DNA of 63,476 nucleotides. Origin: a virus. The stretch lies in the IMG/VR virus record IMGVR_UViG_3300045950_000243, positions 1 through 63,476 of that record; one strand, 5' to 3'. The stretch's first letter is position 1. Every line of letters starts with the position of its first letter. The notes below the pieces were generated by a model that had not been told where the DNA came from, did not search any database, and saw only the letters and a program-made list of their open reading frames with translations. The position numbers were made by a program, and so were the translations under genes. Positions 1 through 63,476 of this stretch are shown here, piece by piece.

Positions 1-252
1 GTCCCGGGCGGCGGCCACGTCGAGCAGCTTGCCGAGCGCCTCCTGGACCTGTTGCACGACCTCGGGAGCGGTCTGCTGCACGCGCTTGGACTCGGGCGGA
101 GCGACGTCCGGGTCGCTGTCCACCAGGGGCGCGTACGACCGATGGAAGCCGGAGAACAGATCCTCCGGCAGCTTGTAGAGCCGCGTCAGTTCCGCCAGCG
201 CCTTGCCCGAGACCTCCTTCTCGACGGCGATGACCTCGCACAGCTTGGCCAC
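1..252 (-). CDS. DUF7873-like phage protein, N-terminal part (cut by window edge)
   Basis: The open frame begins at a GTG and runs off the left edge after 84 codons. An AAGGAGGGGAGG ribosome site lies just upstream. The protein opens VAKLCEVIAVEKEVSGKALA and later has PPESKRVQ. The pattern of an 'IIAVEKGV..K....LTE.HK' opening followed by 'PPE.KRVQ' is typical of the DUF7873 family, found in many actinobacteriophages next to replication or early genes; its biochemical role is unknown. It is the last visible gene of the leftward early cluster, 37 bases after the stop of the 147-residue gene. The family call rests on pattern memory of the N-terminus only. Confidence 0.6.
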   Translation of the reverse strand, partial: MAKLCEVIAVEKEVSGKALAELTRLYKLPEDLFSGFHRSYAPLVDSDPDVAPPESKRVQQTAPEVVQQVQEALGKLLDVAAARD

Positions 253-289
253 GTTCCTCCCCTCCTTGGCTTGAAGAAAAGCAGCCGGT

Positions 290-733
290 TCAGGCCGACT
301 GCTCGATGATGAGCGACTCGTACGGCTTGGGCGGCGGCCCGAAGCAGGCGTCCCAGTCGTCCGCGCGGACCAGCTTCAGGGCCTTGGCGGCCTCCAGCTT
401 CTCGCGGTCGACCACGCGGACCGTGACGCGCTGGTAGACGCCGTTCTCGCGGTAGTTGTCGCGCGAGACGATCTCCAGGGCCTTGTCGCCCAGGAACGGG
501 GCGCCGCGCTGGCCGGTCGTGACGACGACGACGCGGCTGCCGGCGGTCAGGCGCCAGCGCGGCAGACCCGTCTTGGTCTGCTCCTCGGCGCCGTGCTGCT
601 TGGTGGCCGTCTTGATCTCGGCCTCCAGGTCCTCGACCTGCGCCCGCAGGCGCTCCAGCTTGAGCACCTTCTGCTCGACTTCGGCCGCGGGCGGGGCGAC
701 GACGGGACTCGGGGCTGCGGAGGCTGCCTTCAT
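290..733 (-). CDS. Unknown early protein with N-terminal coiled coil (147 aa)
   Basis: ATG start behind an ACAGGAGAACGACC leader. Residues about 15-48 form a heptad-rich, charged stretch (LKLERLRAQVEDLEAEIKTA) that should be a coiled coil. The rest is a mixed alpha/beta domain with VVVVTTGQRGAPFLG and a C-terminal FGPPPKPYESL. I do not recognise the family. The gene has its own strong promoter (782-809) inside the end of the upstream gene, so it is probably expressed early and at a high level together with the DUF7873-like gene. Confidence 0.7.
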   Translation of the reverse strand: MKAASAAPSPVVAPPAAEVEQKVLKLERLRAQVEDLEAEIKTATKQHGAEEQTKTGLPRWRLTAGSRVVVVTTGQRGAPFLGDKALEIVSRDNYRENGVYQRVTVRVVDREKLEAAKALKLVRADDWDACFGPPPKPYESLIIEQSA

Positions 734-1257
734 GGTCGTTCTCCTGTCTTGTCCGTCCTGACGTGTCCTACGACGTCCCCTACAGTACCCTCGTCAGGGG
801 CGGTGTCAAGCAGGTAGCCCTCCGCCCGGAGGGCCGCCGCCAGGGCCGGGGGCAGGAGCCCCGCCGGCAGGAACCGCCGCCGGGGGTGCGGGGAGCCGGC
901 GGACACGAGGACGACGGCGACCCCGTGGGCCAGGGAGTGCTTGCGGAGCGCCAGCGCCCAGGGAGTGGAAGCCGCCCCGGCCCGGATCTCGAAGAGCTTC
1001 ATGACGGGGCCCGCGACGCTCTTCGGCTGGAAGTCCACGACCAGCCCCGAACGGTCCGGGCGGTCCTCCTCGCCGCCGATGCCGAGGAGCCACTGGCAAG
1101 ACCAGACCCGGCACTGCTCGGGGCGTTGGGCGTAGATCGTGCACCCCAGGCCGACGTGGGCGCAGCGCTGGAACATCGGCTTGCCGAGGGCCTCGACCTC
1201 GTGCGTGTAGCAGCAGGCCGTGCAGGGACCGCAGGAGCGGCGGCGCACCAGCCTCAC
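730..1257 (-). CDS. YkgJ-type cysteine-cluster protein (175 aa)
   Basis: I chose the GTG at 1257, whose GTGA overlaps the TGA of the upstream gene. A longer frame exists upstream but is antisense-like Arg/Pro-rich sequence. The N-terminus carries Cys9, Cys12, Cys15, Cys16 (CGPCTACC) and then Cys32, Cys39, Cys49 and Cys54. This CxxC..CC plus spaced Cys pattern with RPEQCR matches the YkgJ/YcgN zinc- or iron-chelating family. Those are widespread bacterial proteins of poorly known function, probably metal binding. The C-terminal half is Ala/Arg-rich and unrecognised. A second member of the family is encoded in the tail region (22126-22566). Confidence 0.75.
   Translation of the reverse strand: MRLVRRRSCGPCTACCYTHEVEALGKPMFQRCAHVGLGCTIYAQRPEQCRVWSCQWLLGIGGEEDRPDRSGLVVDFQPKSVAGPVMKLFEIRAGAASTPWALALRKHSLAHGVAVVLVSAGSPHPRRRFLPAGLLPPALAAALRAEGYLLDTAPDEGTVGDVVGHVRTDKTGERP
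782..809 (-). promoter_or_regulatory. Sigma70-like promoter (member of shared-element family)
   Basis: Reading on the minus strand: TTGACA (809-804), a 16-base spacer, then TACTGT (787-782). The spacer holds CTGACG and the transcript leader holds CGTCAGG (complement of 757-763), so the inverted repeat CCTGACG...CGTCAGG (arms 792-798 and 757-763) straddles the -10 box. It drives the 147-residue gene at 733. The same arrangement recurs at 52463-52514 and, more loosely, at 2110-2145 and 9088-9116. Confidence 0.65.
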
Positions 1258-2102
1258 GGCACGACGACGCTGACCCGCCGGCAGTCGGCCCGGGTCAGGC
1301 GGTAGCGCTCGGCCGCGCCGAGGGGCGAGACCCCCGCGCTCACGGGCGTGACGTCGTGGACGCGGAGGAGGCCCCAGGCCGGCGCGGCGCCCCGCGACTG
1401 CCACCAGATCGTCTGCCCCGGGCGCAGGTCCTCGTACCGCCAGCCGGTCCGGACCTCCTCGTACTCAACCGCGGTCGGCTCGCCGACCTCCAGGAAGAAC
1501 TCCCGGCCCTTGACGGAGAACGACGGAGCGCCCTCCCGGATGCCCGGCCGCAGCGCCTCGAAGGCGAACGCGCGCCGACCCTTGACCAGACTCTGGACCG
1601 CACCGGGGTCGAGTTGGAACCGCATCCGGCTCCACTGCGACCACTCGGTCGCCCGGCCCTGCTGGTCGTAGGCGCGGACCTTGCCGCCGGAGCCCCAGAT
1701 GCCGGCCTCCTGCTCGTACTTGCGCAGGAGCCGGATCAGGTCCTCCAGCCGGAGGTTGGGCACGATCAGGCTGAGTTCCACGACCTCGCGCGCGTCGGGC
1801 GTGCCCGCGTTCTCGACCCAGCGGCCGACGGCCGGGATGAACCCCAGGCCGAGCGCCCGGACGTCGCGCTGGAGGCTCTTGTGGCGGGCCTGGTTGTCCG
1901 CCCGGCGGGCGGGGTTGCCGGCGTCGCGCATCGCGCTGAGCACCCCGAAGGAGTTGAACCTCTTCGGGTCGTTCAGGTAGGACCAGACCCGCGACAGCCC
2001 CGCCCCGACTTCGAGCATGGCGTGGGCGAGGCGGCGCGGAGCTTCGGCGGCCTCGCGCTGCGCGCGGTCCAGGACCTTCGCTAGGGCGGTCGCGTCAGCC
2101 AT
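1254..2102 (-). CDS. Unknown early protein (282 aa)
   Basis: ATG start with a GGGAGACCG leader and a conserved promoter-like element upstream (2110-2145). The N-terminal helix is followed by LSAMRDAGNPARRADNQARH, then LGLGFIPAVGRWVENAG and a hydrophobic LSLIVPNLRLEDLIRLLRKY. The sequence of 'N..R...L..D.R.LG.GF.P..G.W.E......E.SL.V' resembles small phage proteins sometimes placed near DUF3293, but the match is weak. The C-terminal third is beta-rich and may be a small SH3-like barrel (GQTIWWQSRG). It is translationally coupled (GTGA) to the YkgJ-type gene. No function is assigned. Confidence 0.65.
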   Translation of the reverse strand: MADATALAKVLDRAQREAAEAPRRLAHAMLEVGAGLSRVWSYLNDPKRFNSFGVLSAMRDAGNPARRADNQARHKSLQRDVRALGLGFIPAVGRWVENAGTPDAREVVELSLIVPNLRLEDLIRLLRKYEQEAGIWGSGGKVRAYDQQGRATEWSQWSRMRFQLDPGAVQSLVKGRRAFAFEALRPGIREGAPSFSVKGREFFLEVGEPTAVEYEEVRTGWRYEDLRPGQTIWWQSRGAAPAWGLLRVHDVTPVSAGVSPLGAAERYRLTRADCRRVSVVVP

Positions 2103-2109
2103 CGGTCTC

Positions 2110-2145
2110 CCTGACTTGTCATCCGTCTACCACGAACACGTCAGG
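2110..2145 (-). promoter_or_regulatory. Operator/promoter-like inverted repeat CCTGAC...GTCAGG
   Basis: The minus strand carries CCTGACGTG (2145-2137) and GACAAGTCAGG (2120-2110) upstream of the ATG at 2102. The second arm, ACAAGTCAGG, is identical to the one at the 52.5 kb promoter. A -35/-10 pair is less clear here (TTGCGG with a 17-base gap to TAGACG), so this could be a regulated weak promoter or an operator alone. It lies inside the end of the primase gene. Confidence 0.45.
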
Positions 2146-3197
2146 CCCGCAAGCCCGAAGCCGACGTCGCTGGCGAACCCGTCGTAGCGCATGGCCTCGG
2201 CGACGGCCCGCTGGACCGCCTCCGCGGGGACCGAGGCGGGGTCCTCCCCCTCGGGCAGGTTCGCCACCCGGACCCGCAGCCCCCGGCGGTGGAGCTGGCG
2301 GGCCAGCCGCCAGGCGTAGCGCCGCGCCAGGTCCTCCCCGTCGGGCAGCAGCACGAACTCGACCTCCGCACGGCGCAGGCCGGCGAGGCGCGGCAGGTCC
2401 GCGAGCAGGCCCTGCTGGTGGGGCGTGACGTAGACCCCAAGGGTCGCCACGGCGTCCGGCCCGGCACCCCAGGCGGACAGCGGGCCCTCGGCCACCAGCA
2501 CCCGCCGCGTCTGGCCCTCCCGCAGGCGGCGCGCCACGTCCCAGTACCGGTACAGGACCACGGCCCGCGACAGGCCGACCGGATTGCGGTACTTGGGCGT
2601 GTCCTCGTCGGCGTCCCCGAACCAACGCGCCACCCAGTAGCGCAGCCGGCGGTCGTCGTCGTAGACCGGCAGGAAGATCCGCCACCCCCAGTGGGCGCCG
2701 CTGCCGACGCGGGCGCCGTACTCCCGGATCTGCGGGTCGGAAAAGCCGCGGTCGCGCAGGTAGCGGTAGCTCTGCATCCCCAGCGACACGCGCCGGGTCC
2801 GGCACGGGAACTCGACCTCGACGGGCGCCGGCTCCTCGGCCGTCCGGGCGGGCAGGCCCAGCGCCCGGATGCGGTCCGCGATCGCCCGCCAGCTCTCGAC
2901 CGCGAACGCCTCGTCCAGGCCGTCGAGGCCCAGGTGCCGCAGCATGCCGTTGACGCTCGCGGTGTAGTGGCAGCGCTGGCAGTAGACGAAGCCGGTCGGC
3001 GAGCGCACCGTCGTCCCGTCGGCACGCGTGTGCTCGGTCTTGGTCGGGTTGACGTACAGGTGGTAGTGGGCGTCGGGCCAGGGCTTGCCGCGCTCCTCGC
3101 AGAACGGGCAGCACCAGACCCACTCGACGCCGCCCGAGCGCCGCGGCTCGCCCAGCACCGACATGACCCGCTCGACGACCGGCTCGACGCGCACCAC
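2127..3197 (-). CDS. DnaG-like DNA primase (356 aa)
   Basis: Primases make RNA primers at the phage fork together with the replicative helicase, encoded just upstream. The N-terminus has a zinc-binding module with CPFC (Cys30/Cys33) and CQRC (Cys73/Cys76). The middle holds a catalytic-core-like stretch (GWRIFLPVYD, YWVARW). A TOPRIM fold is indicated by VLVAEGPLSA (233-242, metal-binding Glu237) and LLPDGED (284-289). The TOPRIM acidic motif is DGED rather than the usual DxD pattern. GTG start at 3197 behind GGAGGACTGACCC; a second GTG follows at once. At 356 residues it is shorter than bacterial DnaG, as is usual for phage primases that lack a long helicase-interacting tail. Confidence 0.8.
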   Translation of the reverse strand: MVRVEPVVERVMSVLGEPRRSGGVEWVWCCPFCEERGKPWPDAHYHLYVNPTKTEHTRADGTTVRSPTGFVYCQRCHYTASVNGMLRHLGLDGLDEAFAVESWRAIADRIRALGLPARTAEEPAPVEVEFPCRTRRVSLGMQSYRYLRDRGFSDPQIREYGARVGSGAHWGWRIFLPVYDDDRRLRYWVARWFGDADEDTPKYRNPVGLSRAVVLYRYWDVARRLREGQTRRVLVAEGPLSAWGAGPDAVATLGVYVTPHQQGLLADLPRLAGLRRAEVEFVLLPDGEDLARRYAWRLARQLHRRGLRVRVANLPEGEDPASVPAEAVQRAVAEAMRYDGFASDVGFGLAGLTCSW

Positions 3198-3200
3198 GGG

Positions 3201-3353
3201 TCAGTCCTCCAGGAGGCGGAAGTCCAGGCCGCAGCGCGCGCAGTGCAGGGTACGGACGCCGCCGACGTCGACCTTGGTCACGGCGCACGGCCCGTTGCAG
3301 GACGGGCAGCGGATCTTGGTCGGCTCAGGCGCGGGCGCGTTCGGTTCGGGCAT
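3201..3353 (-). CDS. Zinc-ribbon mini-protein (50 aa)
   Basis: A short gene wedged between primase and helicase. The ATG at 3353 lies inside the end of the helicase gene (29-base overlap, different frame) and follows GGGAGCAGGACG. The stop is three bases before the primase GTG. The product is almost only a four-cysteine ribbon: CPSC (16-19), C23, then C38 and C41 (CARCGLDF). Such ribbons bind zinc and usually contact DNA, RNA or a protein partner. Its position suggests a helper of primase or helicase, but that is inference. Confidence 0.7.
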   Translation of the reverse strand: MPEPNAPAPEPTKIRCPSCNGPCAVTKVDVGGVRTLHCARCGLDFRLLED

Positions 3354-4737
3354 CGTCCTGCTCCCGCTTCTTCTCCGGGTGGATCTCCCGCAGCAGGCAA
3401 CGCTTCAGGTCGGCCCGCAGCGGAATCGAGAACTTGGCGCGGCCGGCGCGGTGCTTGGCCACGAACAACCGCAGCCGGTGCTTCTTTTCCTCGACCTCGG
3501 TCTGGGACAGCGAACAGACCAGGTGGGCCATCTGCGCCTTCTTGAGGCTCTCGCCCACCGCCGCCAGCCCCGGGGCCTCGTGGTCGTAGAACTCGCGGCG
3601 CACCTGGGCCGCGGTCCAGACCGGGCAGGACCAGTCCATGGCGACGGAGATCAGTTCGGAGTAGACCGCGCCGAAGGCCGCGTAGCTGGAGTCCTCGGTC
3701 GAGCGCGTCTCGCGGCGCGGCGGACGCAGCTCGTCGGCGTAGTCCACGACGATCAGGTCGGGCCGGACGCCGTCGTGCGCCTCGACGCGGGACAGGACGC
3801 TGCGCACCGTGGTGACGGGAGAGTCGGGATAGACCCGCACGATCCGCAGGTAGCGGTCGATGCCGCCCAGGCCGGCGAGCTGCTCGGCCGCCTCCTGGAA
3901 GGTCGGCGACTGCTCCTCGACCTCCGGGATCTCCGTCTTGGTGAGCCGCGACAGGCAGCGGATCAGCACGTCGTACTCGGGCATCTCGGTGCTGATGTAG
4001 ACGACGCGCTTGCCGGCGCGGGCGGGCGCACAGGCGACGTTCACCAGGAAACTGCTCTTGCCGATCCCGCTCTCTCCCATGACCAGACACAGGCGCCCCG
4101 CCCCGGCGCCGCCGCGCATCACGTGGTCGAGCGTCTTGAACCCGGTGCGGATGCGCAGCGTCGGGTTGTCGGTCGGGCTGCGGTGGCGGATGTGGTGCGC
4201 CGGGTCGTCGAAGACCTGCAATCCCAGGCTGCGGCCGGTGCCGACCGCCAGGGCGCGCTGGATCTTGGGGATGATCGCGTCGAAGCGGTCGCCCTCCGCC
4301 TCGCCCTCGACCGGCTCGCCGAGGTGTTGGACCACGTCGAGGATCGCGGCCTTGGTCGCCTGGATGCGGCCGAACTCGCCGACGTGCTCCCGGACCCAGG
4401 TCGCGTCCGTCGGCAGGTCGCGGTCGTAGAGGCGTTTGGCGTTCTTCTGCAGGGTCCCGCGCAGGTCGTCGTCCAGCTTGAAGCGCTCGGCGTGGCGCTC
4501 GATCTTGGCGAGCAGCCGGTCCCGCGTCGGGCGTTCCCGGAAGCGGTCGAAGTGCCGCAGCAGCAGCCGGGCGAGGATCGCGTCCTCGTCGCGCTCGAAG
4601 TAGCGCGGGTCGATCGCGTCGCGGACCTGGGTGAGGAAGGCGGGGTCGCGCACCGCCAGCGTGAGCACGTCCCGTTGGAACCGCGGACCGAACTGGTACT
4701 TGACCGGTTCGACGCCGACGCCGTTCCCGCCCGTCAT
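3325..4737 (-). CDS. Replicative DNA helicase, DnaB/RecA-like (470 aa)
   Basis: The hexameric 5'-3' helicase of the phage fork. ATG at 4737, just after GGGGAGGGGGGAGGACG; an upstream in-frame extension is Gly/Arg-rich and lacks a better start. The N-terminal domain (about 15-130) is helical, as in DnaB. The RecA core has Walker A GESGIGKS (221-228), the DnaB-typical STEMP (249-253), Walker B LIVVDYADEL (328-337) and a TAAQVRR motif (375-381). The length is standard. It heads a replication block with the zinc ribbon and the primase downstream, with overlapping or closely spaced genes. Confidence 0.88.
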   Translation of the reverse strand: MTGGNGVGVEPVKYQFGPRFQRDVLTLAVRDPAFLTQVRDAIDPRYFERDEDAILARLLLRHFDRFRERPTRDRLLAKIERHAERFKLDDDLRGTLQKNAKRLYDRDLPTDATWVREHVGEFGRIQATKAAILDVVQHLGEPVEGEAEGDRFDAIIPKIQRALAVGTGRSLGLQVFDDPAHHIRHRSPTDNPTLRIRTGFKTLDHVMRGGAGAGRLCLVMGESGIGKSSFLVNVACAPARAGKRVVYISTEMPEYDVLIRCLSRLTKTEIPEVEEQSPTFQEAAEQLAGLGGIDRYLRIVRVYPDSPVTTVRSVLSRVEAHDGVRPDLIVVDYADELRPPRRETRSTEDSSYAAFGAVYSELISVAMDWSCPVWTAAQVRREFYDHEAPGLAAVGESLKKAQMAHLVCSLSQTEVEEKKHRLRLFVAKHRAGRAKFSIPLRADLKRCLLREIHPEKKREQDDARTERARA

Positions 4738-4775
4738 CGTCCTCCCCCCTCCCCGTCCGCCCCGCCAAGAGCGGT

Positions 4776-5072
4776 TCAGGTCCGAACTGCGGCCCCCTCC
4801 GGCAACTCCGGCGGCTGCGGATGCCGCTGGAAGAACTCCTCGATGCCCCGATCCAAGACGCGGGCGTGGGTCTTCGCCATCTGCTGCGCGCACGCCAGCG
4901 TGTGCCAGCGCACCCACGGGTAGAGGGCAGCGACCACCGCGTCGGGAGACAGGCCGTCCGGGACGCTGATCTCGGCCTCGAAGGCCGCGCGGTGGGAATA
5001 CGTCAGGCCGTCGTCCAGGGGATCGGTCGGCAGTGTCACCTGCAGACCGATGCGCAGCGTGCGGACCTTCAT
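4776..5072 (-). CDS. Unknown small protein (98 aa)
   Basis: The ATG at 5072 overlaps the stop of the SF2 helicase gene (ATGA) and has GGGGAGGGCTGCC upstream. The sequence is MKVRTLRIGLQVTL followed by EAEISVPDGLSPDAVVAAL and a helical YPWVRWHTLACAQQMAKTHARVLD. No motif is recognised. It sits between the two helicase genes and is probably co-translated with them. Confidence 0.65.
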   Translation of the reverse strand: MKVRTLRIGLQVTLPTDPLDDGLTYSHRAAFEAEISVPDGLSPDAVVAALYPWVRWHTLACAQQMAKTHARVLDRGIEEFFQRHPQPPELPEGAAVRT

Positions 5073-6541
5073 GGCAGCCCTCCCCGAGCTGGGGCGCCGA
5101 TGGTAACGGGAAGTTCCTCCGCGCGGTAGAGGGATTCTCGCTCCTTGGAGTGGTCCCGCAACCAGCGGTGGTGGCGGTCGAAGAAGTCCACTACCCGTAC
5201 GGTGCGCTTGCCGTCGGACGGCGTGAGCGCGCGGAAGGTGCGCTGGAGGGTCGCAATCGAGGACTTCTGCCCCCCGGCGTTGACGAGTCCGTCGAGCCAG
5301 GGGAAGTCCACGCCCTCGTCGAAGACGGTGGTGCCGATCAGGATGGGCCGCTCGCCGCTGCGGAAGCGCGCCAGGTCCTCGGCCGTGAACTCGCTCCAGC
5401 GCCGGGCCCCGTCGCGCAGCGTGGCCTTGCGGCGGCCGCCGATGGACAGGACGGGCTCCAGGCCGGCGGCCGCCATCGCCTCCAGGAGGCCGAGGCCGTG
5501 GCGGACCTGGGTGACGAGCACCAGGACGCGGCGCTGTTCCTGCACCATGCTGCGGACCGTCTGGAGGACGAGCGCGTTGCGCACCGCATGCTCGACGATG
5601 CCCTCGCGGTAGACCGTCGGGAACGGCAGCTTGGGGGGAACCTTGGGCTCCGTGAGGGGAATCATGTACAGCTCGGCCGGGGCAAGGTAGCCCAGGTCCC
5701 GGAGATAGGCGGCCCCGACGTCGACCAGCAGCGGCCCGGCCGCCCCGATCAGCCGCAGGTCCTGGGGCTCGTAGCTGCCGCCGCGGGCGCGCAGCGGCGT
5801 GCCGGAGTAGGCGTACCGCCACGGCGCTTCCGACTCGCGGAAGATCCGCCGCCAGCTTGCCGCCGAGAGGTGGTGGGCCTCGTCGCTCTGGAGGAGTTCC
5901 CGGGACGCCAGGAACCGCAGGGCCGTCGGGTCCTGGCGGCGCAGGCGCGGGGAGAGCGTCTGCACCATGGCGATGACGTGCTGCGCGCTGAGTTCCCGGT
6001 GGCCCCGCCCGTAGCGGCCGACGTCGGTCAGGCCGCGGGCCCGGAAGCGCTCGTAGTGCTGCTCCAGCAGGTGCTGGGAGTGCACCAGCAGCACGGACGG
6101 CACGCCGAGGTACTTGGCGACGGCGATCTGGATCTCGGTCTTCCCCGACCGCGGGCTCAGCTTGAGGACGCCACGGCGCGCGGGGAGGGCGCGGCGGAGC
6201 GCCCAGAGCTGGTAGGGCCGCAGCGTGATGCCGTCGAGGTAGTCCGGCGGGATCGTGGGCCGCGGCGCGGGCGGCGGGACGCCGCGGGCGGTCAGCGTTA
6301 GGCCGTCCTCCTCGGCCTGGCGGATCAGCCACTCGGTCAGGCCCGTCGGGTAGGAGAGCGTCCGGGTGCGGCGCTGCCAGCGGTAGAAGCGATGCTTGCC
6401 GTCCCACTCGCCGCTGCGGAACTTCGGGGAACGCCACTTGTTCGGGTCGTCGACCGTGAGCAGGTGGCGGACGGCGGCGACCGCCTCCCGGGGTCCGACG
6501 ACGCGAGTATGGGCGTGCCCGTAGTGGAGTTCGGCCTTCAC
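5069..6541 (-). CDS. SF2 DNA helicase, UvsW-like (490 aa)
   Basis: A superfamily-2 ATP-dependent helicase, likely acting in fork restart or recombination like T4 UvsW. The start is GTG at 6541, overlapping the TGA of the upstream gene by four bases; upstream sequence in this frame is non-coding in character. Residues 1-100 form the small N-terminal domain typical of UvsW-type enzymes. Motif I is SPRSGKTE (129-136), where an R replaces the usual glycine. Motif II is DEAHH (220-224) and motif III SGTP (246-249). Domain 2 has ILIGTTVFDEGVDFP and the arginine-finger motif QRTFRALTPSDGK. Confidence 0.85.
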   Translation of the reverse strand: MKAELHYGHAHTRVVGPREAVAAVRHLLTVDDPNKWRSPKFRSGEWDGKHRFYRWQRRTRTLSYPTGLTEWLIRQAEEDGLTLTARGVPPPAPRPTIPPDYLDGITLRPYQLWALRRALPARRGVLKLSPRSGKTEIQIAVAKYLGVPSVLLVHSQHLLEQHYERFRARGLTDVGRYGRGHRELSAQHVIAMVQTLSPRLRRQDPTALRFLASRELLQSDEAHHLSAASWRRIFRESEAPWRYAYSGTPLRARGGSYEPQDLRLIGAAGPLLVDVGAAYLRDLGYLAPAELYMIPLTEPKVPPKLPFPTVYREGIVEHAVRNALVLQTVRSMVQEQRRVLVLVTQVRHGLGLLEAMAAAGLEPVLSIGGRRKATLRDGARRWSEFTAEDLARFRSGERPILIGTTVFDEGVDFPWLDGLVNAGGQKSSIATLQRTFRALTPSDGKRTVRVVDFFDRHHRWLRDHSKERESLYRAEELPVTIGAPARGGLP

Positions 6542-7455
6542 ACGGCGACCGGGACGGCGGCGGCGTTCTCGGGCAGCACCGGCTCGACGTACTGGTGGAA
6601 GCGGGACGAGAGCAGGCCCCAGCGGCGCACCCCGAGGCGCGAGGCCAGGAGGGCCGGGATCAGCGGCAGGGCGTAGCACAGGGGCCGCGGGCGGAGTTCC
6701 TCGCCGGTCTTCTCGCGGTAGCGCACGTCCACCCAGATCCCGAGTTCGGGGACCGGCTGGAACTGCACCGAGGCCGGGACGTAGGCACCGCGCTCCAGGC
6801 GGTAGACCCCGAGGGTCCGGCGCGGCCGGCGGGCGAAGCGCAGGAAGTCCGCCGGGTCGTAGACCCGCCCCCGGTAGCACCACTTGGGGCGCAAGAGCTT
6901 GGTGCGGATGGCGGCCTTGCGCAGGGCGCGCCACTCCCGGACGGGCAGGATGTTGGCGTTCTTGCGGTGGCTGGTGATGCCCCGCAGGACCCGGTGGGTG
7001 ACGAGCAGGACGGGCAGGCGGGCGACGTAGCAGTTCACCCGCCAGTCGAGGTACAGGCCGGAGCGCTCGAAGGCTTCGGTCTCGGCCCGGCCCTTGAACC
7101 ACACCCAGTTGCGCCCCACCTGGAGGTCCGCCCGGAAGGGGGACACGCAGCGGAAGCGGTCGGCCTGGAGTTCGAGCAGGTCCCACACCGCCCGGGCGAT
7201 GTAGGCGTAGGGGTCGCCCTGCAGGCGGCGCTCCTGCTCCTCGCGGCTCAGGAGCAGCGAGGGGACCTCGCAGACGTACTCGGTCGGCACCTGGACCTGG
7301 ACGCGGCGGCCGCAGAAGCCGGGCAGGTCGACAACGGCGTGGCGGACGTTCCAGCGGACCAGGGAGCCGCGGTAGCCGGCGAACGGGCCCCGCTGGACCG
7401 TGACCTCCAGGCCCTCGCGCAGCTCCCGGTAGTCGAGTTCCCCGTACGCCGCCAT
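6538..7455 (-). CDS. Unknown protein with KOW/SH3-like N-terminus (305 aa)
   Basis: ATG start with GGGAGGGGCGGG upstream and a sigma70-like promoter at 7476-7503. Residues about 13-60 (LEVTVQRGPFAGYRGSLVRW...VVDLPGF) fit a KOW/SH3-type barrel of the kind seen in NusG and some nucleic-acid-binding proteins. The rest, with many Trp, Tyr and Arg residues and a VLRGITSHRKNANILP segment, is unfamiliar. It is translationally coupled to the SF2 helicase (GTGA), so a role in nucleic-acid handling is plausible but not shown. Confidence 0.65.
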   Translation of the reverse strand: MAAYGELDYRELREGLEVTVQRGPFAGYRGSLVRWNVRHAVVDLPGFCGRRVQVQVPTEYVCEVPSLLLSREEQERRLQGDPYAYIARAVWDLLELQADRFRCVSPFRADLQVGRNWVWFKGRAETEAFERSGLYLDWRVNCYVARLPVLLVTHRVLRGITSHRKNANILPVREWRALRKAAIRTKLLRPKWCYRGRVYDPADFLRFARRPRRTLGVYRLERGAYVPASVQFQPVPELGIWVDVRYREKTGEELRPRPLCYALPLIPALLASRLGVRRWGLLSSRFHQYVEPVLPENAAAVPVAV

Positions 7456-7475
7456 CCCGCCCCTCCCGCCCGGAC

Positions 7476-7503
7476 ATCATGCCCGCGGGGCGGCGGGCGT
7501 CAA
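7476..7503 (-). promoter_or_regulatory. Sigma70-like promoter upstream of the KOW-like gene
   Basis: On the minus strand: TTGACG (7503-7498), a 16-base spacer, then CATGAT (7481-7476). The preceding CCTGACTTGACG includes the CTGAC half-site of the shared element and overlaps the stop codon of the 248-residue gene. The spacer holds a GCCCGC/GCGGGC inverted repeat. It would drive the KOW-like gene and the helicases. Confidence 0.45.
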
Positions 7504-8246
7504 GTCAGGGGGTCGGGACGCCGGAACCGGCAGCGCTTGGAGAACCGCTCCCAGAGCGCGTGGATGCCCTGGAGCGTCGCCCGCTCGGCGGCGTAGTGGC
7601 GGGCGGCCGCCCGGGTCGGGAACACCGGCAGGTGGCCGTAGACCAGCTCCGGCTGCACCGGCACCGCCGCCCGGACGCCGTCCTCCTGGTTCACGGCCCA
7701 GGGATGCGTCTCCCGGACGAGGTGGCACAGGACCGCGGCTTCCAGGCCCGAGAGCGTCGGGCGGGCGACCCGGCGGCCGCGCACGTCGGCGACGAAGGCT
7801 TCGCAGGTCGGGTCGAAGCGCGCGGTCGCGGGCCCGCCCAGGGCGAGGTCGGCCACGCGGTCCGCCGCCGGGGCGAGCAGCGCCGCCAGCCCGAGCTGCT
7901 GCCGGAGGCGGCGCCAGGTCCGCTCCTCAGCCGGCGTGAGGGGCCGCAGGAGCGTCCGCGGGGCCATCTTCGTGCGGCGGCCCTCCGGGTCCACGACCAG
8001 GAACCACCCCTCGCGCTGGCCGACCACCTGCACCGGTTCGAGGCTGCGCGCCAGGACGGCCGGAGACTTCGGGAAGCGCTTCTGGCGGCGCGGGAGGCGG
8101 CCCTGCCGCAGGCCCGAGCGCAGTTCCCGGACGCTCCAGACCGGCCGGAACACCTGGGAGCCGCGGAGGAGGTAAAGGCGGCCCGTCGCGTCGACGCGCA
8201 CCCGCTCGCCGCCCTCCAGGGTGTACAGCCCCGGCTCGGCGAGCAT
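7500..8246 (-). CDS. Unknown protein, paralogue of its neighbour (248 aa)
   Basis: ATG at 8246, one base after the stop of the next gene upstream. The N-terminus is beta-rich (GLYTLEGGERVRVDATGRLYLLRG). The middle and C-terminal half share an order of motifs with the 264-residue neighbour: 'LRPLTPAE...RLR', 'AFVADVRG', an 'H...WAVN' segment, 'GVRAAV', 'FPTRAAARHYA'. This points to duplication and divergence. Basic residues dominate (PRRQKRFPKSP). No known family is recognised. Confidence 0.65.
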   Translation of the reverse strand: MLAEPGLYTLEGGERVRVDATGRLYLLRGSQVFRPVWSVRELRSGLRQGRLPRRQKRFPKSPAVLARSLEPVQVVGQREGWFLVVDPEGRRTKMAPRTLLRPLTPAEERTWRRLRQQLGLAALLAPAADRVADLALGGPATARFDPTCEAFVADVRGRRVARPTLSGLEAAVLCHLVRETHPWAVNQEDGVRAAVPVQPELVYGHLPVFPTRAAARHYAAERATLQGIHALWERFSKRCRFRRPDPLT

Positions 8247-8247
8247 G

Positions 8248-9042
8248 TCAGTCGAACACCCGCAGGTCGAACTGCAGGCCCCGGAGGATGTCGTGGTGTC
8301 GCCGGGACAGGTCCTGGTCCTGCCGGCGCAACGCCACCAGGGCGGCCGCCTCGGACTCGCTGCGAAAGTACCGGGAGAACCAGCAGGACCCGGCGTCCAG
8401 CGTCGGACGCACGTGGTCCCCCGACACGACCGCGTAGGGGTAGTGCTGGGCGAGGAAGTGCGTCTCGACGGCGGTCTGGATCTCCTGCGGGCCGGCGCCG
8501 GAGAACTTGACCCCAGCGACCTCAGCGACCAGCGCGTCCTGTTCGGCGTCGAACGCCGCCGTCACGTCAGGAAGGGCCAACTCCTTGAGGGCGTCCGTCT
8601 GGGAGACGCCGAGGCGGCTCTCCCGCTCGGCGATCTCCTCCCGTTCGGCCCGCAGCTTCCGGAGCGCCGCGGCCTCCGCCTCGGTCACGGGCCGCAGCAC
8701 GTCGGCGGCCCGGAGGGTCTCTCGGGTGCCGTTCTCCAGGACCACGATGGCGCGCTCTTCGGTCCGGTAGCGGCCGTCCCGGCCGACGACGGAGATCGGG
8801 CTCAGGTTGGTCGCGCGCGTCCCCGGGTAGGCGGTGGCTGCCTTGCGGGCGGCCTTGGCCTGCCGTTGGCGCTGGACCGTCGACAGGTGCTCTTCGATCC
8901 GCTCGCACAGGAGGCGCAGAGAGCGGGCGGTGAACTCCTTCCCGGCGAACACGGCCGTGATGCCGTAGGGGTGGACGGAGGCGATGACCTCCTTGTCGCC
9001 AATGCGGAGGGTGTGCCGGGACGCCTGGACGACGACGCGCAT
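8248..9042 (-). CDS. Unknown early protein, paralogue of its neighbour (264 aa)
   Basis: I use the ATG at 9042, 46 bases from the promoter's -10 box and behind GGAGAACGAACCCCC. A longer frame runs into the regulatory region and is not coding-like. The protein opens MRVVVQASRHTLRIGDKEV, has a helical Arg/Lys-rich centre, and then carries the same motif series as the 248-residue gene: 'VLRPVTEAEAAALRKLR', 'ALVAEVAG', 'HYPYAVVSGDHVRPT', 'FRSESEAAAL'. As first gene after a strong promoter it is probably abundant early. Function unknown. Confidence 0.7.
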   Translation of the reverse strand: MRVVVQASRHTLRIGDKEVIASVHPYGITAVFAGKEFTARSLRLLCERIEEHLSTVQRQRQAKAARKAATAYPGTRATNLSPISVVGRDGRYRTEERAIVVLENGTRETLRAADVLRPVTEAEAAALRKLRAEREEIAERESRLGVSQTDALKELALPDVTAAFDAEQDALVAEVAGVKFSGAGPQEIQTAVETHFLAQHYPYAVVSGDHVRPTLDAGSCWFSRYFRSESEAAALVALRRQDQDLSRRHHDILRGLQFDLRVFD

Positions 9043-9087
9043 GGGGGTTCGTTCTCCGGTCCGTGTCCTGGGAAGACAACACGACGG

Positions 9088-9116
9088 ATCGTAGGACACG
9101 TCAGCCGGCGCGTCAA
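9088..9116 (-). promoter_or_regulatory. Strong sigma70-like promoter
   Basis: On the minus strand: TTGACG (9116-9111), 17-base spacer, TACGAT (9093-9088). The spacer contains CTGACGTGTCC. The 16-base string CTGACGTGTCCTACGA here (9104-9089, minus) recurs exactly at 758-773 but on the opposite strand, downstream of the 782-809 promoter. It drives the 264-residue gene. Confidence 0.65.
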
Positions 9117-9162
9117 GGCGCGTTTGGGTTCCCCCCGCGTACCCCCCTCCGTCCCGGCGGGC

Positions 9163-9184
9163 CTCTCCCCCTATAGGGGGAGAG
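9163..9184. repeat. Perfect 22-bp palindrome (copy 1)
   Basis: Core CTCCCCCTATAGGGGGAG with two further paired bases on each side. Perfectly self-complementary around the TA at 9173/9174. Fits a dimeric repressor operator or a replication-initiator site better than a terminator, because no T-run follows on either strand. Confidence 0.75.
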
Positions 9185-9345
9185 AGGTCCCTCGCCGTGG
9201 ACTCCGGAGGAGAAAGAAGTTCGCCAGGGATGGCTTTTTCTGTTCTGGAGCACGTTGTTCGGACACGCCAGTCCGGTTTCGGTCTCCGGCCGAAAAACAT
9301 GCTCCAGGACGCTCCCCAGCACGAAGTTCGTTCCAGCCGGCAACT

Positions 9346-9369
9346 CTACTCCCCCTATAGGGGGAGTAG
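9346..9369. repeat. Perfect 24-bp palindrome (copy 2)
   Basis: Same 18-base core as copy 1, with three further paired bases on each side that differ from copy 1. Each copy keeps perfect self-complementarity although the flanks differ, which suggests selection on the palindrome itself. Centres are 184 bases apart. Confidence 0.75.
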
Positions 9370-9463
9370 GCACAAGGGGCGGCCGCGCCAGGTCCTCGCT
9401 CCCCGAAGACCGAGGGGCTGACCCGGGCTTGCCTGACCTCTTTCTTTCGGGCGGAAGTCACGC

Positions 9464-9469
9464 TAGGAT
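9464..9469 (+). promoter_or_regulatory. Weak candidate -10 box for the rightward gene
   Basis: TAGGAT, 41 bases before the TTG start at 9510; the best -35 partner at 17 bases is TTTCTT, which is poor. A CCTGAC half-site of the shared element lies at 9432-9437. The promoter may need an activator, or I may have missed the real one. Confidence 0.25.
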
Positions 9470-9509
9470 GCCGCCCCGAGTTCCACACCCCTGAGCACAG
9501 GAGGTTGCG

Positions 9510-10016
9510 TTGTCCATCAAGGTCCAGATCACCGTGCCCGAGGGCACCGTGTCGGTGGAGGGCCAGCCGGCGCTCGCCCGGCGCCTCTTCGACCTGGCCG
9601 CCCGCGGCGAGTTCGGGCCCAGCCGGGCGACCGTCACCAGCACCGTCGCCTCCAAGGCGGGGCGCAAGACCCAGGTCGCTACCGCGGCCCTGGCCGGGTT
9701 GCTGCGGAAGCTGATCGTCGCCGGCCGCAAGGGCCTGAGCGGCGCGGAAGCCGCTGCCTGCCTGGGGGTGCACCCCAAGGCGGTCGGCCACGCCTGGAAG
9801 ACCGTCGACCTGCCGGAGGACGCCGTGGCGTTCCGCCGGACCGAGTTCGGCCGCCGCTGGATGCCCGGCAAGGGCGCCAAGAAGGCCCTGGCAGCCCTGG
9901 AGAAGGGGGCGGCCAAGGCCGTCACCATCGTGGCCCCGAAGCCCGCCAAGGCCGCGCGGAAGGCCAAGGAGGAGGCTCCCGAGGCGCAGCCGGCCTCCGG
10001 GAACGCCTCGGGCTAG
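9510..10016 (+). CDS. Winged-helix-like DNA-binding protein with Lys/Ala tail (168 aa)
   Basis: Starts at TTG, five bases after CAGGAGG. Residues 1-30 form a small beta/alpha opening. Residues 60-115 look like a winged helix, with the helix-turn-helix around 76-98 (LSGAEAAACLGVHPKAVGHAW). The last 45 residues are Lys/Ala/Pro-rich (PKPAKAARKAKEEAP), like histone-H1-type tails. It lies directly right of the two palindromes and is transcribed away from the early genes, so it is the best local candidate for their binding protein. An alternative is a nucleoid-associated protein. No family match is claimed. Confidence 0.7.
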   Translation: MSIKVQITVPEGTVSVEGQPALARRLFDLAARGEFGPSRATVTSTVASKAGRKTQVATAALAGLLRKLIVAGRKGLSGAEAAACLGVHPKAVGHAWKTVDLPEDAVAFRRTEFGRRWMPGKGAKKALAALEKGAAKAVTIVAPKPAKAARKAKEEAPEAQPASGNASG

Positions 10017-10024
10017 GCTCGGAA

Positions 10025-10124
10025 ATGAAAGAACCCGCACCCCCTGGCGAGGAGGGCGCGGGCGGGGAGGACTCCAGACCAGCGATGCGAGTTCCTGGGA
10101 AACACCGCGGGTGCCGGGTCCGAG
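10025..10124 (-). ncRNA. Possible ~100-nt antisense/small RNA
   Basis: A minus-strand promoter-like pair (10131-10158) would start a transcript near 10124, and a GC stem (10034-10062) followed by TTCTTTCATTT could end it near 10025. Nothing in this stretch looks coding on either strand. The RNA would lie just after the stop of the winged-helix gene and upstream of the next gene, antisense to their joint transcript. Evidence is sequence pattern only. Confidence 0.3.
10034..10062 (-). terminator. Terminator-like stem-loop
   Basis: CCCGC (10034-10038) pairs with GCGGG (10058-10062), and CCC (10040-10042) with GGG (10054-10056) after one mismatch. On the minus strand it is followed by TTCTTTCATTT. 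No T-run follows on the plus strand. Confidence 0.4.
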
Positions 10125-10130
10125 GGACCG

Positions 10131-10158
10131 ATGCTACGGTCCTCGGCCGGCGTGTCAA
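10131..10158 (-). promoter_or_regulatory. Sigma70-like promoter, minus strand
   Basis: TTGACA (10158-10153), 16-base spacer, TAGCAT (10136-10131). The -35 is perfect. No protein gene follows within its reach; the nearest downstream element is the terminator-like stem at 10034-10062. Confidence 0.45.
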
Positions 10159-10162
10159 CCGG

Positions 10163-10471
10163 GTGCCGGACAGCCTCGGAGATCAGGTCCATGAGCAGGA
10201 CCCTCCGCTCCTCGGGGGGTGGGCGTACCTGTGGGGCCTCAGCCAGCCGCCCCTTTGGGACACCGTCGGGACGGGGATCGGGCTGCCCCTCTTCGTCCTG
10301 GAGAGCGCCGTCCACGAGCGGCTGGCAGCGCAGACGCGGAAGCCGCCCCGCCGCCGGGCGACCGGCTGCTATGTGCCGCTGGCGAACGTCGGCACGCACT
10401 GGGAGAATCTCAGCCCTGGCCTGCCGGACTTCCCGTACCTCGTCCACGCCGCCATGAGGGACGGGCTGTGA
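10163..10471 (+). CDS. Unknown protein (about 102 aa, start uncertain)
   Basis: The frame is clearly coding from about 10220 on (GGWAYLWGLSQPPLWD, LPLFVLESAVHERL, YVPLANVGTHWENLSPGLPDFP). No good ribosome site precedes any start. I give the GTG at 10163 as the likeliest; an ATG at 10025 would add a low-quality Gly/Glu-rich leader. The protein is rich in aromatic residues and prolines. It is coupled to the next gene by a GTGA overlap. Family unknown. Confidence 0.55.
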   Translation: MPDSLGDQVHEQDPPLLGGWAYLWGLSQPPLWDTVGTGIGLPLFVLESAVHERLAAQTRKPPRRRATGCYVPLANVGTHWENLSPGLPDFPYLVHAAMRDGL

Positions 10472-10782
10472 CCCCCATCCAGAGTTTGGACTTCTGTCAC
10501 CAGCTCCGCCCGCCGCCGACGACGACGCCGCTCGGACTCGGGGCTGCCATCTGCGTGCGGGTGGGGAACCGGCTGCTCCTCGACGCGATGGGACCGGCCC
10601 CCGGCCCTGAGGAGCCGTTCCCCGCCGCGGGGTCGTACCAGCGCGGCCTCGCCCGCGAGACGGCCGACCTCGTGGCGCGCTACCGCTGGCGGGGGTGGCC
10701 GACGCTCGACCTCGACCACGGCGTCGGAACGCACGTCGCGCCGCTGCGCCTGCTCGCCCGGGAGGCGTGCCGGTGGAGCTGA
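10468..10782 (+). CDS. Unknown protein (104 aa)
   Basis: GTG start overlapping the preceding stop (GTGA). Sequence runs VTPIQSLDFCHQL, then LGAAICVRVGNRLLLDAMG, then a helical TADLVARYRWRGW. No motif is recognised. It is the middle member of a three-gene rightward set with overlapping ends, so the products may act together. The set ends tail-to-tail against the fibre genes. Confidence 0.6.
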   Translation: MTPIQSLDFCHQLRPPPTTTPLGLGAAICVRVGNRLLLDAMGPAPGPEEPFPAAGSYQRGLARETADLVARYRWRGWPTLDLDHGVGTHVAPLRLLAREACRWS

Positions 10783-11066
10783 TGCCCCTTCCCGGCGCCC
10801 TCGTCGTTCCGGTGGCGGCCGCCGCCGTGCTTCGGTGGCAAACGATGGTCCAGCACCGCGTCGGCGGGCAGGTCTACTGGCTGGCGGGAACTCCCCCGCC
10901 CCCGCTGGAGTCCCAGGCGGCGACCGACCTGCGCCCCCTCCTGACGCGCGACTTCCCCGAGGAAATCACGCGCTCCAGAGACTGGCCGCGAGCACCGTAC
11001 TGGCCGCGCCTGGATGTGGACGTGCACCACCGGCTGCCGGACAGCATCCCGCTCACGCTCAACTGA
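10782..11066 (+). CDS. Unknown protein (94 aa)
   Basis: The ATG at 10782 shares its A with the preceding TGA and follows GGTGGAG. The N-terminal MPLPGALVVPVAAAAVLRW is hydrophobic and could be a membrane anchor or uncleaved signal. The remainder, with TRDFPEEITRSRDWPRAPYWPRLDV, is soluble in character. The stop overlaps the stop of the leftward gene at 11059 by eight bases. Function unknown. Confidence 0.55.
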   Translation: MPLPGALVVPVAAAAVLRWQTMVQHRVGGQVYWLAGTPPPPLESQAATDLRPLLTRDFPEEITRSRDWPRAPYWPRLDVDVHHRLPDSIPLTLN

Positions 11067-11625
11067 AGGTCAGGGTCCACTTCACCGTCAGGTCGAACGC
11101 CGGGTCCTTGGTCACGGCGGTGAAATACTTGTAGGTGATGAGGTTGTTGTTCGCCCCCTGGCCGTTGGCGATCAGGCCGGCCTCGTTGAAGGCCGTCCCG
11201 TCCAGCCCGTCGGACGTCTGGATGGTGATGTCGAACACGGCGATGCCGATCGACGTGAAGCTCAGGTTGGGAACCTTGCCGGGCGCGCCGCCCGGGAAGG
11301 TCGACGGCGCGACCAGCTTGGTCAGCGTCGGCGGCTCGGACGAGTTGCCGGCCGTCCCGACGGCGATGTGGGTGACGACGTAGTTCTGGTACGCATGGGC
11401 GGCGGTGCCGGCGCCGGCCATCGCGTGGGAGATCCAGTCCTTGCCCTGGTTGACCACGATGTTGTAGTCCGCGAAGACCGTCTCCGACCGGCGGCGCGGG
11501 TCCGGGTAGACCCGGACGATCTCCAGGCCGCCGACGACCCGGACGCTGTTGGCCGCCCGCAGGCCGCGCGGGCCGAGCCAACGACGGAAGCCCAAGTTGC
11601 GGAAGAACGAATCCAAGGCGTGCAT
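11059..11625 (-). CDS. Small tail-fibre/baseplate-associated protein (188 aa)
   Basis: ATG at 11625 behind GGGGAGGGGTGC. The C-terminal two thirds follow a pattern common to phage tail-end proteins: 'IVVNQGKDWI', then 'VTHIAVGTAGN', 'TLTKLVAP', then 'FNEAGLIANG' and a final '...LTVKWTLTFS'. Proteins of this kind sit next to fibre genes, and some act as fibre caps or assembly aids. Last gene of the leftward tail operon, 41 bases after the giant fibre gene. The exact role is unknown. Confidence 0.6.
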   Translation of the reverse strand: MHALDSFFRNLGFRRWLGPRGLRAANSVRVVGGLEIVRVYPDPRRRSETVFADYNIVVNQGKDWISHAMAGAGTAAHAYQNYVVTHIAVGTAGNSSEPPTLTKLVAPSTFPGGAPGKVPNLSFTSIGIAVFDITIQTSDGLDGTAFNEAGLIANGQGANNNLITYKYFTAVTKDPAFDLTVKWTLTFS

Positions 11626-11666
11626 GCACCCCTCCCCAGGAGACGCGCACCGCGGCCCGCCACGGG

Positions 11667-14600
11667 TCACGGCGCCGTGTCGAAGATCAGCGAGAAGTTG
11701 GACTGCCCGATGGTGATCGACGGCTCGTTGCCGATGTTGCCGCGGTCGTAGTCGATGTAGGCGTGCAGCTTGTCGTTGGCCGTGAACGCCAGGCTGGTGG
11801 TGACGTCCATCCAGATGCTGGAGTTGGTGCCCTGGACGATGCTGGCCGTCACGTTGGTCTGCTGCGTCAGGTTCCAGATCGTCACCTTGACCTGCTGGGT
11901 TGACTGCGTGAGCGCGACGCCCAGGCGGCCCTGCACCCGGCGCAGCTTGCAGGTCAGCGGCACGAGGGGGCCGTCCGCCCCGGCGCCGCCGGTCCAGCCG
12001 GCGGTGTGGTGGCCGATGACGATCCGCTGGTCCGGGTTCAGGTTGGTCAGCGACCCCGAGGCGTGGAACCCGAGGTTGTAGAAGACCGTCGGGTTGGTGG
12101 ACAGGAGCGCCGCGTTGATGCCGGTCAGGTGCTGGCCGAGCTGGTCGCCGGCCGACGAGTAGTTCGTCGGCACGAAGTTGATCTTGAGGTTGTCGCCGGT
12201 GAGCTGGTCCGTGCCGCTCTTCTCGTGGGTGGTGGCGTGCGCGGACGGCGGGAAGGTGCTCGGCTTGCCGGCGATGTTGGCGTACTGGATCTGCCCGCCC
12301 GAGCCCACCGAGCCGTCGTGGCTGTGGGTGGCGAAGCGGATGGTGGTCGCCAGCGGGGCGCCGGCCGCGTCCACGCCGAGGTTGAGGACCACGGCGGTCG
12401 GGGTGGTCTTGCCGAAGTTGTAGGTGGTGCTGTCGGCGTAGGCGAGCTTGCTCGCGCTCAGCGTGCCGCTGTGGTAGGTCGGATCGTCCAGGCCGTGCAG
12501 GGCCGGGTTGAAGGTGCTCGGGATGCCGGAGATGCCCGTCGCCCAGGGCACCTGGGTGTAGCCGCCGGTGCCGTGGGTGTGGTTGCCGGCCGCCGCCAGC
12601 GTGGCGGTGGTGCCGAAGGCCACCTGCAGGCGGCTGCTGCCGTCGTAGCTCAGGCCGGCGCCGGTGTCGAGCGCCACGTCCACCCGGGTGTTGTCGCTGC
12701 CGTTGACGGCCAGGGCGAAGCCGCTGGACGAGAAGCTGATCTTCTGGAAGTTGGGCAGGACCGCGGTGTCGCCCTCGTAGGCGCTGGGCTGGGCCAGGTT
12801 GTGGGTGTGGTAGGCGTCCGCGTTCGAGGTCGGGCCGGCCGTGAGCGCGTTGGCGGCGGTGTCGTTGATGTTGTTGACCTCGGCCCCGGCCTCGACGCTC
12901 GTGAGCTTGGTCCGCTCGGTCGCGCTGAACTTGACGTAGGTCGTGCCGTCGAGGATCACGTCCAGCGTGTCGACGGTCTTCTTGAAGATGTCCACGTCCA
13001 GGTCGACGCCGTCCACCTTCTTGCCCGCCGCCAGCACGATGTCGCCCGTCACCTCGAAGGCGCCGTCGGAGTTGCGGAACTTGCCGAGGACCTGGTCGCT
13101 CGGCAGCTTGCGGACGAACTGCAGATCCTCGCTGGTGCCGTTCTGGCGGATCTCCCACTGCTGGACCGCGCCCAGGTTGCCCTCGAAGCGCATCTCGGCG
13201 TTCTGGCCGGTGTTGCCCCGCAGGACCAGCGGCGTCGAGCCGGACAGCTTCTTCTGGATGACGAGCTGGCCGGTCGCGGAGACCGCCTGGTCGCCGATGA
13301 GCAGGTTCTTGGTGACCTGCACCGCGCCGGTGGACTTCTGCCAGCGCACGTCCCAGGAGGTGAAGTCGGTCGGCGTCAGCGACCCCGAGCCGAGCAGCCA
13401 CCAGGAGGAGGCCGTCAGGACCGTCGGGTTCATGCGCACGGCGGTGGTGCCGGAGTCCCGGACCCACAGGCCCTGGACCTGCGCGGTGGTCGTGGCCGTC
13501 GTCACCACGAAGCCGTCGCGGAAGTCCACGACGGTCGCGTCGTTGGTCGCCAGCACGCCGTCCTGGTAGACGTCCTGGACGGTGCCCGACCCGCCGCCCC
13601 CGCCGCCGGTCGAGTTGATGGTCAGGGTCTTGGTGGTGTTGTCCGCCGAGAAGGTGACGTTGGTGCCGGCGGCGACCGTGAGGGTCTGGGCCCCGGCGCT
13701 GGCGACCAGCGTGATCGACTTGTCGGCGCTCAAGGACGCCGGGACCGAGATCGTGGCCCACTTGTCGACCACGGTCGAGGACGGCGCGTAGACCTGGGTC
13801 CAGGTCGCGCCGGTCCACTGATACCAGACCGGCAGGCCGCCGCCCGCGTCCCGCACCAGGACCACGGTGCCGGCCGGGACGGTCTGGCCGCCGACGAACC
13901 CCGGCAGGTTGGCCGTCGTGGCGACCGAGGTCAGCAGCCGGTGGACGCCGACGTAGGTCGAGGCGAACGGCAGGCCCGGGTCCAGCCGTCCGCCGGTGGC
14001 CGAGGACAGCCAGGTCGGCAGGGTGCCGGTCGCCGGGTCCTGGACGGTCGACAGGACCATGCGGCCCAGCCCCTCCAGGAACTCCACCAGCCCCCAGGAG
14101 GCGCCGCGGTCGACGCCCTGCGGGTCCTTGATGGTGGGCGGCGCCGCCCGGCCCAGGCGGGTGTAGGCCGCCGCGGCAAAGCCGGTGTAGCTGTCGAGCA
14201 GGCCCTTGAGGTCGTTGCGGAAGCCCGCGCCCTCCCAGTTGGACGTGTAGCCGTAGCCGGTCTGCGGCCGCAGGTTGAGGGTGGCGAGGTAGGCCGTGTT
14301 CCAGGTGGTCGAGACCGGCGCCAACCGCAGGAAGGGCGTCGACGGGGTGCTGTAGATGTTCAGGAACTGCTCGTCGAGCAGGATCGGATCGTCGCCCGCC
14401 GGGATGCACGTCGTCGGCCCAAAGTAGAGCCACGGGTAGCCCGGGAAGCCGGTGCCGCCGCTCCCGCCGAAGGGCACCTGGCCGACGTTGCCGCCCCCGC
14501 CGGCCCCCGGCCCGCCGCCGCCACCGCCCAGGATGCTCGGGTCGACGCGCCAGCGGAACTGTCGGCCGGGCGTGTTCTGGTCGATGAAGATCCCGAAGCC

Positions 14601-16985
14601 CGGGCAGAACTCCAGCGGGTGCTGGGGCGTGCAGTCGTTGACAATGCCCGCCTCGTTGGTGGCGGTGAAGATGGTGCTCTTGCGGACGGCGCAGAGAATG
14701 TCCCGCAGGCGGGCGCCGGATACCGCCGGCAGGCCGGCCAGCGTCGTCTCGGCGGCGGACACGATGGCCTCGGGCCGGGCCAGCCACTTGTTGCAGTAGG
14801 CGGTCTGCAACGGGGTGACGCCCGTGTCGTTGCGCAGGTACAGGCCCGCGTAGTTCCCGGTCCAGGCGGCGTCGGTCGCGGTCAGGGCCGCGGTCTCGTC
14901 CCGCCAGTGGGTGGGGTCGGTGGACGACGGCCAGTAGACCGACAGGGTCGAGCCGGAGCAGGTCAGGCGGATGACCATGCCGGACTGGTTGGCGAGGTGG
15001 TCCGCGTCGGCCGAGGCGAGCACGGTGCCCGTGGTGGCCGTGTCCCGCCGGTACAGCCGCAGGACGCCCGCCCGGTCGACGGTCGCGTAGTAGCCCGTCG
15101 AGGTGTTGGCGCCCGTCGCCCGGGCGATCACGCCGACCTCGACGCGCTGGCTGGCGTTGGTCTGGCCGTCCACCGTGCGGCCGATCTCGGCCACCACGGA
15201 CATGTCCGCCGCCGCCGCGCCCAGTTCGTCGTCGATCCGGCCGTTGGTCCCGGAGCCGCCGTAGACCGCCCAGACCTCGTTCGCGCCGGTCGAGACCTCG
15301 ACCCGGTTCGAGCCGATGCCGCCGGTGCCGGACTGGAACCACAGGATGCCCTCGTCGCTGGTGCCGATGGTGGACGAGAAGCCGCGGTTGAAGTCGTCCT
15401 TCCAGGTCCGGCCGCGGTTGATCGGCCGCGGGCCCGTGCCGTGGGCCGCGAAGGTGTTGGTCGTGCTGGACTGCGGCTGAATCCAGACGTGGTCCCGGGC
15501 GTCCACCAGCTCCGGGATGTCGCCCGGCGTGTAGGGGAACGGGTTGACGGTCGAGCTGTCGAAGTACCGCTGGTTGGCGCCCGCGGCGTTGACCGTGAAC
15601 CCCTGGACCCGCAGGTCCCGGGTGTGCCGCAGCCGGTAGGACTCGACCTGCGGCAGGTACTGGATGTGGCGGAAACCGCCCGGGACCGCCCGGGTCCACG
15701 TCGTCAGGGCGCCGCGGATGCCGAAGCCCCAGGGGATGCCGGTGTCGCGGGCGATGCGGATCTCGCCTTGGGCGAGGCCGGTCGTCGGGAGCTGCCCGCT
15801 CGAATCGACCGGCGGGCCCCACAGGCCCAGGCCGGGCCAGCGCTCGGCGTGGCGGATGGTCGGCACCCAGTCGGTGCCCAGCTCCTTCTTCGGCGTCGTG
15901 GAGTCGAAGAACATGCCGGCGCCGGCCGGGCGGTGGTGCTGCTCGGGCCAGGTCCCGCCGACCGCGGCGTCGAACTCGGTCAGGACGCCGAAGCCCGGGT
16001 CGAACCCGAGGATGTCCGGGCCGGCGTCCGCGAAGTCGGCCGGCGTGATCTCGACCTTGGCCGTCGGGCCCTGGTAGGGCGAGCGGATCTGGAGCTGCGC
16101 CGCGCCCAGCTCGTCGGTGACCGAGAAGGCCACCGTCGTCGCCTCGTTGCCGAAGCTGGCCGACTGCCACGCGGCGTTGATGTCGTTGATGAGGGTCGTC
16201 AGCGACGTGGACGTGGAGTTGGTCAGGGCCACCTCGAACGGCCCGGCGTCCGTGCCCGTGGACTTGGTGATCTTGAGCCGGATGCGGTTCTTGTTCGAGG
16301 TGTTGAACGGGAACGTCACCTTCTGGCCGGTGATCTTCGCCCGGGCGACGTTGCGGTAGCGGAACTCGTGGCGCACCGATTCGGCCTGCGTGCCGGTGGC
16401 GGCGTCCAGTGCCGCCACGTTGCCGACCCAGCCGTCGCTGCCGTCCGAGCCGACGAAGGTATAGGGCGGGCCCACGGTGCCGAGGCGGTTCCGGCCCTTG
16501 CCGGCGAAGTTGAAGTTGAAGATGTTCTCCAGGCCCTGCGACGTGGTGCCCTCGTCGACGATGACCCGGGAGGCCGCCCCGGCGAAAGGCGACTTGAGCA
16601 GGATCTCGCCCTCGAACTCGAAGGCGATGGTGGAGGCGTCGCCGGCCGCCGCCTGCCAGGCCGTGTTGATCGCGCTCAAGCATTGGGAGAGCGTCGTGGC
16701 GGAGGGCGTAGCGCCCGCGCCGTTGATCTCGCCGACGTTGATGAGCGTGCCGTCGGTGCGCGTGGCCTGGAGCTTGAAGTGCCGGTTGACGCTCAGGTCC
16801 CGGGTGTCGGTCAGCTTGCCCCAGAACTGGTCGCCCGTCACCAGCGCCGGCAGCTTCAGGGCGGAGGTGCTGACCGCCCGGAAGTGCTCCGAGACCGCCG
16901 CGAGGCTGCGGCGGACCTCGCCGGCCGGCACGTTGGCGCCGGCCGTCGGGGTGTCGAGGCTGAAGCGGAAGTCCGTGGTCGCCAT
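11667..16985 (-). CDS. Giant tail fibre protein (1772 aa)
   Basis: Probably the long fibre or receptor-binding protein. ATG three bases after the preceding stop. Two related modules lie near the N-terminus ('TTLSQCLSAINTAWQ...LLKSPFAGAASRVIV' and 'TTLINDINAAWQ...LQIRSPYQGPTAKVEI'), like the beta-alpha insertions of flagellar cap and hook proteins. Around 530-760 a concanavalin-like jelly roll begins WKDDFNRGF and ends GNYAGLYLRNDTG, a likely glycan-binding domain. Gly-rich hinges follow (PGAGGGGNVGQ and TINSTGGGGGGSG). The C-terminal 700 residues are Ser/Thr/Gly-rich fibre sequence ending in a compact beta domain. No chaperone cleavage motif was recognised. Confidence 0.8.
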   Translation of the reverse strand: MATTDFRFSLDTPTAGANVPAGEVRRSLAAVSEHFRAVSTSALKLPALVTGDQFWGKLTDTRDLSVNRHFKLQATRTDGTLINVGEINGAGATPSATTLSQCLSAINTAWQAAAGDASTIAFEFEGEILLKSPFAGAASRVIVDEGTTSQGLENIFNFNFAGKGRNRLGTVGPPYTFVGSDGSDGWVGNVAALDAATGTQAESVRHEFRYRNVARAKITGQKVTFPFNTSNKNRIRLKITKSTGTDAGPFEVALTNSTSTSLTTLINDINAAWQSASFGNEATTVAFSVTDELGAAQLQIRSPYQGPTAKVEITPADFADAGPDILGFDPGFGVLTEFDAAVGGTWPEQHHRPAGAGMFFDSTTPKKELGTDWVPTIRHAERWPGLGLWGPPVDSSGQLPTTGLAQGEIRIARDTGIPWGFGIRGALTTWTRAVPGGFRHIQYLPQVESYRLRHTRDLRVQGFTVNAAGANQRYFDSSTVNPFPYTPGDIPELVDARDHVWIQPQSSTTNTFAAHGTGPRPINRGRTWKDDFNRGFSSTIGTSDEGILWFQSGTGGIGSNRVEVSTGANEVWAVYGGSGTNGRIDDELGAAAADMSVVAEIGRTVDGQTNASQRVEVGVIARATGANTSTGYYATVDRAGVLRLYRRDTATTGTVLASADADHLANQSGMVIRLTCSGSTLSVYWPSSTDPTHWRDETAALTATDAAWTGNYAGLYLRNDTGVTPLQTAYCNKWLARPEAIVSAAETTLAGLPAVSGARLRDILCAVRKSTIFTATNEAGIVNDCTPQHPLEFCPGFGIFIDQNTPGRQFRWRVDPSILGGGGGGPGAGGGGNVGQVPFGGSGGTGFPGYPWLYFGPTTCIPAGDDPILLDEQFLNIYSTPSTPFLRLAPVSTTWNTAYLATLNLRPQTGYGYTSNWEGAGFRNDLKGLLDSYTGFAAAAYTRLGRAAPPTIKDPQGVDRGASWGLVEFLEGLGRMVLSTVQDPATGTLPTWLSSATGGRLDPGLPFASTYVGVHRLLTSVATTANLPGFVGGQTVPAGTVVLVRDAGGGLPVWYQWTGATWTQVYAPSSTVVDKWATISVPASLSADKSITLVASAGAQTLTVAAGTNVTFSADNTTKTLTINSTGGGGGGSGTVQDVYQDGVLATNDATVVDFRDGFVVTTATTTAQVQGLWVRDSGTTAVRMNPTVLTASSWWLLGSGSLTPTDFTSWDVRWQKSTGAVQVTKNLLIGDQAVSATGQLVIQKKLSGSTPLVLRGNTGQNAEMRFEGNLGAVQQWEIRQNGTSEDLQFVRKLPSDQVLGKFRNSDGAFEVTGDIVLAAGKKVDGVDLDVDIFKKTVDTLDVILDGTTYVKFSATERTKLTSVEAGAEVNNINDTAANALTAGPTSNADAYHTHNLAQPSAYEGDTAVLPNFQKISFSSSGFALAVNGSDNTRVDVALDTGAGLSYDGSSRLQVAFGTTATLAAAGNHTHGTGGYTQVPWATGISGIPSTFNPALHGLDDPTYHSGTLSASKLAYADSTTYNFGKTTPTAVVLNLGVDAAGAPLATTIRFATHSHDGSVGSGGQIQYANIAGKPSTFPPSAHATTHEKSGTDQLTGDNLKINFVPTNYSSAGDQLGQHLTGINAALLSTNPTVFYNLGFHASGSLTNLNPDQRIVIGHHTAGWTGGAGADGPLVPLTCKLRRVQGRLGVALTQSTQQVKVTIWNLTQQTNVTASIVQGTNSSIWMDVTTSLAFTANDKLHAYIDYDRGNIGNEPSITIGQSNFSLIFDTAP

Positions 16986-16988
16986 GCG

Positions 16989-19373
16989 TTAGCCGATGCT
17001 CCACCGGTTGTCCTGCGTACCCCAGCGGCTGTCCGTCGTGTTCCACCGGAAGGCGCCGCCGCCGATCTCCAGGAAGTCCCCGATGACCAGGGAATCGAAG
17101 AAGCTCACGCCGGAGCCGAACATGCCCGCCGTGTCGGCGATCGTGACGGTCTCCGCGAAGCTGAACGTGCCCGACAGGTTGAGGGCGTCCGCGACCAGGA
17201 CCGTCTCGTCGACCTCCAGGGCGGCGCCGACGATGGCGATCTCGACGTGCACCGGCCGGACGTCCTCCAGGCGCTGGATGATCCGGCGGAACAGCTTCGG
17301 GTCGAAGCGCACGTTCGGGTTCAGGCGGCGCAGGAAGATCAGGATGTCGGAGTCGGGGATGCGCAGGCCGGTGTTCGCGCCCACGTCGGTGATCGCGTTG
17401 GTGCCGCGCACCAGGCCCGTGACGTCATCCTCGCCGCCCCCGGCGTCCGTCAGCGTGTTGGTCACGTCGTACAGGACGGCCTCGTCGAAGCGCACGGTGG
17501 CGTTGAAGTTCTGGCCGGCGCCGCTCTGGCACCAGAGCGAGAAGGACTCGATGCGCTGCGCGTCCTGGAGGGTCTTCACCAGGAAACCGTCGTAGATCAG
17601 GTCGCCGTCCAGGTAGACCTGGAGAATGCCGTCGGTGCCGGCGCCGACGTGCTCCAGGACCCGCCAGCGGATGCGGTGCTTCTTGCCCAGCGTCAACGTC
17701 TTGCCCGTGCCCACGTCGGCGCCGAAGTTCTCGCCGCCGACGAACAGCTCGCGGTTGGCGTTCTTGGCCTTGAGGTAGACGTAGGACGGCGTGGCCTCCT
17801 CGTCGCCGAACCGCGCCAGGTGCAGTTCCTGGCCGTTGGCCTGCGTGGTCGAGTCCACCTGGACGGTGAAGTCCGCGACCGCTCCGGCGTTCAGCGCCCA
17901 GGTGTGGAGCTTGGTCGCCCGGCCGCCCGCGGCGGCGCCGTTGACGGTGACGACCGCCTCGCCGGCCACCTCGGCGATGGTGCCGGTGCCGATGTTGGCG
18001 GTGCTGTCCCAGAGGTGGAAGTCCGTCGTGCCGTCGGTGAAGTTCGCGTCCCGCAGGAACTCGGCGAGCAGCACCGACTCGATGCGGTGCGGGCGCCCGG
18101 AGACGGTGCCGGTCGTGACCTCGGCCTGCTGCGGCTCCTGCACGCCCGGGTCGTCGGTCTCGGCCGGCGTGTAGTCCGAGGCGATCTCGACCACGTCGGC
18201 GTCGAAGCCAAAGGTCCGGAACAGCAGCTCGAAGGCGCGGGTCGTGCCCTTGAGCTTGGAGAAGTCCACCGACCCGAGGATCTGCTGGCGTTGCAGGATC
18301 TCCGGCTCGCTGCTGTCCAGGTGCTCGTAGCCCACCTGCCGGGCAAGGTATCCCAGGTTGACGTGGGTCGTCAGGATGCCGACGCTGGAAGTCGCGGCCG
18401 GCGGGTTGGTGAAGTTGCCGTCCAGCACCAGGAAGCGGGAGACGATCTTGCCGGTGGCGTCGACCCGGGTGAAGTAGTTGACGACCTTGCGGACCTCGCC
18501 CTTGCCCGGACCGTCCATCACCCGCAGGGTGTAGCCGCCGTAGTAGTTGGTCGAGTTGCTGGTGAAGCGGCCGGCGTACAGCTTGAAGGTGTCGCCCTTG
18601 ACCGGCGGGTCCTGGTAGTCGCTCTCGACGTCGACCCGCAGGAGCGCGCCGTCGTAGGCGACGATCTTCTTGACGGTGCCGGCGGCGTTCCCGGACGTGA
18701 TCTCCAGATACCAGTGGATGTAGTAGCCGTTGGTGAACTGCGGGGCCGAGCCCTGGTCGAACTGCTCGGGCAGGAACACCTGATTCTTGGCGCTGCCGCC
18801 GCCGCCCTGGCCGGAGCCCTGGCCCTTCAAGGTCCCGGTGAACAGTTGATCCACCGTGCCGTCGACCGGCGGCAGGTAGACCAGCCGCGGGTAGCACAGC
18901 TCGAAGCCGACGAGGGTGGTGCCCTGGCTGAACGGCGGGCTGACCGTCGCCACCTTGGTCGTGCCGTTGTAGTCGAGGATCTTGGCGTACTGGTTGGCGA
19001 TGGGATTGGCAACGCCGTTCTGCTCGGTCTGGGTCAGCGCCCGCAGCCCGTAGCCGACGAAGAAGTCGTCCAGGCTGGAGATCATGCCGGCGCTGTCGAA
19101 GGTGACGCTGATGCCGTCGGTGCTGACGCTCCCGACCACCAGCCGCTCCGGCTGGACGCTGATGTTCACCGGGTCGCACAGCGCCTCGCCCCAGGCGAAC
19201 GTGACGTTGAGGCCGTCGGCATCCACGAGAACCGCGATGCCCGCCGTCTCGGTCCGCTGGCGGTCGAGTTCCTGCTGCACCGCATCCAGGTACGCCTGGA
19301 GCAGCTTGGCCGGGTCGACCGTCGGGTCCTTGAGCGAGTAGGGCGCCAGCTCGTAGAGCGAGAGGCGGCTCAT
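16989..19373 (-). CDS. Baseplate protein, gpI-type, with inserted domains (794 aa)
   Basis: The gpI-like core is split. The N-terminus (LYELAPYSLKDPTVDPAKLLQAYLDAVQQEL) and residues 340-395 (LGYLARQVGYEHLDSSEPEILQRQQI...KLKGTTRAFELLFRTFGF) match the family that links baseplate to fibres; KGT at 375-377 is its hallmark. Two modules of the form 'Y..Y.L.I.sG...G..rkIv.Y......GD...L' are inserted at about 215-266 and 276-333. A concanavalin-like domain follows (about 440-650). It lies directly between the J-type gene and the fibre, as expected. P2 gpI is about 180 residues, so this is strongly enlarged. Confidence 0.72.
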   Translation of the reverse strand: MSRLSLYELAPYSLKDPTVDPAKLLQAYLDAVQQELDRQRTETAGIAVLVDADGLNVTFAWGEALCDPVNISVQPERLVVGSVSTDGISVTFDSAGMISSLDDFFVGYGLRALTQTEQNGVANPIANQYAKILDYNGTTKVATVSPPFSQGTTLVGFELCYPRLVYLPPVDGTVDQLFTGTLKGQGSGQGGGGSAKNQVFLPEQFDQGSAPQFTNGYYIHWYLEITSGNAAGTVKKIVAYDGALLRVDVESDYQDPPVKGDTFKLYAGRFTSNSTNYYGGYTLRVMDGPGKGEVRKVVNYFTRVDATGKIVSRFLVLDGNFTNPPAATSSVGILTTHVNLGYLARQVGYEHLDSSEPEILQRQQILGSVDFSKLKGTTRAFELLFRTFGFDADVVEIASDYTPAETDDPGVQEPQQAEVTTGTVSGRPHRIESVLLAEFLRDANFTDGTTDFHLWDSTANIGTGTIAEVAGEAVVTVNGAAAGGRATKLHTWALNAGAVADFTVQVDSTTQANGQELHLARFGDEEATPSYVYLKAKNANRELFVGGENFGADVGTGKTLTLGKKHRIRWRVLEHVGAGTDGILQVYLDGDLIYDGFLVKTLQDAQRIESFSLWCQSGAGQNFNATVRFDEAVLYDVTNTLTDAGGGEDDVTGLVRGTNAITDVGANTGLRIPDSDILIFLRRLNPNVRFDPKLFRRIIQRLEDVRPVHVEIAIVGAALEVDETVLVADALNLSGTFSFAETVTIADTAGMFGSGVSFFDSLVIGDFLEIGGGAFRWNTTDSRWGTQDNRWSIG

Positions 19374-19377
19374 GCGG

Positions 19378-21429
19378 TCAGCTCTCGTCGTCGCCGGACA
19401 GGACCGTCACGGCGGTGTTCGGCCCCTGGACCAGCGCCTCGAACTCCCGGCACTTCAAGTCCGCGAGGATCAGGTAGCGGCTGGTGGCGTCCGGGTGGGT
19501 GCTCCAGTCGGCGTCCAGGCGGGCGACGAAGCTGCCGTCGGAATGCGTCGGCGTCACCTGCTGGTAGTCGATGATCGTCCGGGTCTGGCCGGCGCCGGTG
19601 CCGCTGACGAGGGACACGACGCGGTAGTTGTAGAAGTCGGTCGTGCTGCTCGCCTGGGTGGTGTCGAACCGCAGCAGCCGCGGGTGCCACAGCCGCAGGG
19701 TGTCGCCCGAGGCCGGGGTCTTGCCCGTGTCCCACGCCTTCTCGACCTTGGCCTTCCGCGAGGACCCCGTGTAAGACACGATCTTGCGGGTCTGGCCCAG
19801 TCCCACGCCGCCGGTGACGTCGATCCGGTAGTTGGCGTAGAACCCGTCCTGGGTCGAGGTCGTGTCGGTCGCGCCGTTGCCCAGGTTGGCCCAGGCCGTC
19901 GGCAGGATGATCTCGTCGACGGTGGAGGCGCCGGCCTGGGAGCCGAGCGTGCCGTAGTGCAGCTCCTCGCCGGTGGACTCCTCGACGGTGCAGACCGGGC
20001 TGGTGACGTGGCACCACTTGACCCCCGGCACGTTCATGATGGTGTCTACGATCCAGGAGTAGCGCAGCTCGTTCTCGTAGCGGACCCGGTCCTCGCGGAA
20101 CAGGCCGGCGACGGCGGCGGTGACCGCGTTCTGCACCGTCGTCGTGTCGTAGCGCGCGTCCACCCGGATCTTGGCGATCACGTCCACCGCGACGTTGGTG
20201 CCGTTGGCGACCGCCGCCTGCACCGTCACCACCTTGCGGGCCTGAAGGAACTGCTGGAGGGACGTCCGCAGCGGCGCCGGGACGACGGCCACGAGGTCGT
20301 TGTTGCTGTCCGCCGTCCAGGCGTAGACCGTCACCACGTTCGAGATCCCGTCGCTGGGGCTGGACAGGACCCCGGCCTTGGCCACCGTCCCGTTGGCGGC
20401 GTCGGTGTAGCCGGCGCTGAGGGCACGGTAGTCGGTGGCGGTGATCGCCCGGTCGTTGGTCTTGAGGAAGGCCGGCGCGAAGAACTTGATGGACGAGTCG
20501 GACTCGCGGTCCTGGCCGCCCGAAGCCGGGTTGGTGTTGGTGACAGGCAGCGACACGGAGGTCGTGCCGGAGGGGTCGGTGCGGGTCGCCGGCAGGGTGC
20601 CGGACAGCGCCCGGGCGGTGACGTTGCCCTTAGCGCCGCCGCCGACCCGGTAGGTGACGACGACCTGCGCGCCCGTCGGCACGATCTTGCCGGTGATGCC
20701 GTCGCCGAACAGCAGCGTCGCCCGGTCCTTCTCGTCGATCTTGACTTCGTAGATGTTCGGGTCGTCCGGGTCGGGCGCCAGCACCAGGCTTTCGGCCTCG
20801 GTCCACGCCACGCCGTCGACCGTCACCGTCACGGTGCCGGCGACCACCGGGTAGTTGGTCAGGGCAAAGGTCTGGAACACCGTGCCGTCGCCGCGCAGCG
20901 TCTCGGTGTACTTCTTGCCCTCCACGGCGCCGACGAACGGCGCGCTCACCAGCGTGCTGTTCTGATACCAGTTGGTGCCGTCGTACAGCAGCGTGTAGTT
21001 CCGGTCGACCTCGAAGCGCAGGCCGGCGGCGGCGAGCGCCTGACCCTGGGTCACGACGAAGGTGATGGGCGGGTTGGTGAGCGAGATCCCGGAGGTGTCC
21101 ACGTCCAGGTTGACCGACGCCGAGGTCGACAGCGACGGCCGGTAGCCCAACATGCGCGCGATGTGGATGATGTTGCGCCGCTCGCGGGCGGTCGCCAGGT
21201 AGACCTCGTTGCCGATCCGGTTCTGGTAGTAGGACAGGTTGGCCAGGCCCACCGACGCCAGCTCCAGGAGGGCGATCCCGATCTGCGACTCGGTGAAGTC
21301 GGTGAAGTCGTTCGGGTAGTTGTCCCGCAGGAACTCGATGAGGGCCGTCTTGTGGGCGAAGAAGTCCCGCGCGGTCAGGTCGATCCGCGGCAGGACGGCG
21401 GGCGAGGAGGAGTTGGAGACGGTCGCCAT
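19378..21429 (-). CDS. Baseplate J-like wedge protein (683 aa)
   Basis: ATG overlapping the TGA of the gp25-like gene (TGATG). The family features are present: the N-terminal 'DFTESQIGIALLELASVGLANLSYYQNRIGNE', 'LFGDGITGKIVPTGA' (240-254), and 'NPASGGQDRESDSSIKFFAPA' with 'RAITATDYRAL' (300-336). The C-terminal 200 residues carry two 'Y..YRI.v.sG.G.GQTR.Ii.Y' modules (530-580, 598-655), related to those in the gpI-type protein. The protein forms the peripheral baseplate wedge. Longer than P2 gpJ because of this tail. Confidence 0.87.
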   Translation of the reverse strand: MATVSNSSSPAVLPRIDLTARDFFAHKTALIEFLRDNYPNDFTDFTESQIGIALLELASVGLANLSYYQNRIGNEVYLATARERRNIIHIARMLGYRPSLSTSASVNLDVDTSGISLTNPPITFVVTQGQALAAAGLRFEVDRNYTLLYDGTNWYQNSTLVSAPFVGAVEGKKYTETLRGDGTVFQTFALTNYPVVAGTVTVTVDGVAWTEAESLVLAPDPDDPNIYEVKIDEKDRATLLFGDGITGKIVPTGAQVVVTYRVGGGAKGNVTARALSGTLPATRTDPSGTTSVSLPVTNTNPASGGQDRESDSSIKFFAPAFLKTNDRAITATDYRALSAGYTDAANGTVAKAGVLSSPSDGISNVVTVYAWTADSNNDLVAVVPAPLRTSLQQFLQARKVVTVQAAVANGTNVAVDVIAKIRVDARYDTTTVQNAVTAAVAGLFREDRVRYENELRYSWIVDTIMNVPGVKWCHVTSPVCTVEESTGEELHYGTLGSQAGASTVDEIILPTAWANLGNGATDTTSTQDGFYANYRIDVTGGVGLGQTRKIVSYTGSSRKAKVEKAWDTGKTPASGDTLRLWHPRLLRFDTTQASSTTDFYNYRVVSLVSGTGAGQTRTIIDYQQVTPTHSDGSFVARLDADWSTHPDATSRYLILADLKCREFEALVQGPNTAVTVLSGDDES

Positions 21430-21800
21430 CAGATGTCTCGCACGAACGTAAGGACGAGGCTGTCTTCGGTCGCGTTCGACCGGATGAAGTACCGCAGGTT
21501 GAGCGCGAACTCGTGCTCCCGCGTCGTGACCTGCACGTCCAGCAGTTCGATGCGGCGCTCCCACCGGCGCAGGGCGTCCACCGTGGCGTTGCGAGCGGCG
21601 ACGGCCAGGATGTGGTCGTTGGGCTCGAAGACGAGTTCCGGCAGCCGGCTGCCGAAGCTGCGCAGGAACGGCCGCTCCCCAAGGCGCGTCGTCAGGATGA
21701 GCTGGATCGACGTGCGAATCACGTCCGCCGTCGAGCGCGAGACGAGCGCACCGCCCTGCGCGCGCGTGAGGGGAGCCGCGAGGCCGAGGAAGTCCGGCAT
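21429..21800 (-). CDS. Baseplate wedge protein, gp25/GPW family (123 aa)
   Basis: Typical size and motifs of the T4 gp25/P2 gpW family. 'IRTSIQLILTTRLGERPFLRSFGSRLPELVFEPND' contains the R-G/E-R-x-x-R-x-F-G-S signature, followed by 'ALRRWERRIELLDVQV'. The protein triggers sheath polymerisation at the baseplate. It sits in the conserved order PAAR, gp25, gpJ, gpI with one-base spacing to each side. Confidence 0.92.
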   Translation of the reverse strand: MPDFLGLAAPLTRAQGGALVSRSTADVIRTSIQLILTTRLGERPFLRSFGSRLPELVFEPNDHILAVAARNATVDALRRWERRIELLDVQVTTREHEFALNLRYFIRSNATEDSLVLTFVRDI

Positions 21801-21801
21801 G

Positions 21802-22080
21802 TCAGCCTCCGATCACCACGTCGGTCGAACTGGTATTGACGATGTGGCCGCAGGTCGCCGTGTCGTTCAGCCGGCAGACCGCGCGGCCGTACGCCCGGAC
21901 GGTGCTCGACCCGGTCGCCAGCGTCGCGTTGGCGTGGCTGCCGCTGCCGTGGGAGTCCACGTCGTCTGTGACGATGGCGAGGAAGAAGCCGTTGACCCGC
22001 ACGGTGCCGAGGTTGTTGGCGCCCTGCCGGATGATCCCGGTCGCCACCGTGTCGAGGTTGCAGCGCGCTGCTCCGGGCAT
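21802..22080 (-). CDS. PAAR-type spike tip protein (92 aa)
   Basis: A small beta-rich protein with DDVDSHGSGSHANATLATGSS, then VYGRAVCRLND and CGHIV near the end. Two His residues and two Cys are placed as in PAAR-repeat proteins, whose metal-bound apex sharpens the tip of the gp5/VgrG spike. It is encoded just after the hub/spike block and before gp25, the usual position. Confidence 0.78.
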   Translation of the reverse strand: MPGAARCNLDTVATGIIRQGANNLGTVRVNGFFLAIVTDDVDSHGSGSHANATLATGSSTVRAYGRAVCRLNDTATCGHIVNTSSTDVVIGG

Positions 22081-22125
22081 GGGGTCCTCCTTTGGGGCGG
22101 AAACAGCTCCCCAGCAGAACCGCTG

Positions 22126-22566
22126 CTAGACGCGCCAGGCGGGCCGCAGAGCCGGGGGCGGCGCCGGACGGAGGTTGGTACGGGGGTCCCCCGCGGAAGC
22201 CGCCACGCCCCAAGTCTTGCGAAGCGTCTCGATGACCAGGGAGTCCACCGCCTGGAGGAGCGCCGCGGCCTCGGCCGGGGTCTCGGCGGCGAAGTCGAGG
22301 AGCGCTTCCCGCTCCACGATCCGCTCGCCTCTGGCTCGGAAGTTCGGGCAGAAGGTCGGCCAGACGACCCGCGGGTCCTGGACCTGGCCGCACCAGGGAA
22401 CCTCCCGGCGCGTCTCGTAGCGCGTGCACAGGCCGTCCCGGCCCAGGTGGGGGCAGGCGACTCGGGACCGGACCAGGACGCGCTCCTGGCCCCAGCGGAC
22501 GGGGGCGGAGAAGAAGCAGCAGGCCCCCAGGGAGGGGCAGGCGGTGCACTCCGCGAGGTCGGTCAT
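22126..22566 (-). CDS. YkgJ-type cysteine-cluster protein in the tail operon (146 aa)
   Basis: ATG at 22566 overlapping the stop of the upstream gene. Eight cysteines in the family spacing: Cys7, Cys10, Cys16, Cys17 (GACC), Cys38, Cys47, Cys59 and Cys73. CPHLGRDGLCTRYETRREVPWCGQ is close to the bacterial YkgJ consensus. The family probably chelates zinc or iron. Its place between the spike proteins suggests a role in metallating the PAAR tip or in the virion itself, which is inference. A second, diverged copy is in the early region (730-1257). Confidence 0.72.
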   Translation of the reverse strand: MTDLAECTACPSLGACCFFSAPVRWGQERVLVRSRVACPHLGRDGLCTRYETRREVPWCGQVQDPRVVWPTFCPNFRARGERIVEREALLDFAAETPAEAAALLQAVDSLVIETLRKTWGVAASAGDPRTNLRPAPPPALRPAWRV

Positions 22567-22988
22567 GAGCCTTCGGCCGCCGCGGTCGCCTGGACCCATC
22601 GGCGCAGGGCGTACTCGGCCGCGGCGGACAGCGCCGGGCTGTCGCGGTGGAACCACGCGAGGGCCCAGTTGCCGGCCCCGAACAGCGCATTGTAGGCGGC
22701 GTGCAGTTGGGTCCCGGTCGCCCCGACGGCGGCCCGCGCGGCGCCCTCGTCGCCCGCGGTGGACACCTGCATGACTTCGACGCCGTCCCAGTCGACGACC
22801 ACCGCGACCGCCGAATCCGGGCTTTCGACCGTCTCCTGGAAGGCGTAGAGCTGCACCAGCGGCGGGGGCGTCACCCGGGCGGACACGGTGACGGGCTGCG
22901 TCCGCAGGAGCCGCGCGTCGAACGCGACGGTCTTGGTGAGGTTCGGGAGCTGGACCGCCGCGTCGAGAATGAGGTTGAGCGTGGGCAT
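22563..22988 (-). CDS. Tail protein with two copies of the 15-residue repeat (141 aa)
   Basis: Residues 1-25 read LNLILDAAVQLPNLTKTVAFDARLL, split over two units of the 'TKTVAFDAAVQLxNL' repeat that fills the 827-residue neck protein 15 kb away. After that comes 'VVVDWDGVEVMQVSTAGDEGAARAAVG', then a helical domain with NALFGAGNWALAWF. No enzymatic motif. It is coupled (ATGA) to the YkgJ-type gene and follows the lyase-like gene. It may be an adaptor that borrows the repeat to bind the same partner. Confidence 0.6.
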   Translation of the reverse strand: MPTLNLILDAAVQLPNLTKTVAFDARLLRTQPVTVSARVTPPPLVQLYAFQETVESPDSAVAVVVDWDGVEVMQVSTAGDEGAARAAVGATGTQLHAAYNALFGAGNWALAWFHRDSPALSAAAEYALRRWVQATAAAEGS

Positions 22989-22997
22989 GGGCGGATC

Positions 22998-25277
22998 TCA
23001 GAGGATCGGCAGGCAGCGCAGGCCCTTGACCGACTCGTCCTCCGCGTGGCCCGACCCGTAGCCGAACCCGGGCTCCAGCCGGCCCTGGAGGTAGTCGAAC
23101 GCGCGCCAACCGCCGGCCGTGCCTTCGGCGGCCATCGCCGGCAGCAGCTCCCGCCCGCCGTAGATTTCCCAGTTCTGCGCCGGCCAGCGGCTCCAGGTGC
23201 CGGACTTGTGGTTCCAGAAGGGGTAGCTGGGGTCCGGGCTCGGCCAGGACGACGGCGGCGGGTAGCCGCCGTTGCTGCCGTTGTCCTGCTGGCACTGCTG
23301 AGTGAACTCCCACGAGTGGTTGACCGCGAGCTGGTAGCACAGCTCCCCCATCGACGGGAGCATCGTGATGCCGCTCGGGCCCGGGTCCTTCCAACAGTTG
23401 CTGGTGTCGAGGGCGGGCGTGTGGCCGGCCGGGGCCAAGGTGTAGTCGAAGGTGTTGCCGTGATACCACAGGGCCTTCACGCCCGTGGCCGCCGTGAACT
23501 TCCACGCCTTCGTGTGGTAGTTCTTCCACCCCGGCGGGGCGAACGCGAACGTGAAGTAACGGACCCACCAGTCGAACAGGCTCTTCGCCTTGCCGAAGGC
23601 CGTAGTGTCGCGCTGGGACATCCGCCAGACGTTGTAGAACGTCCAGGCGAACCAGGCGTACTGCCAGGGGGAACTCTGGTAGGCGACCGGGAAGAACGCG
23701 CGGCCGGAATACTTCCACTCCTCCGCCCGGACGCCCAGCGGCAGGTTGGTCGTGTCGTTGACCGCCAGGGCGAAGTTGTCGAGCGTCGCCTGCAGCCGGC
23801 TCTCCAGGTAGCCGGTCCAGTCGGCCGTCGTGAAGTCGCTCGTCACCTTGGGGCAGAAGAAGGACCCGTGCGCGAGGTTGCGGGTCGCCCAGGCCCCGTA
23901 GCGCGCCTCCTTGCGGACGTAGCCCGGCTTGGGCCAGTCGAGCACGCTGTAGACCGCCCAGAACGACGTCTCCTCGGCGTGGAACTTGTCCCCGGTCATC
24001 AGGTAGGTGTAGAGCCCCAGCCCCGGGCCGTGGCTGCGGTCCGGGTTGGCGGGGTTGACGTCCCCGACCCGGTCCCCGGACGGACTGAACACGTTGGTGT
24101 TGAGCAGGCCCGGGTGGTTGTGCCGGATGCCTGGTTCCCGGCTGGTCGGGTCCCGGTAGTGGATCGGGAAGTTGCCCGAGCCGTTGCCGTCCGCGGCGTT
24201 GCCGATGCCCCAGGCGGCGACGTGGCCGAGAATGTTGTTCTGCCGGCAGATCGCCCAGGTCGGGGCCCCGCCGATGTCCGGCCGGCCGCCCGTGCCCGGC
24301 ATGTTGTTGTAGATCGGCCCGCTGTCGAACGGGATGCCGGTCTCCGGCCAGTTGGTCGTGTCGACGTTGCCGCGGCCCGACCCCGGTCCCCCCGTCACCC
24401 GGGAGTTCACGCTGGCGGCCTCCGTCGCCGACAGGGGCTTCGTGTAGTCGTACGGCGGGAAGAAGCCCTTCTTGGCCAGGTACTTGAACTCCTGCTGCCA
24501 GATCAGCAGCGGCGGCGCCAGTCCGGCCCAGCCGCGGACCAGCGCCCGAGTCGCGTCGTAGAACGTGCCCGAGGCCAGCGTCTTGAAGGTAGTGCCGCCG
24601 ATCAGGAACTGCAGGCTGGTGAAGGGGATGTCGCCGAACTTGGTGCCGCGGGCGAAGCTCTCGCCCGACGTCAGCGGGACCGGGCAGTTTTCCAGGGTGA
24701 AGTCGAGCCGGGCGCCCGGCCAGTTGTCGTAGAAGCGCCAGGCGATCCGTGCGGTGGCCCAGCGGTGGGCGTTGTTCAGGGAGTCCTTGAGCGTCACCCA
24801 CTCCTCGGTCTCGGCCATCACCGGGCCGGCCAGGTCGGTCGCCGGGTCTACGACGCCGGTCTCGGCGTTGCACAGCTTGGTCGCCTCGTTGGAGCTGGTC
24901 GCCGTGTAGGTCTTGGCGTCGGTCGAGTCGACGAAGGAGATCCGGCCCTGGATGCCGGCCGCCGTCAGGCTGGAGTGGACGCTGAGCGGCGTGGTCTTCT
25001 GCCGCGGGTTGTCCTGGACGAACTCGACGAGATGCAGCAGGTTGGGGCGGATCAGCGGCGCCAGGAAGCTGACCATCATGTGGCAGACGGAACCGTCGTT
25101 CCACAGGCGCCGGACGTCCACCTGCGCGGCGACCGGCAGGCCCTGGAACAGGACGGCCACGACCCGGCCGGACGGAAACTCCCCCTTGCCGCAGCCCACG
25201 CCGAGCGTGACCGGGCAGTTGACGGTGGTCTGGTTCGACCGCTCGTAGAGGGCGCCGCGGGTGTAGCCGAGTGCCAT
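22998..25277 (-). CDS. Putative tail-associated polysaccharide lyase, PcRGLX/YetA-like (759 aa)
   Basis: The N-terminus fits the RIFT-barrel domain of exo-rhamnogalacturonan-lyase-like proteins: 'PVTLGVGCGKGEF...VVAVLFQGLPVAAQVDVRRLWNDGSV' is close to the family's 'GVP..KG.....v.v.dG.pvp.Q.....WpDGSvk'. A beta-sandwich-like middle (RWATARIAWRFYDNWPGARLDFTLEN) precedes a C-terminal alpha/alpha-toroid-like part rich in W, Y, H and N (HNHPGLL, YLMTGDKFHAEE, RYGAWATRNLAHG). The gene lies between the gp5-like spike and PAAR genes, so the product is probably a virion depolymerase. Substrate is unknown and the catalytic residues were not identified. A purely structural baseplate role is the alternative. 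Confidence 0.6.
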   Translation of the reverse strand: MALGYTRGALYERSNQTTVNCPVTLGVGCGKGEFPSGRVVAVLFQGLPVAAQVDVRRLWNDGSVCHMMVSFLAPLIRPNLLHLVEFVQDNPRQKTTPLSVHSSLTAAGIQGRISFVDSTDAKTYTATSSNEATKLCNAETGVVDPATDLAGPVMAETEEWVTLKDSLNNAHRWATARIAWRFYDNWPGARLDFTLENCPVPLTSGESFARGTKFGDIPFTSLQFLIGGTTFKTLASGTFYDATRALVRGWAGLAPPLLIWQQEFKYLAKKGFFPPYDYTKPLSATEAASVNSRVTGGPGSGRGNVDTTNWPETGIPFDSGPIYNNMPGTGGRPDIGGAPTWAICRQNNILGHVAAWGIGNAADGNGSGNFPIHYRDPTSREPGIRHNHPGLLNTNVFSPSGDRVGDVNPANPDRSHGPGLGLYTYLMTGDKFHAEETSFWAVYSVLDWPKPGYVRKEARYGAWATRNLAHGSFFCPKVTSDFTTADWTGYLESRLQATLDNFALAVNDTTNLPLGVRAEEWKYSGRAFFPVAYQSSPWQYAWFAWTFYNVWRMSQRDTTAFGKAKSLFDWWVRYFTFAFAPPGWKNYHTKAWKFTAATGVKALWYHGNTFDYTLAPAGHTPALDTSNCWKDPGPSGITMLPSMGELCYQLAVNHSWEFTQQCQQDNGSNGGYPPPSSWPSPDPSYPFWNHKSGTWSRWPAQNWEIYGGRELLPAMAAEGTAGGWRAFDYLQGRLEPGFGYGSGHAEDESVKGLRCLPIL

Positions 25278-25286
25278 CCGGAAGCC

Positions 25287-26453
25287 TCAGTTGAGCTGGA
25301 CGGACGGAGCCTGGATGCGGATCTGCGCGTTCGACGTGATGTTCAGCGCCTGCTCGGCGTGGATGTCCATCTGGCCGGCGGCCGTGAGGCTGATCTTGCC
25401 GTTGGTCGCGTCGATGCGGACTTCCCGGTTGTTGCCGCCCAGGAAGATCGTCGCGCCGTTGCTGGTCGTGATGGTCGCCCCCGGGATGCCGGTCGGGCCG
25501 TGCTTGCCCTGGACGTAGAAGGCCGTCGCCGGGTCCTGGGTCGTGCCGCGCAGCATGTCGGTGTACTGGTCCAGGTCGACGGCGAGTTCGCCGCCCTTCG
25601 CCCCGGACGAGAGCTTCGCGTGCGCCAGGTTGCTGCCGGCCGCGGCCCCGTCCGGGTCGAGCAACAGCGCCACCACGTCCCCGGAGGCCGACGACGGGAT
25701 GGTCTGCATCAGGACCTTCTTGCCGGTGTCGTTCAGGTCGAGGAAGTGGCCGCTCTTGGTCTGGGCGTGGATGCGCTGCTGGTTGGGGTCGTCGTTGATC
25801 TGGATGCGGGCCCCGTTCGGCGACGTGACCTCGATGCGCGGGTAGCCGGTCGGCCCGTCGTCGAGCAGCACGTTGCAGCCGCTCTTGGTCTGGATCTCGA
25901 TGCGGCGCCGGTTGGGGTGGTCGTCCATCACCAGGAGCTGCCCCTGGGACGACTCCAGCACCACGTCCGGGCTCTGATCGTTGTCGTCCAGGACGATCCG
26001 GTGGCCGCGCGGCGTCTCGAAGGTGTGCACCAGCGGCGCGGTCGCGGTGTTCTTGCTGGGGTTCGAGCCGGGGAAGGTCGGGTACTTGACCCCGTTGTTG
26101 CCGGCAGGCCCCGGGTCGCGGCCGCTGTAGGTCGCCGGCACGTCGCCGTAGCCCTCGATGGTGCCCAGCCAGAACGGGTAGCGCGGGTCGGCGTGGAAGA
26201 ACATCACGGCCACCTGCGTGCCGAGCGGCGGCACCCAGCGGACTCCCGACGGCAGGCTGCCGCCGAGGTTGATCCGCGAGGCCCAGGGCAGCGACGCGGT
26301 GGGGATGGCCGCCGAGTTGGCGCCGTGGATCTGCTTGACCCGCACCCGCAGCCGGCCGAGCCGCTCCGGGTCGTTGCGGTCCTCCACGACGCCGATCCAC
26401 AGCCCCGGGTACTGGGTCTGCGTGCGCGCGGTCCGGGATTCGAGGGTGTCCAT
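25287..26453 (-). CDS. Baseplate spike protein, gp5/gpV-type OB fold plus beta-helix (388 aa)
   Basis: Residues 15-110 form the OB-fold of gp5/VgrG/gpV proteins (WIGVVEDRNDPERLGRLRVRVKQIHG, SLPWASRI, VWVPPLGTQVAVMFFHADPRYPFWLG). From about 140 on, short repeating beta strands (HRIVLDDNDQSPDVVLES, RIEIQTKSGCNVLLDD, ISLTAAGQMDIHAEQALNIT) build the triple beta-helical needle. No lysozyme domain is present. The ATG shares a base with the TGA of the hub gene. It pairs with the PAAR tip downstream. Confidence 0.88.
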   Translation of the reverse strand: MDTLESRTARTQTQYPGLWIGVVEDRNDPERLGRLRVRVKQIHGANSAAIPTASLPWASRINLGGSLPSGVRWVPPLGTQVAVMFFHADPRYPFWLGTIEGYGDVPATYSGRDPGPAGNNGVKYPTFPGSNPSKNTATAPLVHTFETPRGHRIVLDDNDQSPDVVLESSQGQLLVMDDHPNRRRIEIQTKSGCNVLLDDGPTGYPRIEVTSPNGARIQINDDPNQQRIHAQTKSGHFLDLNDTGKKVLMQTIPSSASGDVVALLLDPDGAAAGSNLAHAKLSSGAKGGELAVDLDQYTDMLRGTTQDPATAFYVQGKHGPTGIPGATITTSNGATIFLGGNNREVRIDATNGKISLTAAGQMDIHAEQALNITSNAQIRIQAPSVQLN

Positions 26454-27721
26454 CAGCCGCCGGCCTCCGCCTCTGCGTCCACGGTCAGGTAGGTCCGAGC
26501 GTCGTCCTCGTCGAAGTCGGCCAGCTCGGGCGGCACGCCCGGGTTGGGCGTCACCCCGTAGCGCGCCCCGTCGCTCTGGAGGTTCATCTCCGACACGAAG
26601 GACCCCGCCTGGATCTTGTGCGTCACGCGCACCACGCGGTAGACCCCGGACGTGTAGTGGAACACGTCCTGGTATTCGCGCTGGGGGTGGCTCAGGGACG
26701 CCCCGCGCTTGAGGACGAAGACTTCGAGGAGGTCGCCCGGCACGATCCGCGGGTCGCCGAGGGTCGTCAGCACCGCCTCCCACGCCATGCGGCGGGTCGC
26801 CGCGAACTTGCTCGCGGCCCACGCCTGGACGTCGCCGAGCCGCTGGAACGGCACGCTGTAGTAGCGGCTGATCCCGCCGGGGGCGGGCGGGTCGTCGTGC
26901 GTCTCCGGGGCGATCTGCGGCAGCGCCGCGGGGGGCGCGTCTAGGCTCACGTCCTGGGTCAGGTTCTGCTTGGCGAGCCAGTCGTAGCTCTCGACCCGGA
27001 TGCTGCCGCCCCCCAGGTACAGGATGAGCTGGCCGTTGAAGGCCGGGGAGAAGCCCACCACGTCGCCCATCTGGTCGCGGGCAAAGAGGAAGCGGCGCTT
27101 GATCTGCTGGTAGACGGGCGGCCCGAAGTAGGCCCGCCGCCCGTCGACCCGGAACTCCCAGCCCGGGGAGTCGTCCGCCCCCTTGGCGAGCGGCTTGAGC
27201 ACCGTGTCGATGAAGCGCAGGTCGGTGATGTTGGTCTGCTGGTACTCGCCCGGCTCGTCGCCCGTCGGCTGGACGTCGGGCGTCAGGTTGTTGCGCGCGA
27301 GCAGCCGCGTGACGATCTCGTCGATCTTGCCCTGGTGGATCTCGCTCTGGACTTCCTTCATGCCGCGCAGGGCGAAGTCCGTCACCGTTACGTCGAGGTA
27401 GGCGCCCTCGGCCTCGAACCGCGGCGCGTAGGTGAGCAGGACGCCCTCGCGCTTCTCGGAGGTCCAGCCGCCCAGCCAGCCGTACTCGAAGGCGGTCCGC
27501 TGGTCCTGGATGATGAGGTCTTCGATCAGGTCGTACTCGGGGTCGAAGAACGAGGCCGTGAGCTTGCCCTGCACCCCGTCGACGAATAGCTCGTGGGAGA
27601 ACGACTGCAGGAAGTTCGGGATTGCTCCCAGGTTGACCTGCCCGACCACGAGGTTGACGAAGGGCATGGCCGGGGTCAGGAACCGGCGGTTCTCCGTGGT
27701 GGACGCGACCAGGAGCGCCAT
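26453..27721 (-). CDS. Baseplate hub protein, gp27/gpD-like (422 aa)
   Basis: Placed immediately before the spike gene and of the right length. The sequence has a tube-like domain ('HELFVDGVQGKLTASFFDPEYDLIEDLI', 'EYGW', 'VTVTDFAL') and the 'IHQGKIDEIVTRLLARNNL' helix typical of late-control-D/gp27 proteins. A second tube-like half ends with 'GVYRVVRVTHKIQAGSFVSEMNL'. It forms the trimeric ring that joins spike to tail tube. Confidence 0.8.
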   Translation of the reverse strand: MALLVASTTENRRFLTPAMPFVNLVVGQVNLGAIPNFLQSFSHELFVDGVQGKLTASFFDPEYDLIEDLIIQDQRTAFEYGWLGGWTSEKREGVLLTYAPRFEAEGAYLDVTVTDFALRGMKEVQSEIHQGKIDEIVTRLLARNNLTPDVQPTGDEPGEYQQTNITDLRFIDTVLKPLAKGADDSPGWEFRVDGRRAYFGPPVYQQIKRRFLFARDQMGDVVGFSPAFNGQLILYLGGGSIRVESYDWLAKQNLTQDVSLDAPPAALPQIAPETHDDPPAPGGISRYYSVPFQRLGDVQAWAASKFAATRRMAWEAVLTTLGDPRIVPGDLLEVFVLKRGASLSHPQREYQDVFHYTSGVYRVVRVTHKIQAGSFVSEMNLQSDGARYGVTPNPGVPPELADFDEDDARTYLTVDAEAEAGG

Positions 27722-27724
27722 GGC

Positions 27725-28159
27725 CTAGAGCAGCGGCGTCCCGCCACGCACGGTGGGCAGTTGCAGGGGCGTCGCGGCAACCGCCGTGGTGAGCGTCCGG
27801 CCGCGCGACAGGATGGCGACCACGCGATCCCGGCTCGGGATGCGCAGCCGGGTGCCCGTGGCGATGCCGCCCTTGTTCGGGTCGTCCGAGGTCGGGTCGG
27901 TGATGTCGTTCGCGTGGGCAATGACCCACCACAGGTCCGGCGTCGCGTAGAACTTCTCGCTGACGTGGTCCAGGGCGCCGATGTCCTTGCGCTGGACGAC
28001 GTAGGACTGGTCGCTCGCGTCCGGGGGGAAGTCGACGGGCTCCCACGTCCCCCAGGCGTAGTCGTTGAGTAGCACGTTGTCGTCCTGCGGATCGCGGACC
28101 TGGTACAGCGTGGTCCGCTGCATGGTGCTGACGGCCGGCAGGCGCAGTTGGCGTCCCAT
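27725..28159 (-). CDS. Baseplate wedge/hub protein, gp53- or LysM-like (144 aa)
   Basis: Contains 'YVVQRKDIGALDHVSEKFYATPDLWWVIAHANDITDP', then 'GTRLRIPSRDRVVAIL'. This matches the T4 gp53/LysM-related family, in which 'WWvIa..N.i.dp...L..G..L.iP' is diagnostic. It attaches wedge components or, in LysM-type members, the hub. Encoded between the tube-like protein and the hub gene, as in other myoviruses. Confidence 0.75.
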   Translation of the reverse strand: MGRQLRLPAVSTMQRTTLYQVRDPQDDNVLLNDYAWGTWEPVDFPPDASDQSYVVQRKDIGALDHVSEKFYATPDLWWVIAHANDITDPTSDDPNKGGIATGTRLRIPSRDRVVAILSRGRTLTTAVAATPLQLPTVRGGTPLL

Positions 28160-28171
28160 GGCGTCCTCCTA

Positions 28172-28699
28172 CTAGCCGCCCCGCGCGGCCGACGAGGCGA
28201 CCCGCTCGCTGCGGATCTGCGTCGACGTCGGCGGGATCAGGTTGACCTCGGCGATGGTAAGTTGGACCTCGGCGCGGTGCGGCACGATGTCCGGCAGTTC
28301 CCAGGGCTCCCGGTAGGTCGCGCTGTAGCTTTCCACGATGCCGCGCAGGTCGAAGGTGCGGCCGATGATGAGCAGGACCACCGGCGGCGGGATGACGATG
28401 CCGTCGCGGAGGTCCGGGTAGACCAGCGAGCGCAGGAAGGCCACCGCCTGGAGCACGTCGTCGGGGACGCCGGTGTCGTCCTGGTCGGTCGAAGCGAAGA
28501 AGTGGAGCGTCAGGCTGATGCTGCGCGGGCCGCTGCTCGCGTAGACCCGGTACGGCTCCGCCCGCCCGATGATCGGCACCGCCGCCCATTCGGCGTTCTT
28601 GGTGTCCGTGATCTCCTCGGGGAACATCTGGAACTCCAGCCGTTGCCGGGTGTCCTCCTCCAGGGCGATGTAGGCGTTCTGGTAGCGGACGGCGGGCAT
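28172..28699 (-). CDS. Tail tube initiator-like structural protein (175 aa)
   Basis: Beta-rich, with 'RLEFQMFPEEITDTKNAEWAAVPIIGRAEP', 'SISLTLHFFAS', 'VAFLRSLVYPD', 'PPPVVLLIIGRTFDLRGIVESYSATYREPW' and a final 'AEVQLTIAEVN'. This pattern is shared by the CIS-tube-type proteins that sit between tape measure and baseplate in contractile systems (comparable in position to T4 gp54/gp48). I assign it to the tube-baseplate interface; the exact equivalent is uncertain. Confidence 0.6.
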   Translation of the reverse strand: MPAVRYQNAYIALEEDTRQRLEFQMFPEEITDTKNAEWAAVPIIGRAEPYRVYASSGPRSISLTLHFFASTDQDDTGVPDDVLQAVAFLRSLVYPDLRDGIVIPPPVVLLIIGRTFDLRGIVESYSATYREPWELPDIVPHRAEVQLTIAEVNLIPPTSTQIRSERVASSAARGG

Positions 28700-28700
28700 G

Positions 28701-30902
28701 TCAGGTCTCGAAGCGCAGGACCGAGTCGGCGACCGGGCTCAGCGGCCGGGCGGGCCGGGGGCCAGGGGCGACGACGGCGGCCGGGGCCGGGGACAGGTTC
28801 TGGACCAGATACGCGCCGAGCCAGTGGATCGCGTCGACCACGGCCTTCGCCTGATCCGCCATCGGGAGCTGGTCGAGCGGGGCGATGACCTCGCCCTGGT
28901 GGGCGACGACGGGCGTGCCGCGGCTCGGCGCCTGCTCGATGAAGCCGCCGCGTTGCAGCCGCGGGACGTTCGGGATCGCGTCGGCGTCGAGCCCGGGAAT
29001 CCAGTCGAGCAGCCAGTTCAGCTTGTCGATGCTCCAGTTGAGCATGTCGGCCAGCGTGTTCGTGATGGCCTTCCCGACGCCCTTGAACATGTCGACGATG
29101 AACTCGCCGAACGCCTTCCAGTGGCCGGCGCCTTCGGACAGCGGGTTGGCGATCATGTCCCAGATCACCTTCAGACCGTCCCAGAGCGCCGCGACGACCG
29201 ACAGGAACTTGTCCTTCAGGTCGAGGAACCATTGGCCGAACTGCGTGCTCTTGAACCAGGCGGCGAACTGGTCCCAGTTCTTGTAGAGCTTGTAGATCCC
29301 GAAGGCGAGCAGGCCGACGGCCGTGATGACGATCCCCCAGGGCGTCGTCAGCATCGCCCGTCCCGACACGAGCACGATCTTGCTCAGCCACTTGAAGGCG
29401 CCGCCGAGGGAGAGGACGCCCTTGAGGAAGCCGCCGCCCAGGATCGCGGCGAACGTCGAGGTCAGCGGGACGGCGATCTTGAGGGCCAGTCCGAGGGCCG
29501 TCACCGCCGCCGCGAGGCCGAGCACCTGCGACGCGCCTTCCTTGAGGGGACCCGGCAGCTTCTCCCACCAGCCGGCGAACTTCTCCGAGGCCCACACGAG
29601 CCCGTCGAGCACCTTGGAGAAGATGTTGAACACCGGCAGCGCCAGGACGCGCGTCGCGGCGTGGGCGCGCGCCTTGAGCTTGCGCCACGCCTCGCTGATG
29701 TTGTTCAGCTTCTTGGCGTACAGGTCGTCCGCGTAGGCCCGGTCCTTCGCCACCCGGATCGACTCCTCCATCGTGGCGTTGACCCGATCCCAGTCCTTCC
29801 AGACGCCCCGCAGGGCCACGAGCATCTCCGGCGACAGGCCGAACATGTCCGACCACATCTGCTGGTTCTTGGCGAACTCGTCCTCGGTGATCTCGCCGGC
29901 CGCCTTGGCCAGGCCCCGGAAGACGCTCACCATGTCGCCCCTGCGGATCATGGTGTCGAGTTCGGCCGGGCCGACCTGCAGGCTCTTGAGGAGCTGCGCC
30001 CGGAGCTTCTGACCCTGCTCGCTCATCGGCTGGGTCAGCTCGAACAGCGCATCCCGCATCTGCTGGGGATCGCCGAGGGCGTCGGCCGTCGCGGCCCCGA
30101 TCGCCATCAGCTCGGGCAGGACCTTGTCGGCCACGCCCGGCAGGGCCGCCGTCAGCCGCCGCAGGCCCTCGTCAGCGAAGGCCGACAACTGCTCGTTGCT
30201 GACCGCAAGTTCCCGCGCCAGGAACGCCCACTGGGACGTCATGCCGGCCACCTGGCCGGTGAACCCGTGCATCTTGGTCAGGTGGTACAGGAACTGCCCG
30301 ACCTCGTCGGTCGCCATGCCGGTGACGTTCGCCATCAGCCGCGTGGCGTCGACGAACTCGTCCAGCGCCTCGCCGCGGATCTTCGCCCGGGCGGCGTAGA
30401 CCACGGCGTCCGTCACCTCCTCGACCGAGTCGCCGTAGCGGATCGCCACGTCGAACAGGAGCTGCTCGGTGCGGACGGCCTCGGCGGCGGTCATCGACAT
30501 CGCGCGCGTCACCCGCCGCATCTGGTTCTGGAGGTCGATGCCGACCTTCACCAGGCCCACGATCGCCCCGGCCAGCGCCGTGATCTTGAGGGCGCTCTTG
30601 ACGGCCTGCGCCGTGTGGGTGCCGAGGATCTGGTCGAAGCCCCCCAGCCCGCGCGGACCCATCAGCGCCTGGAGTCCCAACTGGAACTTCAAGTTGGCCT
30701 TCTGGAGCATGGTCATCGGCTTTTGAGTGCCGGTGAACTGCTCCTCGACCGCGCCGAACATCAGCTTCACGTCCTTGGCCCGCTTCTCCAGGCGCTGGAG
30801 GGCCGAGTCGAAGTGGTCGAACTCCTTGCCCAATAGCCGCAGCCCCGCAGACGCCTTGTTCTGCAGTTCGACGGAGAAGCCGAGGCTGGCAAGGGTGTTC
30901 AT
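28701..30902 (-). CDS. Tail tape measure protein (733 aa)
   Basis: Length sets tail length; 733 residues would give a tail of roughly 110 nm by the usual 1.5 Å per residue. It is helical throughout, with hydrophobic segments at about 103-125 and several between 455 and 560 (VLGLAAAVTALGLALKIAVPL, GIVITAVGLLAFGIY). 'QRGGFIEQAPSRGTPVVAHQGEVIAPLDQL' near the C-terminus is a widespread tape-measure tail motif. Its ATG overlaps the stop of the frameshifted chaperone product (ATGA), the classical arrangement. Confidence 0.9.
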   Translation of the reverse strand: MNTLASLGFSVELQNKASAGLRLLGKEFDHFDSALQRLEKRAKDVKLMFGAVEEQFTGTQKPMTMLQKANLKFQLGLQALMGPRGLGGFDQILGTHTAQAVKSALKITALAGAIVGLVKVGIDLQNQMRRVTRAMSMTAAEAVRTEQLLFDVAIRYGDSVEEVTDAVVYAARAKIRGEALDEFVDATRLMANVTGMATDEVGQFLYHLTKMHGFTGQVAGMTSQWAFLARELAVSNEQLSAFADEGLRRLTAALPGVADKVLPELMAIGAATADALGDPQQMRDALFELTQPMSEQGQKLRAQLLKSLQVGPAELDTMIRRGDMVSVFRGLAKAAGEITEDEFAKNQQMWSDMFGLSPEMLVALRGVWKDWDRVNATMEESIRVAKDRAYADDLYAKKLNNISEAWRKLKARAHAATRVLALPVFNIFSKVLDGLVWASEKFAGWWEKLPGPLKEGASQVLGLAAAVTALGLALKIAVPLTSTFAAILGGGFLKGVLSLGGAFKWLSKIVLVSGRAMLTTPWGIVITAVGLLAFGIYKLYKNWDQFAAWFKSTQFGQWFLDLKDKFLSVVAALWDGLKVIWDMIANPLSEGAGHWKAFGEFIVDMFKGVGKAITNTLADMLNWSIDKLNWLLDWIPGLDADAIPNVPRLQRGGFIEQAPSRGTPVVAHQGEVIAPLDQLPMADQAKAVVDAIHWLGAYLVQNLSPAPAAVVAPGPRPARPLSPVADSVLRFET

Positions 30903-31889
30903 GGACGCGCGCGTTTGCTCTGCTTGAAGGCGGAGGCGACGGCGGCCGTCCGCCGCTGGGACTCGCGTTCCGCTTTCTGGGCGGCCTCCTGGATCTGCCG
31001 CAGGTGGTAGTGCCGCTCGACCGGGTGCATCGCCTCGACGTCGCTCCAGGAGAAGCCGAAGTCCACCAGCCCCCGCTCCTGGTCGAGGAGCGCCAGGTAG
31101 GGCGGCTTACCCGGATCGCCGACGGGGGCGAGGACGAAAAAACTCGGCGGAGATCGGCAGGGTCTGGTCGTTGTCGCTGCCGCACAGCGGGCAGCGGATC
31201 TCCAGGTCCAGCTCGTAGCCGTAGCCGTTCAGGTCGATGGCGTTCCGCAGGGCGAGGCTGTCCGGACCCTCCAGCTTCTGGACGTACTCGCTGGCCCGCA
31301 GCGGCGAGCCGAACGCCTCGCCGTTGACGCTGACGATGTGGCGGCCGAGGCGCAGGAAGTAGGTCGGGTCGCCGACCTGGGCGTGGTCCCGGACCAGCTT
31401 GGCGACCTCCTGGGCGATCTCGGTCTCGTCCTTGCGCCGGAACAGCCGCAGTTCCAGGGCGTCCTGGCGGACCGGCAGCGTCAGCCGGATCGGCTCCCGG
31501 TAGTCGTCCGGGGCCTGGGTGAGCGTCAGGCTGTCGGGCAGGGTGATGTCCTTGTGGAACTTGCGCCGGCAGTCGCCGCAGCTCACCTGGAAGCCGTAGG
31601 TCGGGCCGTACGAGAGCTGCCGGACCCAGAACAAACAAAACAGGGAGTCGCCCACCAGCAGCTCGTCTGGCGGGAGACTCCCTGAATCGACGCAGTTGCG
31701 CAGGATGATGTCGATCTTCTGGTCGGAACCCTCGCCGGCCCCCGCGAAGACCTTCTCCTCGCGGGTGGTGAAGGCCGCCACCCGGACCTGCCCGTTCGGC
31801 ACCTGGTCGCCGTAGAGCAGCCCGCGGGAGGGCAGCGTGAGCGTGCGGATGAGCGTACGACCCTCGAACTTGTCCTTCTGCTCGGGCAT
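30899..31889 (-). CDS. Tape-measure chaperone, frameshifted long form (about 329 aa)
   Basis: The first 251 codons are those of the short form; at TTT TTT C (31142-31136) a shift of +1 (or -2) enters another frame. That frame reads VLAPVGDPGKPPYLALLDQE, then RGLVDFGFSWSDVEAMHPVERHYHLRQIQEAAQKAE and ends in TGA at 30901-30899. The extension has clear coding character, no start codon or ribosome site of its own near its beginning, and ends exactly in an ATGA overlap with the tape measure gene. This is the gpG/gpGT arrangement of many phages. A separate small gene starting at an internal ATG is the alternative. Confidence 0.65.
31107..31889 (-). CDS. Tape-measure chaperone / gp26-like zinc protein, short form (260 aa)
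   Basis: Resembles the T4_baseplate (gp26-like) family: 'RTLTLPSRGLLYG', 'FTTREEKVFAGAG', 'DIILRNCVDSG', 'ELLVGDSLFCLFWVRQLSYGPTYGF'. Two CxxC pairs (CGDC and CPLC) probably bind one zinc. The last ten codons after the T-tract are Arg/Pro-rich (RPRPRRRSG) and end at TAA, which suits termination soon after a recoding site. Position between tail tube and tape measure fits a tail-assembly chaperone. Confidence 0.72.
   Translation of the reverse strand: MPEQKDKFEGRTLIRTLTLPSRGLLYGDQVPNGQVRVAAFTTREEKVFAGAGEGSDQKIDIILRNCVDSGSLPPDELLVGDSLFCLFWVRQLSYGPTYGFQVSCGDCRRKFHKDITLPDSLTLTQAPDDYREPIRLTLPVRQDALELRLFRRKDETEIAQEVAKLVRDHAQVGDPTYFLRLGRHIVSVNGEAFGSPLRASEYVQKLEGPDSLALRNAIDLNGYGYELDLEIRCPLCGSDNDQTLPISAEFFRPRPRRRSG
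31137..31142 (-). other. Slippery T6 run, probable frameshift site
   Basis: TTTTTT followed by C, read as two Phe codons in the zero frame. The only homopolymer run of six T in the neighbourhood of a GC-rich gene. A -1 shift would enter a frame of shadow character. +1 or -2 enters the coding extension that stops at the tape measure start. Confidence 0.6.
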
Positions 31890-31959
31890 GGAAGCGCCTT
31901 CGTGGGAAGAGAAAGGCCAGCGCCGGAAGCGGCCCGGCCCGAAGATGGGAGTGCTGCCG

Positions 31960-31993
31960 CGCCCGCCCCGAGCACACTCCCCCGGGGCGGGCG
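31960..31993 (-). terminator. Stem-loop between tail tube and chaperone genes
   Basis: Perfect 11-base stem CGCCCGCCCCG/CGGGGCGGGCG (31960-31970 with 31983-31993), 12-base loop. No T-run follows on the minus strand, so it is more likely an attenuator or RNA-stability element than a full terminator. An alternative pairing GGGAGTG/CACTCCC overlaps it, which could allow two structures. It would give more tube than chaperone message. Confidence 0.5.
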
Positions 31994-32002
31994 TTCAACG
32001 GC

Positions 32003-32566
32003 TCAGCCGGTGACCTGGAACTCCTCCTCCACCCGGTCGAAGCGGAGGGTCATCTCGATCAACACCTTCTCGGAGCTGGTCATGTTGAGGGTGCCGCCGA
32101 CGACCTGCTCCGGGTAGACGCCGATCAGCGTCTGGACTCGGGTGTGCGTGCCGGACGGCGAGAACAGCAGGATGTCGGCCCGCTTCTTGTACAGCCGGGC
32201 CATGCCGATGCCGCCGACGGGCACCACGAAGTTGCCGAAGCTGCGGTCCACGGGGCCGGGGTTGTAGACCTGCCGGCGCCACTGGTAGAGCAGGTCGCGG
32301 GTCGGCACGTCCACGAAGTCCTTGACCACGAGCGGCACGGTCTCGTACCGCGCCTTGCCCGCGACGTAGCGGACCTCGTTCAGGAAGTGCAGCTCGACCG
32401 TCTCGTTGCTCTCGGTCGCCAGGGCGCTCGACTCCAGCGACAGGGTGATCGTCCCCTTGCCGCCCTGGATGCCGTGGATCTCGATGAGGAAGTCGCTCTC
32501 GCGCTGCGGCTCGAACAAGCCGCCCGCGAGGTGGTTGGCGCTGATGACGCTGGGGTTGTCAGCCAT
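32003..32566 (-). CDS. Tail tube protein, gp19-like (187 aa)
   Basis: Directly after the sheath gene. The family pattern of contractile tube proteins is present: 'FLIEIHGIQGGKGTITLSLESSALATESNETVE', 'VPLVVKDFVDVPTRDLLYQWRRQVYNPG', 'KKRADILLFSPSGTHTRVQTLIGVYPEQV', 'MTLRFDRVEEEF'. Stacked hexamers form the inner tube. Length is normal. A strong stem-loop follows. Confidence 0.85.
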   Translation of the reverse strand: MADNPSVISANHLAGGLFEPQRESDFLIEIHGIQGGKGTITLSLESSALATESNETVELHFLNEVRYVAGKARYETVPLVVKDFVDVPTRDLLYQWRRQVYNPGPVDRSFGNFVVPVGGIGMARLYKKRADILLFSPSGTHTRVQTLIGVYPEQVVGGTLNMTSSEKVLIEMTLRFDRVEEEFQVTG

Positions 32567-32594
32567 GAGAGGACTCCGTCAGTCAGGCCCCGGC

Positions 32595-34211
32595 TCACGA
32601 GCCGGCGCCGACGCCTTCGGCGAAGCTCGCACCCTGGGCCAGGACCGTGAAGTCGATCGTGAGCGTCTCGGCCGCCTTGGTGGGCTTGAGCAGGAGAATG
32701 CCGTACATCTCGTTGCGGTCGACGCGATCCGGCGTGTTGGTGGTCGCGTCGCAGATGACCCGGAAGTCGACCAGCCCGCGGCGGGCCTTGATGGCCTCCA
32801 GCTCGGGCTGGACGATGCCCTTGAACTGCCGCCAGGTCGCCGGGTCGTGCGGCTCGAACACCAGCACGCGCACGGCCGAAGCGATGACCTTCTTGGCGTA
32901 GTTCAGCAGGCGCCGGACGTTGATCCGGTCGAGGGCCGAGGCCGTGCGCTGGCAGGTCTTCTGCCCCCAGATCACGATCCCGTCGGGCTTGAAGTTGACG
33001 ATCGGGTTGACCACCTGCCCGGCCGTGTACAGGAACTCGCGCTCCGCCAGGGAGGCGCTGTACTCGATGTCGGTGGCCCCGACCAGCACGCCGCGCTGCA
33101 AGCCGGCCGGCGCGAACCACGGGTCCGCCACCCGGTCGGTGTAGGCGATCTGTGCGGACACCCAGCCGCACGGCGGCGTGTACACCTTCTCGTTGTAGTA
33201 CGGGCTGTAATACTCCACCCAGGGCCAGAAGAACGCCTCCTGGTTCTGGTTGAACGAGTTGCCCGCGTAGGCCCCGGTGCCGTTGGCGAAGTCCACCGCG
33301 CTGCGGGGCGACAGGCCCTTGCTCTCCGGGTCGACGAGCTGGAGGCAGTCGCCGCGGGCGTTGGTGACGTTCGAGAACACCGTCAGGGCGGTCGCCCGCT
33401 TGGCCGCCGGGACGCACAGGATGTTGAGGTCCACGGCGTCCGCGTCGGAGAACAGGTAGGCGCCGGTCCGGGTGCCGGTGGTCGAGTTGAAGGTGCCGAT
33501 CAGCGCCGACTCCTGGGCCCCGGTCTCCTGGTCGGCGTTCTGGCCGCCGGTGAAGTAGATGGTGCCGCTGGTCGGCTTGGTGCCGGTCTGCTGGTCGGCG
33601 ATGATGTACCGCGAGCCGCTCAGCGTGGCGTTGACGATGGTCTCGACGTAGCGGGAGTCGGTCGACGTGTGCGACAGCTCGTCCCAGACCTCGACCCGCA
33701 CGCCCTTGTAGTAGACCTCCAGCTTGAACTTGTTGGTCGAGTCCAGGGTGGCGTTGGCGATCACCACGGTGATGCCGCGGGTCGACACGCCGCTGGAGGG
33801 CGCCGGGGACTCGACGTTCGCCCAGGTGCCCATCGAGGTCGCGGTCAGGACCAGGTTCGCGGTCGGCGTGGCGTCCTGGGCCTTCGCCGTGAAGGTCGCC
33901 TCGGTCTGGCCGGTGCCGAAGGCCGCCGCCCGCACGATCTTGAGCTGGTTGCCCTGGCGCAGGAACTGGATCGCTGCGTGGATCAGGTACGGGTTGTACG
34001 GCGTGCCCGCACCGACGTTGTCCTCCGGCGAATGCAGCGGCTCGCCGAAGGTGCCGATCAGTTGGGACTCGTTGCCGACGTCCGTGATCTTGTTGACCGG
34101 GCCCTTGCGGGTGAAGCCGACCATGCCCACGATCGCCTGCGAGATGCGCGCGGCGTACTGGGAGAAGTCGACCTCCCGCGGGAAAACGCCCGGGGAGACG
34201 TAGGAGGCCAT
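32595..34211 (-). CDS. Contractile tail sheath protein (538 aa)
   Basis: N-terminal 'YVSPGVFPREVDFSQYAARISQAIVGMVGFTRKGPVNKITDVGNESQLIGTFGEP' is the classic sheath opening. The C-terminus has 'NPIVNFKPDGIVIWGQKTCQRTASALDRINVRRLLNYAKKVIASAVRVLVFEPHDPATW' and the arm 'RNEMYGILLLKPTKAAETLTIDFTVLAQG'. It polymerises around the tube and contracts at infection. An inserted Ser/Thr-rich domain (about 120-250) probably decorates the outer surface. GAGGAGCTTGC ribosome site. Confidence 0.93.
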   Translation of the reverse strand: MASYVSPGVFPREVDFSQYAARISQAIVGMVGFTRKGPVNKITDVGNESQLIGTFGEPLHSPEDNVGAGTPYNPYLIHAAIQFLRQGNQLKIVRAAAFGTGQTEATFTAKAQDATPTANLVLTATSMGTWANVESPAPSSGVSTRGITVVIANATLDSTNKFKLEVYYKGVRVEVWDELSHTSTDSRYVETIVNATLSGSRYIIADQQTGTKPTSGTIYFTGGQNADQETGAQESALIGTFNSTTGTRTGAYLFSDADAVDLNILCVPAAKRATALTVFSNVTNARGDCLQLVDPESKGLSPRSAVDFANGTGAYAGNSFNQNQEAFFWPWVEYYSPYYNEKVYTPPCGWVSAQIAYTDRVADPWFAPAGLQRGVLVGATDIEYSASLAEREFLYTAGQVVNPIVNFKPDGIVIWGQKTCQRTASALDRINVRRLLNYAKKVIASAVRVLVFEPHDPATWRQFKGIVQPELEAIKARRGLVDFRVICDATTNTPDRVDRNEMYGILLLKPTKAAETLTIDFTVLAQGASFAEGVGAGS

Positions 34212-34281
34212 GCAAGCTCCTCAGACGGGAAAGGTACTCGGGAGAATCGAACGGGAGACAGTCCGAGGAATGGCGACCGCA

Positions 34282-34530
34282 CTAGCCTTCGGCCGCGGGC
34301 GCCCGGGTCAGGGTCCGCGCCGTCGCGGCGGAGATACGCTCCACCTTCTGGACACGGACCGAACCGGTTTCGACCAGCTTCCGCAGCAGCACGTCGTCAC
34401 TGAATGAATCCGCGACCGCAGTCACTACGGCCCCCGCCGACAGGTGGACGAGGACCGGCTTGCCTTCCCGCATCAGGCGCAGGCTGAAGCTCTCACCCCG
34501 ACGCAGGTTCACGATTTCTGCCTTTTCCAT
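34282..34530 (-). CDS. Unknown small protein before the sheath gene (82 aa)
   Basis: ATG at 34530 sharing a base with the TGA of the upstream gene. Sequence: MEKAEIVNLRRGESFSLRLM, then HLSAGAVVTAVADSFSDDVLLRKLVETGSVRVQKVERIS. It has one helix and short strands, with no recognised motif. A minor neck or tail-terminator component, or an assembly factor, would suit the position. Confidence 0.6.
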   Translation of the reverse strand: MEKAEIVNLRRGESFSLRLMREGKPVLVHLSAGAVVTAVADSFSDDVLLRKLVETGSVRVQKVERISAATARTLTRAPAAEG

Positions 34531-35303
34531 CAGCCGACTCCTTGTTCGTCGATCTCCAGGCGGTCGAGCAGCGGGTAGGTCTGCGGGTTCGCCTGGACCG
34601 TGGCCGCGTCGGCGGACGTGGTGCCGAGGGTGGCGTCGAACGCCTCGGCCACGATCTTGAGGACGAGGGGCACGGGGACGGGCGGCAGGAACAGCCAGCC
34701 GCGGGCCGTCACGCTGAGCGTCAGGCGCAGCTCCCGGTCCGCCTCCTCCGGCTCCAGGTCGGAGTTGTCGGTCAGGTCCAGCCCGCGGATCGGGATCTCC
34801 TTCGTCCCGTAGCCGCTCCAGACCGACGTGAAGTCGATGGTCAGGAACGTCTCGCGGGTGAGTTCCTCCATCAGCCACATCTGGATCGCGTTGAGCGTCT
34901 GCCGATGACGGGTCAGGACGTCGACCTGGTAGTCCAGGTCCCAGGGCCGCGGGAACACGACGTTGTAGGCCCGCATGCCGTCCGTGCTGACCTGGACCCG
35001 GGGGAACTGGGCGTGGAACCCCTGGAAGCGTTCCGGCGCGAAGCGCTGCGCGGTCCGGGTGACGGTGATGACCGGGTAGGGAAGGGTCGTCAGCTTGGCG
35101 GCCCGCTCGGCTCCGTGCTTGGCCGCCCACATGCGCTGGATCGTGGCGAAGGCCCGCTGCGGCGTGGCGAAGACCACGGTCAGCGGATCGTTGCCGAGCA
35201 GCTTCTCCACCCCCTGGAGCCAGTCCCGGACGGCCTGGTCGTAGAGGTAGATTTGGTCAACGGTGGGGTTGACCGGCCGGTGGATCTTGGGCGCTGTCGG
35301 CAT
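34530..35303 (-). CDS. Tail terminator/completion-like protein (257 aa)
   Basis: Position between neck and sheath genes corresponds to the T4 gp15/gp3 block. Contains 'PRPWDLDYQVDVLTRHRQTLNAIQMWLMEEL', a motif seen in tail-terminator proteins of T4-related phages, followed by 'TIDFTSVWSGYGTKEIPIRGLDLTDNSDLEPEEADRELRLTLSVTARGWLFLPP'. Starts at ATG 35303 and overlaps the 127-residue gene by 47 bases. Confidence 0.55.
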   Translation of the reverse strand: MPTAPKIHRPVNPTVDQIYLYDQAVRDWLQGVEKLLGNDPLTVVFATPQRAFATIQRMWAAKHGAERAAKLTTLPYPVITVTRTAQRFAPERFQGFHAQFPRVQVSTDGMRAYNVVFPRPWDLDYQVDVLTRHRQTLNAIQMWLMEELTRETFLTIDFTSVWSGYGTKEIPIRGLDLTDNSDLEPEEADRELRLTLSVTARGWLFLPPVPVPLVLKIVAEAFDATLGTTSADAATVQANPQTYPLLDRLEIDEQGVG

Positions 35304-35640
35304 GGCGGACTCGCTGGCGGCGCCGCCGCGGCCGCCGGACCGGCGCCCCGAGGGCCGGCATCGGACCGCCGCCGATGGCGCTCATGGTCGTCGTCTCGCG
35401 GACGGCGAGGCATTCGTAGAACCGCCGGACGTCGCCCCGGTAGAAGTGCCAGAACCCGTGGGACGGCCGGCCGCGCCATTCCTCCCAGGTCAGGAAGTCG
35501 GACAGCCGCGCCCCCGGGGGGCCGAAGCGGCGCTCGCGCAGGACGTGGTGCCAGGCCGTCTCGGTCCGGACTCGGCGCTTGAGGAAGCGCCAGTCCTCCA
35601 GGGCGCGGCGGCGGGCGGGGGCGGCGGGGGCCTCGGTCAT
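35257..35640 (-). CDS. Unknown neck-region protein (127 aa)
   Basis: ATG overlapping the preceding stop (ATGA). The N-terminal 85 residues look genuine (RALEDWRFLKRRVRTETAWHHVL, LSDFLTWEEW, HGFWHFYRGDVRRFYE). The last 40 are Arg/Pro-rich and overlap the next gene, so the natural stop is in shared sequence. Many Trp and Arg residues. No family recognised. Confidence 0.5.
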   Translation of the reverse strand: MTEAPAAPARRRALEDWRFLKRRVRTETAWHHVLRERRFGPPGARLSDFLTWEEWRGRPSHGFWHFYRGDVRRFYECLAVRETTTMSAIGGGPMPALGAPVRRPRRRRQRVRHADSAQDPPAGQPHR

Positions 35641-36149
35641 ACGAAGGTCAGGTCCATGATCTCGAAGGAATCGAGGATCTCGCGGGCCTCGTTCAGGTCG
35701 TAGCGGCGCGCGGCCAGGTGGAACATCAGCCGGTTGACGTCCAGGAACGCGATGCGGGCGACCTTGAAGCTCAGGAACGAGTGCAGGACGTTGACCCGCG
35801 CGGTCTGCAGGTAGCAGCGGACGTAGGCGCGGTTGTAGCGGTTGAACTTGTGGGGAGCGACGACGCAGGTCCGGCCCGGCGCTCCCTCCTTCAGCGGCTC
35901 TTGGAACGCCTTCTCGCCCAGGAGCGCCAGCGTCAGGCAGTCGCGGGCCCGCTGGAACCGCTCCCGGTCCTCGTCGGTCGTGCAGTCGCCGAGCGTGTCT
36001 GGCAGCTCGACCTCGTGGAGCTGGATGCGAGTGTCCGAGTAGACTCCCCAGCCCTGGGTGATCCGGCAGTCGAAGGTGCGCCCGTCCGCCGTCTTACCGC
36101 CCGGGCTGGCCAAGGCCAGGGCCGGGTAGTTGCAGCACAGCTTGTTCAC
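35637..36149 (-). CDS. Neck-region protein with possible SNase-like fold (170 aa)
   Basis: I prefer the GTG at 36149, coupled to the preceding stop (GTGA) and behind GGGGAGGCGTGC, over an ATG ten codons upstream. 'FDCRITQGWGVYSDTRIQLHEVELPDT' followed by 'ERFQRARDCLTLALLG' recalls the 'vRL.giD.PE......a...l..ll' of staphylococcal-nuclease-like domains, but the usual catalytic Arg/Glu set is not evident. The C-terminal third (VARIAFLDVNRLMFHLAARRYDLNEAREIL) is helical. Function unknown. Confidence 0.55.
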   Translation of the reverse strand: MNKLCCNYPALALASPGGKTADGRTFDCRITQGWGVYSDTRIQLHEVELPDTLGDCTTDEDRERFQRARDCLTLALLGEKAFQEPLKEGAPGRTCVVAPHKFNRYNRAYVRCYLQTARVNVLHSFLSFKVARIAFLDVNRLMFHLAARRYDLNEAREILDSFEIMDLTFV

Positions 36150-36760
36150 GCACGCCTCCCCTTCAGCTTCGGGGTCCACAAGGGGCGAAGCTGATCTCGA
36201 ATGTGGTCAACAAGGCGGCCCGAGACCGCCCGGGAATACTTCTTGGCACCGCTCAGGAACCGGTCGCGGACGGGCCGCCAGTGGGGACGGGCCGGGATGC
36301 CCGGGCCGGGGCCCGTGTCGGTCCGCGGCGGACCCTGGGTGATCTCCCCGGACCCGCGCCGCGTGCCGAACTCGTGGATGCGGCCCAACTGCTCGAAGGT
36401 CAGGTTCGTGCCCTTGTGCTTGCGCTTCGGGACGCCGACGTGGATCGTGACCTTCTTCTCGGTGACGACCTCCTTCTGCACGCCGATCTGCTGGACGTAC
36501 TGGCCCGTGGCGATCAGGATGCGCGGGTCCAGGCCCTCCTGGAGCTTGCGCTTCTTGTAGGGAGGGCTCAGCTTCACGTGTCGGAAGTTTTGCAACTGGA
36601 TGCCGCGGCGGACCGAGAACCCCAGGGTCTTCGCCAGCTCCCGCGCCTGCGCCAGGGTGAACCCGTCGATCGCCTCGTCCAGGGTCCGGAACACGATCCG
36701 GTACTTCTTCTTGGACCGGGGCGTCCGCCGCAGTTGCAGGTTGAAGATCGTCGTCGGCAC
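36146..36760 (-). CDS. Head-tail joining protein, gp10/virion-morphogenesis-like (204 aa)
   Basis: GTG start at 36760. The C-terminal half has 'LGRIHEFGTRRGSG' and then 'GIPARPHWRPVRDRFLSGAKKY', the 'HEFG...iPaRPFlr' signature of HK97 gp10-like and phage-morphogenesis proteins that complete the head-tail joint. The N-terminal half is basic. It lies downstream of the gp13/gp14-like neck genes. Confidence 0.7.
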   Translation of the reverse strand: MPTTIFNLQLRRTPRSKKKYRIVFRTLDEAIDGFTLAQARELAKTLGFSVRRGIQLQNFRHVKLSPPYKKRKLQEGLDPRILIATGQYVQQIGVQKEVVTEKKVTIHVGVPKRKHKGTNLTFEQLGRIHEFGTRRGSGEITQGPPRTDTGPGPGIPARPHWRPVRDRFLSGAKKYSRAVSGRLVDHIRDQLRPLWTPKLKGRRA

Positions 36761-36764
36761 GGCG

Positions 36765-37223
36765 TCACTTCCCGCGGCGCAGGCGCGTGGCCGTGCAGGC
36801 CAGCACCAGGGGGATGTGGGTCCCGAGCCAGTACGCCTCCCGCAGGCGGTGCTGCGTCAGCAGCTCGTACTGGTCGGCGTCGAACTGGACCCGGCTGCCG
36901 ATCAGGAAGCTGGTCGACAGGTCCAGCAGCCCCAGGTCGTCCAGGAGGACGGTCGAGAAGGAGACAACCAGGTCCCGCGCCTCCTCAACGCCGAAGCGCC
37001 GCAGCCGCTGCACCGAGGGGTTGATCTCCACGTGGGCCGGAAGACTGTAGGACTTCGCCTCCAGGCGGGGGTTCGCCGCCTCCTGGTAGAGCGGGTCGAC
37101 GTTGGTCGCCTCCCGGTCGAGCAGGTGCAGCGTGACGGCCGGGTAGTGCCGCCGCCAGAACTCCCGCTGGAGTTCGAGTTGCAGCTTGATGTCCGGGTTG
37201 GCCTGGTCGAAGGTGAGCGCCAC
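36765..37223 (-). CDS. Neck protein, gp14-like (152 aa)
   Basis: GTG start. 'FWRRHYPAVTLHLLDREATNVDPLYQEA', 'RRFGVEEARDLVVSFSTVLLDDLGLLDL' and 'LIGSRVQFDADQYELLTQHRLREAYWLGTHIPLVLACTATR' follow the order of features in T4 gp14-type neck proteins: a conserved D near an early LxxR, a 'fGl....d..vsfs' strand, then a low-complexity-free beta end. Next to the gp13-like gene, as in T4-type phages. Assignment is by position and pattern. Confidence 0.5.
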   Translation of the reverse strand: MALTFDQANPDIKLQLELQREFWRRHYPAVTLHLLDREATNVDPLYQEAANPRLEAKSYSLPAHVEINPSVQRLRRFGVEEARDLVVSFSTVLLDDLGLLDLSTSFLIGSRVQFDADQYELLTQHRLREAYWLGTHIPLVLACTATRLRRGK

Positions 37224-37227
37224 GGCG

Positions 37228-38250
37228 TCAGCCCGTCACGAAGGGCACCGGAGCGCCCAGGCCGCGGAGCACCGTCTCCCAGCGTTCGATCTCCGCCTTG
37301 GCCTCGTCCGCCAGCCGGTCGGCGTCCAGCGTCGCCTGGGACGGTCCGGGGACGATGCCGCCGAACTTGCCCCGGATGCGGGCCAGGACCTCCTTGGCGA
37401 CGCCGACCGCCATGCCCTTGACGGCGGCGAAGTGGTTGGCCGGCACCTGCCCCAGGGTGAGGTTGTCGTAGTAGGTGACGCCCACGTAGAAGTCGCCGCC
37501 GGCCACCACCTGGCTGCCCTGGTTGAAGTCGATGTACAGGGTGAGCTGCGCCGGGTTCCACTGCCACTCCGGCTCGATGGCGGTCGTGCGCCGGATCGTC
37601 TCCAGGTGGGAGATCCCCATCTGGTAGACGTCGAACTCCAGCAGGTGGCCGCGGGGAAACTCGCGGCCGAACATGGGGTCGCTCAGGATCGGGAACCCGC
37701 TCTTGCGCAGGAACTCCACGCGGGCGACGCCGCGGGTCCCGACGTTCGGCAGCGGGTAGTTGTTCTTCCCGGACAGGAGCGTCAGCGTCACGTAGTTGCG
37801 GCGGCCGACGTAGGCGTTGTAGAAGTCAAGGACCCGCTGGGCCACGGTGTTGACCTGCGAGTCGGTCAGCTCCACCAGCACCGACGGGAAGCCCAGCATG
37901 TCCAGGATGTAGGACTTGAGGCTGGAGGTCGTGAGGCTGGTGTCCGCCGGGTACTCGGCCGTCTTGGTGAACGGGTACGGCGTGATCTGCACGCCGTTGA
38001 GCTTGGCGTACCACTTCGACGTGATCGTGCCGGCGACGTAGTTCGTGACGTCGACGACCGTGACGTAGAAGTACCCCTGGCCGTCCTGGGCCTCGACGAT
38101 CCGCGTGTTGATGTCGGAGCCGAGGGTCCGCGTCTCCTTGGGCGTCGTGCCCCCGGACTCGAACAGCTCGACGTACAGGTCGGCGTCCACCTTCTGGCCG
38201 ACCTGCGCCGAGTCCACGAACCGGACGTTGAAGATGACGGTCTTGGCCAT
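37228..38250 (-). CDS. Neck protein, gp13-like, with extra N-terminal domain (340 aa)
   Basis: Residues 1-105 form an Ig-like beta domain (VIFNVRFVDSAQVGQKVDADLYVEL). From 110 the gp13-like part begins: 'LKSYILDMLGFPSVLVELTDSQVNTVAQRVLDFYNAYV', 'EPEWQWNPAQLTLYIDF' and the C-terminal 'AKEVLARIRGKFGGIVPGPSQATLDADRLADEAKAEIERWE', which closely follows the 'lg.iR.Ky.g..lPGg...l.gd.l..ea..E' end of T4-type gp13. It caps the head below the portal. Confidence 0.68.
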   Translation of the reverse strand: MAKTVIFNVRFVDSAQVGQKVDADLYVELFESGGTTPKETRTLGSDINTRIVEAQDGQGYFYVTVVDVTNYVAGTITSKWYAKLNGVQITPYPFTKTAEYPADTSLTTSSLKSYILDMLGFPSVLVELTDSQVNTVAQRVLDFYNAYVGRRNYVTLTLLSGKNNYPLPNVGTRGVARVEFLRKSGFPILSDPMFGREFPRGHLLEFDVYQMGISHLETIRRTTAIEPEWQWNPAQLTLYIDFNQGSQVVAGGDFYVGVTYYDNLTLGQVPANHFAAVKGMAVGVAKEVLARIRGKFGGIVPGPSQATLDADRLADEAKAEIERWETVLRGLGAPVPFVTG

Positions 38251-38251
38251 G

Positions 38252-40735
38252 TCAGATCGGAGTCAGGGGGCTGGCCGGGGTCGGGGTCAGCGGCAGGTGG
38301 ACCCGGGCGTCAAAGGCCACACCCTTCGTGCTGCTGCTGGCCTGGACCAGGGCGTCGAACGGCACGGCGGCCGGGAGGTCGTCGCGGCGCACGGCGGCGT
38401 CGAGGGCGACGGTCTGGGTCCGGTTCTGAATCCGGACGGCGGCGTCGAGGGCGACGCTCTTGGTGCCCGCCGGGTCGTTGACCGCCGCGTCGAAGGCGAC
38501 GGCCCGCGTGTTGATGCCGGCGACCACGCCGTCCCAGGTCAGGGCCCGGGTCAGCCGCAGGGCGACCGCCGCGTCGAAGGCGACCGTCTTGGTCGTCCGC
38601 AGCGCGACGATGGCGTCGAGCGTCTGCCCCGAGGTCCGGTTGGCGAGCTGGACCGCCGCGTCCAGGCCGACCGCCTGCGTAGCCGACGACAGGACGACGT
38701 AGCCGTCGAACACCACGACGGCGATACCGCGCTCCGCCACGGCGCCGTCCCAGGTCAGCGGCAGGCTCGGCTGGCCGATGACCCGGGCGTCGAAGGCGAC
38801 GCTCTTGGTCAGGTTGACCGTCGTCGAGACGTAGGCGTCGAACGGCGCCCATTGGGTGCGGGCCTGCACCTGAACCGCGGCGTCGAGGCTGACCGTCTTG
38901 GCGGCGTTGACGAGCTGCACGGCGGCGTCCGCCGTGATGGTCTGGGTCCGATCCCGGACTTGGACCGCCGCATCGGCGGCGACGGTCTTGGTGAGGTTGG
39001 CGAGCTGCACCGCGGCGTCGCAGTCAGCGCCCTTCGTCCGGTCCGGCACCCGCACGGCGGCATCGGCCGTGACGGACTGCGTGCGGTTGAGCACCAGCAC
39101 CGCTCCGTCCCAGGCGACGGTCTTGGTGGCGTTCTGCAGGAGGACTGCCGCGTCGAAGGCGGCGGGCTTGACCGAGTTGTTGGCGTTGACGAAGCCGTCC
39201 CAGACGACACCCTGCGTACGGTCCAGGAGCCGCACGGCCGCGTCGAGGCTGACCGTCTTCGTGTTCGTCGCGCGGACGAACCCGTCCCAGGCGACGGTCT
39301 GCGTCCGGTTTTGGACCTGCACGGCGGCGTCCGCCGTGACGGGCTTCACCGCCCCGAGAAGCTGCACGGCGGCATCGAAAGCCGCCGACTTGCTGAGGTT
39401 CAGGACCTGGACGCCGGCATCGAGAGTCGCGCCCGCCGTGAGGTTCGAGAACTGCACCGCGGCGTCGAAGTCGACCGGCTGCTGCATCGTGACCGCCGGG
39501 ATCTCGACAAGGCCGTCCCACGCGACCGTCTTGGTGCGGTTGAAGACCTTGACCGCGCCGTCCCAGGCGACGGTCTTGGTGAGGCCGGTGAGCTTGACCG
39601 TGCCGTCCAGCAGCACCCAACTGGCGCGGTTCTGCACCTGGACTGCGCCGTCCCAGTTCTGGCGGACGGCCCCGTCCACGTGGGCGTCGAACGCCACCGT
39701 CTTCGTCTGGTTTTGGACTTGGACCGCCGCGTCGGCGGCGACGGTCTGCGTCCGGGGAATCTGCACGGCCGCATCCGCCGCGACGGTCTTCGTCCGGTTC
39801 AGGACTTGGACCGCCCCGTCCCAGTTGACGGCGAGTTCGACGTCCTCGAACAGGACGGCAGCCATGATCTGGAGCGCGACTCCCAGTTTCTGCTGGACCG
39901 CGGCGTCGAAAGCGACGGTCTTCGTCGCATTGATGAGCTGTACCGCAGCGTCGAAGGCGACCGTCTTGGTGAGGTTGGCGAGCTGCACCGCCGCATCCAG
40001 AGCGGCGGTCTGGGTCCGGTTCTGGATTTGGACCGCAGCGTCCAGGCCGACCGGCTGGGTGCGGTTCTGGATTTGTACGGCCGCGTCGAAGTCAACCGTC
40101 TTGGTGACGTTCGGAATCTGCACCGCGGCATCGGCGGCGACGGCCTGGGTCAGATTCTGGATCTGCACGGCCGCGTCGAACGCGACGGTCTTGGTCAGGT
40201 TCTGGATCTGAACCGCCGCGTCGAGGGTGAGGCGCTTGACCTCGTTGTTGATCTGGTACGTGACCTCGGTGTACATGTAGGTCACGCGCCGGACCACGGT
40301 GCCGGTGCCACCGGCGATGACGCCCATCTCCAGGCTGTCGATGTCGGAGGTGGTCCAGGAGCCGCCGTCCGACGGGCGCGTCGTCCAGGTGCCGCTGTAC
40401 AGCGCGTAGCTCGTCGTCAGCTCGATGAGCGCCGTGCCGGTGTTGGTCGCGTTCTCCCGAATCCGGATGCGGATCTTGCTGTTCGTGTCCGTCGAGTTCA
40501 GCCGGGCCTTGGCGTAGACCTTGACCTGGTTGACCTGGACCGTCCCCTCGACGTTGCCGTAGCTCGGGTTGTCGAGGGTGAAGTGCTGGATCTCGGCGGA
40601 GGGGTCGCTATCGGCGTTGAGGTAAGTGGTGTCGGCGTCGTCGGTGTCGACGGCGTTGACCTTGTCCGCCGTGCCGGTGACCGACCAGTCGTCGAACGCC
40701 CCGATCCCGTCAGCCGTCAGCGTGACGATCGCCAC
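38252..40735 (-). CDS. Neck-region protein with ~43 tandem 15-residue repeats (827 aa)
   Basis: Residues 1-165 are a beta-sandwich-like domain (VKVYAKARLNSTDTNSKIRIRIREN). From about 168 to the end the protein is one array of 15-residue units with consensus TKTVAFDAAVQLQNL. I count about 43 units, a few of them 13-17 residues long or merged. 'D-A/G-x-V' is nearly invariant. Where the preceding residue is Trp, the next pair is DG (WDG); otherwise it is mostly DA. The period and the alternating hydrophobics suggest a beta-solenoid, perhaps a neck whisker or collar fibre. No known repeat family is matched. A two-unit copy occurs in the gene at 22563-22988. Confidence 0.85.
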   Translation of the reverse strand: MAIVTLTADGIGAFDDWSVTGTADKVNAVDTDDADTTYLNADSDPSAEIQHFTLDNPSYGNVEGTVQVNQVKVYAKARLNSTDTNSKIRIRIRENATNTGTALIELTTSYALYSGTWTTRPSDGGSWTTSDIDSLEMGVIAGGTGTVVRRVTYMYTEVTYQINNEVKRLTLDAAVQIQNLTKTVAFDAAVQIQNLTQAVAADAAVQIPNVTKTVDFDAAVQIQNRTQPVGLDAAVQIQNRTQTAALDAAVQLANLTKTVAFDAAVQLINATKTVAFDAAVQQKLGVALQIMAAVLFEDVELAVNWDGAVQVLNRTKTVAADAAVQIPRTQTVAADAAVQVQNQTKTVAFDAHVDGAVRQNWDGAVQVQNRASWVLLDGTVKLTGLTKTVAWDGAVKVFNRTKTVAWDGLVEIPAVTMQQPVDFDAAVQFSNLTAGATLDAGVQVLNLSKSAAFDAAVQLLGAVKPVTADAAVQVQNRTQTVAWDGFVRATNTKTVSLDAAVRLLDRTQGVVWDGFVNANNSVKPAAFDAAVLLQNATKTVAWDGAVLVLNRTQSVTADAAVRVPDRTKGADCDAAVQLANLTKTVAADAAVQVRDRTQTITADAAVQLVNAAKTVSLDAAVQVQARTQWAPFDAYVSTTVNLTKSVAFDARVIGQPSLPLTWDGAVAERGIAVVVFDGYVVLSSATQAVGLDAAVQLANRTSGQTLDAIVALRTTKTVAFDAAVALRLTRALTWDGVVAGINTRAVAFDAAVNDPAGTKSVALDAAVRIQNRTQTVALDAAVRRDDLPAAVPFDALVQASSSTKGVAFDARVHLPLTPTPASPLTPI
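38282..40234 (-). repeat. Coding array of 45-bp units (15-residue protein repeat)
   Basis: About 43 head-to-tail units. At DNA level the units are clearly diverged, with different synonymous codons and substitutions. The array is therefore old and kept by selection on the protein rather than by recent slippage. Unit length is nearly always a multiple of three, with rare one- or two-residue indels. Confidence 0.85.
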
Positions 40736-41264
40736 GCGCAGCCTCCTGGGCCCGAGCCGCGATCAGTCGCTGCTCCAGTCCGGTCCGCCACCGATCGACC
40801 GCGACGACGAAGTTGGGGTCCTCGCTGTACTCGACCGCGCCCGGGAAGCGGACCAGGAAGAACTCCCCGCCCGCCTGAACCGTAGCGCTGAAGGCCGGCG
40901 TGAAGTAGGTCAGATGCTTGGTCGTACGGCGCCCGGCCGGAGTCTCGACCGCCGCCTCGTAGCCGAGGGCGTAGGCGAAGTACCGCTCGCCGCTGGACAG
41001 CATCCAGACGTTGCGGCGGAACATGACCGCCTTGGCGCCGGGGGGCACGTCGACGGAGACTTCCCGGTACAGCGGGTCGACGGGGTCCCACGAGACCAGC
41101 CGGATCTCCCGGTCCAGCTCGCCGGGAAAGCGGTTGGCGGAACCGTCGGCCGAAAACTCGCGGAGTTCCGACCCGTCCGCGAACGTCACCCTCCAGGTGT
41201 ACAGCCAGCCCTCCGTCAGGAAGGGTCCCGGAGGCAGAGCAGGCATGGTATTGCCGGACGTCAT
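40710..41264 (-). CDS. Unknown head-neck region protein (184 aa)
   Basis: Beta-rich protein: LYTWRVTFADGSELREFSADG, VSWDPVDPLYREVSVDVPPGAKAVMFRRN, YFAYALGYEAAVETPAGRRTTKHLTYFTPAF. The C-terminal helix WRTGLEQRLIAARAQEAARG overlaps the start of the repeat protein by 26 bases. Two ATGs six codons apart could serve as start. No family recognised; co-expression with capsid genes suggests a minor virion protein. Confidence 0.6.
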   Translation of the reverse strand: MTSGNTMPALPPGPFLTEGWLYTWRVTFADGSELREFSADGSANRFPGELDREIRLVSWDPVDPLYREVSVDVPPGAKAVMFRRNVWMLSSGERYFAYALGYEAAVETPAGRRTTKHLTYFTPAFSATVQAGGEFFLVRFPGAVEYSEDPNFVVAVDRWRTGLEQRLIAARAQEAARGDRHADG

Positions 41265-41312
41265 GGGATTGACGCGCTCCGAGGGGAAGGGACGAGGTTC
41301 CGACCCGGCGGG

Positions 41313-41783
41313 TCAGATTTCGTCGTAGACGGCCACGAACTGGTTGTCGGTGATCTCACCGCCCGCGGCGTTGGTCGCCACGTCGATCTGGGTGTAGAAC
41401 AGGTCGCCCCACTGGCCCGTGCCGGTCTTGGTGCCCGAGTTCGTCCAGGACACTTCCGACGTGGTGAGCGTGGTCGTGGCGACCGTCGAGTCGGTGCCCA
41501 CCGGCTGGGTGTAGGTCGCGGTGAAGCCGTAGTACATCGTCAGGCCGGTGTCCATCGCCAGGTTCAGCTTCACCCGCAGGTTGCTGAGCTGGCTGGACGG
41601 GGCGACCGTGACGTTGATGCGGCACGCCTTCTCGAACGACCGGTTCACGCCCGAGGTCGGCCGGACCAGCGGGTTGATCGAGTCGTCCGTGTTGTCGTTG
41701 GCGGCCTTGAAGCGCAGCTTCGTCACCGCGCCCCAGGTCGCCGTAGCGGCCGTGGAGTTCTCCCACGTGAGAGTTGCAGCCAT
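41313..41783 (-). CDS. Probable small structural protein (156 aa)
   Basis: All-beta composition rich in Thr, Asn and Ser (LTWENSTAATATWGAVTKLRFKAANDN, VNRSFEKACRINVTVAP, TMYYGFTATYTQPVGTDS), ending DNQFVAVYDEI. No catalytic motif. Such Thr-rich beta proteins next to major capsid genes are often decoration or head-fibre proteins. The assignment is by composition and position only. Confidence 0.55.
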   Translation of the reverse strand: MAATLTWENSTAATATWGAVTKLRFKAANDNTDDSINPLVRPTSGVNRSFEKACRINVTVAPSSQLSNLRVKLNLAMDTGLTMYYGFTATYTQPVGTDSTVATTTLTTSEVSWTNSGTKTGTGQWGDLFYTQIDVATNAAGGEITDNQFVAVYDEI

Positions 41784-41786
41784 GCA

Positions 41787-42188
41787 TCACTCCTTGGACT
41801 CGAAGACGCGCAGCAGTTCGCCGTTGGGGTCGAACTCCACGCGCAGCCTGGGCAGCACGCTGTCGCTCAGTCCGGCCTGCCGCGCGGCTGCCTGGAACGC
41901 GGCCTGGAAGTCGGCCTCCGCGGCGCGGTACTTCTGCACCGTCTCCTGCCGGTGCCGCTCCGCGGACAGCAGGCGGTCGGCGGCCCGCCGGGAATGTTCC
42001 CGGTAGTCGAGGTCCAGCCGCAGCTTGGCGGCCTGGGCCTCCTCGTGCTCCTGCTGGGCCCGCTGCGCCGCGTCCTCCGCGAACCGCAGGGCCCAGCGGC
42101 GCTTCTCCAGGAGCAGGCGCTGCTCGCCGGTCAGCTCGACCGCGCCCGTCCCGTTGGACGGGGTTTCGACGGCAACCGTCTCGGCCAT
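41787..42188 (-). CDS. Coiled-coil protein (133 aa)
   Basis: Residues 20-105 are almost pure charged helix (LLLEKRRWALRFAEDAAQRAQQEHEEAQAAKLRLD..., YRAAEADFQAAFQ), a long coiled coil. The C-terminal 25 residues (VLPRLRVEFDPNGELLRVFESKE) are a short beta tail. It could be a capsid assembly or internal head protein. Unknown family. Confidence 0.6.
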   Translation of the reverse strand: MAETVAVETPSNGTGAVELTGEQRLLLEKRRWALRFAEDAAQRAQQEHEEAQAAKLRLDLDYREHSRRAADRLLSAERHRQETVQKYRAAEADFQAAFQAAARQAGLSDSVLPRLRVEFDPNGELLRVFESKE

Positions 42189-42191
42189 GGC

Positions 42192-42680
42192 TCAGCCCCG
42201 CCGGAGCAGCTTGCGGGCGAGGTCGAGCTTCGGCAGCTCCATGGCGTCGGCCGGCAGGTCGACGCCGAGGAACTCCGCCAGCTTCGCCATGTCCTTGCGG
42301 CTGTTGCCGACCAGTTCCAGGACCTGGTACTCGTCGGCCTTGGCCAAGAGTTCGGTCCACTGGCCGCGGGACTTGCCGAGGCACTTGTCCTTGCTGACCG
42401 GCTCGTCGGCGGCCTTCTTGGGCCGCTGGAGCAGGTCGTCGAGCAGGTGGAGCGGGTCGACGATCCGGGAGACGTGGGTCTCCTCGGGGCACTGGATCAG
42501 GCCCTTCTTGGGGTCGACGCACCGGCGGAACGGGGCGCCGATGACCACCTGTCCGGGCTTGATCGTGACGCGGTTGCCGGTCGGCGTCGGGACCACGACG
42601 TCGAACGGCTGACGGTTGATGAAGAACGGCACCTGCCTGGTCTGCCGGACGGTCTCCGGCTCCTGCTGCACTGCGGCCAT
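42192..42680 (-). CDS. Unknown capsid-region protein (162 aa)
   Basis: The N-terminus is beta-rich: FINRQPFDVVVPTPTGNRVTIKPGQVVIGAPFRRCVDP. This is followed by a basic helical region and 'WTELLAKADEYQVLELVGNSRKDMAKLAEFLGVD'. It is the first gene after the major capsid gene, beyond a strong stem-loop. It could be a head vertex or cement protein, but no motif shows this. Confidence 0.55.
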   Translation of the reverse strand: MAAVQQEPETVRQTRQVPFFINRQPFDVVVPTPTGNRVTIKPGQVVIGAPFRRCVDPKKGLIQCPEETHVSRIVDPLHLLDDLLQRPKKAADEPVSKDKCLGKSRGQWTELLAKADEYQVLELVGNSRKDMAKLAEFLGVDLPADAMELPKLDLARKLLRRG

Positions 42681-42734
42681 GGTGGGCCTCCGAAAAGCGG
42701 GAGCACGACGTCAGTCCCGCCGTGCCATGGGGAA

Positions 42735-42770
42735 CGCCGGGGCGGAGACGCACGGTCCCCCGCCCCGGCG
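42735..42770 (-). terminator. Stem-loop after the major capsid gene
   Basis: Perfect 11-base stem CGCCGGGGCGG/CCGCCCCGGCG (42735-42745 with 42760-42770), 14-base loop, followed on the minus strand by TTCCCC. Placed between major capsid and the next gene, as partial terminators often are in phage late operons. The T-run is short, so read-through is expected. Confidence 0.6.
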
Positions 42771-42804
42771 CTGGACTTCCTCAGTCAGACTGCGACGGCG
42801 ACGA

Positions 42805-44253
42805 CTACGGGTTGAGGACTTCGCCCGTCGCGTAGAACTTGCTGTTGACCGCCTTCTTGCCGTACTGCGTGCCCACACCCTGGCGGGTCATGAAGTCCTC
42901 CAGGGTGATCGGGTTGGTCATGTACAGCGGGACGTACGGCGCGTAGATGTAGCCGGCGTCGTACAGGCTGGTGCCCTTGAACCCGATCACCCACTTCGCC
43001 GCCGAGGTGAAGTACGGGTCCTTGTAGAGCGTCCAGCGGCTGCCGAGGGTGCCGATCTTGACCACGCCCGCGGTGCCCTGGGTGCTGAGGCCGCCGGCCA
43101 CCGCCTCGAACTTCGGCAGCGACTCGATGACCGTGCACACGTCCGTGCCGGCGACCGCCCAGTTCGGGTGCACCCGGCGGGTGGCCGAGAACACCTGGTT
43201 GCTGTTGGCGATCAGCGAGTCCTCGAAGCTGAGCTTGTGCTCGGCCCAGCCGATGCCCGCCGGGACGGTCTTGTCCCACTGCACGTTGCCGGCCTGCGCG
43301 AAGTTGAACAGGTCGTCGATCACCTCGCGGTCGACCTCGAACTTGAGGATGTCGGACATGACACCCATCAGCTCGGTCTGCGCGTCGATGCCGTGCAGGG
43401 CCTGGAGGTTCTGCGCGGCCTCCATGCTGTACTGCGACTTCATCTTGCGCTGGACGGCCGCGACCGGAGCACCCGTGATCTGGATGTTGATCTCGGGGAT
43501 GTTGGTGTTGGCCTCCGTGTCGTACTCGTAGGTGAACTTGAGGCTGTTCGCGTCGACGTTGGCCGTCGAGTTGACCGCGAAGTTGCCGTTCGAGTACGTG
43601 ATCGTGCTGGCGAGCAGGTCGGCGTTCGACGACACCAGGTTGCCGTTGCCGTCGTCGGTGAAGGTGACGGTCGTCGCACCCGACGTGTGGGTGTACGAGC
43701 CGGTCACGGTGCCGGGACGGACGGGGGTGAACGCCAGGTTGCCGGTCGGGTCGCCCGACGCCGCGAACGCCTCCTGCGGCACGACCGCCGAGGAGTAGTA
43801 CTTCGTGTTCGCGGGACCGGTCCGGGCGTCCATGATGGCGGTGCCGCTGGTCTGGTTCCCCTTGGTCGTCCCCATGAGGAAGTCCAGGTAGAACACCAGC
43901 GTCACCGGCACGGTCATCGGCTGGACCGTGGCGATGTCGTTGACCACGAAGTTCGGCGCGGCCGCGCGGATCACGCCGAAGGCGGCCTTGTCCCAGCCGC
44001 CGATGTTCACCAGCTTGGTCGTCTCCGTGAGGACTCCGTTCGCGCCCTCGGACATGAGGGAGAACTGCGGCCGGTTGGCCATCACGTAGCCGTACTGGTT
44101 CTCCAGGAGGATCGCGGTCCACGCCCGCCGATCGCCGGTCAGACCCTCGCAGAGGTCCTTCCAGCGGGTGTCGGCGAGACGGTGGCCCACCCGACGCAGG
44201 CCCTGCTGGGCCCGGTCGGCCTCCGGATTCGGGAGGATGTTGAGTGCCGTCAT
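42805..44253 (-). CDS. Major capsid protein, T4 gp23-like (482 aa)
   Basis: ATG at 44253; the longer frame upstream is a shadow of the protease gene. The sequence follows the gp23 order: 'WKDLCEGLTGDRRAWTAILLENQY', then 'AFGVIRAAAPNFVVNDIATVQPMTVPVTLVFYLDF', then 'INIQITGAPVAAVQRKMKSQYSMEAAQNLQALHGIDAQTELMGVMSDILKFEVDREVIDDLF' and, towards the end, 'GFKGTSLYDAGYIYAPYVPLYMTNPITLEDFMTRQGVGTQYGKK'. These are the hallmark stretches of T4-type HK97-fold capsids. A Thr/Gly-rich insertion at about 150-240 probably projects from the capsid surface. No clear prohead cleavage site was identified. Confidence 0.93.
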   Translation of the reverse strand: MTALNILPNPEADRAQQGLRRVGHRLADTRWKDLCEGLTGDRRAWTAILLENQYGYVMANRPQFSLMSEGANGVLTETTKLVNIGGWDKAAFGVIRAAAPNFVVNDIATVQPMTVPVTLVFYLDFLMGTTKGNQTSGTAIMDARTGPANTKYYSSAVVPQEAFAASGDPTGNLAFTPVRPGTVTGSYTHTSGATTVTFTDDGNGNLVSSNADLLASTITYSNGNFAVNSTANVDANSLKFTYEYDTEANTNIPEINIQITGAPVAAVQRKMKSQYSMEAAQNLQALHGIDAQTELMGVMSDILKFEVDREVIDDLFNFAQAGNVQWDKTVPAGIGWAEHKLSFEDSLIANSNQVFSATRRVHPNWAVAGTDVCTVIESLPKFEAVAGGLSTQGTAGVVKIGTLGSRWTLYKDPYFTSAAKWVIGFKGTSLYDAGYIYAPYVPLYMTNPITLEDFMTRQGVGTQYGKKAVNSKFYATGEVLNP

Positions 44254-44264
44254 CGCAGTGGTGC

Positions 44265-45911
44265 TCAGCTCCAGTTGCGCCCGGCGAGGACCTGCTTGGT
44301 CATCTCCACGAGCACGGACGGACCGCTGCTCGGGGTGGCCGGCACAGGCGAAGGAGCGGGCGCCGCCTCCTTCGGGGGACCGGAGGGCAAGGCGGACTCG
44401 AACTTGACCGCCGGCTCCTTGGGCGGCTCCTTGGCCTCGGTCTTCGCCGGGGTGGCCGGCGGGGTCGGGGCCTCGGGCGCCTTCGGAGGCGGCGCGGCCT
44501 CGGCCTTGGCCGGGGCCATGTTGCCGCCGCACTCCGGGCACTCCATGGACGTGACGTCCGGGTCCACCTCCTCGGTGTGCCCGCAGCCGTCACACTTGAG
44601 CGTCACGGCGCTCCCGCCCGGCGCTTCCGGGGCGGCGCCGCCGTCGCCGTCCATCTCGCGGATGGCCTGCGAGTGAAGGCGAATCGACTCGTCCAGGTCC
44701 TTCAGGGTCCGGATCTTCTCCAGCACCGGCCGGAACCGGGCGAGCTTGGGGTTGTCTTCGAGGGCCTCGCGGATGCGCGCCAGCCGCTTGCCCTCGTCGT
44801 TGCGGACGAGGATCTCGGCGACCAGCGCCCGGAAGGCGCCGCACTTCTTCTCGGCCGCCTCCAGCGCCTTCTGCGCCTCGCGCAGCTTGCGCCGCTGGAA
44901 CGCGGCCATCTTGACCAGCGCCTCGCCCAGGCGCAGGGACGCCTGGTAGCGGCGGCCGGGGACGGCGCCGCGGCGGAGCTGCTTGGCCAGGGACTCGGCC
45001 TGGTCGCGCCAGTAGCGCGCGGTGCGGTCCAGCTCCTCCAGCAGGCCGGCCTGCGCCGCGCCGTTGCCGTTGGCCCGGCGGGCTTCCTCGACGCGCACGG
45101 CGAGGCGGTGGCCCTGCTCGGCGTACGCCTTGTCGCGCAGCGCCTGGACCATCGACCGGGCTTCGGTGACGACGGCCTGGGCGTCCTGGGCGACGGGCTT
45201 GAGTTCGTCCTTCTGCGCGGCCAGGGTCTGGACCTTCGCCTCGCCCTCGACCAGTTCGGCGGCGAAGCGGTCCAGCGCGGCCAGGTCCGCCCCGACCGCC
45301 TCCTTGAGGATGTTGTGGGCCCGCACCTGATGTGCCAGGATCTCGGCCCGCTTGGCGTCCATGCTTGCCTCCAGCTTGTAGGGACCATCCAGGGCCTCGA
45401 CCAGTGCCGGGTACGCACCCGGGGTGCTCGGCCGGTCCACAAAGTCCCAGGTATCGGGAACGTAGTCGTCTTGCACGATCTCGGCGCCGCCTTCGACCTT
45501 GGAGGAGCCGCGCCCGCGGGACGACACCCCGACGGGCGACTTCGCGCGGAACAGCTCCTGCAGGATCTTGCCGGCAGGCGTTCCGAGGATCAGAGCCTCG
45601 CCCAGAACCTCGTTGCCGCTCAGCGTGAGGCCCGTGACGATGTGCGAGACCCGCGAGATGTTCGTCACCCCGTCGGCGGGGTGCTCCAGCTCACCGCGCA
45701 TCTGGTTGGAGCGCAGCCGCTCCTGCAGCTCCCTGCTCTCCAGCACCCGCTGCCACAAGCGCAGCGGGTAGATGCGCCCGTTGCCGTTCTTGGTCTCGGC
45801 GAGCTGGAAGCGACCGCGGACGCGCATCCAACCGTTGGCGCGCTCCTCCTTGGTCGCCTCGCAGATGGAGAAGACCGACGGCGGCAGGGCTTCGACGAGC
45901 AGTTGCGTCAT
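44265..45911 (-). CDS. Prohead protease fused to scaffold-like coil and zinc ribbon (548 aa)
   Basis: Residues 15-180 are a gp21-like serine protease: 'ELEHPAD' supplies His77 and 'SPVGVSSRGRGS' the nucleophilic Ser (130/131), spaced as in T4-type enzymes. Residues about 195-420 are a long Ala/Glu/Arg coiled coil, as expected of a scaffold (gp22-like). Near 440-470 comes a four-Cys ribbon (CDGCG and CPECG), and then a Pro/Ala/Lys tail ending LVEMTKQVLAGRNWS. In T4, protease and scaffold are separate genes. The fused scaffold may be shed by self-cleavage. Confidence 0.82.
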   Translation of the reverse strand: MTQLLVEALPPSVFSICEATKEERANGWMRVRGRFQLAETKNGNGRIYPLRLWQRVLESRELQERLRSNQMRGELEHPADGVTNISRVSHIVTGLTLSGNEVLGEALILGTPAGKILQELFRAKSPVGVSSRGRGSSKVEGGAEIVQDDYVPDTWDFVDRPSTPGAYPALVEALDGPYKLEASMDAKRAEILAHQVRAHNILKEAVGADLAALDRFAAELVEGEAKVQTLAAQKDELKPVAQDAQAVVTEARSMVQALRDKAYAEQGHRLAVRVEEARRANGNGAAQAGLLEELDRTARYWRDQAESLAKQLRRGAVPGRRYQASLRLGEALVKMAAFQRRKLREAQKALEAAEKKCGAFRALVAEILVRNDEGKRLARIREALEDNPKLARFRPVLEKIRTLKDLDESIRLHSQAIREMDGDGGAAPEAPGGSAVTLKCDGCGHTEEVDPDVTSMECPECGGNMAPAKAEAAPPPKAPEAPTPPATPAKTEAKEPPKEPAVKFESALPSGPPKEAAPAPSPVPATPSSGPSVLVEMTKQVLAGRNWS

Positions 45912-46624
45912 GCGGTCTTCGCCTTCCGCGGCCGGAGCAGGCGCTGCGCTTCGTGCAGCGCGTCCCCGCCGCGCACCACCCGGTCGATGGCCCGTTCGAG
46001 GCTGTCCCGGATGGCGGCGTCCGCCCCGAAGTGCTGCATGAGCCGGACCACCTCCTCGGCGTGCTTCACCGAGATGCCCAGCTCGCTTGCGATGGCCCCC
46101 AAGGCGGCCCCCTTGTCCAGCATCTGCACGACCCGGTCGACCTGGGAGACATCCAGGCCCGTCCGTCCGGCGATCTCTGCCGCGAGCTGCGCGGCCTTGG
46201 GAGGAATCCCAGTCGGTTCACCCATGGACTCGTTCCTTTGCTGTTGCCAGGCGAAGCGGCGCGGCGTCGGCGCCGGCACCGAGAGGGCCGAAGCCCCGTA
46301 GAACGTCGTGGAGGGTTCGTCGATCCGGTTCTGCACCCAGTACCGGTTGCTCAGGACGTGACCCCGCCAGACGCCGCGGTAGCCCCGGTGCTCCCGGATG
46401 TACTCCCGGAGGTAACGCACCGCCGCACCGCGCGAGACGCCGCGGGCGAGCTTGAGGAAGCGCTCGTAGACGGCCCGCGACACCGGGAACCAGTACGGCC
46501 GTCTCCGCAGTTGGACGACGAGTTCGGCGCGCTTGGTGCCCGGAGCCTGGCTGTAGCTGAAGACCCGCAGCCACTCCGGGCGCTCGCCGAGGACCTCGCA
46601 GAGCGCTTCCTGAAAGACGTGCAC
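45908..46624 (-). CDS. KTSC-like protein with C-terminal helix-turn-helix (238 aa)
   Basis: GTG start right after the preceding TGA. Residues 20-75 (LRVFSYSQAPGTKRAELVVQLRRRPYWFPVSRAVYERFLKLARGVSRG) resemble KTSC-type domains, small phage and bacterial folds where a strand pair precedes 'Y.f..vp...y..f..a.s.G'. The C-terminal 85 residues are helical, with a helix-turn-helix around KGAALGAIASELGISVKHAEEVVRLM. It overlaps the protease start (ATGA). Function unknown; could be a head-protein assembly or regulatory factor. Confidence 0.6.
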   Translation of the reverse strand: MHVFQEALCEVLGERPEWLRVFSYSQAPGTKRAELVVQLRRRPYWFPVSRAVYERFLKLARGVSRGAAVRYLREYIREHRGYRGVWRGHVLSNRYWVQNRIDEPSTTFYGASALSVPAPTPRRFAWQQQRNESMGEPTGIPPKAAQLAAEIAGRTGLDVSQVDRVVQMLDKGAALGAIASELGISVKHAEEVVRLMQHFGADAAIRDSLERAIDRVVRGGDALHEAQRLLRPRKAKTA

Positions 46625-46625
46625 T

Positions 46626-47027
46626 TCAGCGCGTGACCCGGGTGGCGTCGCGCAGGCGGCCCTTGACCGTCAGGGTGTTGCCCGTCGGCGTGGCGCCCGT
46701 GTCCCGGGCCTTGGCCCGGACGTGGGTCTCGTGGGGCAGCGTCTCGACCACGGCCACGACGTCCTTGTCCGCCGCCGAGGCCGAGACGGTCTCATCGAGA
46801 TCCTCCCAGTAGGTCGTGCCGCCGTCGTCGGACACCTCGACGCGCAGGTCGAGGACCGAGGCCGTCCCCTTGTTGAAGTCGATGTCGAGGACGACGCCGT
46901 TGGTGACGCCCCCCTTCCGGGTCGAACCGGTCTCCTTGAGGACGAGCGCGGTCGAGTTCTTGTAGGTACCGTCGAGGATGACCGCGCTCATCATCGTGAG
47001 GTCGCTGGTGATGCCGCTCAGTGCCAT
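46626..47027 (-). CDS. Small beta-rich virion protein (133 aa)
   Basis: Beta-rich: VILDGTYKNSTALVLKE, GVVLDIDFNKGTASVLDLRVEVSDDGGTTYWEDLDE, HETHVRAKARDTGATPTGNTLTVKGRLRDAT. The 'LRVEVSDDGGTTY' segment is shared in form with the neighbour at 47040, suggesting a related Ig/jelly-roll fold. One of six similar-sized genes in this stretch; likely a capsid decoration protein. Confidence 0.6.
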   Translation of the reverse strand: MALSGITSDLTMMSAVILDGTYKNSTALVLKETGSTRKGGVTNGVVLDIDFNKGTASVLDLRVEVSDDGGTTYWEDLDETVSASAADKDVVAVVETLPHETHVRAKARDTGATPTGNTLTVKGRLRDATRVTR

Positions 47028-47039
47028 GGGATCGGCCTC

Positions 47040-47408
47040 TCAGGTCAGGAGCGGGACGGCGATGCTGTCGAAGCGCGCCTTGACCACCACGTCGGCGGTG
47101 GTGCCGCCGGTGCCCTTGACGGCCACCTGCACCTTGTTCTCCGAGGCCGCGAGGTCGCGGACCAGGAACCGGTAGCTGCCGTTGGCGGTGACGCTCTTCT
47201 CGAACCGCGGCCGGTACGTGGTCCCGCCGTCCCGCGACGTCTGGACCCGGACTTCGACCGAGGTGTTGATCTGCGCGACGGTGAAGTACAGCACGAGATG
47301 GCGCGCGCCCCGCGTGCTGAGCACGGTCGTCTGGCCCGCCGTGTAGGTCGTGGCCGCGTCCGTGATGTTGAGGATCGTGCTGGTCTTGCCCAGCCCCTCA
47401 TTGGCCAT
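47040..47408 (-). CDS. Small beta-rich virion protein (122 aa)
   Basis: ATG behind GGAGGGTTCCGAC, overlapping the 126-residue gene by 11 bases. 'RHLVLYFTVAQINTSVEVRVQTSRDGGTTYRPRFEKSVTANGSYRFLV' is a fibronectin- or Ig-like pattern shared with the gene at 46626. It ends VVKARFDSIAVPLLT. Probably a surface protein of the head. Confidence 0.6.
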   Translation of the reverse strand: MANEGLGKTSTILNITDAATTYTAGQTTVLSTRGARHLVLYFTVAQINTSVEVRVQTSRDGGTTYRPRFEKSVTANGSYRFLVRDLAASENKVQVAVKGTGGTTADVVVKARFDSIAVPLLT

Positions 47409-47778
47409 GTCGGAACCCTCCGAAACCGGTCAGGGGATCGTCGAACGCCCCCTGGTAGTCCTGCACCACGAAAGGCACGCGACGGCCCACCATCGCGTGC
47501 AACAGATCGCCTACCGAGGACGTCGACGAGTCCGGCGGACGCGACGGCGTCGAAACTTCCTGGCGCACCAGGTCGTAGCGCACGCAGGGGAAGCTCCACG
47601 CCAGGTCCACGACCCGGTCGACCTGCTCACACCGCACCCGCCGCAGCCACTCGGTCAGCTCCTCCCGCGGCAGGCGGTACGAGCCCGTCTCCAGGAGCAG
47701 CAGCACCTCGTCGTCGCCGAAGTCCCGGCGCAGCTCGAAGGCCGTCACGCCGACCGCAGCGGGCCGCAGGCGGTACAC
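47398..47778 (-). CDS. Unknown capsid-region protein (126 aa)
   Basis: ATG at 47778, three bases after the acidic gene's stop. 'VTAFELRRDFGDDEVLLLLETGSYRLPREELTEWLRRV' has strand-helix order, then 'VVDLAWSFPCVRYDLVRQEV'. The final 'RVPFVVQDYQGAFDDPLTGFGGFRHG' is Gly/Phe-rich. No family recognised. Confidence 0.6.
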   Translation of the reverse strand: MYRLRPAAVGVTAFELRRDFGDDEVLLLLETGSYRLPREELTEWLRRVRCEQVDRVVDLAWSFPCVRYDLVRQEVSTPSRPPDSSTSSVGDLLHAMVGRRVPFVVQDYQGAFDDPLTGFGGFRHGQ

Positions 47779-47781
47779 GGC

Positions 47782-48183
47782 TCAGCCCTCCTCGTCCTCG
47801 TCGTCGTCCCAGGCGGGGTCGAAGAGGTCGTCGCGTTCGGGCTCGTCCTCGTCCTCGTCGTCGCCCCACAGCTCGAAGTCGTCGCCCTCCTCCTTCTTGT
47901 CGGGCTCGTCGTCCTTGTCCGCCTTGTCCTCGTCGTCGCCCTTCTGGTCCTTCTCCTCGCCGTCCTTGGCCTCCTTCTTGGCCTTGCCGACGGTGCCCGG
48001 ATCGCCCTCCAGATCGTCCTTGTCCTTGGGCGTCTCGTAGTCCTCCCGCTGGGCGGCAGGCGCTCCAGCGGGAGCCACGTCTTCGAGCGTGAGCAGGTGG
48101 TTGAGCACGCGGGCGCGAGGCTCGCCCTGGAGGATGCGCTGCACGGCCTCGTCCACGTGCGCGTACAACTCGCGTCGCTTCAT
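47782..48183 (-). CDS. Highly acidic protein (133 aa)
   Basis: The N-terminal 30 residues (MKRRELYAHVDEAVQRILQGEPRARVLNHLL) form a basic helix. From 60 to the end more than half of the residues are Asp or Glu, with Lys interspersed (DEDKADKDDEPDKKEEGDD). The opening resembles that of the 49-residue protein at 49149 ('VDRVLNGEPPRQVAE'). Acidic tails of this sort occur in scaffold, internal head and DNA-mimic proteins. I cannot choose between these. Confidence 0.65.
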   Translation of the reverse strand: MKRRELYAHVDEAVQRILQGEPRARVLNHLLTLEDVAPAGAPAAQREDYETPKDKDDLEGDPGTVGKAKKEAKDGEEKDQKGDDEDKADKDDEPDKKEEGDDFELWGDDEDEDEPERDDLFDPAWDDDEDEEG

Positions 48184-48204
48184 GTCTTCGTCTCCGGTCA
48201 GGCG

Positions 48205-48564
48205 TCAGGGTGCGTCGGCCAGCTTGACGGTGTCGCCGTCGCGGACGCCGTGCTCCAGCCAGGTCTTGCCGTAGTCGGTGATGGCGTCGTCGGCGGCGCC
48301 GTCCTTGTCGCTGTCGATGAGCACCTTGATCTTGGACTTGTTGGTGGCGGCGTCGAGCCGCGCGGAATGGCCGGGCCGGATGCCGACGAACGCCAGGATG
48401 TCCGGCAGCGCGTCGATGATCGGGCGGTCGGCCATGACCCCGTGGTTGAACGTCGCGGACGTCGTGAACCCCGTGACTCCGGTCGGGTCGACCTTGACCC
48501 GGATCTGCCGCTGGAAGACGGGAACCGGAGTCGGGGTCCCGATACCGATCTGCGGGAGCGCCAC
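48205..48564 (-). CDS. Small probable virion protein (119 aa)
   Basis: MALPQIGIGTPTPVPVFQRQIRV, then KVDPTGVTGFTTSATFNHGVMAD, then a DSDKDGAADDAI loop of calcium-binding appearance and a beta end with HGVRDGDTVKLADAP. Composition fits the neighbouring decoration-type proteins. Unrecognised. Confidence 0.5.
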   Translation of the reverse strand: MALPQIGIGTPTPVPVFQRQIRVKVDPTGVTGFTTSATFNHGVMADRPIIDALPDILAFVGIRPGHSARLDAATNKSKIKVLIDSDKDGAADDAITDYGKTWLEHGVRDGDTVKLADAP

Positions 48565-48584
48565 GGTTCGGGACCCCTACCGGA

Positions 48585-48839
48585 TCACGAGCCGCTGTAG
48601 ACGCGACGGCCGGGCATGGCCTTCTCGTCCAGCGTGTTGAGGGTGGCGTGGTCGAACTCGACGACCACGAAGGTCTTGGTCGAGCTGGAGGCGTTGAAGC
48701 TGCTCGACTTGGTGGTGTACACCTTGCACAGCGCCCGGTCCGAGGAGGGCGCGCCCTTCTGGAGGCCCTGGAAGGCCCCGTTCAGCGCCTGCTGCACGCC
48801 CAGGATCAGGTCGCTGTCCTTGATGTTCGTCAGTGCCAT
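48585..48839 (-). CDS. Small unknown protein (84 aa)
   Basis: MALTNIKDSDLILGVQQALNGAFQGLQ is an N-terminal helix pair. A Ser-rich strand region follows (YTTKSSSFNASSSTKTFVVVEFDHATLNTLDEKAMPG). It belongs to the leftward capsid operon. Role unknown. Confidence 0.5.
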   Translation of the reverse strand: MALTNIKDSDLILGVQQALNGAFQGLQKGAPSSDRALCKVYTTKSSSFNASSSTKTFVVVEFDHATLNTLDEKAMPGRRVYSGS

Positions 48840-48880
48840 GGGTACAGAACTCCTCTAGTCAGAGGTCGGCGCCCTTGAAC

Positions 48881-48895
48881 GGACGGCGCCCGTCC
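48881..48895 (-). terminator. Short stem-loop in the gap 48840-48980
   Basis: GGACGG/CCGTCC with a three-base loop, followed on the minus strand by GTTCAAGG. Lies in the only gap of the capsid operon (141 bases, no gene seen). Possibly a weak attenuator. Confidence 0.25.
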
Positions 48896-48980
48896 GAGAC
48901 CGCAGGGGAAAACGCTCCCGGGGTGACGGTCCAAGCGGCGCGCGGGACACCCCGCGGCGCACGGCCGGGAGACGGATGAA

Positions 48981-49112
48981 CTACTGCTTGTTGTACATGC
49001 TCCAGGCGACCGCGTAGGGGTTCTTGACGCCCTTGCGGCGCTTCAAGCGCTTGACGACGGGCTCCATGCCGGGCGGGGCCACTTCCTGGACCTGCGGCTC
49101 GTCACAGAGCAC
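48981..49112 (-). CDS. Mini-protein with 'KNPYAVAWSMY' motif (43 aa)
   Basis: GTG at 49112 after GGGGGACGACGAA, stop TAG at 48981. The last 28 residues, MEPVVKRLKRRKGVKNPYAVAW plus SMYNKQ, match a motif found at the ends of many small phage virion proteins ('vv..L..k.gv.NPyAvAwa.y.k'), of unknown role. The start could also be the internal ATG. I judge it real from the motif. Confidence 0.65.
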   Translation of the reverse strand: MLCDEPQVQEVAPPGMEPVVKRLKRRKGVKNPYAVAWSMYNKQ

Positions 49113-49148
49113 TTCGTCGTCCCCCGCCGGGGGACTCTTGGGCTTGGC

Positions 49149-49298
49149 TCAGCCCGCCTCGACGGCCTCCTGGAGGCCCTGCTGGCGGCGCTTCGCCCAC
49201 CAGGGGCTGTGGTAGTAGATGAAGGCGACGGCGGACTCCGCCACCTGGCGCGGCGGCTCGCCGTTCAGCACCCGGTCGACGCACTCCTGGATCTTCAC
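49149..49298 (-). CDS. Mini-protein (49 aa)
   Basis: GTG at 49298 six bases after GGGAGG. VKIQECVDRVLNGEPPRQVAE, then SAVAFIYYHSPWWAKRRQQG and a short acidic end. The opening parallels that of the acidic 133-residue protein. An amphipathic helix with two Trp could contact the capsid or a membrane. Unknown. Confidence 0.6.
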   Translation of the reverse strand: MKIQECVDRVLNGEPPRQVAESAVAFIYYHSPWWAKRRQQGLQEAVEAG

Positions 49299-49309
49299 GG
49301 ATCGCCTCC

Positions 49310-49711
49310 CTACCCGGGCGTCTGCCAGACGCTCATGTTGCCGCTGTTCGTCATGTTGACGCAGACGACGACCTTGCCGGACGTGACGGGCGCCCGGCAG
49401 TTGGTCAGGATGAAGTCGCGGTGGTTGTAGGCGGTCTCGGTCGGCTGGTTCGACGCGCGGCTCGCCGACAACGCCACCCGATACGCGCACCAGGTCCCGT
49501 CCCGGTACTTGGCGAGGACCCAGAAGTCGAGCCCCGAGTCGCCCGCGGCGGACGTCTCGACCTTGGTCAGGACCTGCTGCACGAGCCCGACGGCGCCGGT
49601 CCCAGCGGGCTGGAGGTCCGATTCGGAACTGACGACGGGCGTCGTGCCGGCGCCCGTCACGCTGACCGAGTCGAGGATCTGCGAGATCGACCCGTGCGGA
49701 ACGTAGGCCAT
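49310..49711 (-). CDS. Small beta-rich virion protein (133 aa)
   Basis: MAYVPHGSISQILDSVSVTGAG, then LVQQVLTKVETSAAGDSGLDFWVLAKYRDGTWCAYRVALSASRASNQ and VTSGKVVVCVNMTNSGNMSVWQTPG. All-beta, Ser/Thr/Val-rich, like the two following genes. Likely decoration or head-fibre protein. No family recognised. Confidence 0.55.
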   Translation of the reverse strand: MAYVPHGSISQILDSVSVTGAGTTPVVSSESDLQPAGTGAVGLVQQVLTKVETSAAGDSGLDFWVLAKYRDGTWCAYRVALSASRASNQPTETAYNHRDFILTNCRAPVTSGKVVVCVNMTNSGNMSVWQTPG

Positions 49712-49714
49712 GGC

Positions 49715-50131
49715 TCAGACTCCCGCGATCCAGACCGAGATCGACCCGCCCGTGCCGCCGGTCAGGGCGCCCACGTCGACCCGGACGGAGTTGGTGCCCG
49801 GCGGCCGGGTGAAGAACAGCGTCTCGCCGTGGAAGGTGTTCGCGGCCGTCTCCTTGAGGTTGACGGACACGCCCGCGCTGCCGGTGAGCGCCCGGCTGTT
49901 GTTGGTCGTCTGGACCTGGACGAACTGATCGTTCACGTTGCCCGAGGACCGCCAGCGGACCCGCAGGTTGGCCGACGTCCGCCGGGCGCCGGCCACGTCG
50001 GTGAACTCGCTCTTGACCAGGATGCCGGTGTGGTAGGCGTCGAGCGTGTAGATGTTCGCCCCGGTGCCGGCGGCGGTCACCTCGTCGAACTCCTGGAGGA
50101 AGACGCTGCGTCCTAGCGCGATCGTGGCCAT
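49715..50131 (-). CDS. Small beta-rich virion protein (138 aa)
   Basis: MATIALGRSVFLQEFDEVTAAGTGANIYTLDAYHTGILVKSEFTDVAGARRTSANLRVRWRSSG..., later VSVNLKETAANTFHGETLFFTRPPGTNSVRVDV. Shares with the 142-residue neighbour the order 'VKsEF.......vk/RfR' and 'PPGtnSVrv', so the two are probable paralogues. Jelly-roll-like pattern. Confidence 0.55.
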   Translation of the reverse strand: MATIALGRSVFLQEFDEVTAAGTGANIYTLDAYHTGILVKSEFTDVAGARRTSANLRVRWRSSGNVNDQFVQVQTTNNSRALTGSAGVSVNLKETAANTFHGETLFFTRPPGTNSVRVDVGALTGGTGGSISVWIAGV

Positions 50132-50135
50132 CGGG

Positions 50136-50564
50136 TCATCCTGCGCTCAGCCACAGGGTCGCGCCGTCGCCGGTCCCCGTAGCCAGGTCGTGGTCGACGA
50201 AGTGGAGTTCGACGGACTTCACCCCCGGCGGGATCGACCGGGTATGGACGGCGCCGTGCTCCGTGTCCTGGGACACGCCTGCGGTCGCCCCGCTCTCCCG
50301 ACTGACCTGCTTCTCGTCCAGGAGGAGGCGGGAGCTGCCGTCCGCCAGCACCCCCGCCAGCCGGAACTTTACGTTGGCGTAGGGCGTCGCCGTGTTCACG
50401 AACTCAGTCTTGACGACGACCGTCGTCGCGTACGGCGGCAGCGCGTAGACGCCCGGGCTCACGGTGTTGTGGGCCTTCACCCGGTTGTGGACGCGCGTGA
50501 TCCGGCCCGACTCCAGGGTCGGGACCAGGACCAGGGTGTCGAAGTTCACCGCCAGGGTCGGCAC
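50136..50564 (-). CDS. Small beta-rich virion protein (142 aa)
   Basis: MPTLAVNFDTLVLVPTLESGRITRVHNRVKAHNTVSPGVYALPPYATTVVVKTEFVNTATPYANVKFRLAGVLADG..., later 'TRSIPPGVKSVELHFVDHD'. Related in layout to the gene at 49715. Beta-sandwich composition, no cysteines. Probably an outer-surface protein of the head. Confidence 0.55.
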   Translation of the reverse strand: MPTLAVNFDTLVLVPTLESGRITRVHNRVKAHNTVSPGVYALPPYATTVVVKTEFVNTATPYANVKFRLAGVLADGSSRLLLDEKQVSRESGATAGVSQDTEHGAVHTRSIPPGVKSVELHFVDHDLATGTGDGATLWLSAG

Positions 50565-50568
50565 GGGT

Positions 50569-52440
50569 TCAGCTCCGCAGGAGGCGGTGCAGGTCCTCGG
50601 ACGGCTGGCGCAGCAGATGCTCCATCCGTTGCTGGTGCTGCCACTCGCGGCACAGCTCGCAGGCGTAGTCCCACTGCCGGCGGACCCGCTTGGACTGCTC
50701 CTCCGCCCGCCCGCGCAGGTAGCCGACGAGCCCCTGCGGCCCGAGGCGGCGCATCAGCCGCCGGGCGTGCCGGTAGGTGAAGCCGTGGTTGGTCAGCGCC
50801 CGGACGATGTCCGACTTCTGCACGACATGGTAGTTCCACTCGTGCAGCCGGCGCGGACGAGCGTGCTGCATGGCCGTGCTCTCCTGACGGCGCCGCGGGG
50901 CGAACAGCTCGGCCAGCCGCGCTTCCGAGGTGTCGGTGTCGCCCTGCAGGGCGTTGCGCAGCATCCGCCGCACCGGCGGCGGCACCTCGTTCGGCCGGAC
51001 CGCCGCGTAGGCGATGGTGTCCGCCGCCAGCTCGTCGACGTTGGAGGCCGAGTAGGCCGAGGGGAACAGCCCGAGGGCGTGCAGCTTCCGGCGGACCGGC
51101 TCGAACATGGGCTGGGCGAGATCGGCGGCCACCTCGGGCTGCCAGTCGCCCATGGCGTCGTCGACCACCCGGAAGAAGGTCCGCTTGGGGTCGAAGTGCT
51201 TCCCCTGGAACGGCTTGGCCTCCTCCGGGACGCGGCTCATCCAGCCCGTGTACAGGACCGACGCGGACCCCGGCGTCCCCCGTCCGTAGACGTACCCCGC
51301 GGTCAGCAGCACCCCGAGCAGCGCCTTTGACGCCGCCTCCATGGCGAAGTCCACCGAGACCTCGCGGGTGAACTCGTGGGCCGGGCCGACCTCGTCCTCC
51401 CGCCCCACGACGCTGCCCTGGGTGGCCGAGAGGCCGATCAGGGCGATGCCCAGCTCGGGGAGGTCCTGCCGGGCCTTCTGCTCCGTCTGCCCGACGTCGA
51501 TCTGCAGCCACTCGCCGACCGAATCCACGTTGCCCTGGACCGGGACTTCCCCGCCGACCTTCTGGCTGCGGACCGGGAAGACGGCGGCGTAGCCGCCCGC
51601 GACGCTCGGGCTGTCAGGGTTGAGGAGGACGCGCACGAGCGTGCCGGCGCGGAGTTCGGCGACGCGCTTCTTGAGCTTGCCGTAAAGCGACAGGCCCCGC
51701 GCCCGCCAGGCGATCCTCAGCAGGATGCGCAGCGGGTCCTTGACGGCAGAGTTCCAGGTCTCGACCCAGGTCTCCGGGTCCGTACCGCGGTGCTGTTCCC
51801 AGCTCTTGGAGAACGCCTTCCAGGCGGCCTCCTTCGCCTCCTGGCGCACGTCGAGGGCGACGGGAAGGACCAGGCGGCGCGCTGTCGGACCGCCCCGGCG
51901 CAGGTAGTCGTAGAACGCCAGGAAGTAGTCCTTGACGTGCTTCGGGGCCGAGAACAGCCACATGTGGCCCCACTCGTGGCACAGCGCCTCGATGATGAAC
52001 GCCCGGTTGGAGATGTAGCCGAGGTCGATGGCGATCGCGTGGTCCTTGCGGTCGGCGTAGCCGCCGATGCCGCGGCCGGTGATGTAGTTGGTCTGGCCCG
52101 CCAACGGCAGGAAGATCGCCACCCGACGCGCCTGCCGGGCCCCGAGCCGTTCCAGCCGGCCGGTCGCCTGGTCCGCCGCGATGATGGCGTCCATGGCGGT
52201 GTCCTTCTCGCCCGCCGACAGGTCGCGGTAGGTGAGCACCGCCCCGACCAGCAGGTCCCCCGACAGGGGGCCGGGGTGGGACGTCCGTTCCAGGGCAAGG
52301 TAGACCCGGAACCAGCCGTGCCAGCCCAGGTCGTAGACCAGGTGCTTCTTGGCCCGCAGGAGGTCCTGGACCTCCCGGACGTGCTCGAACAGCACGTCCA
52401 GGCCCTCCAGGAGAGTGTGCGGGTAGAGCACCGTTTCCAC
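50569..52440 (-). CDS. Large HExxH metallopeptidase-like protein (623 aa)
   Basis: Zinc-protease signature EALCHEWGHMWLF: His155, Glu156 and His159. A later 'SNVDELAADTIAYAA' could supply the third ligand Glu470 in gluzincin style. I prefer the GTG at 52440, ten bases after GGAGG, over an ATG 21 codons upstream that would lie across the divergent promoter. The rest is unfamiliar: a beta domain at about 265-345 and a basic helical C-terminus (YACELCREWQHQQRMEHLL). Possible roles are virion maturation, degradation of a host barrier, or a virion-borne enzyme. None is shown. Confidence 0.65.
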   Translation of the reverse strand: METVLYPHTLLEGLDVLFEHVREVQDLLRAKKHLVYDLGWHGWFRVYLALERTSHPGPLSGDLLVGAVLTYRDLSAGEKDTAMDAIIAADQATGRLERLGARQARRVAIFLPLAGQTNYITGRGIGGYADRKDHAIAIDLGYISNRAFIIEALCHEWGHMWLFSAPKHVKDYFLAFYDYLRRGGPTARRLVLPVALDVRQEAKEAAWKAFSKSWEQHRGTDPETWVETWNSAVKDPLRILLRIAWRARGLSLYGKLKKRVAELRAGTLVRVLLNPDSPSVAGGYAAVFPVRSQKVGGEVPVQGNVDSVGEWLQIDVGQTEQKARQDLPELGIALIGLSATQGSVVGREDEVGPAHEFTREVSVDFAMEAASKALLGVLLTAGYVYGRGTPGSASVLYTGWMSRVPEEAKPFQGKHFDPKRTFFRVVDDAMGDWQPEVAADLAQPMFEPVRRKLHALGLFPSAYSASNVDELAADTIAYAAVRPNEVPPPVRRMLRNALQGDTDTSEARLAELFAPRRRQESTAMQHARPRRLHEWNYHVVQKSDIVRALTNHGFTYRHARRLMRRLGPQGLVGYLRGRAEEQSKRVRRQWDYACELCREWQHQQRMEHLLRQPSEDLHRLLRS

Positions 52441-52462
52441 CGGATTCCGTCCTCCCGAGGGC

Positions 52463-52490
52463 TTGAATCCAGCCTGACGTGCGGTACTAT
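52463..52490 (+). promoter_or_regulatory. Sigma70-like promoter of the plus-strand accessory operon
   Basis: TTGAAT (52463-52468), 16-base spacer with CCTGACGTG, TACTAT (52485-52490). Downstream, TAGGACAAGTCAGG and a second GTCAGG (52509-52514) complete inverted repeats with the CCTGAC at 52473. The leader GTCAGGACGGACAA is shared with the 782-809 promoter. Confidence 0.68.
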
Positions 52491-52514
52491 CTTGGTAGGA
52501 CAAGTCAGGTCAGG
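52473..52514. promoter_or_regulatory. Operator-like inverted repeat over the promoter
   Basis: CCTGAC (52473-52478) faces GTCAGG at 52504-52509 and again at 52509-52514. The arms are 31 and 36 bases apart, the same offsets (30 to 36) as at 2110-2145 and 757-798. The arms flank the -10 box, so a protein bound to both would block or bend the promoter. Confidence 0.5.
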
Positions 52515-52533
52515 ACGGACAAAGGAGAACGCG

Positions 52534-53121
52534 ATGGCAGTCAAGATGAGCCCCGAGGAGCCGGCCCGGTACGCCGGGGCGGTGCTGGCGGACCGCGAGT
52601 GGAACGGGCGGGACGACAGCGACTTCTACGCCGTCGTCTGGGACGAGGCGGAGCAGAAGGTCAAGCGGGTCGACTACGCGACCACGCGCTTCGCGTCCCG
52701 CGGCACCGCGGTGGTGGACGCCACCCCCGAGGTGGTACGCAAGGCGCGGCGCTGGTGGCGGCGGGTCGTCCTGGAGCGGGCGCTCCGGGATGCCCAGGAA
52801 GAGCACGCCAAGCCCGGGCGCGGCAAGCGGGTCAAGGTCCTGCGGGCGCGGCGGGTGAAGCCGGGCACCGAGGGGGTCGTGAAGTGGGAGGAGGCGAACC
52901 CCTTCAGGACCTACTACCGGAACGGCTACAACCACCCGGAGTCCCCGAGCAACCGCCGGGTACGGGTCGTGACCGCCGCCGGGCAGTCCCTGTGGTTCAA
53001 CGCGGAGCAGGTCGAGGTGGTCGACCCCTTCCAGGTCAACCCCTTCAGCCTGCGGCGGTACGTGCGGAACAACGAGGACGGCTACCAGTACGCCTTCGCG
53101 GCCGGCGCCGTCCTGGTGTGA
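52534..53121 (+). CDS. Unknown accessory protein (195 aa)
   Basis: ATG eight bases after AAAGGAG. N-terminal part (YAGAVLADREWNGRDDSDFYAVVWDEAEQKVKRVDYATTR) is beta-rich, then a helix. A KOW/SH3-like stretch follows: RVKPGTEGVVKWEEANPFRTYYRNG, then RRVRVVTAAGQSLWFNAEQVEVVDP. This 'G.eG.V.W......G...W......vev' layout occurs in many early phage proteins of unknown role. First gene under the shared-element promoter. Confidence 0.65.
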   Translation: MAVKMSPEEPARYAGAVLADREWNGRDDSDFYAVVWDEAEQKVKRVDYATTRFASRGTAVVDATPEVVRKARRWWRRVVLERALRDAQEEHAKPGRGKRVKVLRARRVKPGTEGVVKWEEANPFRTYYRNGYNHPESPSNRRVRVVTAAGQSLWFNAEQVEVVDPFQVNPFSLRRYVRNNEDGYQYAFAAGAVLV

Positions 53122-53159
53122 AGTCCTTCGGACACGGGACAGAAGGGAGAACGCGAACC

Positions 53160-53693
53160 ATGCCACCGACCACGAACCTGTCGTCCTGGGCCGCGGCGGC
53201 GGCGGCCATCCGGGCGGCGTACAAGGCCCTCGGCTGGACCGCCCGAGACGTGTCGGTCCGGACCCGGAGCTACGCCGGGGGCGGGTCCTCGATCCACGTC
53301 ACGGTCAAGAGCCCGGACGTCGACCTGCGCAAGGCGTGGCAGATCGCCCAGGGCCAGGAGCGCGTGCGGTACGACGAGCACAGCGGCGAGATCCTGTCCG
53401 GCGGCAACCGCTTCGTCTTCGTCGAGCACGGCGCGGAGGCCCGGGCCGCCCTCGCGCAACGCCTGTTGCCGGCCCTCCAGAAGGCGGCCGAAGAGTTGAA
53501 GGACGAGCCGCCCGGGCGCTTCAAGCGCATCGAGGAGCGGTTGCTGTTCGGCAAGCCGCTGGAGCACTGGCTGGGCTGGGCGGTCGAGGTGGACAGCGCC
53601 CACGACCACCGGATGCTGCACGCCGTCCACCGGGACCTGGAGCACCTCGCCTACGCGGCGGAGCGCTACCTGCGATGGGGCGACGTGCGGTGA
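53160..53693 (+). CDS. LPD29-domain protein (177 aa)
   Basis: Residues 10-90 fit the large-polyvalent-protein-associated domain LPD29: 'AAAAAIRAAYKALGWTARDVSVRTRSYAGGGSSIHVTVKSPDVDLRKAWQIAQGQERVRYDEHSGEILSGGNRFVFVEH'. The 'FSVRs..y.gGsSi.V.w' core is diagnostic. The domain is common on phages and plasmids and its function is unknown. The C-terminal half is helical. RBS GAAGGGAG. Confidence 0.75.
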   Translation: MPPTTNLSSWAAAAAAIRAAYKALGWTARDVSVRTRSYAGGGSSIHVTVKSPDVDLRKAWQIAQGQERVRYDEHSGEILSGGNRFVFVEHGAEARAALAQRLLPALQKAAEELKDEPPGRFKRIEERLLFGKPLEHWLGWAVEVDSAHDHRMLHAVHRDLEHLAYAAERYLRWGDVR

Positions 53694-53759
53694 ACGCGGC
53701 CCCCCATCGCCTGGAGTTGGTACGCCGGCCCCGACTGCCGGGGCCGCTACCACTACGGG

Positions 53760-53906
53760 GTGTTCTGGATGGCCGACTACCACCCGGGACACCCCGATGG
53801 GGAGCACGCCCGCCGGGAACGCGGCCAGCACTTCTTCGGCGTCCTGCGCCCCGAGCACCGCATCATCAAGGATCAGCGCGACCTACGAGGAGACCGGAAG
53901 CCATGA
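53760..53906 (+). CDS. Mini-protein (about 48 aa, start uncertain)
   Basis: In the same frame as the LPD29 gene, after its TGA. Coding character begins before any good start (WYAGPDCRGRYHYGVFWMADYHPGHPDGEH). I list the GTG at 53760; the ATG at 53769 is the alternative. It ends FFGVLRPEHRIIKDQRDLRG and its stop overlaps the next ATG. Could be a remnant of a longer gene or a small gene with an unusual start. Confidence 0.4.
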   Translation: MFWMADYHPGHPDGEHARRERGQHFFGVLRPEHRIIKDQRDLRGDRKP

Positions 53907-54130
53907 ACCTGACCTTCCGGCCCGAAACGCAGACCAAGCAGTACGTCGCCGTCGTCCGCAGCCGTTGGGGCCGCTTCCGGGTGTTCACCACGGGCGACGA
54001 GCGCTACTACCTGTTCGACAGCCTCGACGCGCACGGCTGCTCGACGGGCCTCCAGTTTCCGGTCAAGAAGTCCGACCTGCGTCCGGACGTCCGCCGGGCG
54101 CTGCGCCACGGCTGCGGAGTCCGCCGATGA
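53903..54130 (+). CDS. Small accessory protein (75 aa)
   Basis: ATG after GAGGAGACCGGAAGCC. MNLTFRPETQTKQYVAVVRSRWGRFRVFTTGDERYYLFDSLDAHG, then VKKSDLRPDVRRALRHGCGV. An antiparallel beta meander followed by a helix. No family recognised. Coupled by ATGA to the next gene. Confidence 0.6.
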   Translation: MNLTFRPETQTKQYVAVVRSRWGRFRVFTTGDERYYLFDSLDAHGCSTGLQFPVKKSDLRPDVRRALRHGCGVRR

Positions 54131-54303
54131 GGTGCGGCGTATGCCTCCATCCGCTGGTCAAGGTCGGCTTCCGGATCAAGGAGTACCGGCGCGTGGACGG
54201 CGGCGTCTACAAGAGGATCGCGTGGCCGCGGTACGCCTCCTGCCCGCGCCTCAACGACCCGCGGTTCCATCCCAAGCACAAGCCGATCGGCGCGACCCGC
54301 TAG
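54127..54303 (+). CDS. Small basic protein with CxxC motif (58 aa)
   Basis: ATGA overlap with the previous stop. MRCGVCLHPLVKVGFRIKEYRRVDGG, then YKRIAWPRYASCPRLNDPRFHPKHKP. The CGVC pair with a later Cys and two His could bind zinc. The last gene of the plus-strand set; its TAG overlaps the TAG of the opposing gene at the palindrome CTAG. Confidence 0.55.
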   Translation: MRCGVCLHPLVKVGFRIKEYRRVDGGVYKRIAWPRYASCPRLNDPRFHPKHKPIGATR

Positions 54304-54569
54304 TGCTCGAAGCGGCCGGCGCGGACGAACCCGTGCAGGCCGCACAACCCCACGACGAGGTAGGACGGTTCGAGCGTCAGGTCCTCGACCGTCGACCCGG
54401 ACACCCGCCGCCAGACCGGGCTCTCGGGGTCGCTGCTGCCGGCGTCCGAGAACGGGATCATGCAGCGGTGCTGCCCGCACTTCGGGCAGTGGAACCACAG
54501 GTGCTGCACGCCCGGCGTCGTGCTGCGGTGGAGTTCGGCGTCCAGGGTCGAGAGCGCGACCGAGGCCAT
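54300..54569 (-). CDS. DUF6527-like protein (89 aa)
   Basis: 'GVQHLWFHCPKCGQHRCMIPFSD' followed by 'PVWRRVSGSTVEDLTLEPSYLVVGLCGLHGFVRAGRFEH' fits the DUF6527 family: a CPxCG start, 'W......g..lTL.PSi', and the ending 'CglHgfir.G.v'. These are small zinc-binding proteins of phages and bacteria often encoded near ThiF/E2-type or unknown genes; no partner of that type is visible here. One base separates it from the large kinase-like gene. Confidence 0.78.
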   Translation of the reverse strand: MASVALSTLDAELHRSTTPGVQHLWFHCPKCGQHRCMIPFSDAGSSDPESPVWRRVSGSTVEDLTLEPSYLVVGLCGLHGFVRAGRFEH

Positions 54570-54570
54570 G

Positions 54571-57500
54571 TCAGGAGCCCGCCGGGGGCGCCGGGGCGGC
54601 GGCCGCCTGCATCATCTGCAGGGCCTTGAGTTCGGCCATGGCGGCGTCGGCCGCCGCGTTCGCGTTGGGGTCCGCCGTCGGGCCGACGGCCTCGGTCTTG
54701 GCCGCCGGGGCCGCGCTGCCCGCCAGCTTCTGCTGGAGGGCCTGGAGGGCCTTGTACTCGTCCGGGACCGCAGCCGGGGCGGGGGCGGCCGGAGCTTCGA
54801 CCTTGGGTGCGGCGGGCGGCGCGGCGGCCTCCTTGCGGGCCGGCGGGTCCCGGACCTCGAAGTCCCCGGCGAACCCCTCCAGGGAGACGCGGTACAGCAC
54901 CCCCGAGGGGGTCCGGGTCGGGGACAGCGTGACGCTGCCGCCCTTGGCCTCCGCCACCCACCAGGAGCGGCGGGGCAGTTCGGTCTTCGCCCCGGTGTCC
55001 AGGCGCTCGGCCTGGACCCGCCGCTTCGAGCGCAGGACCTGGCCGGGACGGACCTCGCCCTCGGTCCGCAGGCGCTCCTCGACCGCCGCCAGCAGCCGGT
55101 AGGTCTGGTATGGGGACAGCCCGTAGGCCGCGCAGCGCGGCCGGGCGGCCGGGGAGCCGCTGGCGGTCGCCCACTCCAGGTACGCCTTCAGGAACCGCGT
55201 GGCGCGCTCGCCCAGGGCCTTGCGGAAGTCCGGGGCGGCCGAGGCAGCGGCCAGGTCCGGCAGCGTCCAGGACCGCTCCTGGAGCCGGCTGCGGCGGGCG
55301 TAGGCGCACAGGGCCTGGTGGATCGACTCGTAGCCCGGCACCGCCACCTGGACGGCGTCCTCCTCCCAGAGGGCCCAGACGGCCTTGCGCAGGGCCGGGG
55401 CGTTCAGCCGCTCCAGCTTCTGCCGCTCGGCCGGCTTCAAGCCCCGGTGCTCGGCCAGGGCGACGACCAGGGACATCGTCGGGGCGTCCAGGGTGATGCC
55501 CTCGACCTGGAGGCAGGTCTGCTGCGCGGCGACGGCCTCCCGGACCGCCTGGATCGGCCCCTTGGGGGCGGCCTTGGCCTCGGCGGGGGCGGCGGCCGGA
55601 GCGGCCTTCTGGACGGCGTCCAGCTCGTTCCGCAGCATGGTCCGATCGACGTCGCTCAGCGCCTGGATCTGCTCGACGGTGGCGACCCGGTACTTGTCCA
55701 TGATGAGCTTGGCCACCATGGCGTCCTTGGCGGTGGCGGCCTCGAAGGAGGACCACACGGTCGCCGCGTCGGGCGGAGTGCCACCCTCCGGCGGGGCCGG
55801 GGTGGCCGGCACGGCCGGCGGCGCTTCGGGCGGCGGCACGCCGTCCTGCTCCTGGACGTAGGGCCCCTCGGACTCCAGGATGCCCCCGCCCCAGGTAGAG
55901 GCCCAGGCTTCGAGCTGGAAGGCCCGCCGGGTCGGGATCAGGTAGCCCCGGCAGCCCGCCTTGTCGCGGAACACGGGGGCGAGGCCCAGGCCCTCGCCGA
56001 AGCGGCGCACGGTCTCGGCCGGCGTCGCGGCGCGGAAGCCGAGGAACACGTGGCCGTCGGGCAGGGACTCCAGGCGCGGCGGCGCCTGCGGCGCGGTCGC
56101 GTCCGCCGTGCGGGACCCGACGACGATGGTCTCCAGGCCCTGGACCGCTCCGTAGAAGCGCTCCTGGATCGCCCGGCAGGCGCCCGGTAGGTAGTCCCAG
56201 CGGACCACGGCCTCGTAGCGCTGCGCCCCGGCCGCGGTGATCTTGGCGCTGCGCGGCCGGCGGTCCGGCGGCAGGACGTCGTACCAGCCGTGCAGCTTGC
56301 GCGGCTCGGCGGCCGTCTCGAACAGCACCTTGACCAGGTGCGGCCGCTGGCCCTCGAACACCTGCCCGGTGCGGATCAGGGTGCGCTGCACCACGCGGGC
56401 CCGGGCCTGCTGGAGGCGCATGTCCTCCGCGGCGCCCGGCGCGTTGGGGTCGCGGTAGTCCTCGAACCGCACCAGGTCCCCGTTGGCCTCCTTGACGCGC
56501 AACGGGCGGTGTCCCGGCACGTCCAGGAACAGGTCGCCCGGCAGGAACTGGAGGGTCCCCGCCTCTTCGAGGTTCGGCTTGTTGGGCACGCCCTTCGTCT
56601 CCGTCGGAGCCGCCCCCGGTTCGGGAGCGGCGTGGGTCACAGGGACCTTCGCCAGGCGCTGGAACAGCTCCCGGCGGAACAGCGGGTTGAACTCGGAGAA
56701 GGTGTCCGCGAAGGCGTCCGCGACCTTCTTGCGCTGCGTCAGCGGCAGCACCTCTTCGAGGTCGGCGACCAGCGTCGCCAGGGCCAGGAAGTGCTTCTTG
56801 GTGAACTGTTCGACGACCAGCCCCCGCGCCTCCTCGGCCGACTCGTCCGGCACGTCGTCGGGCTTGCGGATCGCGTACTGCACGAACATGTTGGCGTTGA
56901 ACCCGGGAGCGAACTGCGTCAGGACCTCGGCCGTGCGCGTGGCGACCATCCGCCGGACCGCGGGCGGAACCTCCAGGCCGGCGAGCGCCCGCGCCAGGGC
57001 CCGGAAGTGCACGCGCGACAGCGCCTCCGCCAAGCCCGGCTCCTCGGCCTCGCGCTTGGGCTGCACGACCCGGGCGGTCAGCCGGGCCCGGGCGGCCTCG
57101 TCCGGCACGACGCGCACGCCCTCCAGCTTCGTCCCGCCGCGCTGCGGGTCGAGGACGAGCGCCGTCGGCGTGCCGTCGGCCCGGCGGCCCCGGTAGTCCC
57201 GGGGCAGGCTCTGCCACTCGACGCGGGTCAACAGCCGCAGTCCGTCCTTGTCGTAGGCGCAGGGGCCCAAGGCTTCGCGCTTCAGCACAACGGTCTCCAG
57301 GGCAGTCCCCGCACGCGGGGGCTTGGACTTGAAGGCGGCCAGCTCCTGCTGCATCCAGGCCCGGCCGAGGGGGTTCTCCAGGCGCTGACGGAGGAGGTGC
57401 AACGCCGCCCGCGCCAACTGCGGCTGCAAGTCCGCGACGATCCGGTCCGGCGGCACGTCCTCGTTGTTCTGGATCTCGATGAACCGCGGGCGGAACTCCT

Positions 57501-58122
57501 GGCGGTAGACCCGGGACGCCTCCTGGACCTCGCGCCAGGACTGCTCCACGATCTCGGGGGCCACGGTCCGGGCGCGCTGCTGGTTGCGGCGCTGGGCGAC
57601 CTCCAGGCTGGTCGTCACGACCACCATCGACGTGTCGTAGCCCAACTCCTCCAGCCGGCGCTTCTGGGTCAGGATCTTCGGCGGCGACTTGGCGGTGCCG
57701 TCGATGATGAGCCCGAGGCGGCCCAGCAGGTAGGCGTCCAGCTTCTTGCCGGTGATCTCCTTGGCCCGCGGGCGCAGCGCCTGGGCGGCCGGCGTCATGA
57801 TGTCCTTGAGGTCGATGCCGGCGCGCCGCAGGGCCCGCTCGAACTCCTCGTCGGAGTTGACCAGCTTGAGGCCCGTGCCGCCGAACATCTGCTGGCCGAT
57901 GAAGGACTTGCCCGCGCCCGTGGAGCCGGCGAGGAACACGGCCTTGAGCACGTGCGGGTCGAACACGCCCTCGACCAGCGGCACGGCGGCGAGCAGCGCC
58001 CGGACGGCCTCGTCCACCTTGGCGTCGTCGACCCCGCGCCCGCGCTCCGCCAGGAAGGCGCAGAGCGCCGCGCGCAGAGCCCCGGCGTCCCCCGCCCGCA
58101 GGGCGGTCCAGAGAGCATCCAT
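54571..58122 (-). CDS. Large P-loop kinase-like protein, zeta-toxin type N-terminus (1183 aa)
   Basis: Residues 60-230 form a kinase-like P-loop domain: Walker A GSTGAGKS (66-73), 'LKLVNSDEEFERALRRAGID' in the zeta-toxin substrate position, 'AYLLGRLGLIIDGTAKSPPK', 'MVVVTTSLEVAQRRNQQRART' (lid). From 280 on the protein is novel: helical Ala/Arg-rich blocks, a segment resembling a small beta barrel near 560 (FLPGDLFLDVPGHRPLRVKEANGD), Pro/Ala linkers (PPEAPPAVPATPAPP) and a Lys/Ala/Pro tail. Zeta-type domains phosphorylate UDP-sugars or nucleotides; similar phage proteins occur near portal genes. Whether it is a virion protein or a cytoplasmic effector is open. Confidence 0.7.
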   Translation of the reverse strand: MDALWTALRAGDAGALRAALCAFLAERGRGVDDAKVDEAVRALLAAVPLVEGVFDPHVLKAVFLAGSTGAGKSFIGQQMFGGTGLKLVNSDEEFERALRRAGIDLKDIMTPAAQALRPRAKEITGKKLDAYLLGRLGLIIDGTAKSPPKILTQKRRLEELGYDTSMVVVTTSLEVAQRRNQQRARTVAPEIVEQSWREVQEASRVYRQEFRPRFIEIQNNEDVPPDRIVADLQPQLARAALHLLRQRLENPLGRAWMQQELAAFKSKPPRAGTALETVVLKREALGPCAYDKDGLRLLTRVEWQSLPRDYRGRRADGTPTALVLDPQRGGTKLEGVRVVPDEAARARLTARVVQPKREAEEPGLAEALSRVHFRALARALAGLEVPPAVRRMVATRTAEVLTQFAPGFNANMFVQYAIRKPDDVPDESAEEARGLVVEQFTKKHFLALATLVADLEEVLPLTQRKKVADAFADTFSEFNPLFRRELFQRLAKVPVTHAAPEPGAAPTETKGVPNKPNLEEAGTLQFLPGDLFLDVPGHRPLRVKEANGDLVRFEDYRDPNAPGAAEDMRLQQARARVVQRTLIRTGQVFEGQRPHLVKVLFETAAEPRKLHGWYDVLPPDRRPRSAKITAAGAQRYEAVVRWDYLPGACRAIQERFYGAVQGLETIVVGSRTADATAPQAPPRLESLPDGHVFLGFRAATPAETVRRFGEGLGLAPVFRDKAGCRGYLIPTRRAFQLEAWASTWGGGILESEGPYVQEQDGVPPPEAPPAVPATPAPPEGGTPPDAATVWSSFEAATAKDAMVAKLIMDKYRVATVEQIQALSDVDRTMLRNELDAVQKAAPAAAPAEAKAAPKGPIQAVREAVAAQQTCLQVEGITLDAPTMSLVVALAEHRGLKPAERQKLERLNAPALRKAVWALWEEDAVQVAVPGYESIHQALCAYARRSRLQERSWTLPDLAAASAAPDFRKALGERATRFLKAYLEWATASGSPAARPRCAAYGLSPYQTYRLLAAVEERLRTEGEVRPGQVLRSKRRVQAERLDTGAKTELPRRSWWVAEAKGGSVTLSPTRTPSGVLYRVSLEGFAGDFEVRDPPARKEAAAPPAAPKVEAPAAPAPAAVPDEYKALQALQQKLAGSAAPAAKTEAVGPTADPNANAAADAAMAELKALQMMQAAAAPAPPAGS

Positions 58123-58143
58123 CGAGACGGTCCTCCCGGGTGA

Positions 58144-60882
58144 CTACTTCTTGACCGCCGGCTTGCTGTGCAGGCCCACGCCCAGGATGCGGCGCAGCGT
58201 CCCGTCGACGAACTTCTCGGCCGACTCGCGCGGCCGCGGGCCGCCGGAGCCGAGCGAGGTGCGCAAGCCCGTCTCGCGCTCGAAGGCCGCGGCGAGGTTC
58301 TCCGAGTCGACGTGCTCGGCCGCCGCCACGCGCGTCCGGCTGGTCCGGTAGCCGGTGCGGGCTCCCCCGCCACGGACGCGGAAGAACTCGACCGTGAACA
58401 GGTCACTCGGCTCCAGCGTGACGTGCACGAGGTTGATGCCCTTCGGGTTGCGGCCGATCTGGAAGCTCAGCGTCCGGCCGCCGTAGACGAAGTTCTTGGC
58501 GCCGGTCATGGCGATGAAGCGGTTGCCGCCGAGCTGGCGGAGGATCTCGTCGCCGTAGTCCTCCGTCAGGGCCTCGAACAGCGACTGCAGCGCCTCGGCC
58601 GTGAGGGCGACGTAGAACACCGGCCCGAGGCGGGGCTGGTACGGTTCGACGGAGACGTGCGGGTTGGCGCGGGCGAACTTGTCGATCTGCACCTGGACGC
58701 CAGCCCGGTTGACCAGCGTCAGCGGGTGGCCGTTCTTCGCCAGGACGATACGCCCGTCGTTCAGGCGGAACAGCTCGTAGTCGCCGTTGAGCGGCGTCTT
58801 CGGCGTGACGACGCCGGGCTGGATCGCCTCCTCGGGACCGCGACGATCCCGGAAGATCGTGTTCAACCGCCGCTTGAGTCGCTCAACAGCTTGCTCGTGG
58901 GGCGCGCTAGAGCCCAGTTCCCCGCCGCCCGTCCAATCCACCTTGGACAGCTCTTGTTGGACGACGGGCAGGACCGATTCCGGGGGCATGCTCGGCGGGA
59001 GCGTCGGCGTCTCGACGAGCGGTAGGCCGCTGCCCTCGTGGCGAATCGTGAGGTCCCAGCTCCCGCGGCGGGGGTCGGAGTGGAAGTAGGCCGCCGGCTT
59101 GGCCGCGATGGTCAGACCCGGCACGAGCGTCTTGAACGTGCCGAACCGTCGCCCGGCTTCGTCCTTGTCGTCGTCGTCCTCGGTGTCGATGCCGTGGGAG
59201 TCGGTGCCCAAGGCGTCCCGCGAGTAGTCCTTGGGCTTCTCGTCGGACTTGCCCCGCTTGAAGTCCTGGGTGGCGTTCTCGACGGGGGCCAGGGCCGGCA
59301 GGACGCGGGCTTCACCACCCTCGGCGACGCCGGCCTTGAGCACGTACTGCTGGACGCTGCGCCCCGCGCTGACTGCGAGCTTCGAGCCGTGGGTGATCTC
59401 GGCGGACTGGAGCGGCCGCGACTCCTCGTGCACCCGGCCATCCTCGACCTTCCAGACCCGGTACTCGTACGCGCCGTCGGCGCTGGCCCGCCGCCACAGG
59501 TCGCCGTGGTACGTCGAGCCCTTGGTCAGGGAGCCGCCGCCCGAGTAGACCTCGCCGAGGTAGGTCCAGCCTTCGACCTTCTTCTGGCGCGCCGAGTAGT
59601 TCACGCGGCGCCAGCCGAGGTCCTCCTGGAGCGCTTCCTCCTTGGCGGTGAGCCGAATCCAGTCCTCCGGCGGCACGTCCTCCGGGTCGACCTCCCGCTT
59701 ATGGCGGTCGCAGCGGTAGGCCCAGCCGGCGTGCTCCGCCGCGCGCCACTGCGCCGGCCGGCCACACACGTCGCAGCGGTGCTCCCGTTCGGTGATCTTG
59801 AAGTTCGCGTCGAGGAGGACGATCTCGCCGGGCTTGAGGCCCTTGGCGTCGTCGGGCAGTTCCCGGTCCGGCACGTAGTCCCAGGCGGTCGGGTGCCACT
59901 CGTAGTTGTCGTGCGGACTGCGGAAACGCCCTCGGGCGCGGTACACGAGGCCGTCCGTCCGCCGCGCGAGGTAGGTCCACTCCGCCGCTTCGGCCTTCAC
60001 GTCGAGGGCCGGCAGAGCCGGCGGCGCCACTACCACGGCGTCCTCCGCGACCCACGGCAGGTACACCCAGGCGGCCTCCCGCTCGGACAGCAGGTGGAAC
60101 GCCCCGCAGCCCCGGCACAGGAGCGTCCCGCCGCAGGCGTCCTCCAGGACGACGTCGTGGCTCTGGCAGCGCTCGCAGACCGTATCGTCCCCGAGGGCGA
60201 GCGTCTCGTGCGGCTCCCGGCGCTGCGCGGCGACGCGCACCGCGTACAGGCCCGCGGAGGGGTCCTCGTCCGGCCGCTTGACGATCTGCGCGTCGCCGAA
60301 GCGGGACAGGAGCGTCAGGATCTCCTTCAGCCGCGGGGCGACGTTCTCGTCCAGGTAGACGTACAGGTTGCCCTCGGCGTCCTGCTCGACCTCCAGGAGT
60401 TCGTGGACGATGCCGGCCTCGACCAGCGCCAGCAGCAGCCGGTCGGACGCCGGGGCGTCCTCGGTCAAATCCCGGCCGTTCAGCAGGGCGAACAGGTTCT
60501 CGACGTCGTGGCCGGAGGCGTACAACTCGACGGCCGCCTCGGCCCGGTCGTCGCTCTCGCTGCGGCGCAGGGCGGCGATCTTGCGGAAGCGCTCCAGGAG
60601 GGAGGCGCGCCGGGGCTCCTCCGAGGCCATCATGCGCTTGCGGAACTGCGCCATGACCCGGACCAGCCGCTGGTACTTGGGGGTCCGCCGGAACTTGGCG
60701 AACAGACGCCGGCGCTGCAGGCGGCCCGGGCCGGAGCGGGCGATCTGCTTCATCTTCCGCGCCTTGCGGAAGTCCTTGGCGCCCAGCCAACGCTTGCCCA
60801 GCTTGAAGCCGCCGGTCCGCGACCGGACGACCAGCCGGCGCTCGTCGAGGGCTTCGGGGATCGTCGGGAGGAGTTCCGTCAC
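58144..60882 (-). CDS. Large multi-zinc protein of unknown function (912 aa)
   Basis: GTG coupled (GTGA) to the previous gene. The first 110 residues are very basic (RQRRRLF, RKRMM) and helical. Two zinc sites follow: C236-x2-C239 with C256-x2-C259, and C370-x2-C373 with C391-x2-H394. Near 560-640 is an Asp-rich linker. The last 130 residues hold 'EILRQLGGNRFIAMTGAKNFVYGGRTLSFQIGRNPKGINLVHVTLEPSDLFTVEF'. That stretch matches a small stand-alone phage/plasmid domain ('LGG.rF..MTGak.f....lsf.l......in.v.v.L...DlY.veF') of unknown role. No enzyme motif. Confidence 0.6.
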   Translation of the reverse strand: MTELLPTIPEALDERRLVVRSRTGGFKLGKRWLGAKDFRKARKMKQIARSGPGRLQRRRLFAKFRRTPKYQRLVRVMAQFRKRMMASEEPRRASLLERFRKIAALRRSESDDRAEAAVELYASGHDVENLFALLNGRDLTEDAPASDRLLLALVEAGIVHELLEVEQDAEGNLYVYLDENVAPRLKEILTLLSRFGDAQIVKRPDEDPSAGLYAVRVAAQRREPHETLALGDDTVCERCQSHDVVLEDACGGTLLCRGCGAFHLLSEREAAWVYLPWVAEDAVVVAPPALPALDVKAEAAEWTYLARRTDGLVYRARGRFRSPHDNYEWHPTAWDYVPDRELPDDAKGLKPGEIVLLDANFKITEREHRCDVCGRPAQWRAAEHAGWAYRCDRHKREVDPEDVPPEDWIRLTAKEEALQEDLGWRRVNYSARQKKVEGWTYLGEVYSGGGSLTKGSTYHGDLWRRASADGAYEYRVWKVEDGRVHEESRPLQSAEITHGSKLAVSAGRSVQQYVLKAGVAEGGEARVLPALAPVENATQDFKRGKSDEKPKDYSRDALGTDSHGIDTEDDDDKDEAGRRFGTFKTLVPGLTIAAKPAAYFHSDPRRGSWDLTIRHEGSGLPLVETPTLPPSMPPESVLPVVQQELSKVDWTGGGELGSSAPHEQAVERLKRRLNTIFRDRRGPEEAIQPGVVTPKTPLNGDYELFRLNDGRIVLAKNGHPLTLVNRAGVQVQIDKFARANPHVSVEPYQPRLGPVFYVALTAEALQSLFEALTEDYGDEILRQLGGNRFIAMTGAKNFVYGGRTLSFQIGRNPKGINLVHVTLEPSDLFTVEFFRVRGGGARTGYRTSRTRVAAAEHVDSENLAAAFERETGLRTSLGSGGPRPRESAEKFVDGTLRRILGVGLHSKPAVKK

Positions 60883-61571
60883 GACAGGAGTCCCGGCAGC
60901 GCCCGCGCCAGGCGGGCGTCGTGGATGGACACTTCGGGATACGGCGAGGGCGGCGGCTTGGGGCGGAAGGCGTAGGCCCGCAGCCCCTCCTTCTTGAGTC
61001 GGTGGGCCTGGGCCCGCGCGGCGTTGCGGGAGAGGCTGGCAGCCCGCGGCGCGGACTCCCCGAGGACCCGGACCGACCAGGAGCCGGGTTCCTGGGGCTT
61101 CTCCATCCCCGCGGCTTCGGCGTAGCCCTTCGCCGCTCGGATGGACGCCGCGTACTCCTTGGCCGCATCGTGGAACTTCTGGTTGTCTGGGTAGAGGCGC
61201 TTCACGAGTCGATTCCAGGGAGCGACACCGCGGTCCGCCCCACGGGAGGTCGGCGTGCCCTTCGTCCGCAGGCGGTAGTTCTTGCCGGCCCGGTCCAGGT
61301 ACGCTTCCCCGCCCAGCCAGTCGCGGAACGCCTGCTTGAGCAGTTCGTCTTCGTCCACCGACTCGGCAGGGCCGCGCATGGCGTCCTGCGCGTGCTTCTT
61401 GTCGAGCACCGCGCCCAGGTCGTGCTCCTTGTACCCGGTCTGGCGGGCGGCCTGGGCGACGGCCTCCCGGCCGGACGCCGCCTTGATCGGGAGCGGGCCC
61501 TTCTGGAACTCGTACGGCCGGTAGTCGCCCCGGCCGGCCCAGTAGACCCACCAGGTCAGGAAGGAGGCCAC
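60879..61571 (-). CDS. Unknown protein (230 aa)
   Basis: GTG at 61571 eight bases after GAGGAG. VASFLTWWVYWAGRGDYRPYEF is aromatic-rich. Then come helical segments: AVAQAARQTGYKEHDLG, LLKQAFRDWLGGEAYLD, KYAEAAGME. The C-terminal part is basic (NAARAQAHRLKKEGLRAYAFRPK). Possibly a minor virion or head-filling protein. No family recognised. Confidence 0.55.
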   Translation of the reverse strand: MASFLTWWVYWAGRGDYRPYEFQKGPLPIKAASGREAVAQAARQTGYKEHDLGAVLDKKHAQDAMRGPAESVDEDELLKQAFRDWLGGEAYLDRAGKNYRLRTKGTPTSRGADRGVAPWNRLVKRLYPDNQKFHDAAKEYAASIRAAKGYAEAAGMEKPQEPGSWSVRVLGESAPRAASLSRNAARAQAHRLKKEGLRAYAFRPKPPPSPYPEVSIHDARLARALPGLLS

Positions 61572-61573
61572 GG

Positions 61574-61753
61574 TCAGTTCTCCTCGTAGCGCTGGTCGGG
61601 CGGCGGCTGGCAGCGTTCGCCCGGGGCGAGCTGGCCGACGAGCAGGCAGGGCCGGTCCGGGTCGACCCGGACGCGGTCGCCGTCCTTGTGGACCGGCACC
61701 AGGATCGCCCCGACGTGCAGGTGGACCGGCGGAGCGGCAGTCTTTTCCCTCAA
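61574..61753 (-). CDS. Small protein (59 aa, TTG start)
   Basis: TTG at 61753 seven bases after GGAGG. LREKTAAPPVHLHVGAILVP, then VHKDGDRVRVDPDRPCLLVGQLAPGERC and a short hydrophilic end. A small beta barrel is likely. It stops two bases before the GTG of the next gene. The strong ribosome site and tight spacing support it. Confidence 0.55.
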   Translation of the reverse strand: MREKTAAPPVHLHVGAILVPVHKDGDRVRVDPDRPCLLVGQLAPGERCQPPPDQRYEEN

Positions 61754-61785
61754 GGCGGAGCCTCCTCCGGGCCGACAACGGAGGC

Positions 61786-62025
61786 ATGAACTGCCCCGTC
61801 TGCCAGCGACCGTTCCGGGAGTTGGACCACGCGGGCCGGCGCTTGTGGACCTGCGACGGCCCCCACCCGCTCGCCGTCCTGGACCGCTGCTACGCGCTCA
61901 GGTTCGGGCCGAAACCTCGGCCACCAGGAGGCGGGACGGCTTGTCGTTCGCCGGCACCTTCCGGTCCCGGACCTGCGCCAGGGCCACGTCCCGCGCCCGC
62001 GAGTAGGTCGCAGCCCGCACGGTGA
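61786..62025 (+). CDS. Doubtful small zinc-ribbon protein (79 aa)
   Basis: ATG next to GGAGG. MNCPVCQRPFRELDHAGRRLW, then TCDGPHPLAVLDRCYAL is ribbon-like (C3, C6, C23, C35). The second half (GPGPAPGPRPAPASRSQP) is antisense to the gene at 61898 and looks like shadow. Either a real short gene with a non-functional tail or chance. Would be the only plus-strand gene here. Confidence 0.3.
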   Translation: MNCPVCQRPFRELDHAGRRLWTCDGPHPLAVLDRCYALRFGPKPRPPGGGTACRSPAPSGPGPAPGPRPAPASRSQPAR

Positions 62026-62110
62026 CCGTCCACTCCCGGGCTACTTCGTAGACGTTGACCATGAAGGTCTCCTCGGTCAACTCCTGCTCCAGCGTCGCCG
62101 CGGTTCCCAC
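61898..62110 (-). CDS. Small unknown protein (70 aa)
   Basis: The GTG at 62110 follows GGGAGGACCCC; an ATG at 62062 behind GAGGAGACCTTC is nearly as good and would give 54 residues. The sequence has VNVYEVAREWTVTVRAATYSR, then ARDVALAQVRDRKVPANDKPSRLLVAEV. A strand-helix-strand unit of the RRM-like type, often seen in small phage proteins with a 'sre.A...A...' motif. Function unknown. Confidence 0.55.
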   Translation of the reverse strand: MGTAATLEQELTEETFMVNVYEVAREWTVTVRAATYSRARDVALAQVRDRKVPANDKPSRLLVAEVSART

Positions 62111-62121
62111 GGGGTCCTCCC

Positions 62122-63357
62122 TCAGATCGTGTCGAGCACCTGCCGCAGGTAGGCGAGCGCCTGCTGCGCGTCCGGAGGCAGGTTGTCCAGGGCGAGCGGC
62201 GTCCCGTCCTGCAGGGGCGGGGCGGTCGCCAGGTCGTACAGCGCTTCCTGCGTGATCGCGCCGTCGGTCTCCCAGCGGCGCAGCTTGTAGCGGGCTTCGC
62301 GCGCCATCCGCTGCCGGCTCTGGTACGGGCCGAAGCCGTTGGGCTGGAACTTCTCGGCGACGACGTGCGGGCGAGCGGTCGGGGGGACGTTCGCGCCCAG
62401 CTTGGCGGCGAAGCTGACCGAGTCCGCCGGCCGGGTGGTGGTCGTGTCCCCGGACAGGTCGAGGAGCGTGGCGAACAGGTCGGGCGCGGACAGGAGCGAG
62501 GAGTCGATCGCCGGAACGTAGCTGCTGTGCCAGGCGATCAGCGTCTGCCGCACGCCGCCCTCGCCCGTCGTCCCCTTCCCCTCGCCCGGCGGCACGAGGT
62601 TGACGGCGGCGGGCGAGCCGTTGTCCGCCAGCACCAGGACGAGCGTCCGGTGGCGCACGTCGTTGCGCAGCGCCTGGAACACCCGCAGGCACTCGTGGTC
62701 GAGCGCCTCGGCGGCCGCCAGGAACTTCCCCAGATCGTCGCCCGTGCCCGTGACGGAGGTCCCATCCGGCGGGACGTGGAACGGCTCGTGGGCGGCGTTC
62801 GGCGCCAGCCACAGGCACCAGGGCTCGGGCATCGCCGCCAGGTCCTCGACCGCCCAGGCGGCGGTCTGGGTCGTGGCGTAGGTCGTCTGCGGGACGATGG
62901 TGCCGTCGACGACGGCGTTCCAGTTGTAGTAGTCGCCGCCGAGGTTCCGCAGCGTGCCGCGCCAGCGCTGGGCCCCACGGACGATGGGGTCCGTCAGCAG
63001 CGTCGGCGAGGAGTCCGGCTGGAGGTGCCACTTGCCGACGACGCGCACCGCGTAGCCGGCGGCGACCAGCGGCGCGAACACGGCGGGGAGCGTCGACGGC
63101 AGGATGTAGGCGTCCCCCGGGTTCACGACCTCGCCGATGCCGGTCCGGGTCGGCAGGAGGCCGTGGAGCAGCGTCGCCCGCGTGGTCGAGCAGGCCGGCT
63201 GGACGTAGCAGTACGGGAAGCGGATGCCGTTGTCGGCCAGCAGGTCGAAGAACGCGAGCTTGGCCGTCTGCCCGATGGTCGGCAGGGCGTAGGACGCCCG
63301 GTCGGCGCCCACGTCGTCGGGGATCACGATCAGCAGGTTGGGCCGCGTGAGGCTCAC
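62122..63357 (-). CDS. Type-I sulfatase (arylsulfatase family) (411 aa)
   Basis: Starts at GTG, coupled to the previous gene (GTGA). Family motifs in order: 'RPNLLIVIPDDVGAD' (metal Asp14/Asp15), 'ACSTTRATLLHGLLPTRTGI' (active-site loop Cys56, Arg60), 'VVGKWHLQP' (Lys109, His111), 'APNAAHEPFHVPPDG' (His190) and 'LVLVLADNGSPAAV' (Asp245/Asn246). Type-I sulfatases hydrolyse sulfate esters after Cys becomes formylglycine; the host enzyme recognises CxPxR or CxAxR. Here the motif is C-S-T-T-R, so maturation is uncertain. No signal peptide, so action as a virion component or within the cell is likelier than secretion. Rare in phages. Confidence 0.85.
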   Translation of the reverse strand: MSLTRPNLLIVIPDDVGADRASYALPTIGQTAKLAFFDLLADNGIRFPYCYVQPACSTTRATLLHGLLPTRTGIGEVVNPGDAYILPSTLPAVFAPLVAAGYAVRVVGKWHLQPDSSPTLLTDPIVRGAQRWRGTLRNLGGDYYNWNAVVDGTIVPQTTYATTQTAAWAVEDLAAMPEPWCLWLAPNAAHEPFHVPPDGTSVTGTGDDLGKFLAAAEALDHECLRVFQALRNDVRHRTLVLVLADNGSPAAVNLVPPGEGKGTTGEGGVRQTLIAWHSSYVPAIDSSLLSAPDLFATLLDLSGDTTTTRPADSVSFAAKLGANVPPTARPHVVAEKFQPNGFGPYQSRQRMAREARYKLRRWETDGAITQEALYDLATAPPLQDGTPLALDNLPPDAQQALAYLRQVLDTI

Positions 63358-63476
63358 GGCGCCGCTCCTTGCGGTTGCGGGAGGTCCCGCCCCCAGTAGT
63401 CGATGCCGAACTGCTCCTCCAGGCCGTGCGGCAGGCCCGGGTAGATGACCCGCGGATTGGCGCCGCGCTGCCAGCA
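63354..63476 (-). CDS. Unknown protein, C-terminal 40 residues (cut by window edge)
   Basis: Open from the right edge to a TGA overlapping the sulfatase GTG. The visible end reads CWQRGANPRVIYPGLPHGLE, followed by EQFGIDYWGRDLPQPQG. It could be the end of a virion protein, but nothing identifies it. Confidence 0.6.
   Translation of the reverse strand, partial: CWQRGANPRVIYPGLPHGLEEQFGIDYWGRDLPQPQGAAP

Follow-up and report, generated by a model that had tools for sequence, protein, structure and literature searches.

Repeated operators in phage promoters and the phage under study

The ESAS elements of cluster K mycobacteriophages are imperfect inverted repeats of 15-17 bp with a variable spacer, lying within a SigA-like promoter and upstream of a conserved leader (SAS) that resembles a ribosome site; they are found in non-structural regions and their function is unknown (PMC3203893, PMC11373665). 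Some SAS leaders lack the repeat, the sequence of the repeat differs between subclusters, and its regulator is unknown (PMC3203893, PMC11373665). Phages of Microbacterium cluster EG carry 18-bp start-associated inverted repeats, and those of cluster O mycobacteriophages are similar (PMC7302621). The stoperators of cluster A mycobacteriophages are 13 bp long, occur more than twenty times per genome and are orientated with transcription (PMC9283540).

The stretch analysed here, hereafter the window, is the whole IMG/VR contig IMGVR_UViG_3300045950_000243 (63,476 bases, GC 70.4%), with genes called by a simple composition method. Family matches to T4-type genes (gp23-type capsid, gp21-type protease, tail sheath, gp19-type tube and T4-type baseplate) and to replication genes (DnaB-like helicase, primase and a second helicase) indicate that it is part of a GC-rich T4-like myovirus, and it is probably a fragment of the phage genome. 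No near relative was present in the phage collection, a search with the sheath alignment returned only AT-richer distant phages, and no relative was found in viral contigs for the helicase or for the proteins encoded behind two of the sites described below (S1 and S4). Two proteins were unexpected in a T4-like phage: a large one with a kinase-like domain of the zeta-toxin/AAA_33 type (54571-58122, minus strand) and one of the sulfatase family (62122-63357, minus strand). An 827-aa protein (38252-40735, minus strand) with many imperfect 45-base (15-residue) repeats is probably fibre-like.

By analogy, four sites in the window, S1 to S4, can be placed in the general kind of phage promoters with a repeated operator; the ESAS/SAS system and the actinophage start-associated repeats are the closest, without membership by sequence or by arm placement. 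As in ESAS/SAS, an inverted repeat with a variable spacer lies upstream of gene starts at S1, S2 and S4, and the leader word of the window is, as there, found both together with a promoter repeat and on its own. However, the ESAS arms lie on the -35 and -10 boxes, whereas those of the window lie on the spacer/-10 and on the start/leader, and the TGTTGACATGCATACAG-type arms and SAS GGGATAGGAGCCC of phage Anaya are unrelated to the CCTGACKTGTCCTAC and GGAGAACG of the window. Moreover, the copies in the window are few and its phage is a T4-like myovirus. The cluster EG/O repeats resemble the window sites in being short, inverted and placed between genes shortly before a start codon. They differ in their compact form (GATCAACCNNGGTTGATC) and in a distance of 14-22 bp to the start codon; the arm pairs of the window extend over 36-42 bp around the -10 box. 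With the stoperators the window has in common a short asymmetric site at several places including promoters, although it has four loci only, as facing pairs, at promoters. Promoters of MerR-type activators have their dyad in an over-long spacer of 19-20 bp; in contrast, the spacers are 16-17 bp in the window and 16 bp in the relative described below.

The four sites and their arms

The earlier note had located four promoter-like places carrying CTGACG, and direct reading of the sequence confirmed them all. At S1, a sigma70-like promoter (782-809, minus strand; TTGACA-16-TACTGT), recognised like those of S3 and S4 by direct reading and by a consensus scan, overlaps a putative operator at 757-798 (minus strand) with arms CCTGACGAGGG and GTAGGACACGTCAGG and a span of 42 bp. 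Its left arm covers the spacer and -10; its right arm, counted from the expected start, occupies about +4 to +20. S1 falls within the final codons of the open frame 730-1257 (minus strand), which lies between the S2 gene and the S1 gene; the latter (290-733, minus strand) encodes 147 aa without a family match and is preceded by the leader GTCAGGACGGACAAGACAGGAGAACGACCATG (731-762, minus strand). The putative S2 operator (2110-2145, minus strand; CCTGACGTG...CAAGTCAGG, span 36 bp) lies over the end of the primase gene (2127-3197, minus strand), ahead of a 282-aa gene with a DUF3293 match (1254-2102, minus strand). It is the cleanest inverted repeat of the sites, yet its promoter is weak (TTGCGG, no good -10).

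S3 has a sigma70-like promoter at 9088-9116 (minus strand; TTGACG-17-TACGAT) and a putative operator arm at 9089-9105 (minus strand; GCTGACGTGTCCTACGA), with a facing arm that is only partial (AGGACACG core). Its leader (9040-9072, minus strand; CAGGACACGGACCGGAGAACG..ATG) is related to those of S1 and S4, and leads into a minus-strand operon that begins with the gene at 8248-9042 and continues with 7500-8246, 6538-7455 (a weak antiterminator-family match) and the helicase. The long divergent gap at 9043-9509, adjoining the helicase/primase operon, contains the palindrome CTCCCCCTATAGGGGGAG twice, as well as an inverted repeat surrounding GGAGCACGTTGTTC, and is possibly a replication origin. 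Further on, a strong sigma70-like promoter (10158-10033, minus strand; TTGACA-16-TAGCAT) has a dyad of its own, CCGAGGACCGTAGCATCGGTCCCTCGG, over the -10, and an intrinsic terminator lies about 70-100 bases beyond it, which makes this promoter a candidate source of a small untranslated RNA.

On the plus strand, S4 combines a sigma70-like promoter (52463-52490; TTGAAT-16-TACTAT) with a putative operator at 52473-52509 (CCTGACGTGCGG...GTAGGACAAGTCAGG, span 37 bp), an additional GTCAGG at 52509-52514, the leader GTCAGGACGGACAAAGGAGAACGCGATG (52509-52536) and a gene for 195 aa (52534-53121). A weak opposite-facing promoter match within S4 (52513-52486, minus strand; CTGACC-16-GATAGT) lies 46 bp from the divergent gene 50569-52440, and S4 may work in both directions.

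The -35 and -10 boxes of S1, S3 and S4 are 16-17 bp apart, and the motif is present in three of the few sigma70-like promoters that the consensus scan found in the window. The arms of S1, S2 and S4 are about 16 bp long and separated by 10, 4 and 5 bp, respectively, with the outer 6-7 bp most conserved; a single arm of about 15 bp (CCTGACKTGTCCTAC) is proposed as the unit that is bound. The word CTGACGTGTCCTACGA occurs exactly at 758-773 (plus strand) and 9089-9104 (minus strand), with no third copy in the record.

CTGACG alone is not enriched in the window (62 found against 67 expected) and is ruled out as the motif, its frequency being at chance level. In contrast, the facing pair CCTGAC..GTCAGG at 30-44 bp is found at three loci (757-798, 2110-2145 and 52473-52509), each directly upstream of a gene, against a mean of 0.14 loci in dinucleotide shuffles, of which one in 400 reached three. 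In a separate shuffle test none of 300 reached the four pairs as seen, and among all hexamers tested CCTGAC gave the largest excess of facing pairs just upstream of genes. When the window was scanned with an arm matrix, S3 and the right arms scored highest, and the next matches were stop- or start-codon coincidences or lay in coding DNA. With each arm left out in turn, the right arms and S3 took ranks 1-5 and the left arms of S4, S2 and S1 ranks 14, 20 and 589; thus, CCTGACG is nearly all that the left arms have in common. At 7476-7509 (minus strand), a match resembling a promoter and containing CCTGACTTGACG was put down to chance, because its TGA is a stop codon. The idea that one DNA-binding protein reads a shared family of promoter-operators is therefore supported by repeats that exceed chance and stand at gene starts on both strands, while the "phage-wide" regulon proposed with it amounts to four sites in a 63-kb record that is probably a fragment.

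S1 and S4 form a near-duplicate unit with arms, -10 region and leader in common. Their upstream regions are the best-matching of all 2556 pairs (40-nt score 39, null maximum 29), and GTCAGGACGGACAA occurs exactly only at 749-762 (minus strand) and 52509-52522 (plus strand); the genes behind the two sites are not homologous. The alignment covers nearly 70 columns including the leader, as expected if S1 and S4 were copies of one promoter-leader unit spread by recombination, their likeness reflecting shared ancestry and no protein operator. This explanation is improbable, since S2 and S3 carry the arm but not the other parts of the unit, the arms within a promoter are inverted repeats of one another, and the palindrome of the relative described below recurs in five otherwise differing promoters.

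The leaders themselves have GGACGGACAA in common and, 2-7 nt before the start codons of the S1, S3 and S4 genes and of the gene starting at 53160 (plus strand), the word GGAGAACG, which the earlier note had missed. The last of these belongs to a leader-like copy at 53130-53162 (plus strand; GGACACGGGACAGAAGGGAGAACGCGAACCATG) without promoter or arms; five further copies of GGAGAACG in the window are all within genes. The word exceeds a plain Shine-Dalgarno sequence. Such shared words near the start codon, together with the weak antiterminator match in a downstream gene product, would suit a signal at the RNA level, either a translation element or the nut-like antitermination site that the earlier note gave as its alternative. 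We consider this very improbable: the left arm, being within the -35/-10 spacer and ahead of the expected start, should stay outside the transcript, so that a nut or antiterminator signal is not supported. Moreover, the transcribed leaders fold no better than shuffles, whereas nut/put sites are stem-loop RNA elements.

A colinear relative with a different operator family

The one relative found, the distant contig G001 (149,155 bases, about 65% GC), was reached via the capsid protein. It is colinear with most of the window, which corresponds to about 41-125 kb of G001, and protein identity is about 25-49%. The pair CCTGAC..GTCAGG does not occur in G001. Instead, an equally clear and different operator family occupies promoters in corresponding places, which further supports the promoter-operator reading. 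The palindrome CCTGTAWTACAGG (core CCTGTANTACAGG) is present, with at most one mismatch, in seven copies, against 0.017 in shuffles. All seven lie in intergenic gaps ahead of genes; six precede a start by no more than 100 bp, and for the seventh the distance from its nearest edge is 99 bp.

A sigma70 scan of G001, blind to operators, gave five promoters, each close to a gene start or in a gap. Three of them had CCTGTAWTACAGG or a near copy in the spacer; a fourth had another palindrome, CCTTGATCAAGG, in the same place. This third palindrome adjoins the -10 in the spacer of promoter L158:7292-7319 (G001 87292-87319, plus strand), and is alike in design and different in sequence. Five clear G001 promoters carry the palindrome next to either the -35 or the -10 and differ otherwise: those at 39769 (TTGA-CCTGTAATACAGG), 41606 (TTGA-CCTGTAATCCAGG), 52317 (TTGA-CCTGTAATCCAGA, two mismatches), 66586 (TTGACCaga-CCTGTAATACAGG-TATCTT) and 116091 (TTGACAcga-CCTGTATTACAGG-TATGCT). 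A partner palindrome with one mismatch lies at 52296, 21 bp upstream of the 52317 copy.

Two of the places match directly: S2 and G001 41606 both lie behind the primase, and S4 and G001 116091 are both the first promoter of the plus-strand island before the homologue of 54571-58122. S1 and G001 39769 match in order, as the second promoter two or three genes on. Indeed, the minus-strand order is in both genomes primase, operator, two or three genes, operator, gene (2127-3197, S2, 1254-2102, 730-1257, S1 and 290-733 in the window; 41632-42681, 41606, 41557-39900, 39769 and 38445-39701 in G001). Most of the genes that follow the operators are not homologous; thus, across the two genomes compared, the operators keep their position and design but differ in sequence and in the genes they precede. 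By eye, the S1 gene resembled the one following G001 41606, but the two gave no alignment. A different sequence in corresponding places of a distant relative probably points to a phage-wide on/off switch with a fast-evolving recognition sequence.

The two phages may have different hosts, and their operator sequences could differ for this reason if the sites served a host regulator that tied phage early genes to the state of the host; that no phage regulator was found would agree with this. Such an arrangement is quite unlikely, given that the leader-plus-arm pattern (the combined pattern, not the arm alone in the true host) had two unrelated-looking, chance-like matches in 84,980 prokaryote genomes. 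In viral contigs, the exact 16-mer gave 40 matches, mainly in coding DNA and mostly in one recurring gene encoding HPDVSYD, and the paired pattern gave 20, none with a convincing promoter context. An unrelated GC-rich viral contig has three copies of CCTGACGTGTCA, tandem and inverted, overlapping an open frame (L136:6168-6204). No bacterial operator was found in a literature search on the operator words.

Mode of action and meaning

We consider it probable (roughly 0.6) that S1, S3 and S4 are early or accessory promoters for host sigma70 with built-in operators for one phage-encoded DNA-binding protein, S2 having the same operator with a weaker promoter. This protein is most likely a repressor. 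The arms would usually form a facing pair that encloses the -10 box and the start of transcription, 36, 37 or 42 bp from end to end, and a protein on them would block RNA polymerase. The genes would thus fire on phage entry through the host polymerase and be shut down as the protein accumulates. As the arm distance varies and the second arm of S3 is partial, one dimer across both arms is unlikely, and each arm is probably bound separately. The weak points are the poor promoter of S2, the partial second arm of S3 and left arms that match weakly apart from CCTGACG.

A good operator with a poor promoter, as at S2, is often seen in activator-dependent promoters, and G001 encodes a Mor-like protein (E 6.5e-6, below the curated cut-off) of a family that includes transcription activators. 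It is thus conceivable, although unlikely, that the arms bind a phage-encoded activator that switches the promoters on, for instance in a middle phase. However, S1, S3 and S4 already possess both core promoter boxes, 16-17 bp apart, the right arms of the window cover about +1 to +20, and the Mor-like protein has no counterpart in the window. The G001 palindrome, moreover, takes two different positions within the core promoter; such shifting, with the variable arm distance of the window and the 16-bp spacers of G001, fits steric repression by blocking RNA polymerase better than an activator needing a fixed position.

As regulator, the earlier note had proposed a 168-aa protein (9510-10016, plus strand). 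Its HTH-like stretch was seen by eye only, its structure model was unusable (pLDDT 42), phage and PDB searches gave no relative, and no homologue was detected in G001. This protein and the Mor-like one of G001 (gene 22117-22527) are first candidates for the regulator. G001 also encodes a protein with sigma70 region 2, which is absent from the window.

A wider reading takes the repression further, to a regulon of early and accessory genes in GC-rich T4-like phages, in which colinear relatives would retain the operator positions but have an entirely exchanged operator sequence. It would resemble the immunity of temperate phages, but in a virulent-type lineage, and we regard it as speculative and rather doubtful. 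T4 is known for the stepwise replacement of promoter recognition; to our knowledge, it is not known for operators embedded in early promoters. The operator turnover between relatives is the most interesting part of these results. If true, an operator repeated in a T4-like lineage and replaced wholesale in a relative at unchanged promoter positions would illustrate clearly how a regulator and its many sites change together in nature, and would offer a rule by which the early genes of uncharacterised GC-rich myoviruses can be found.
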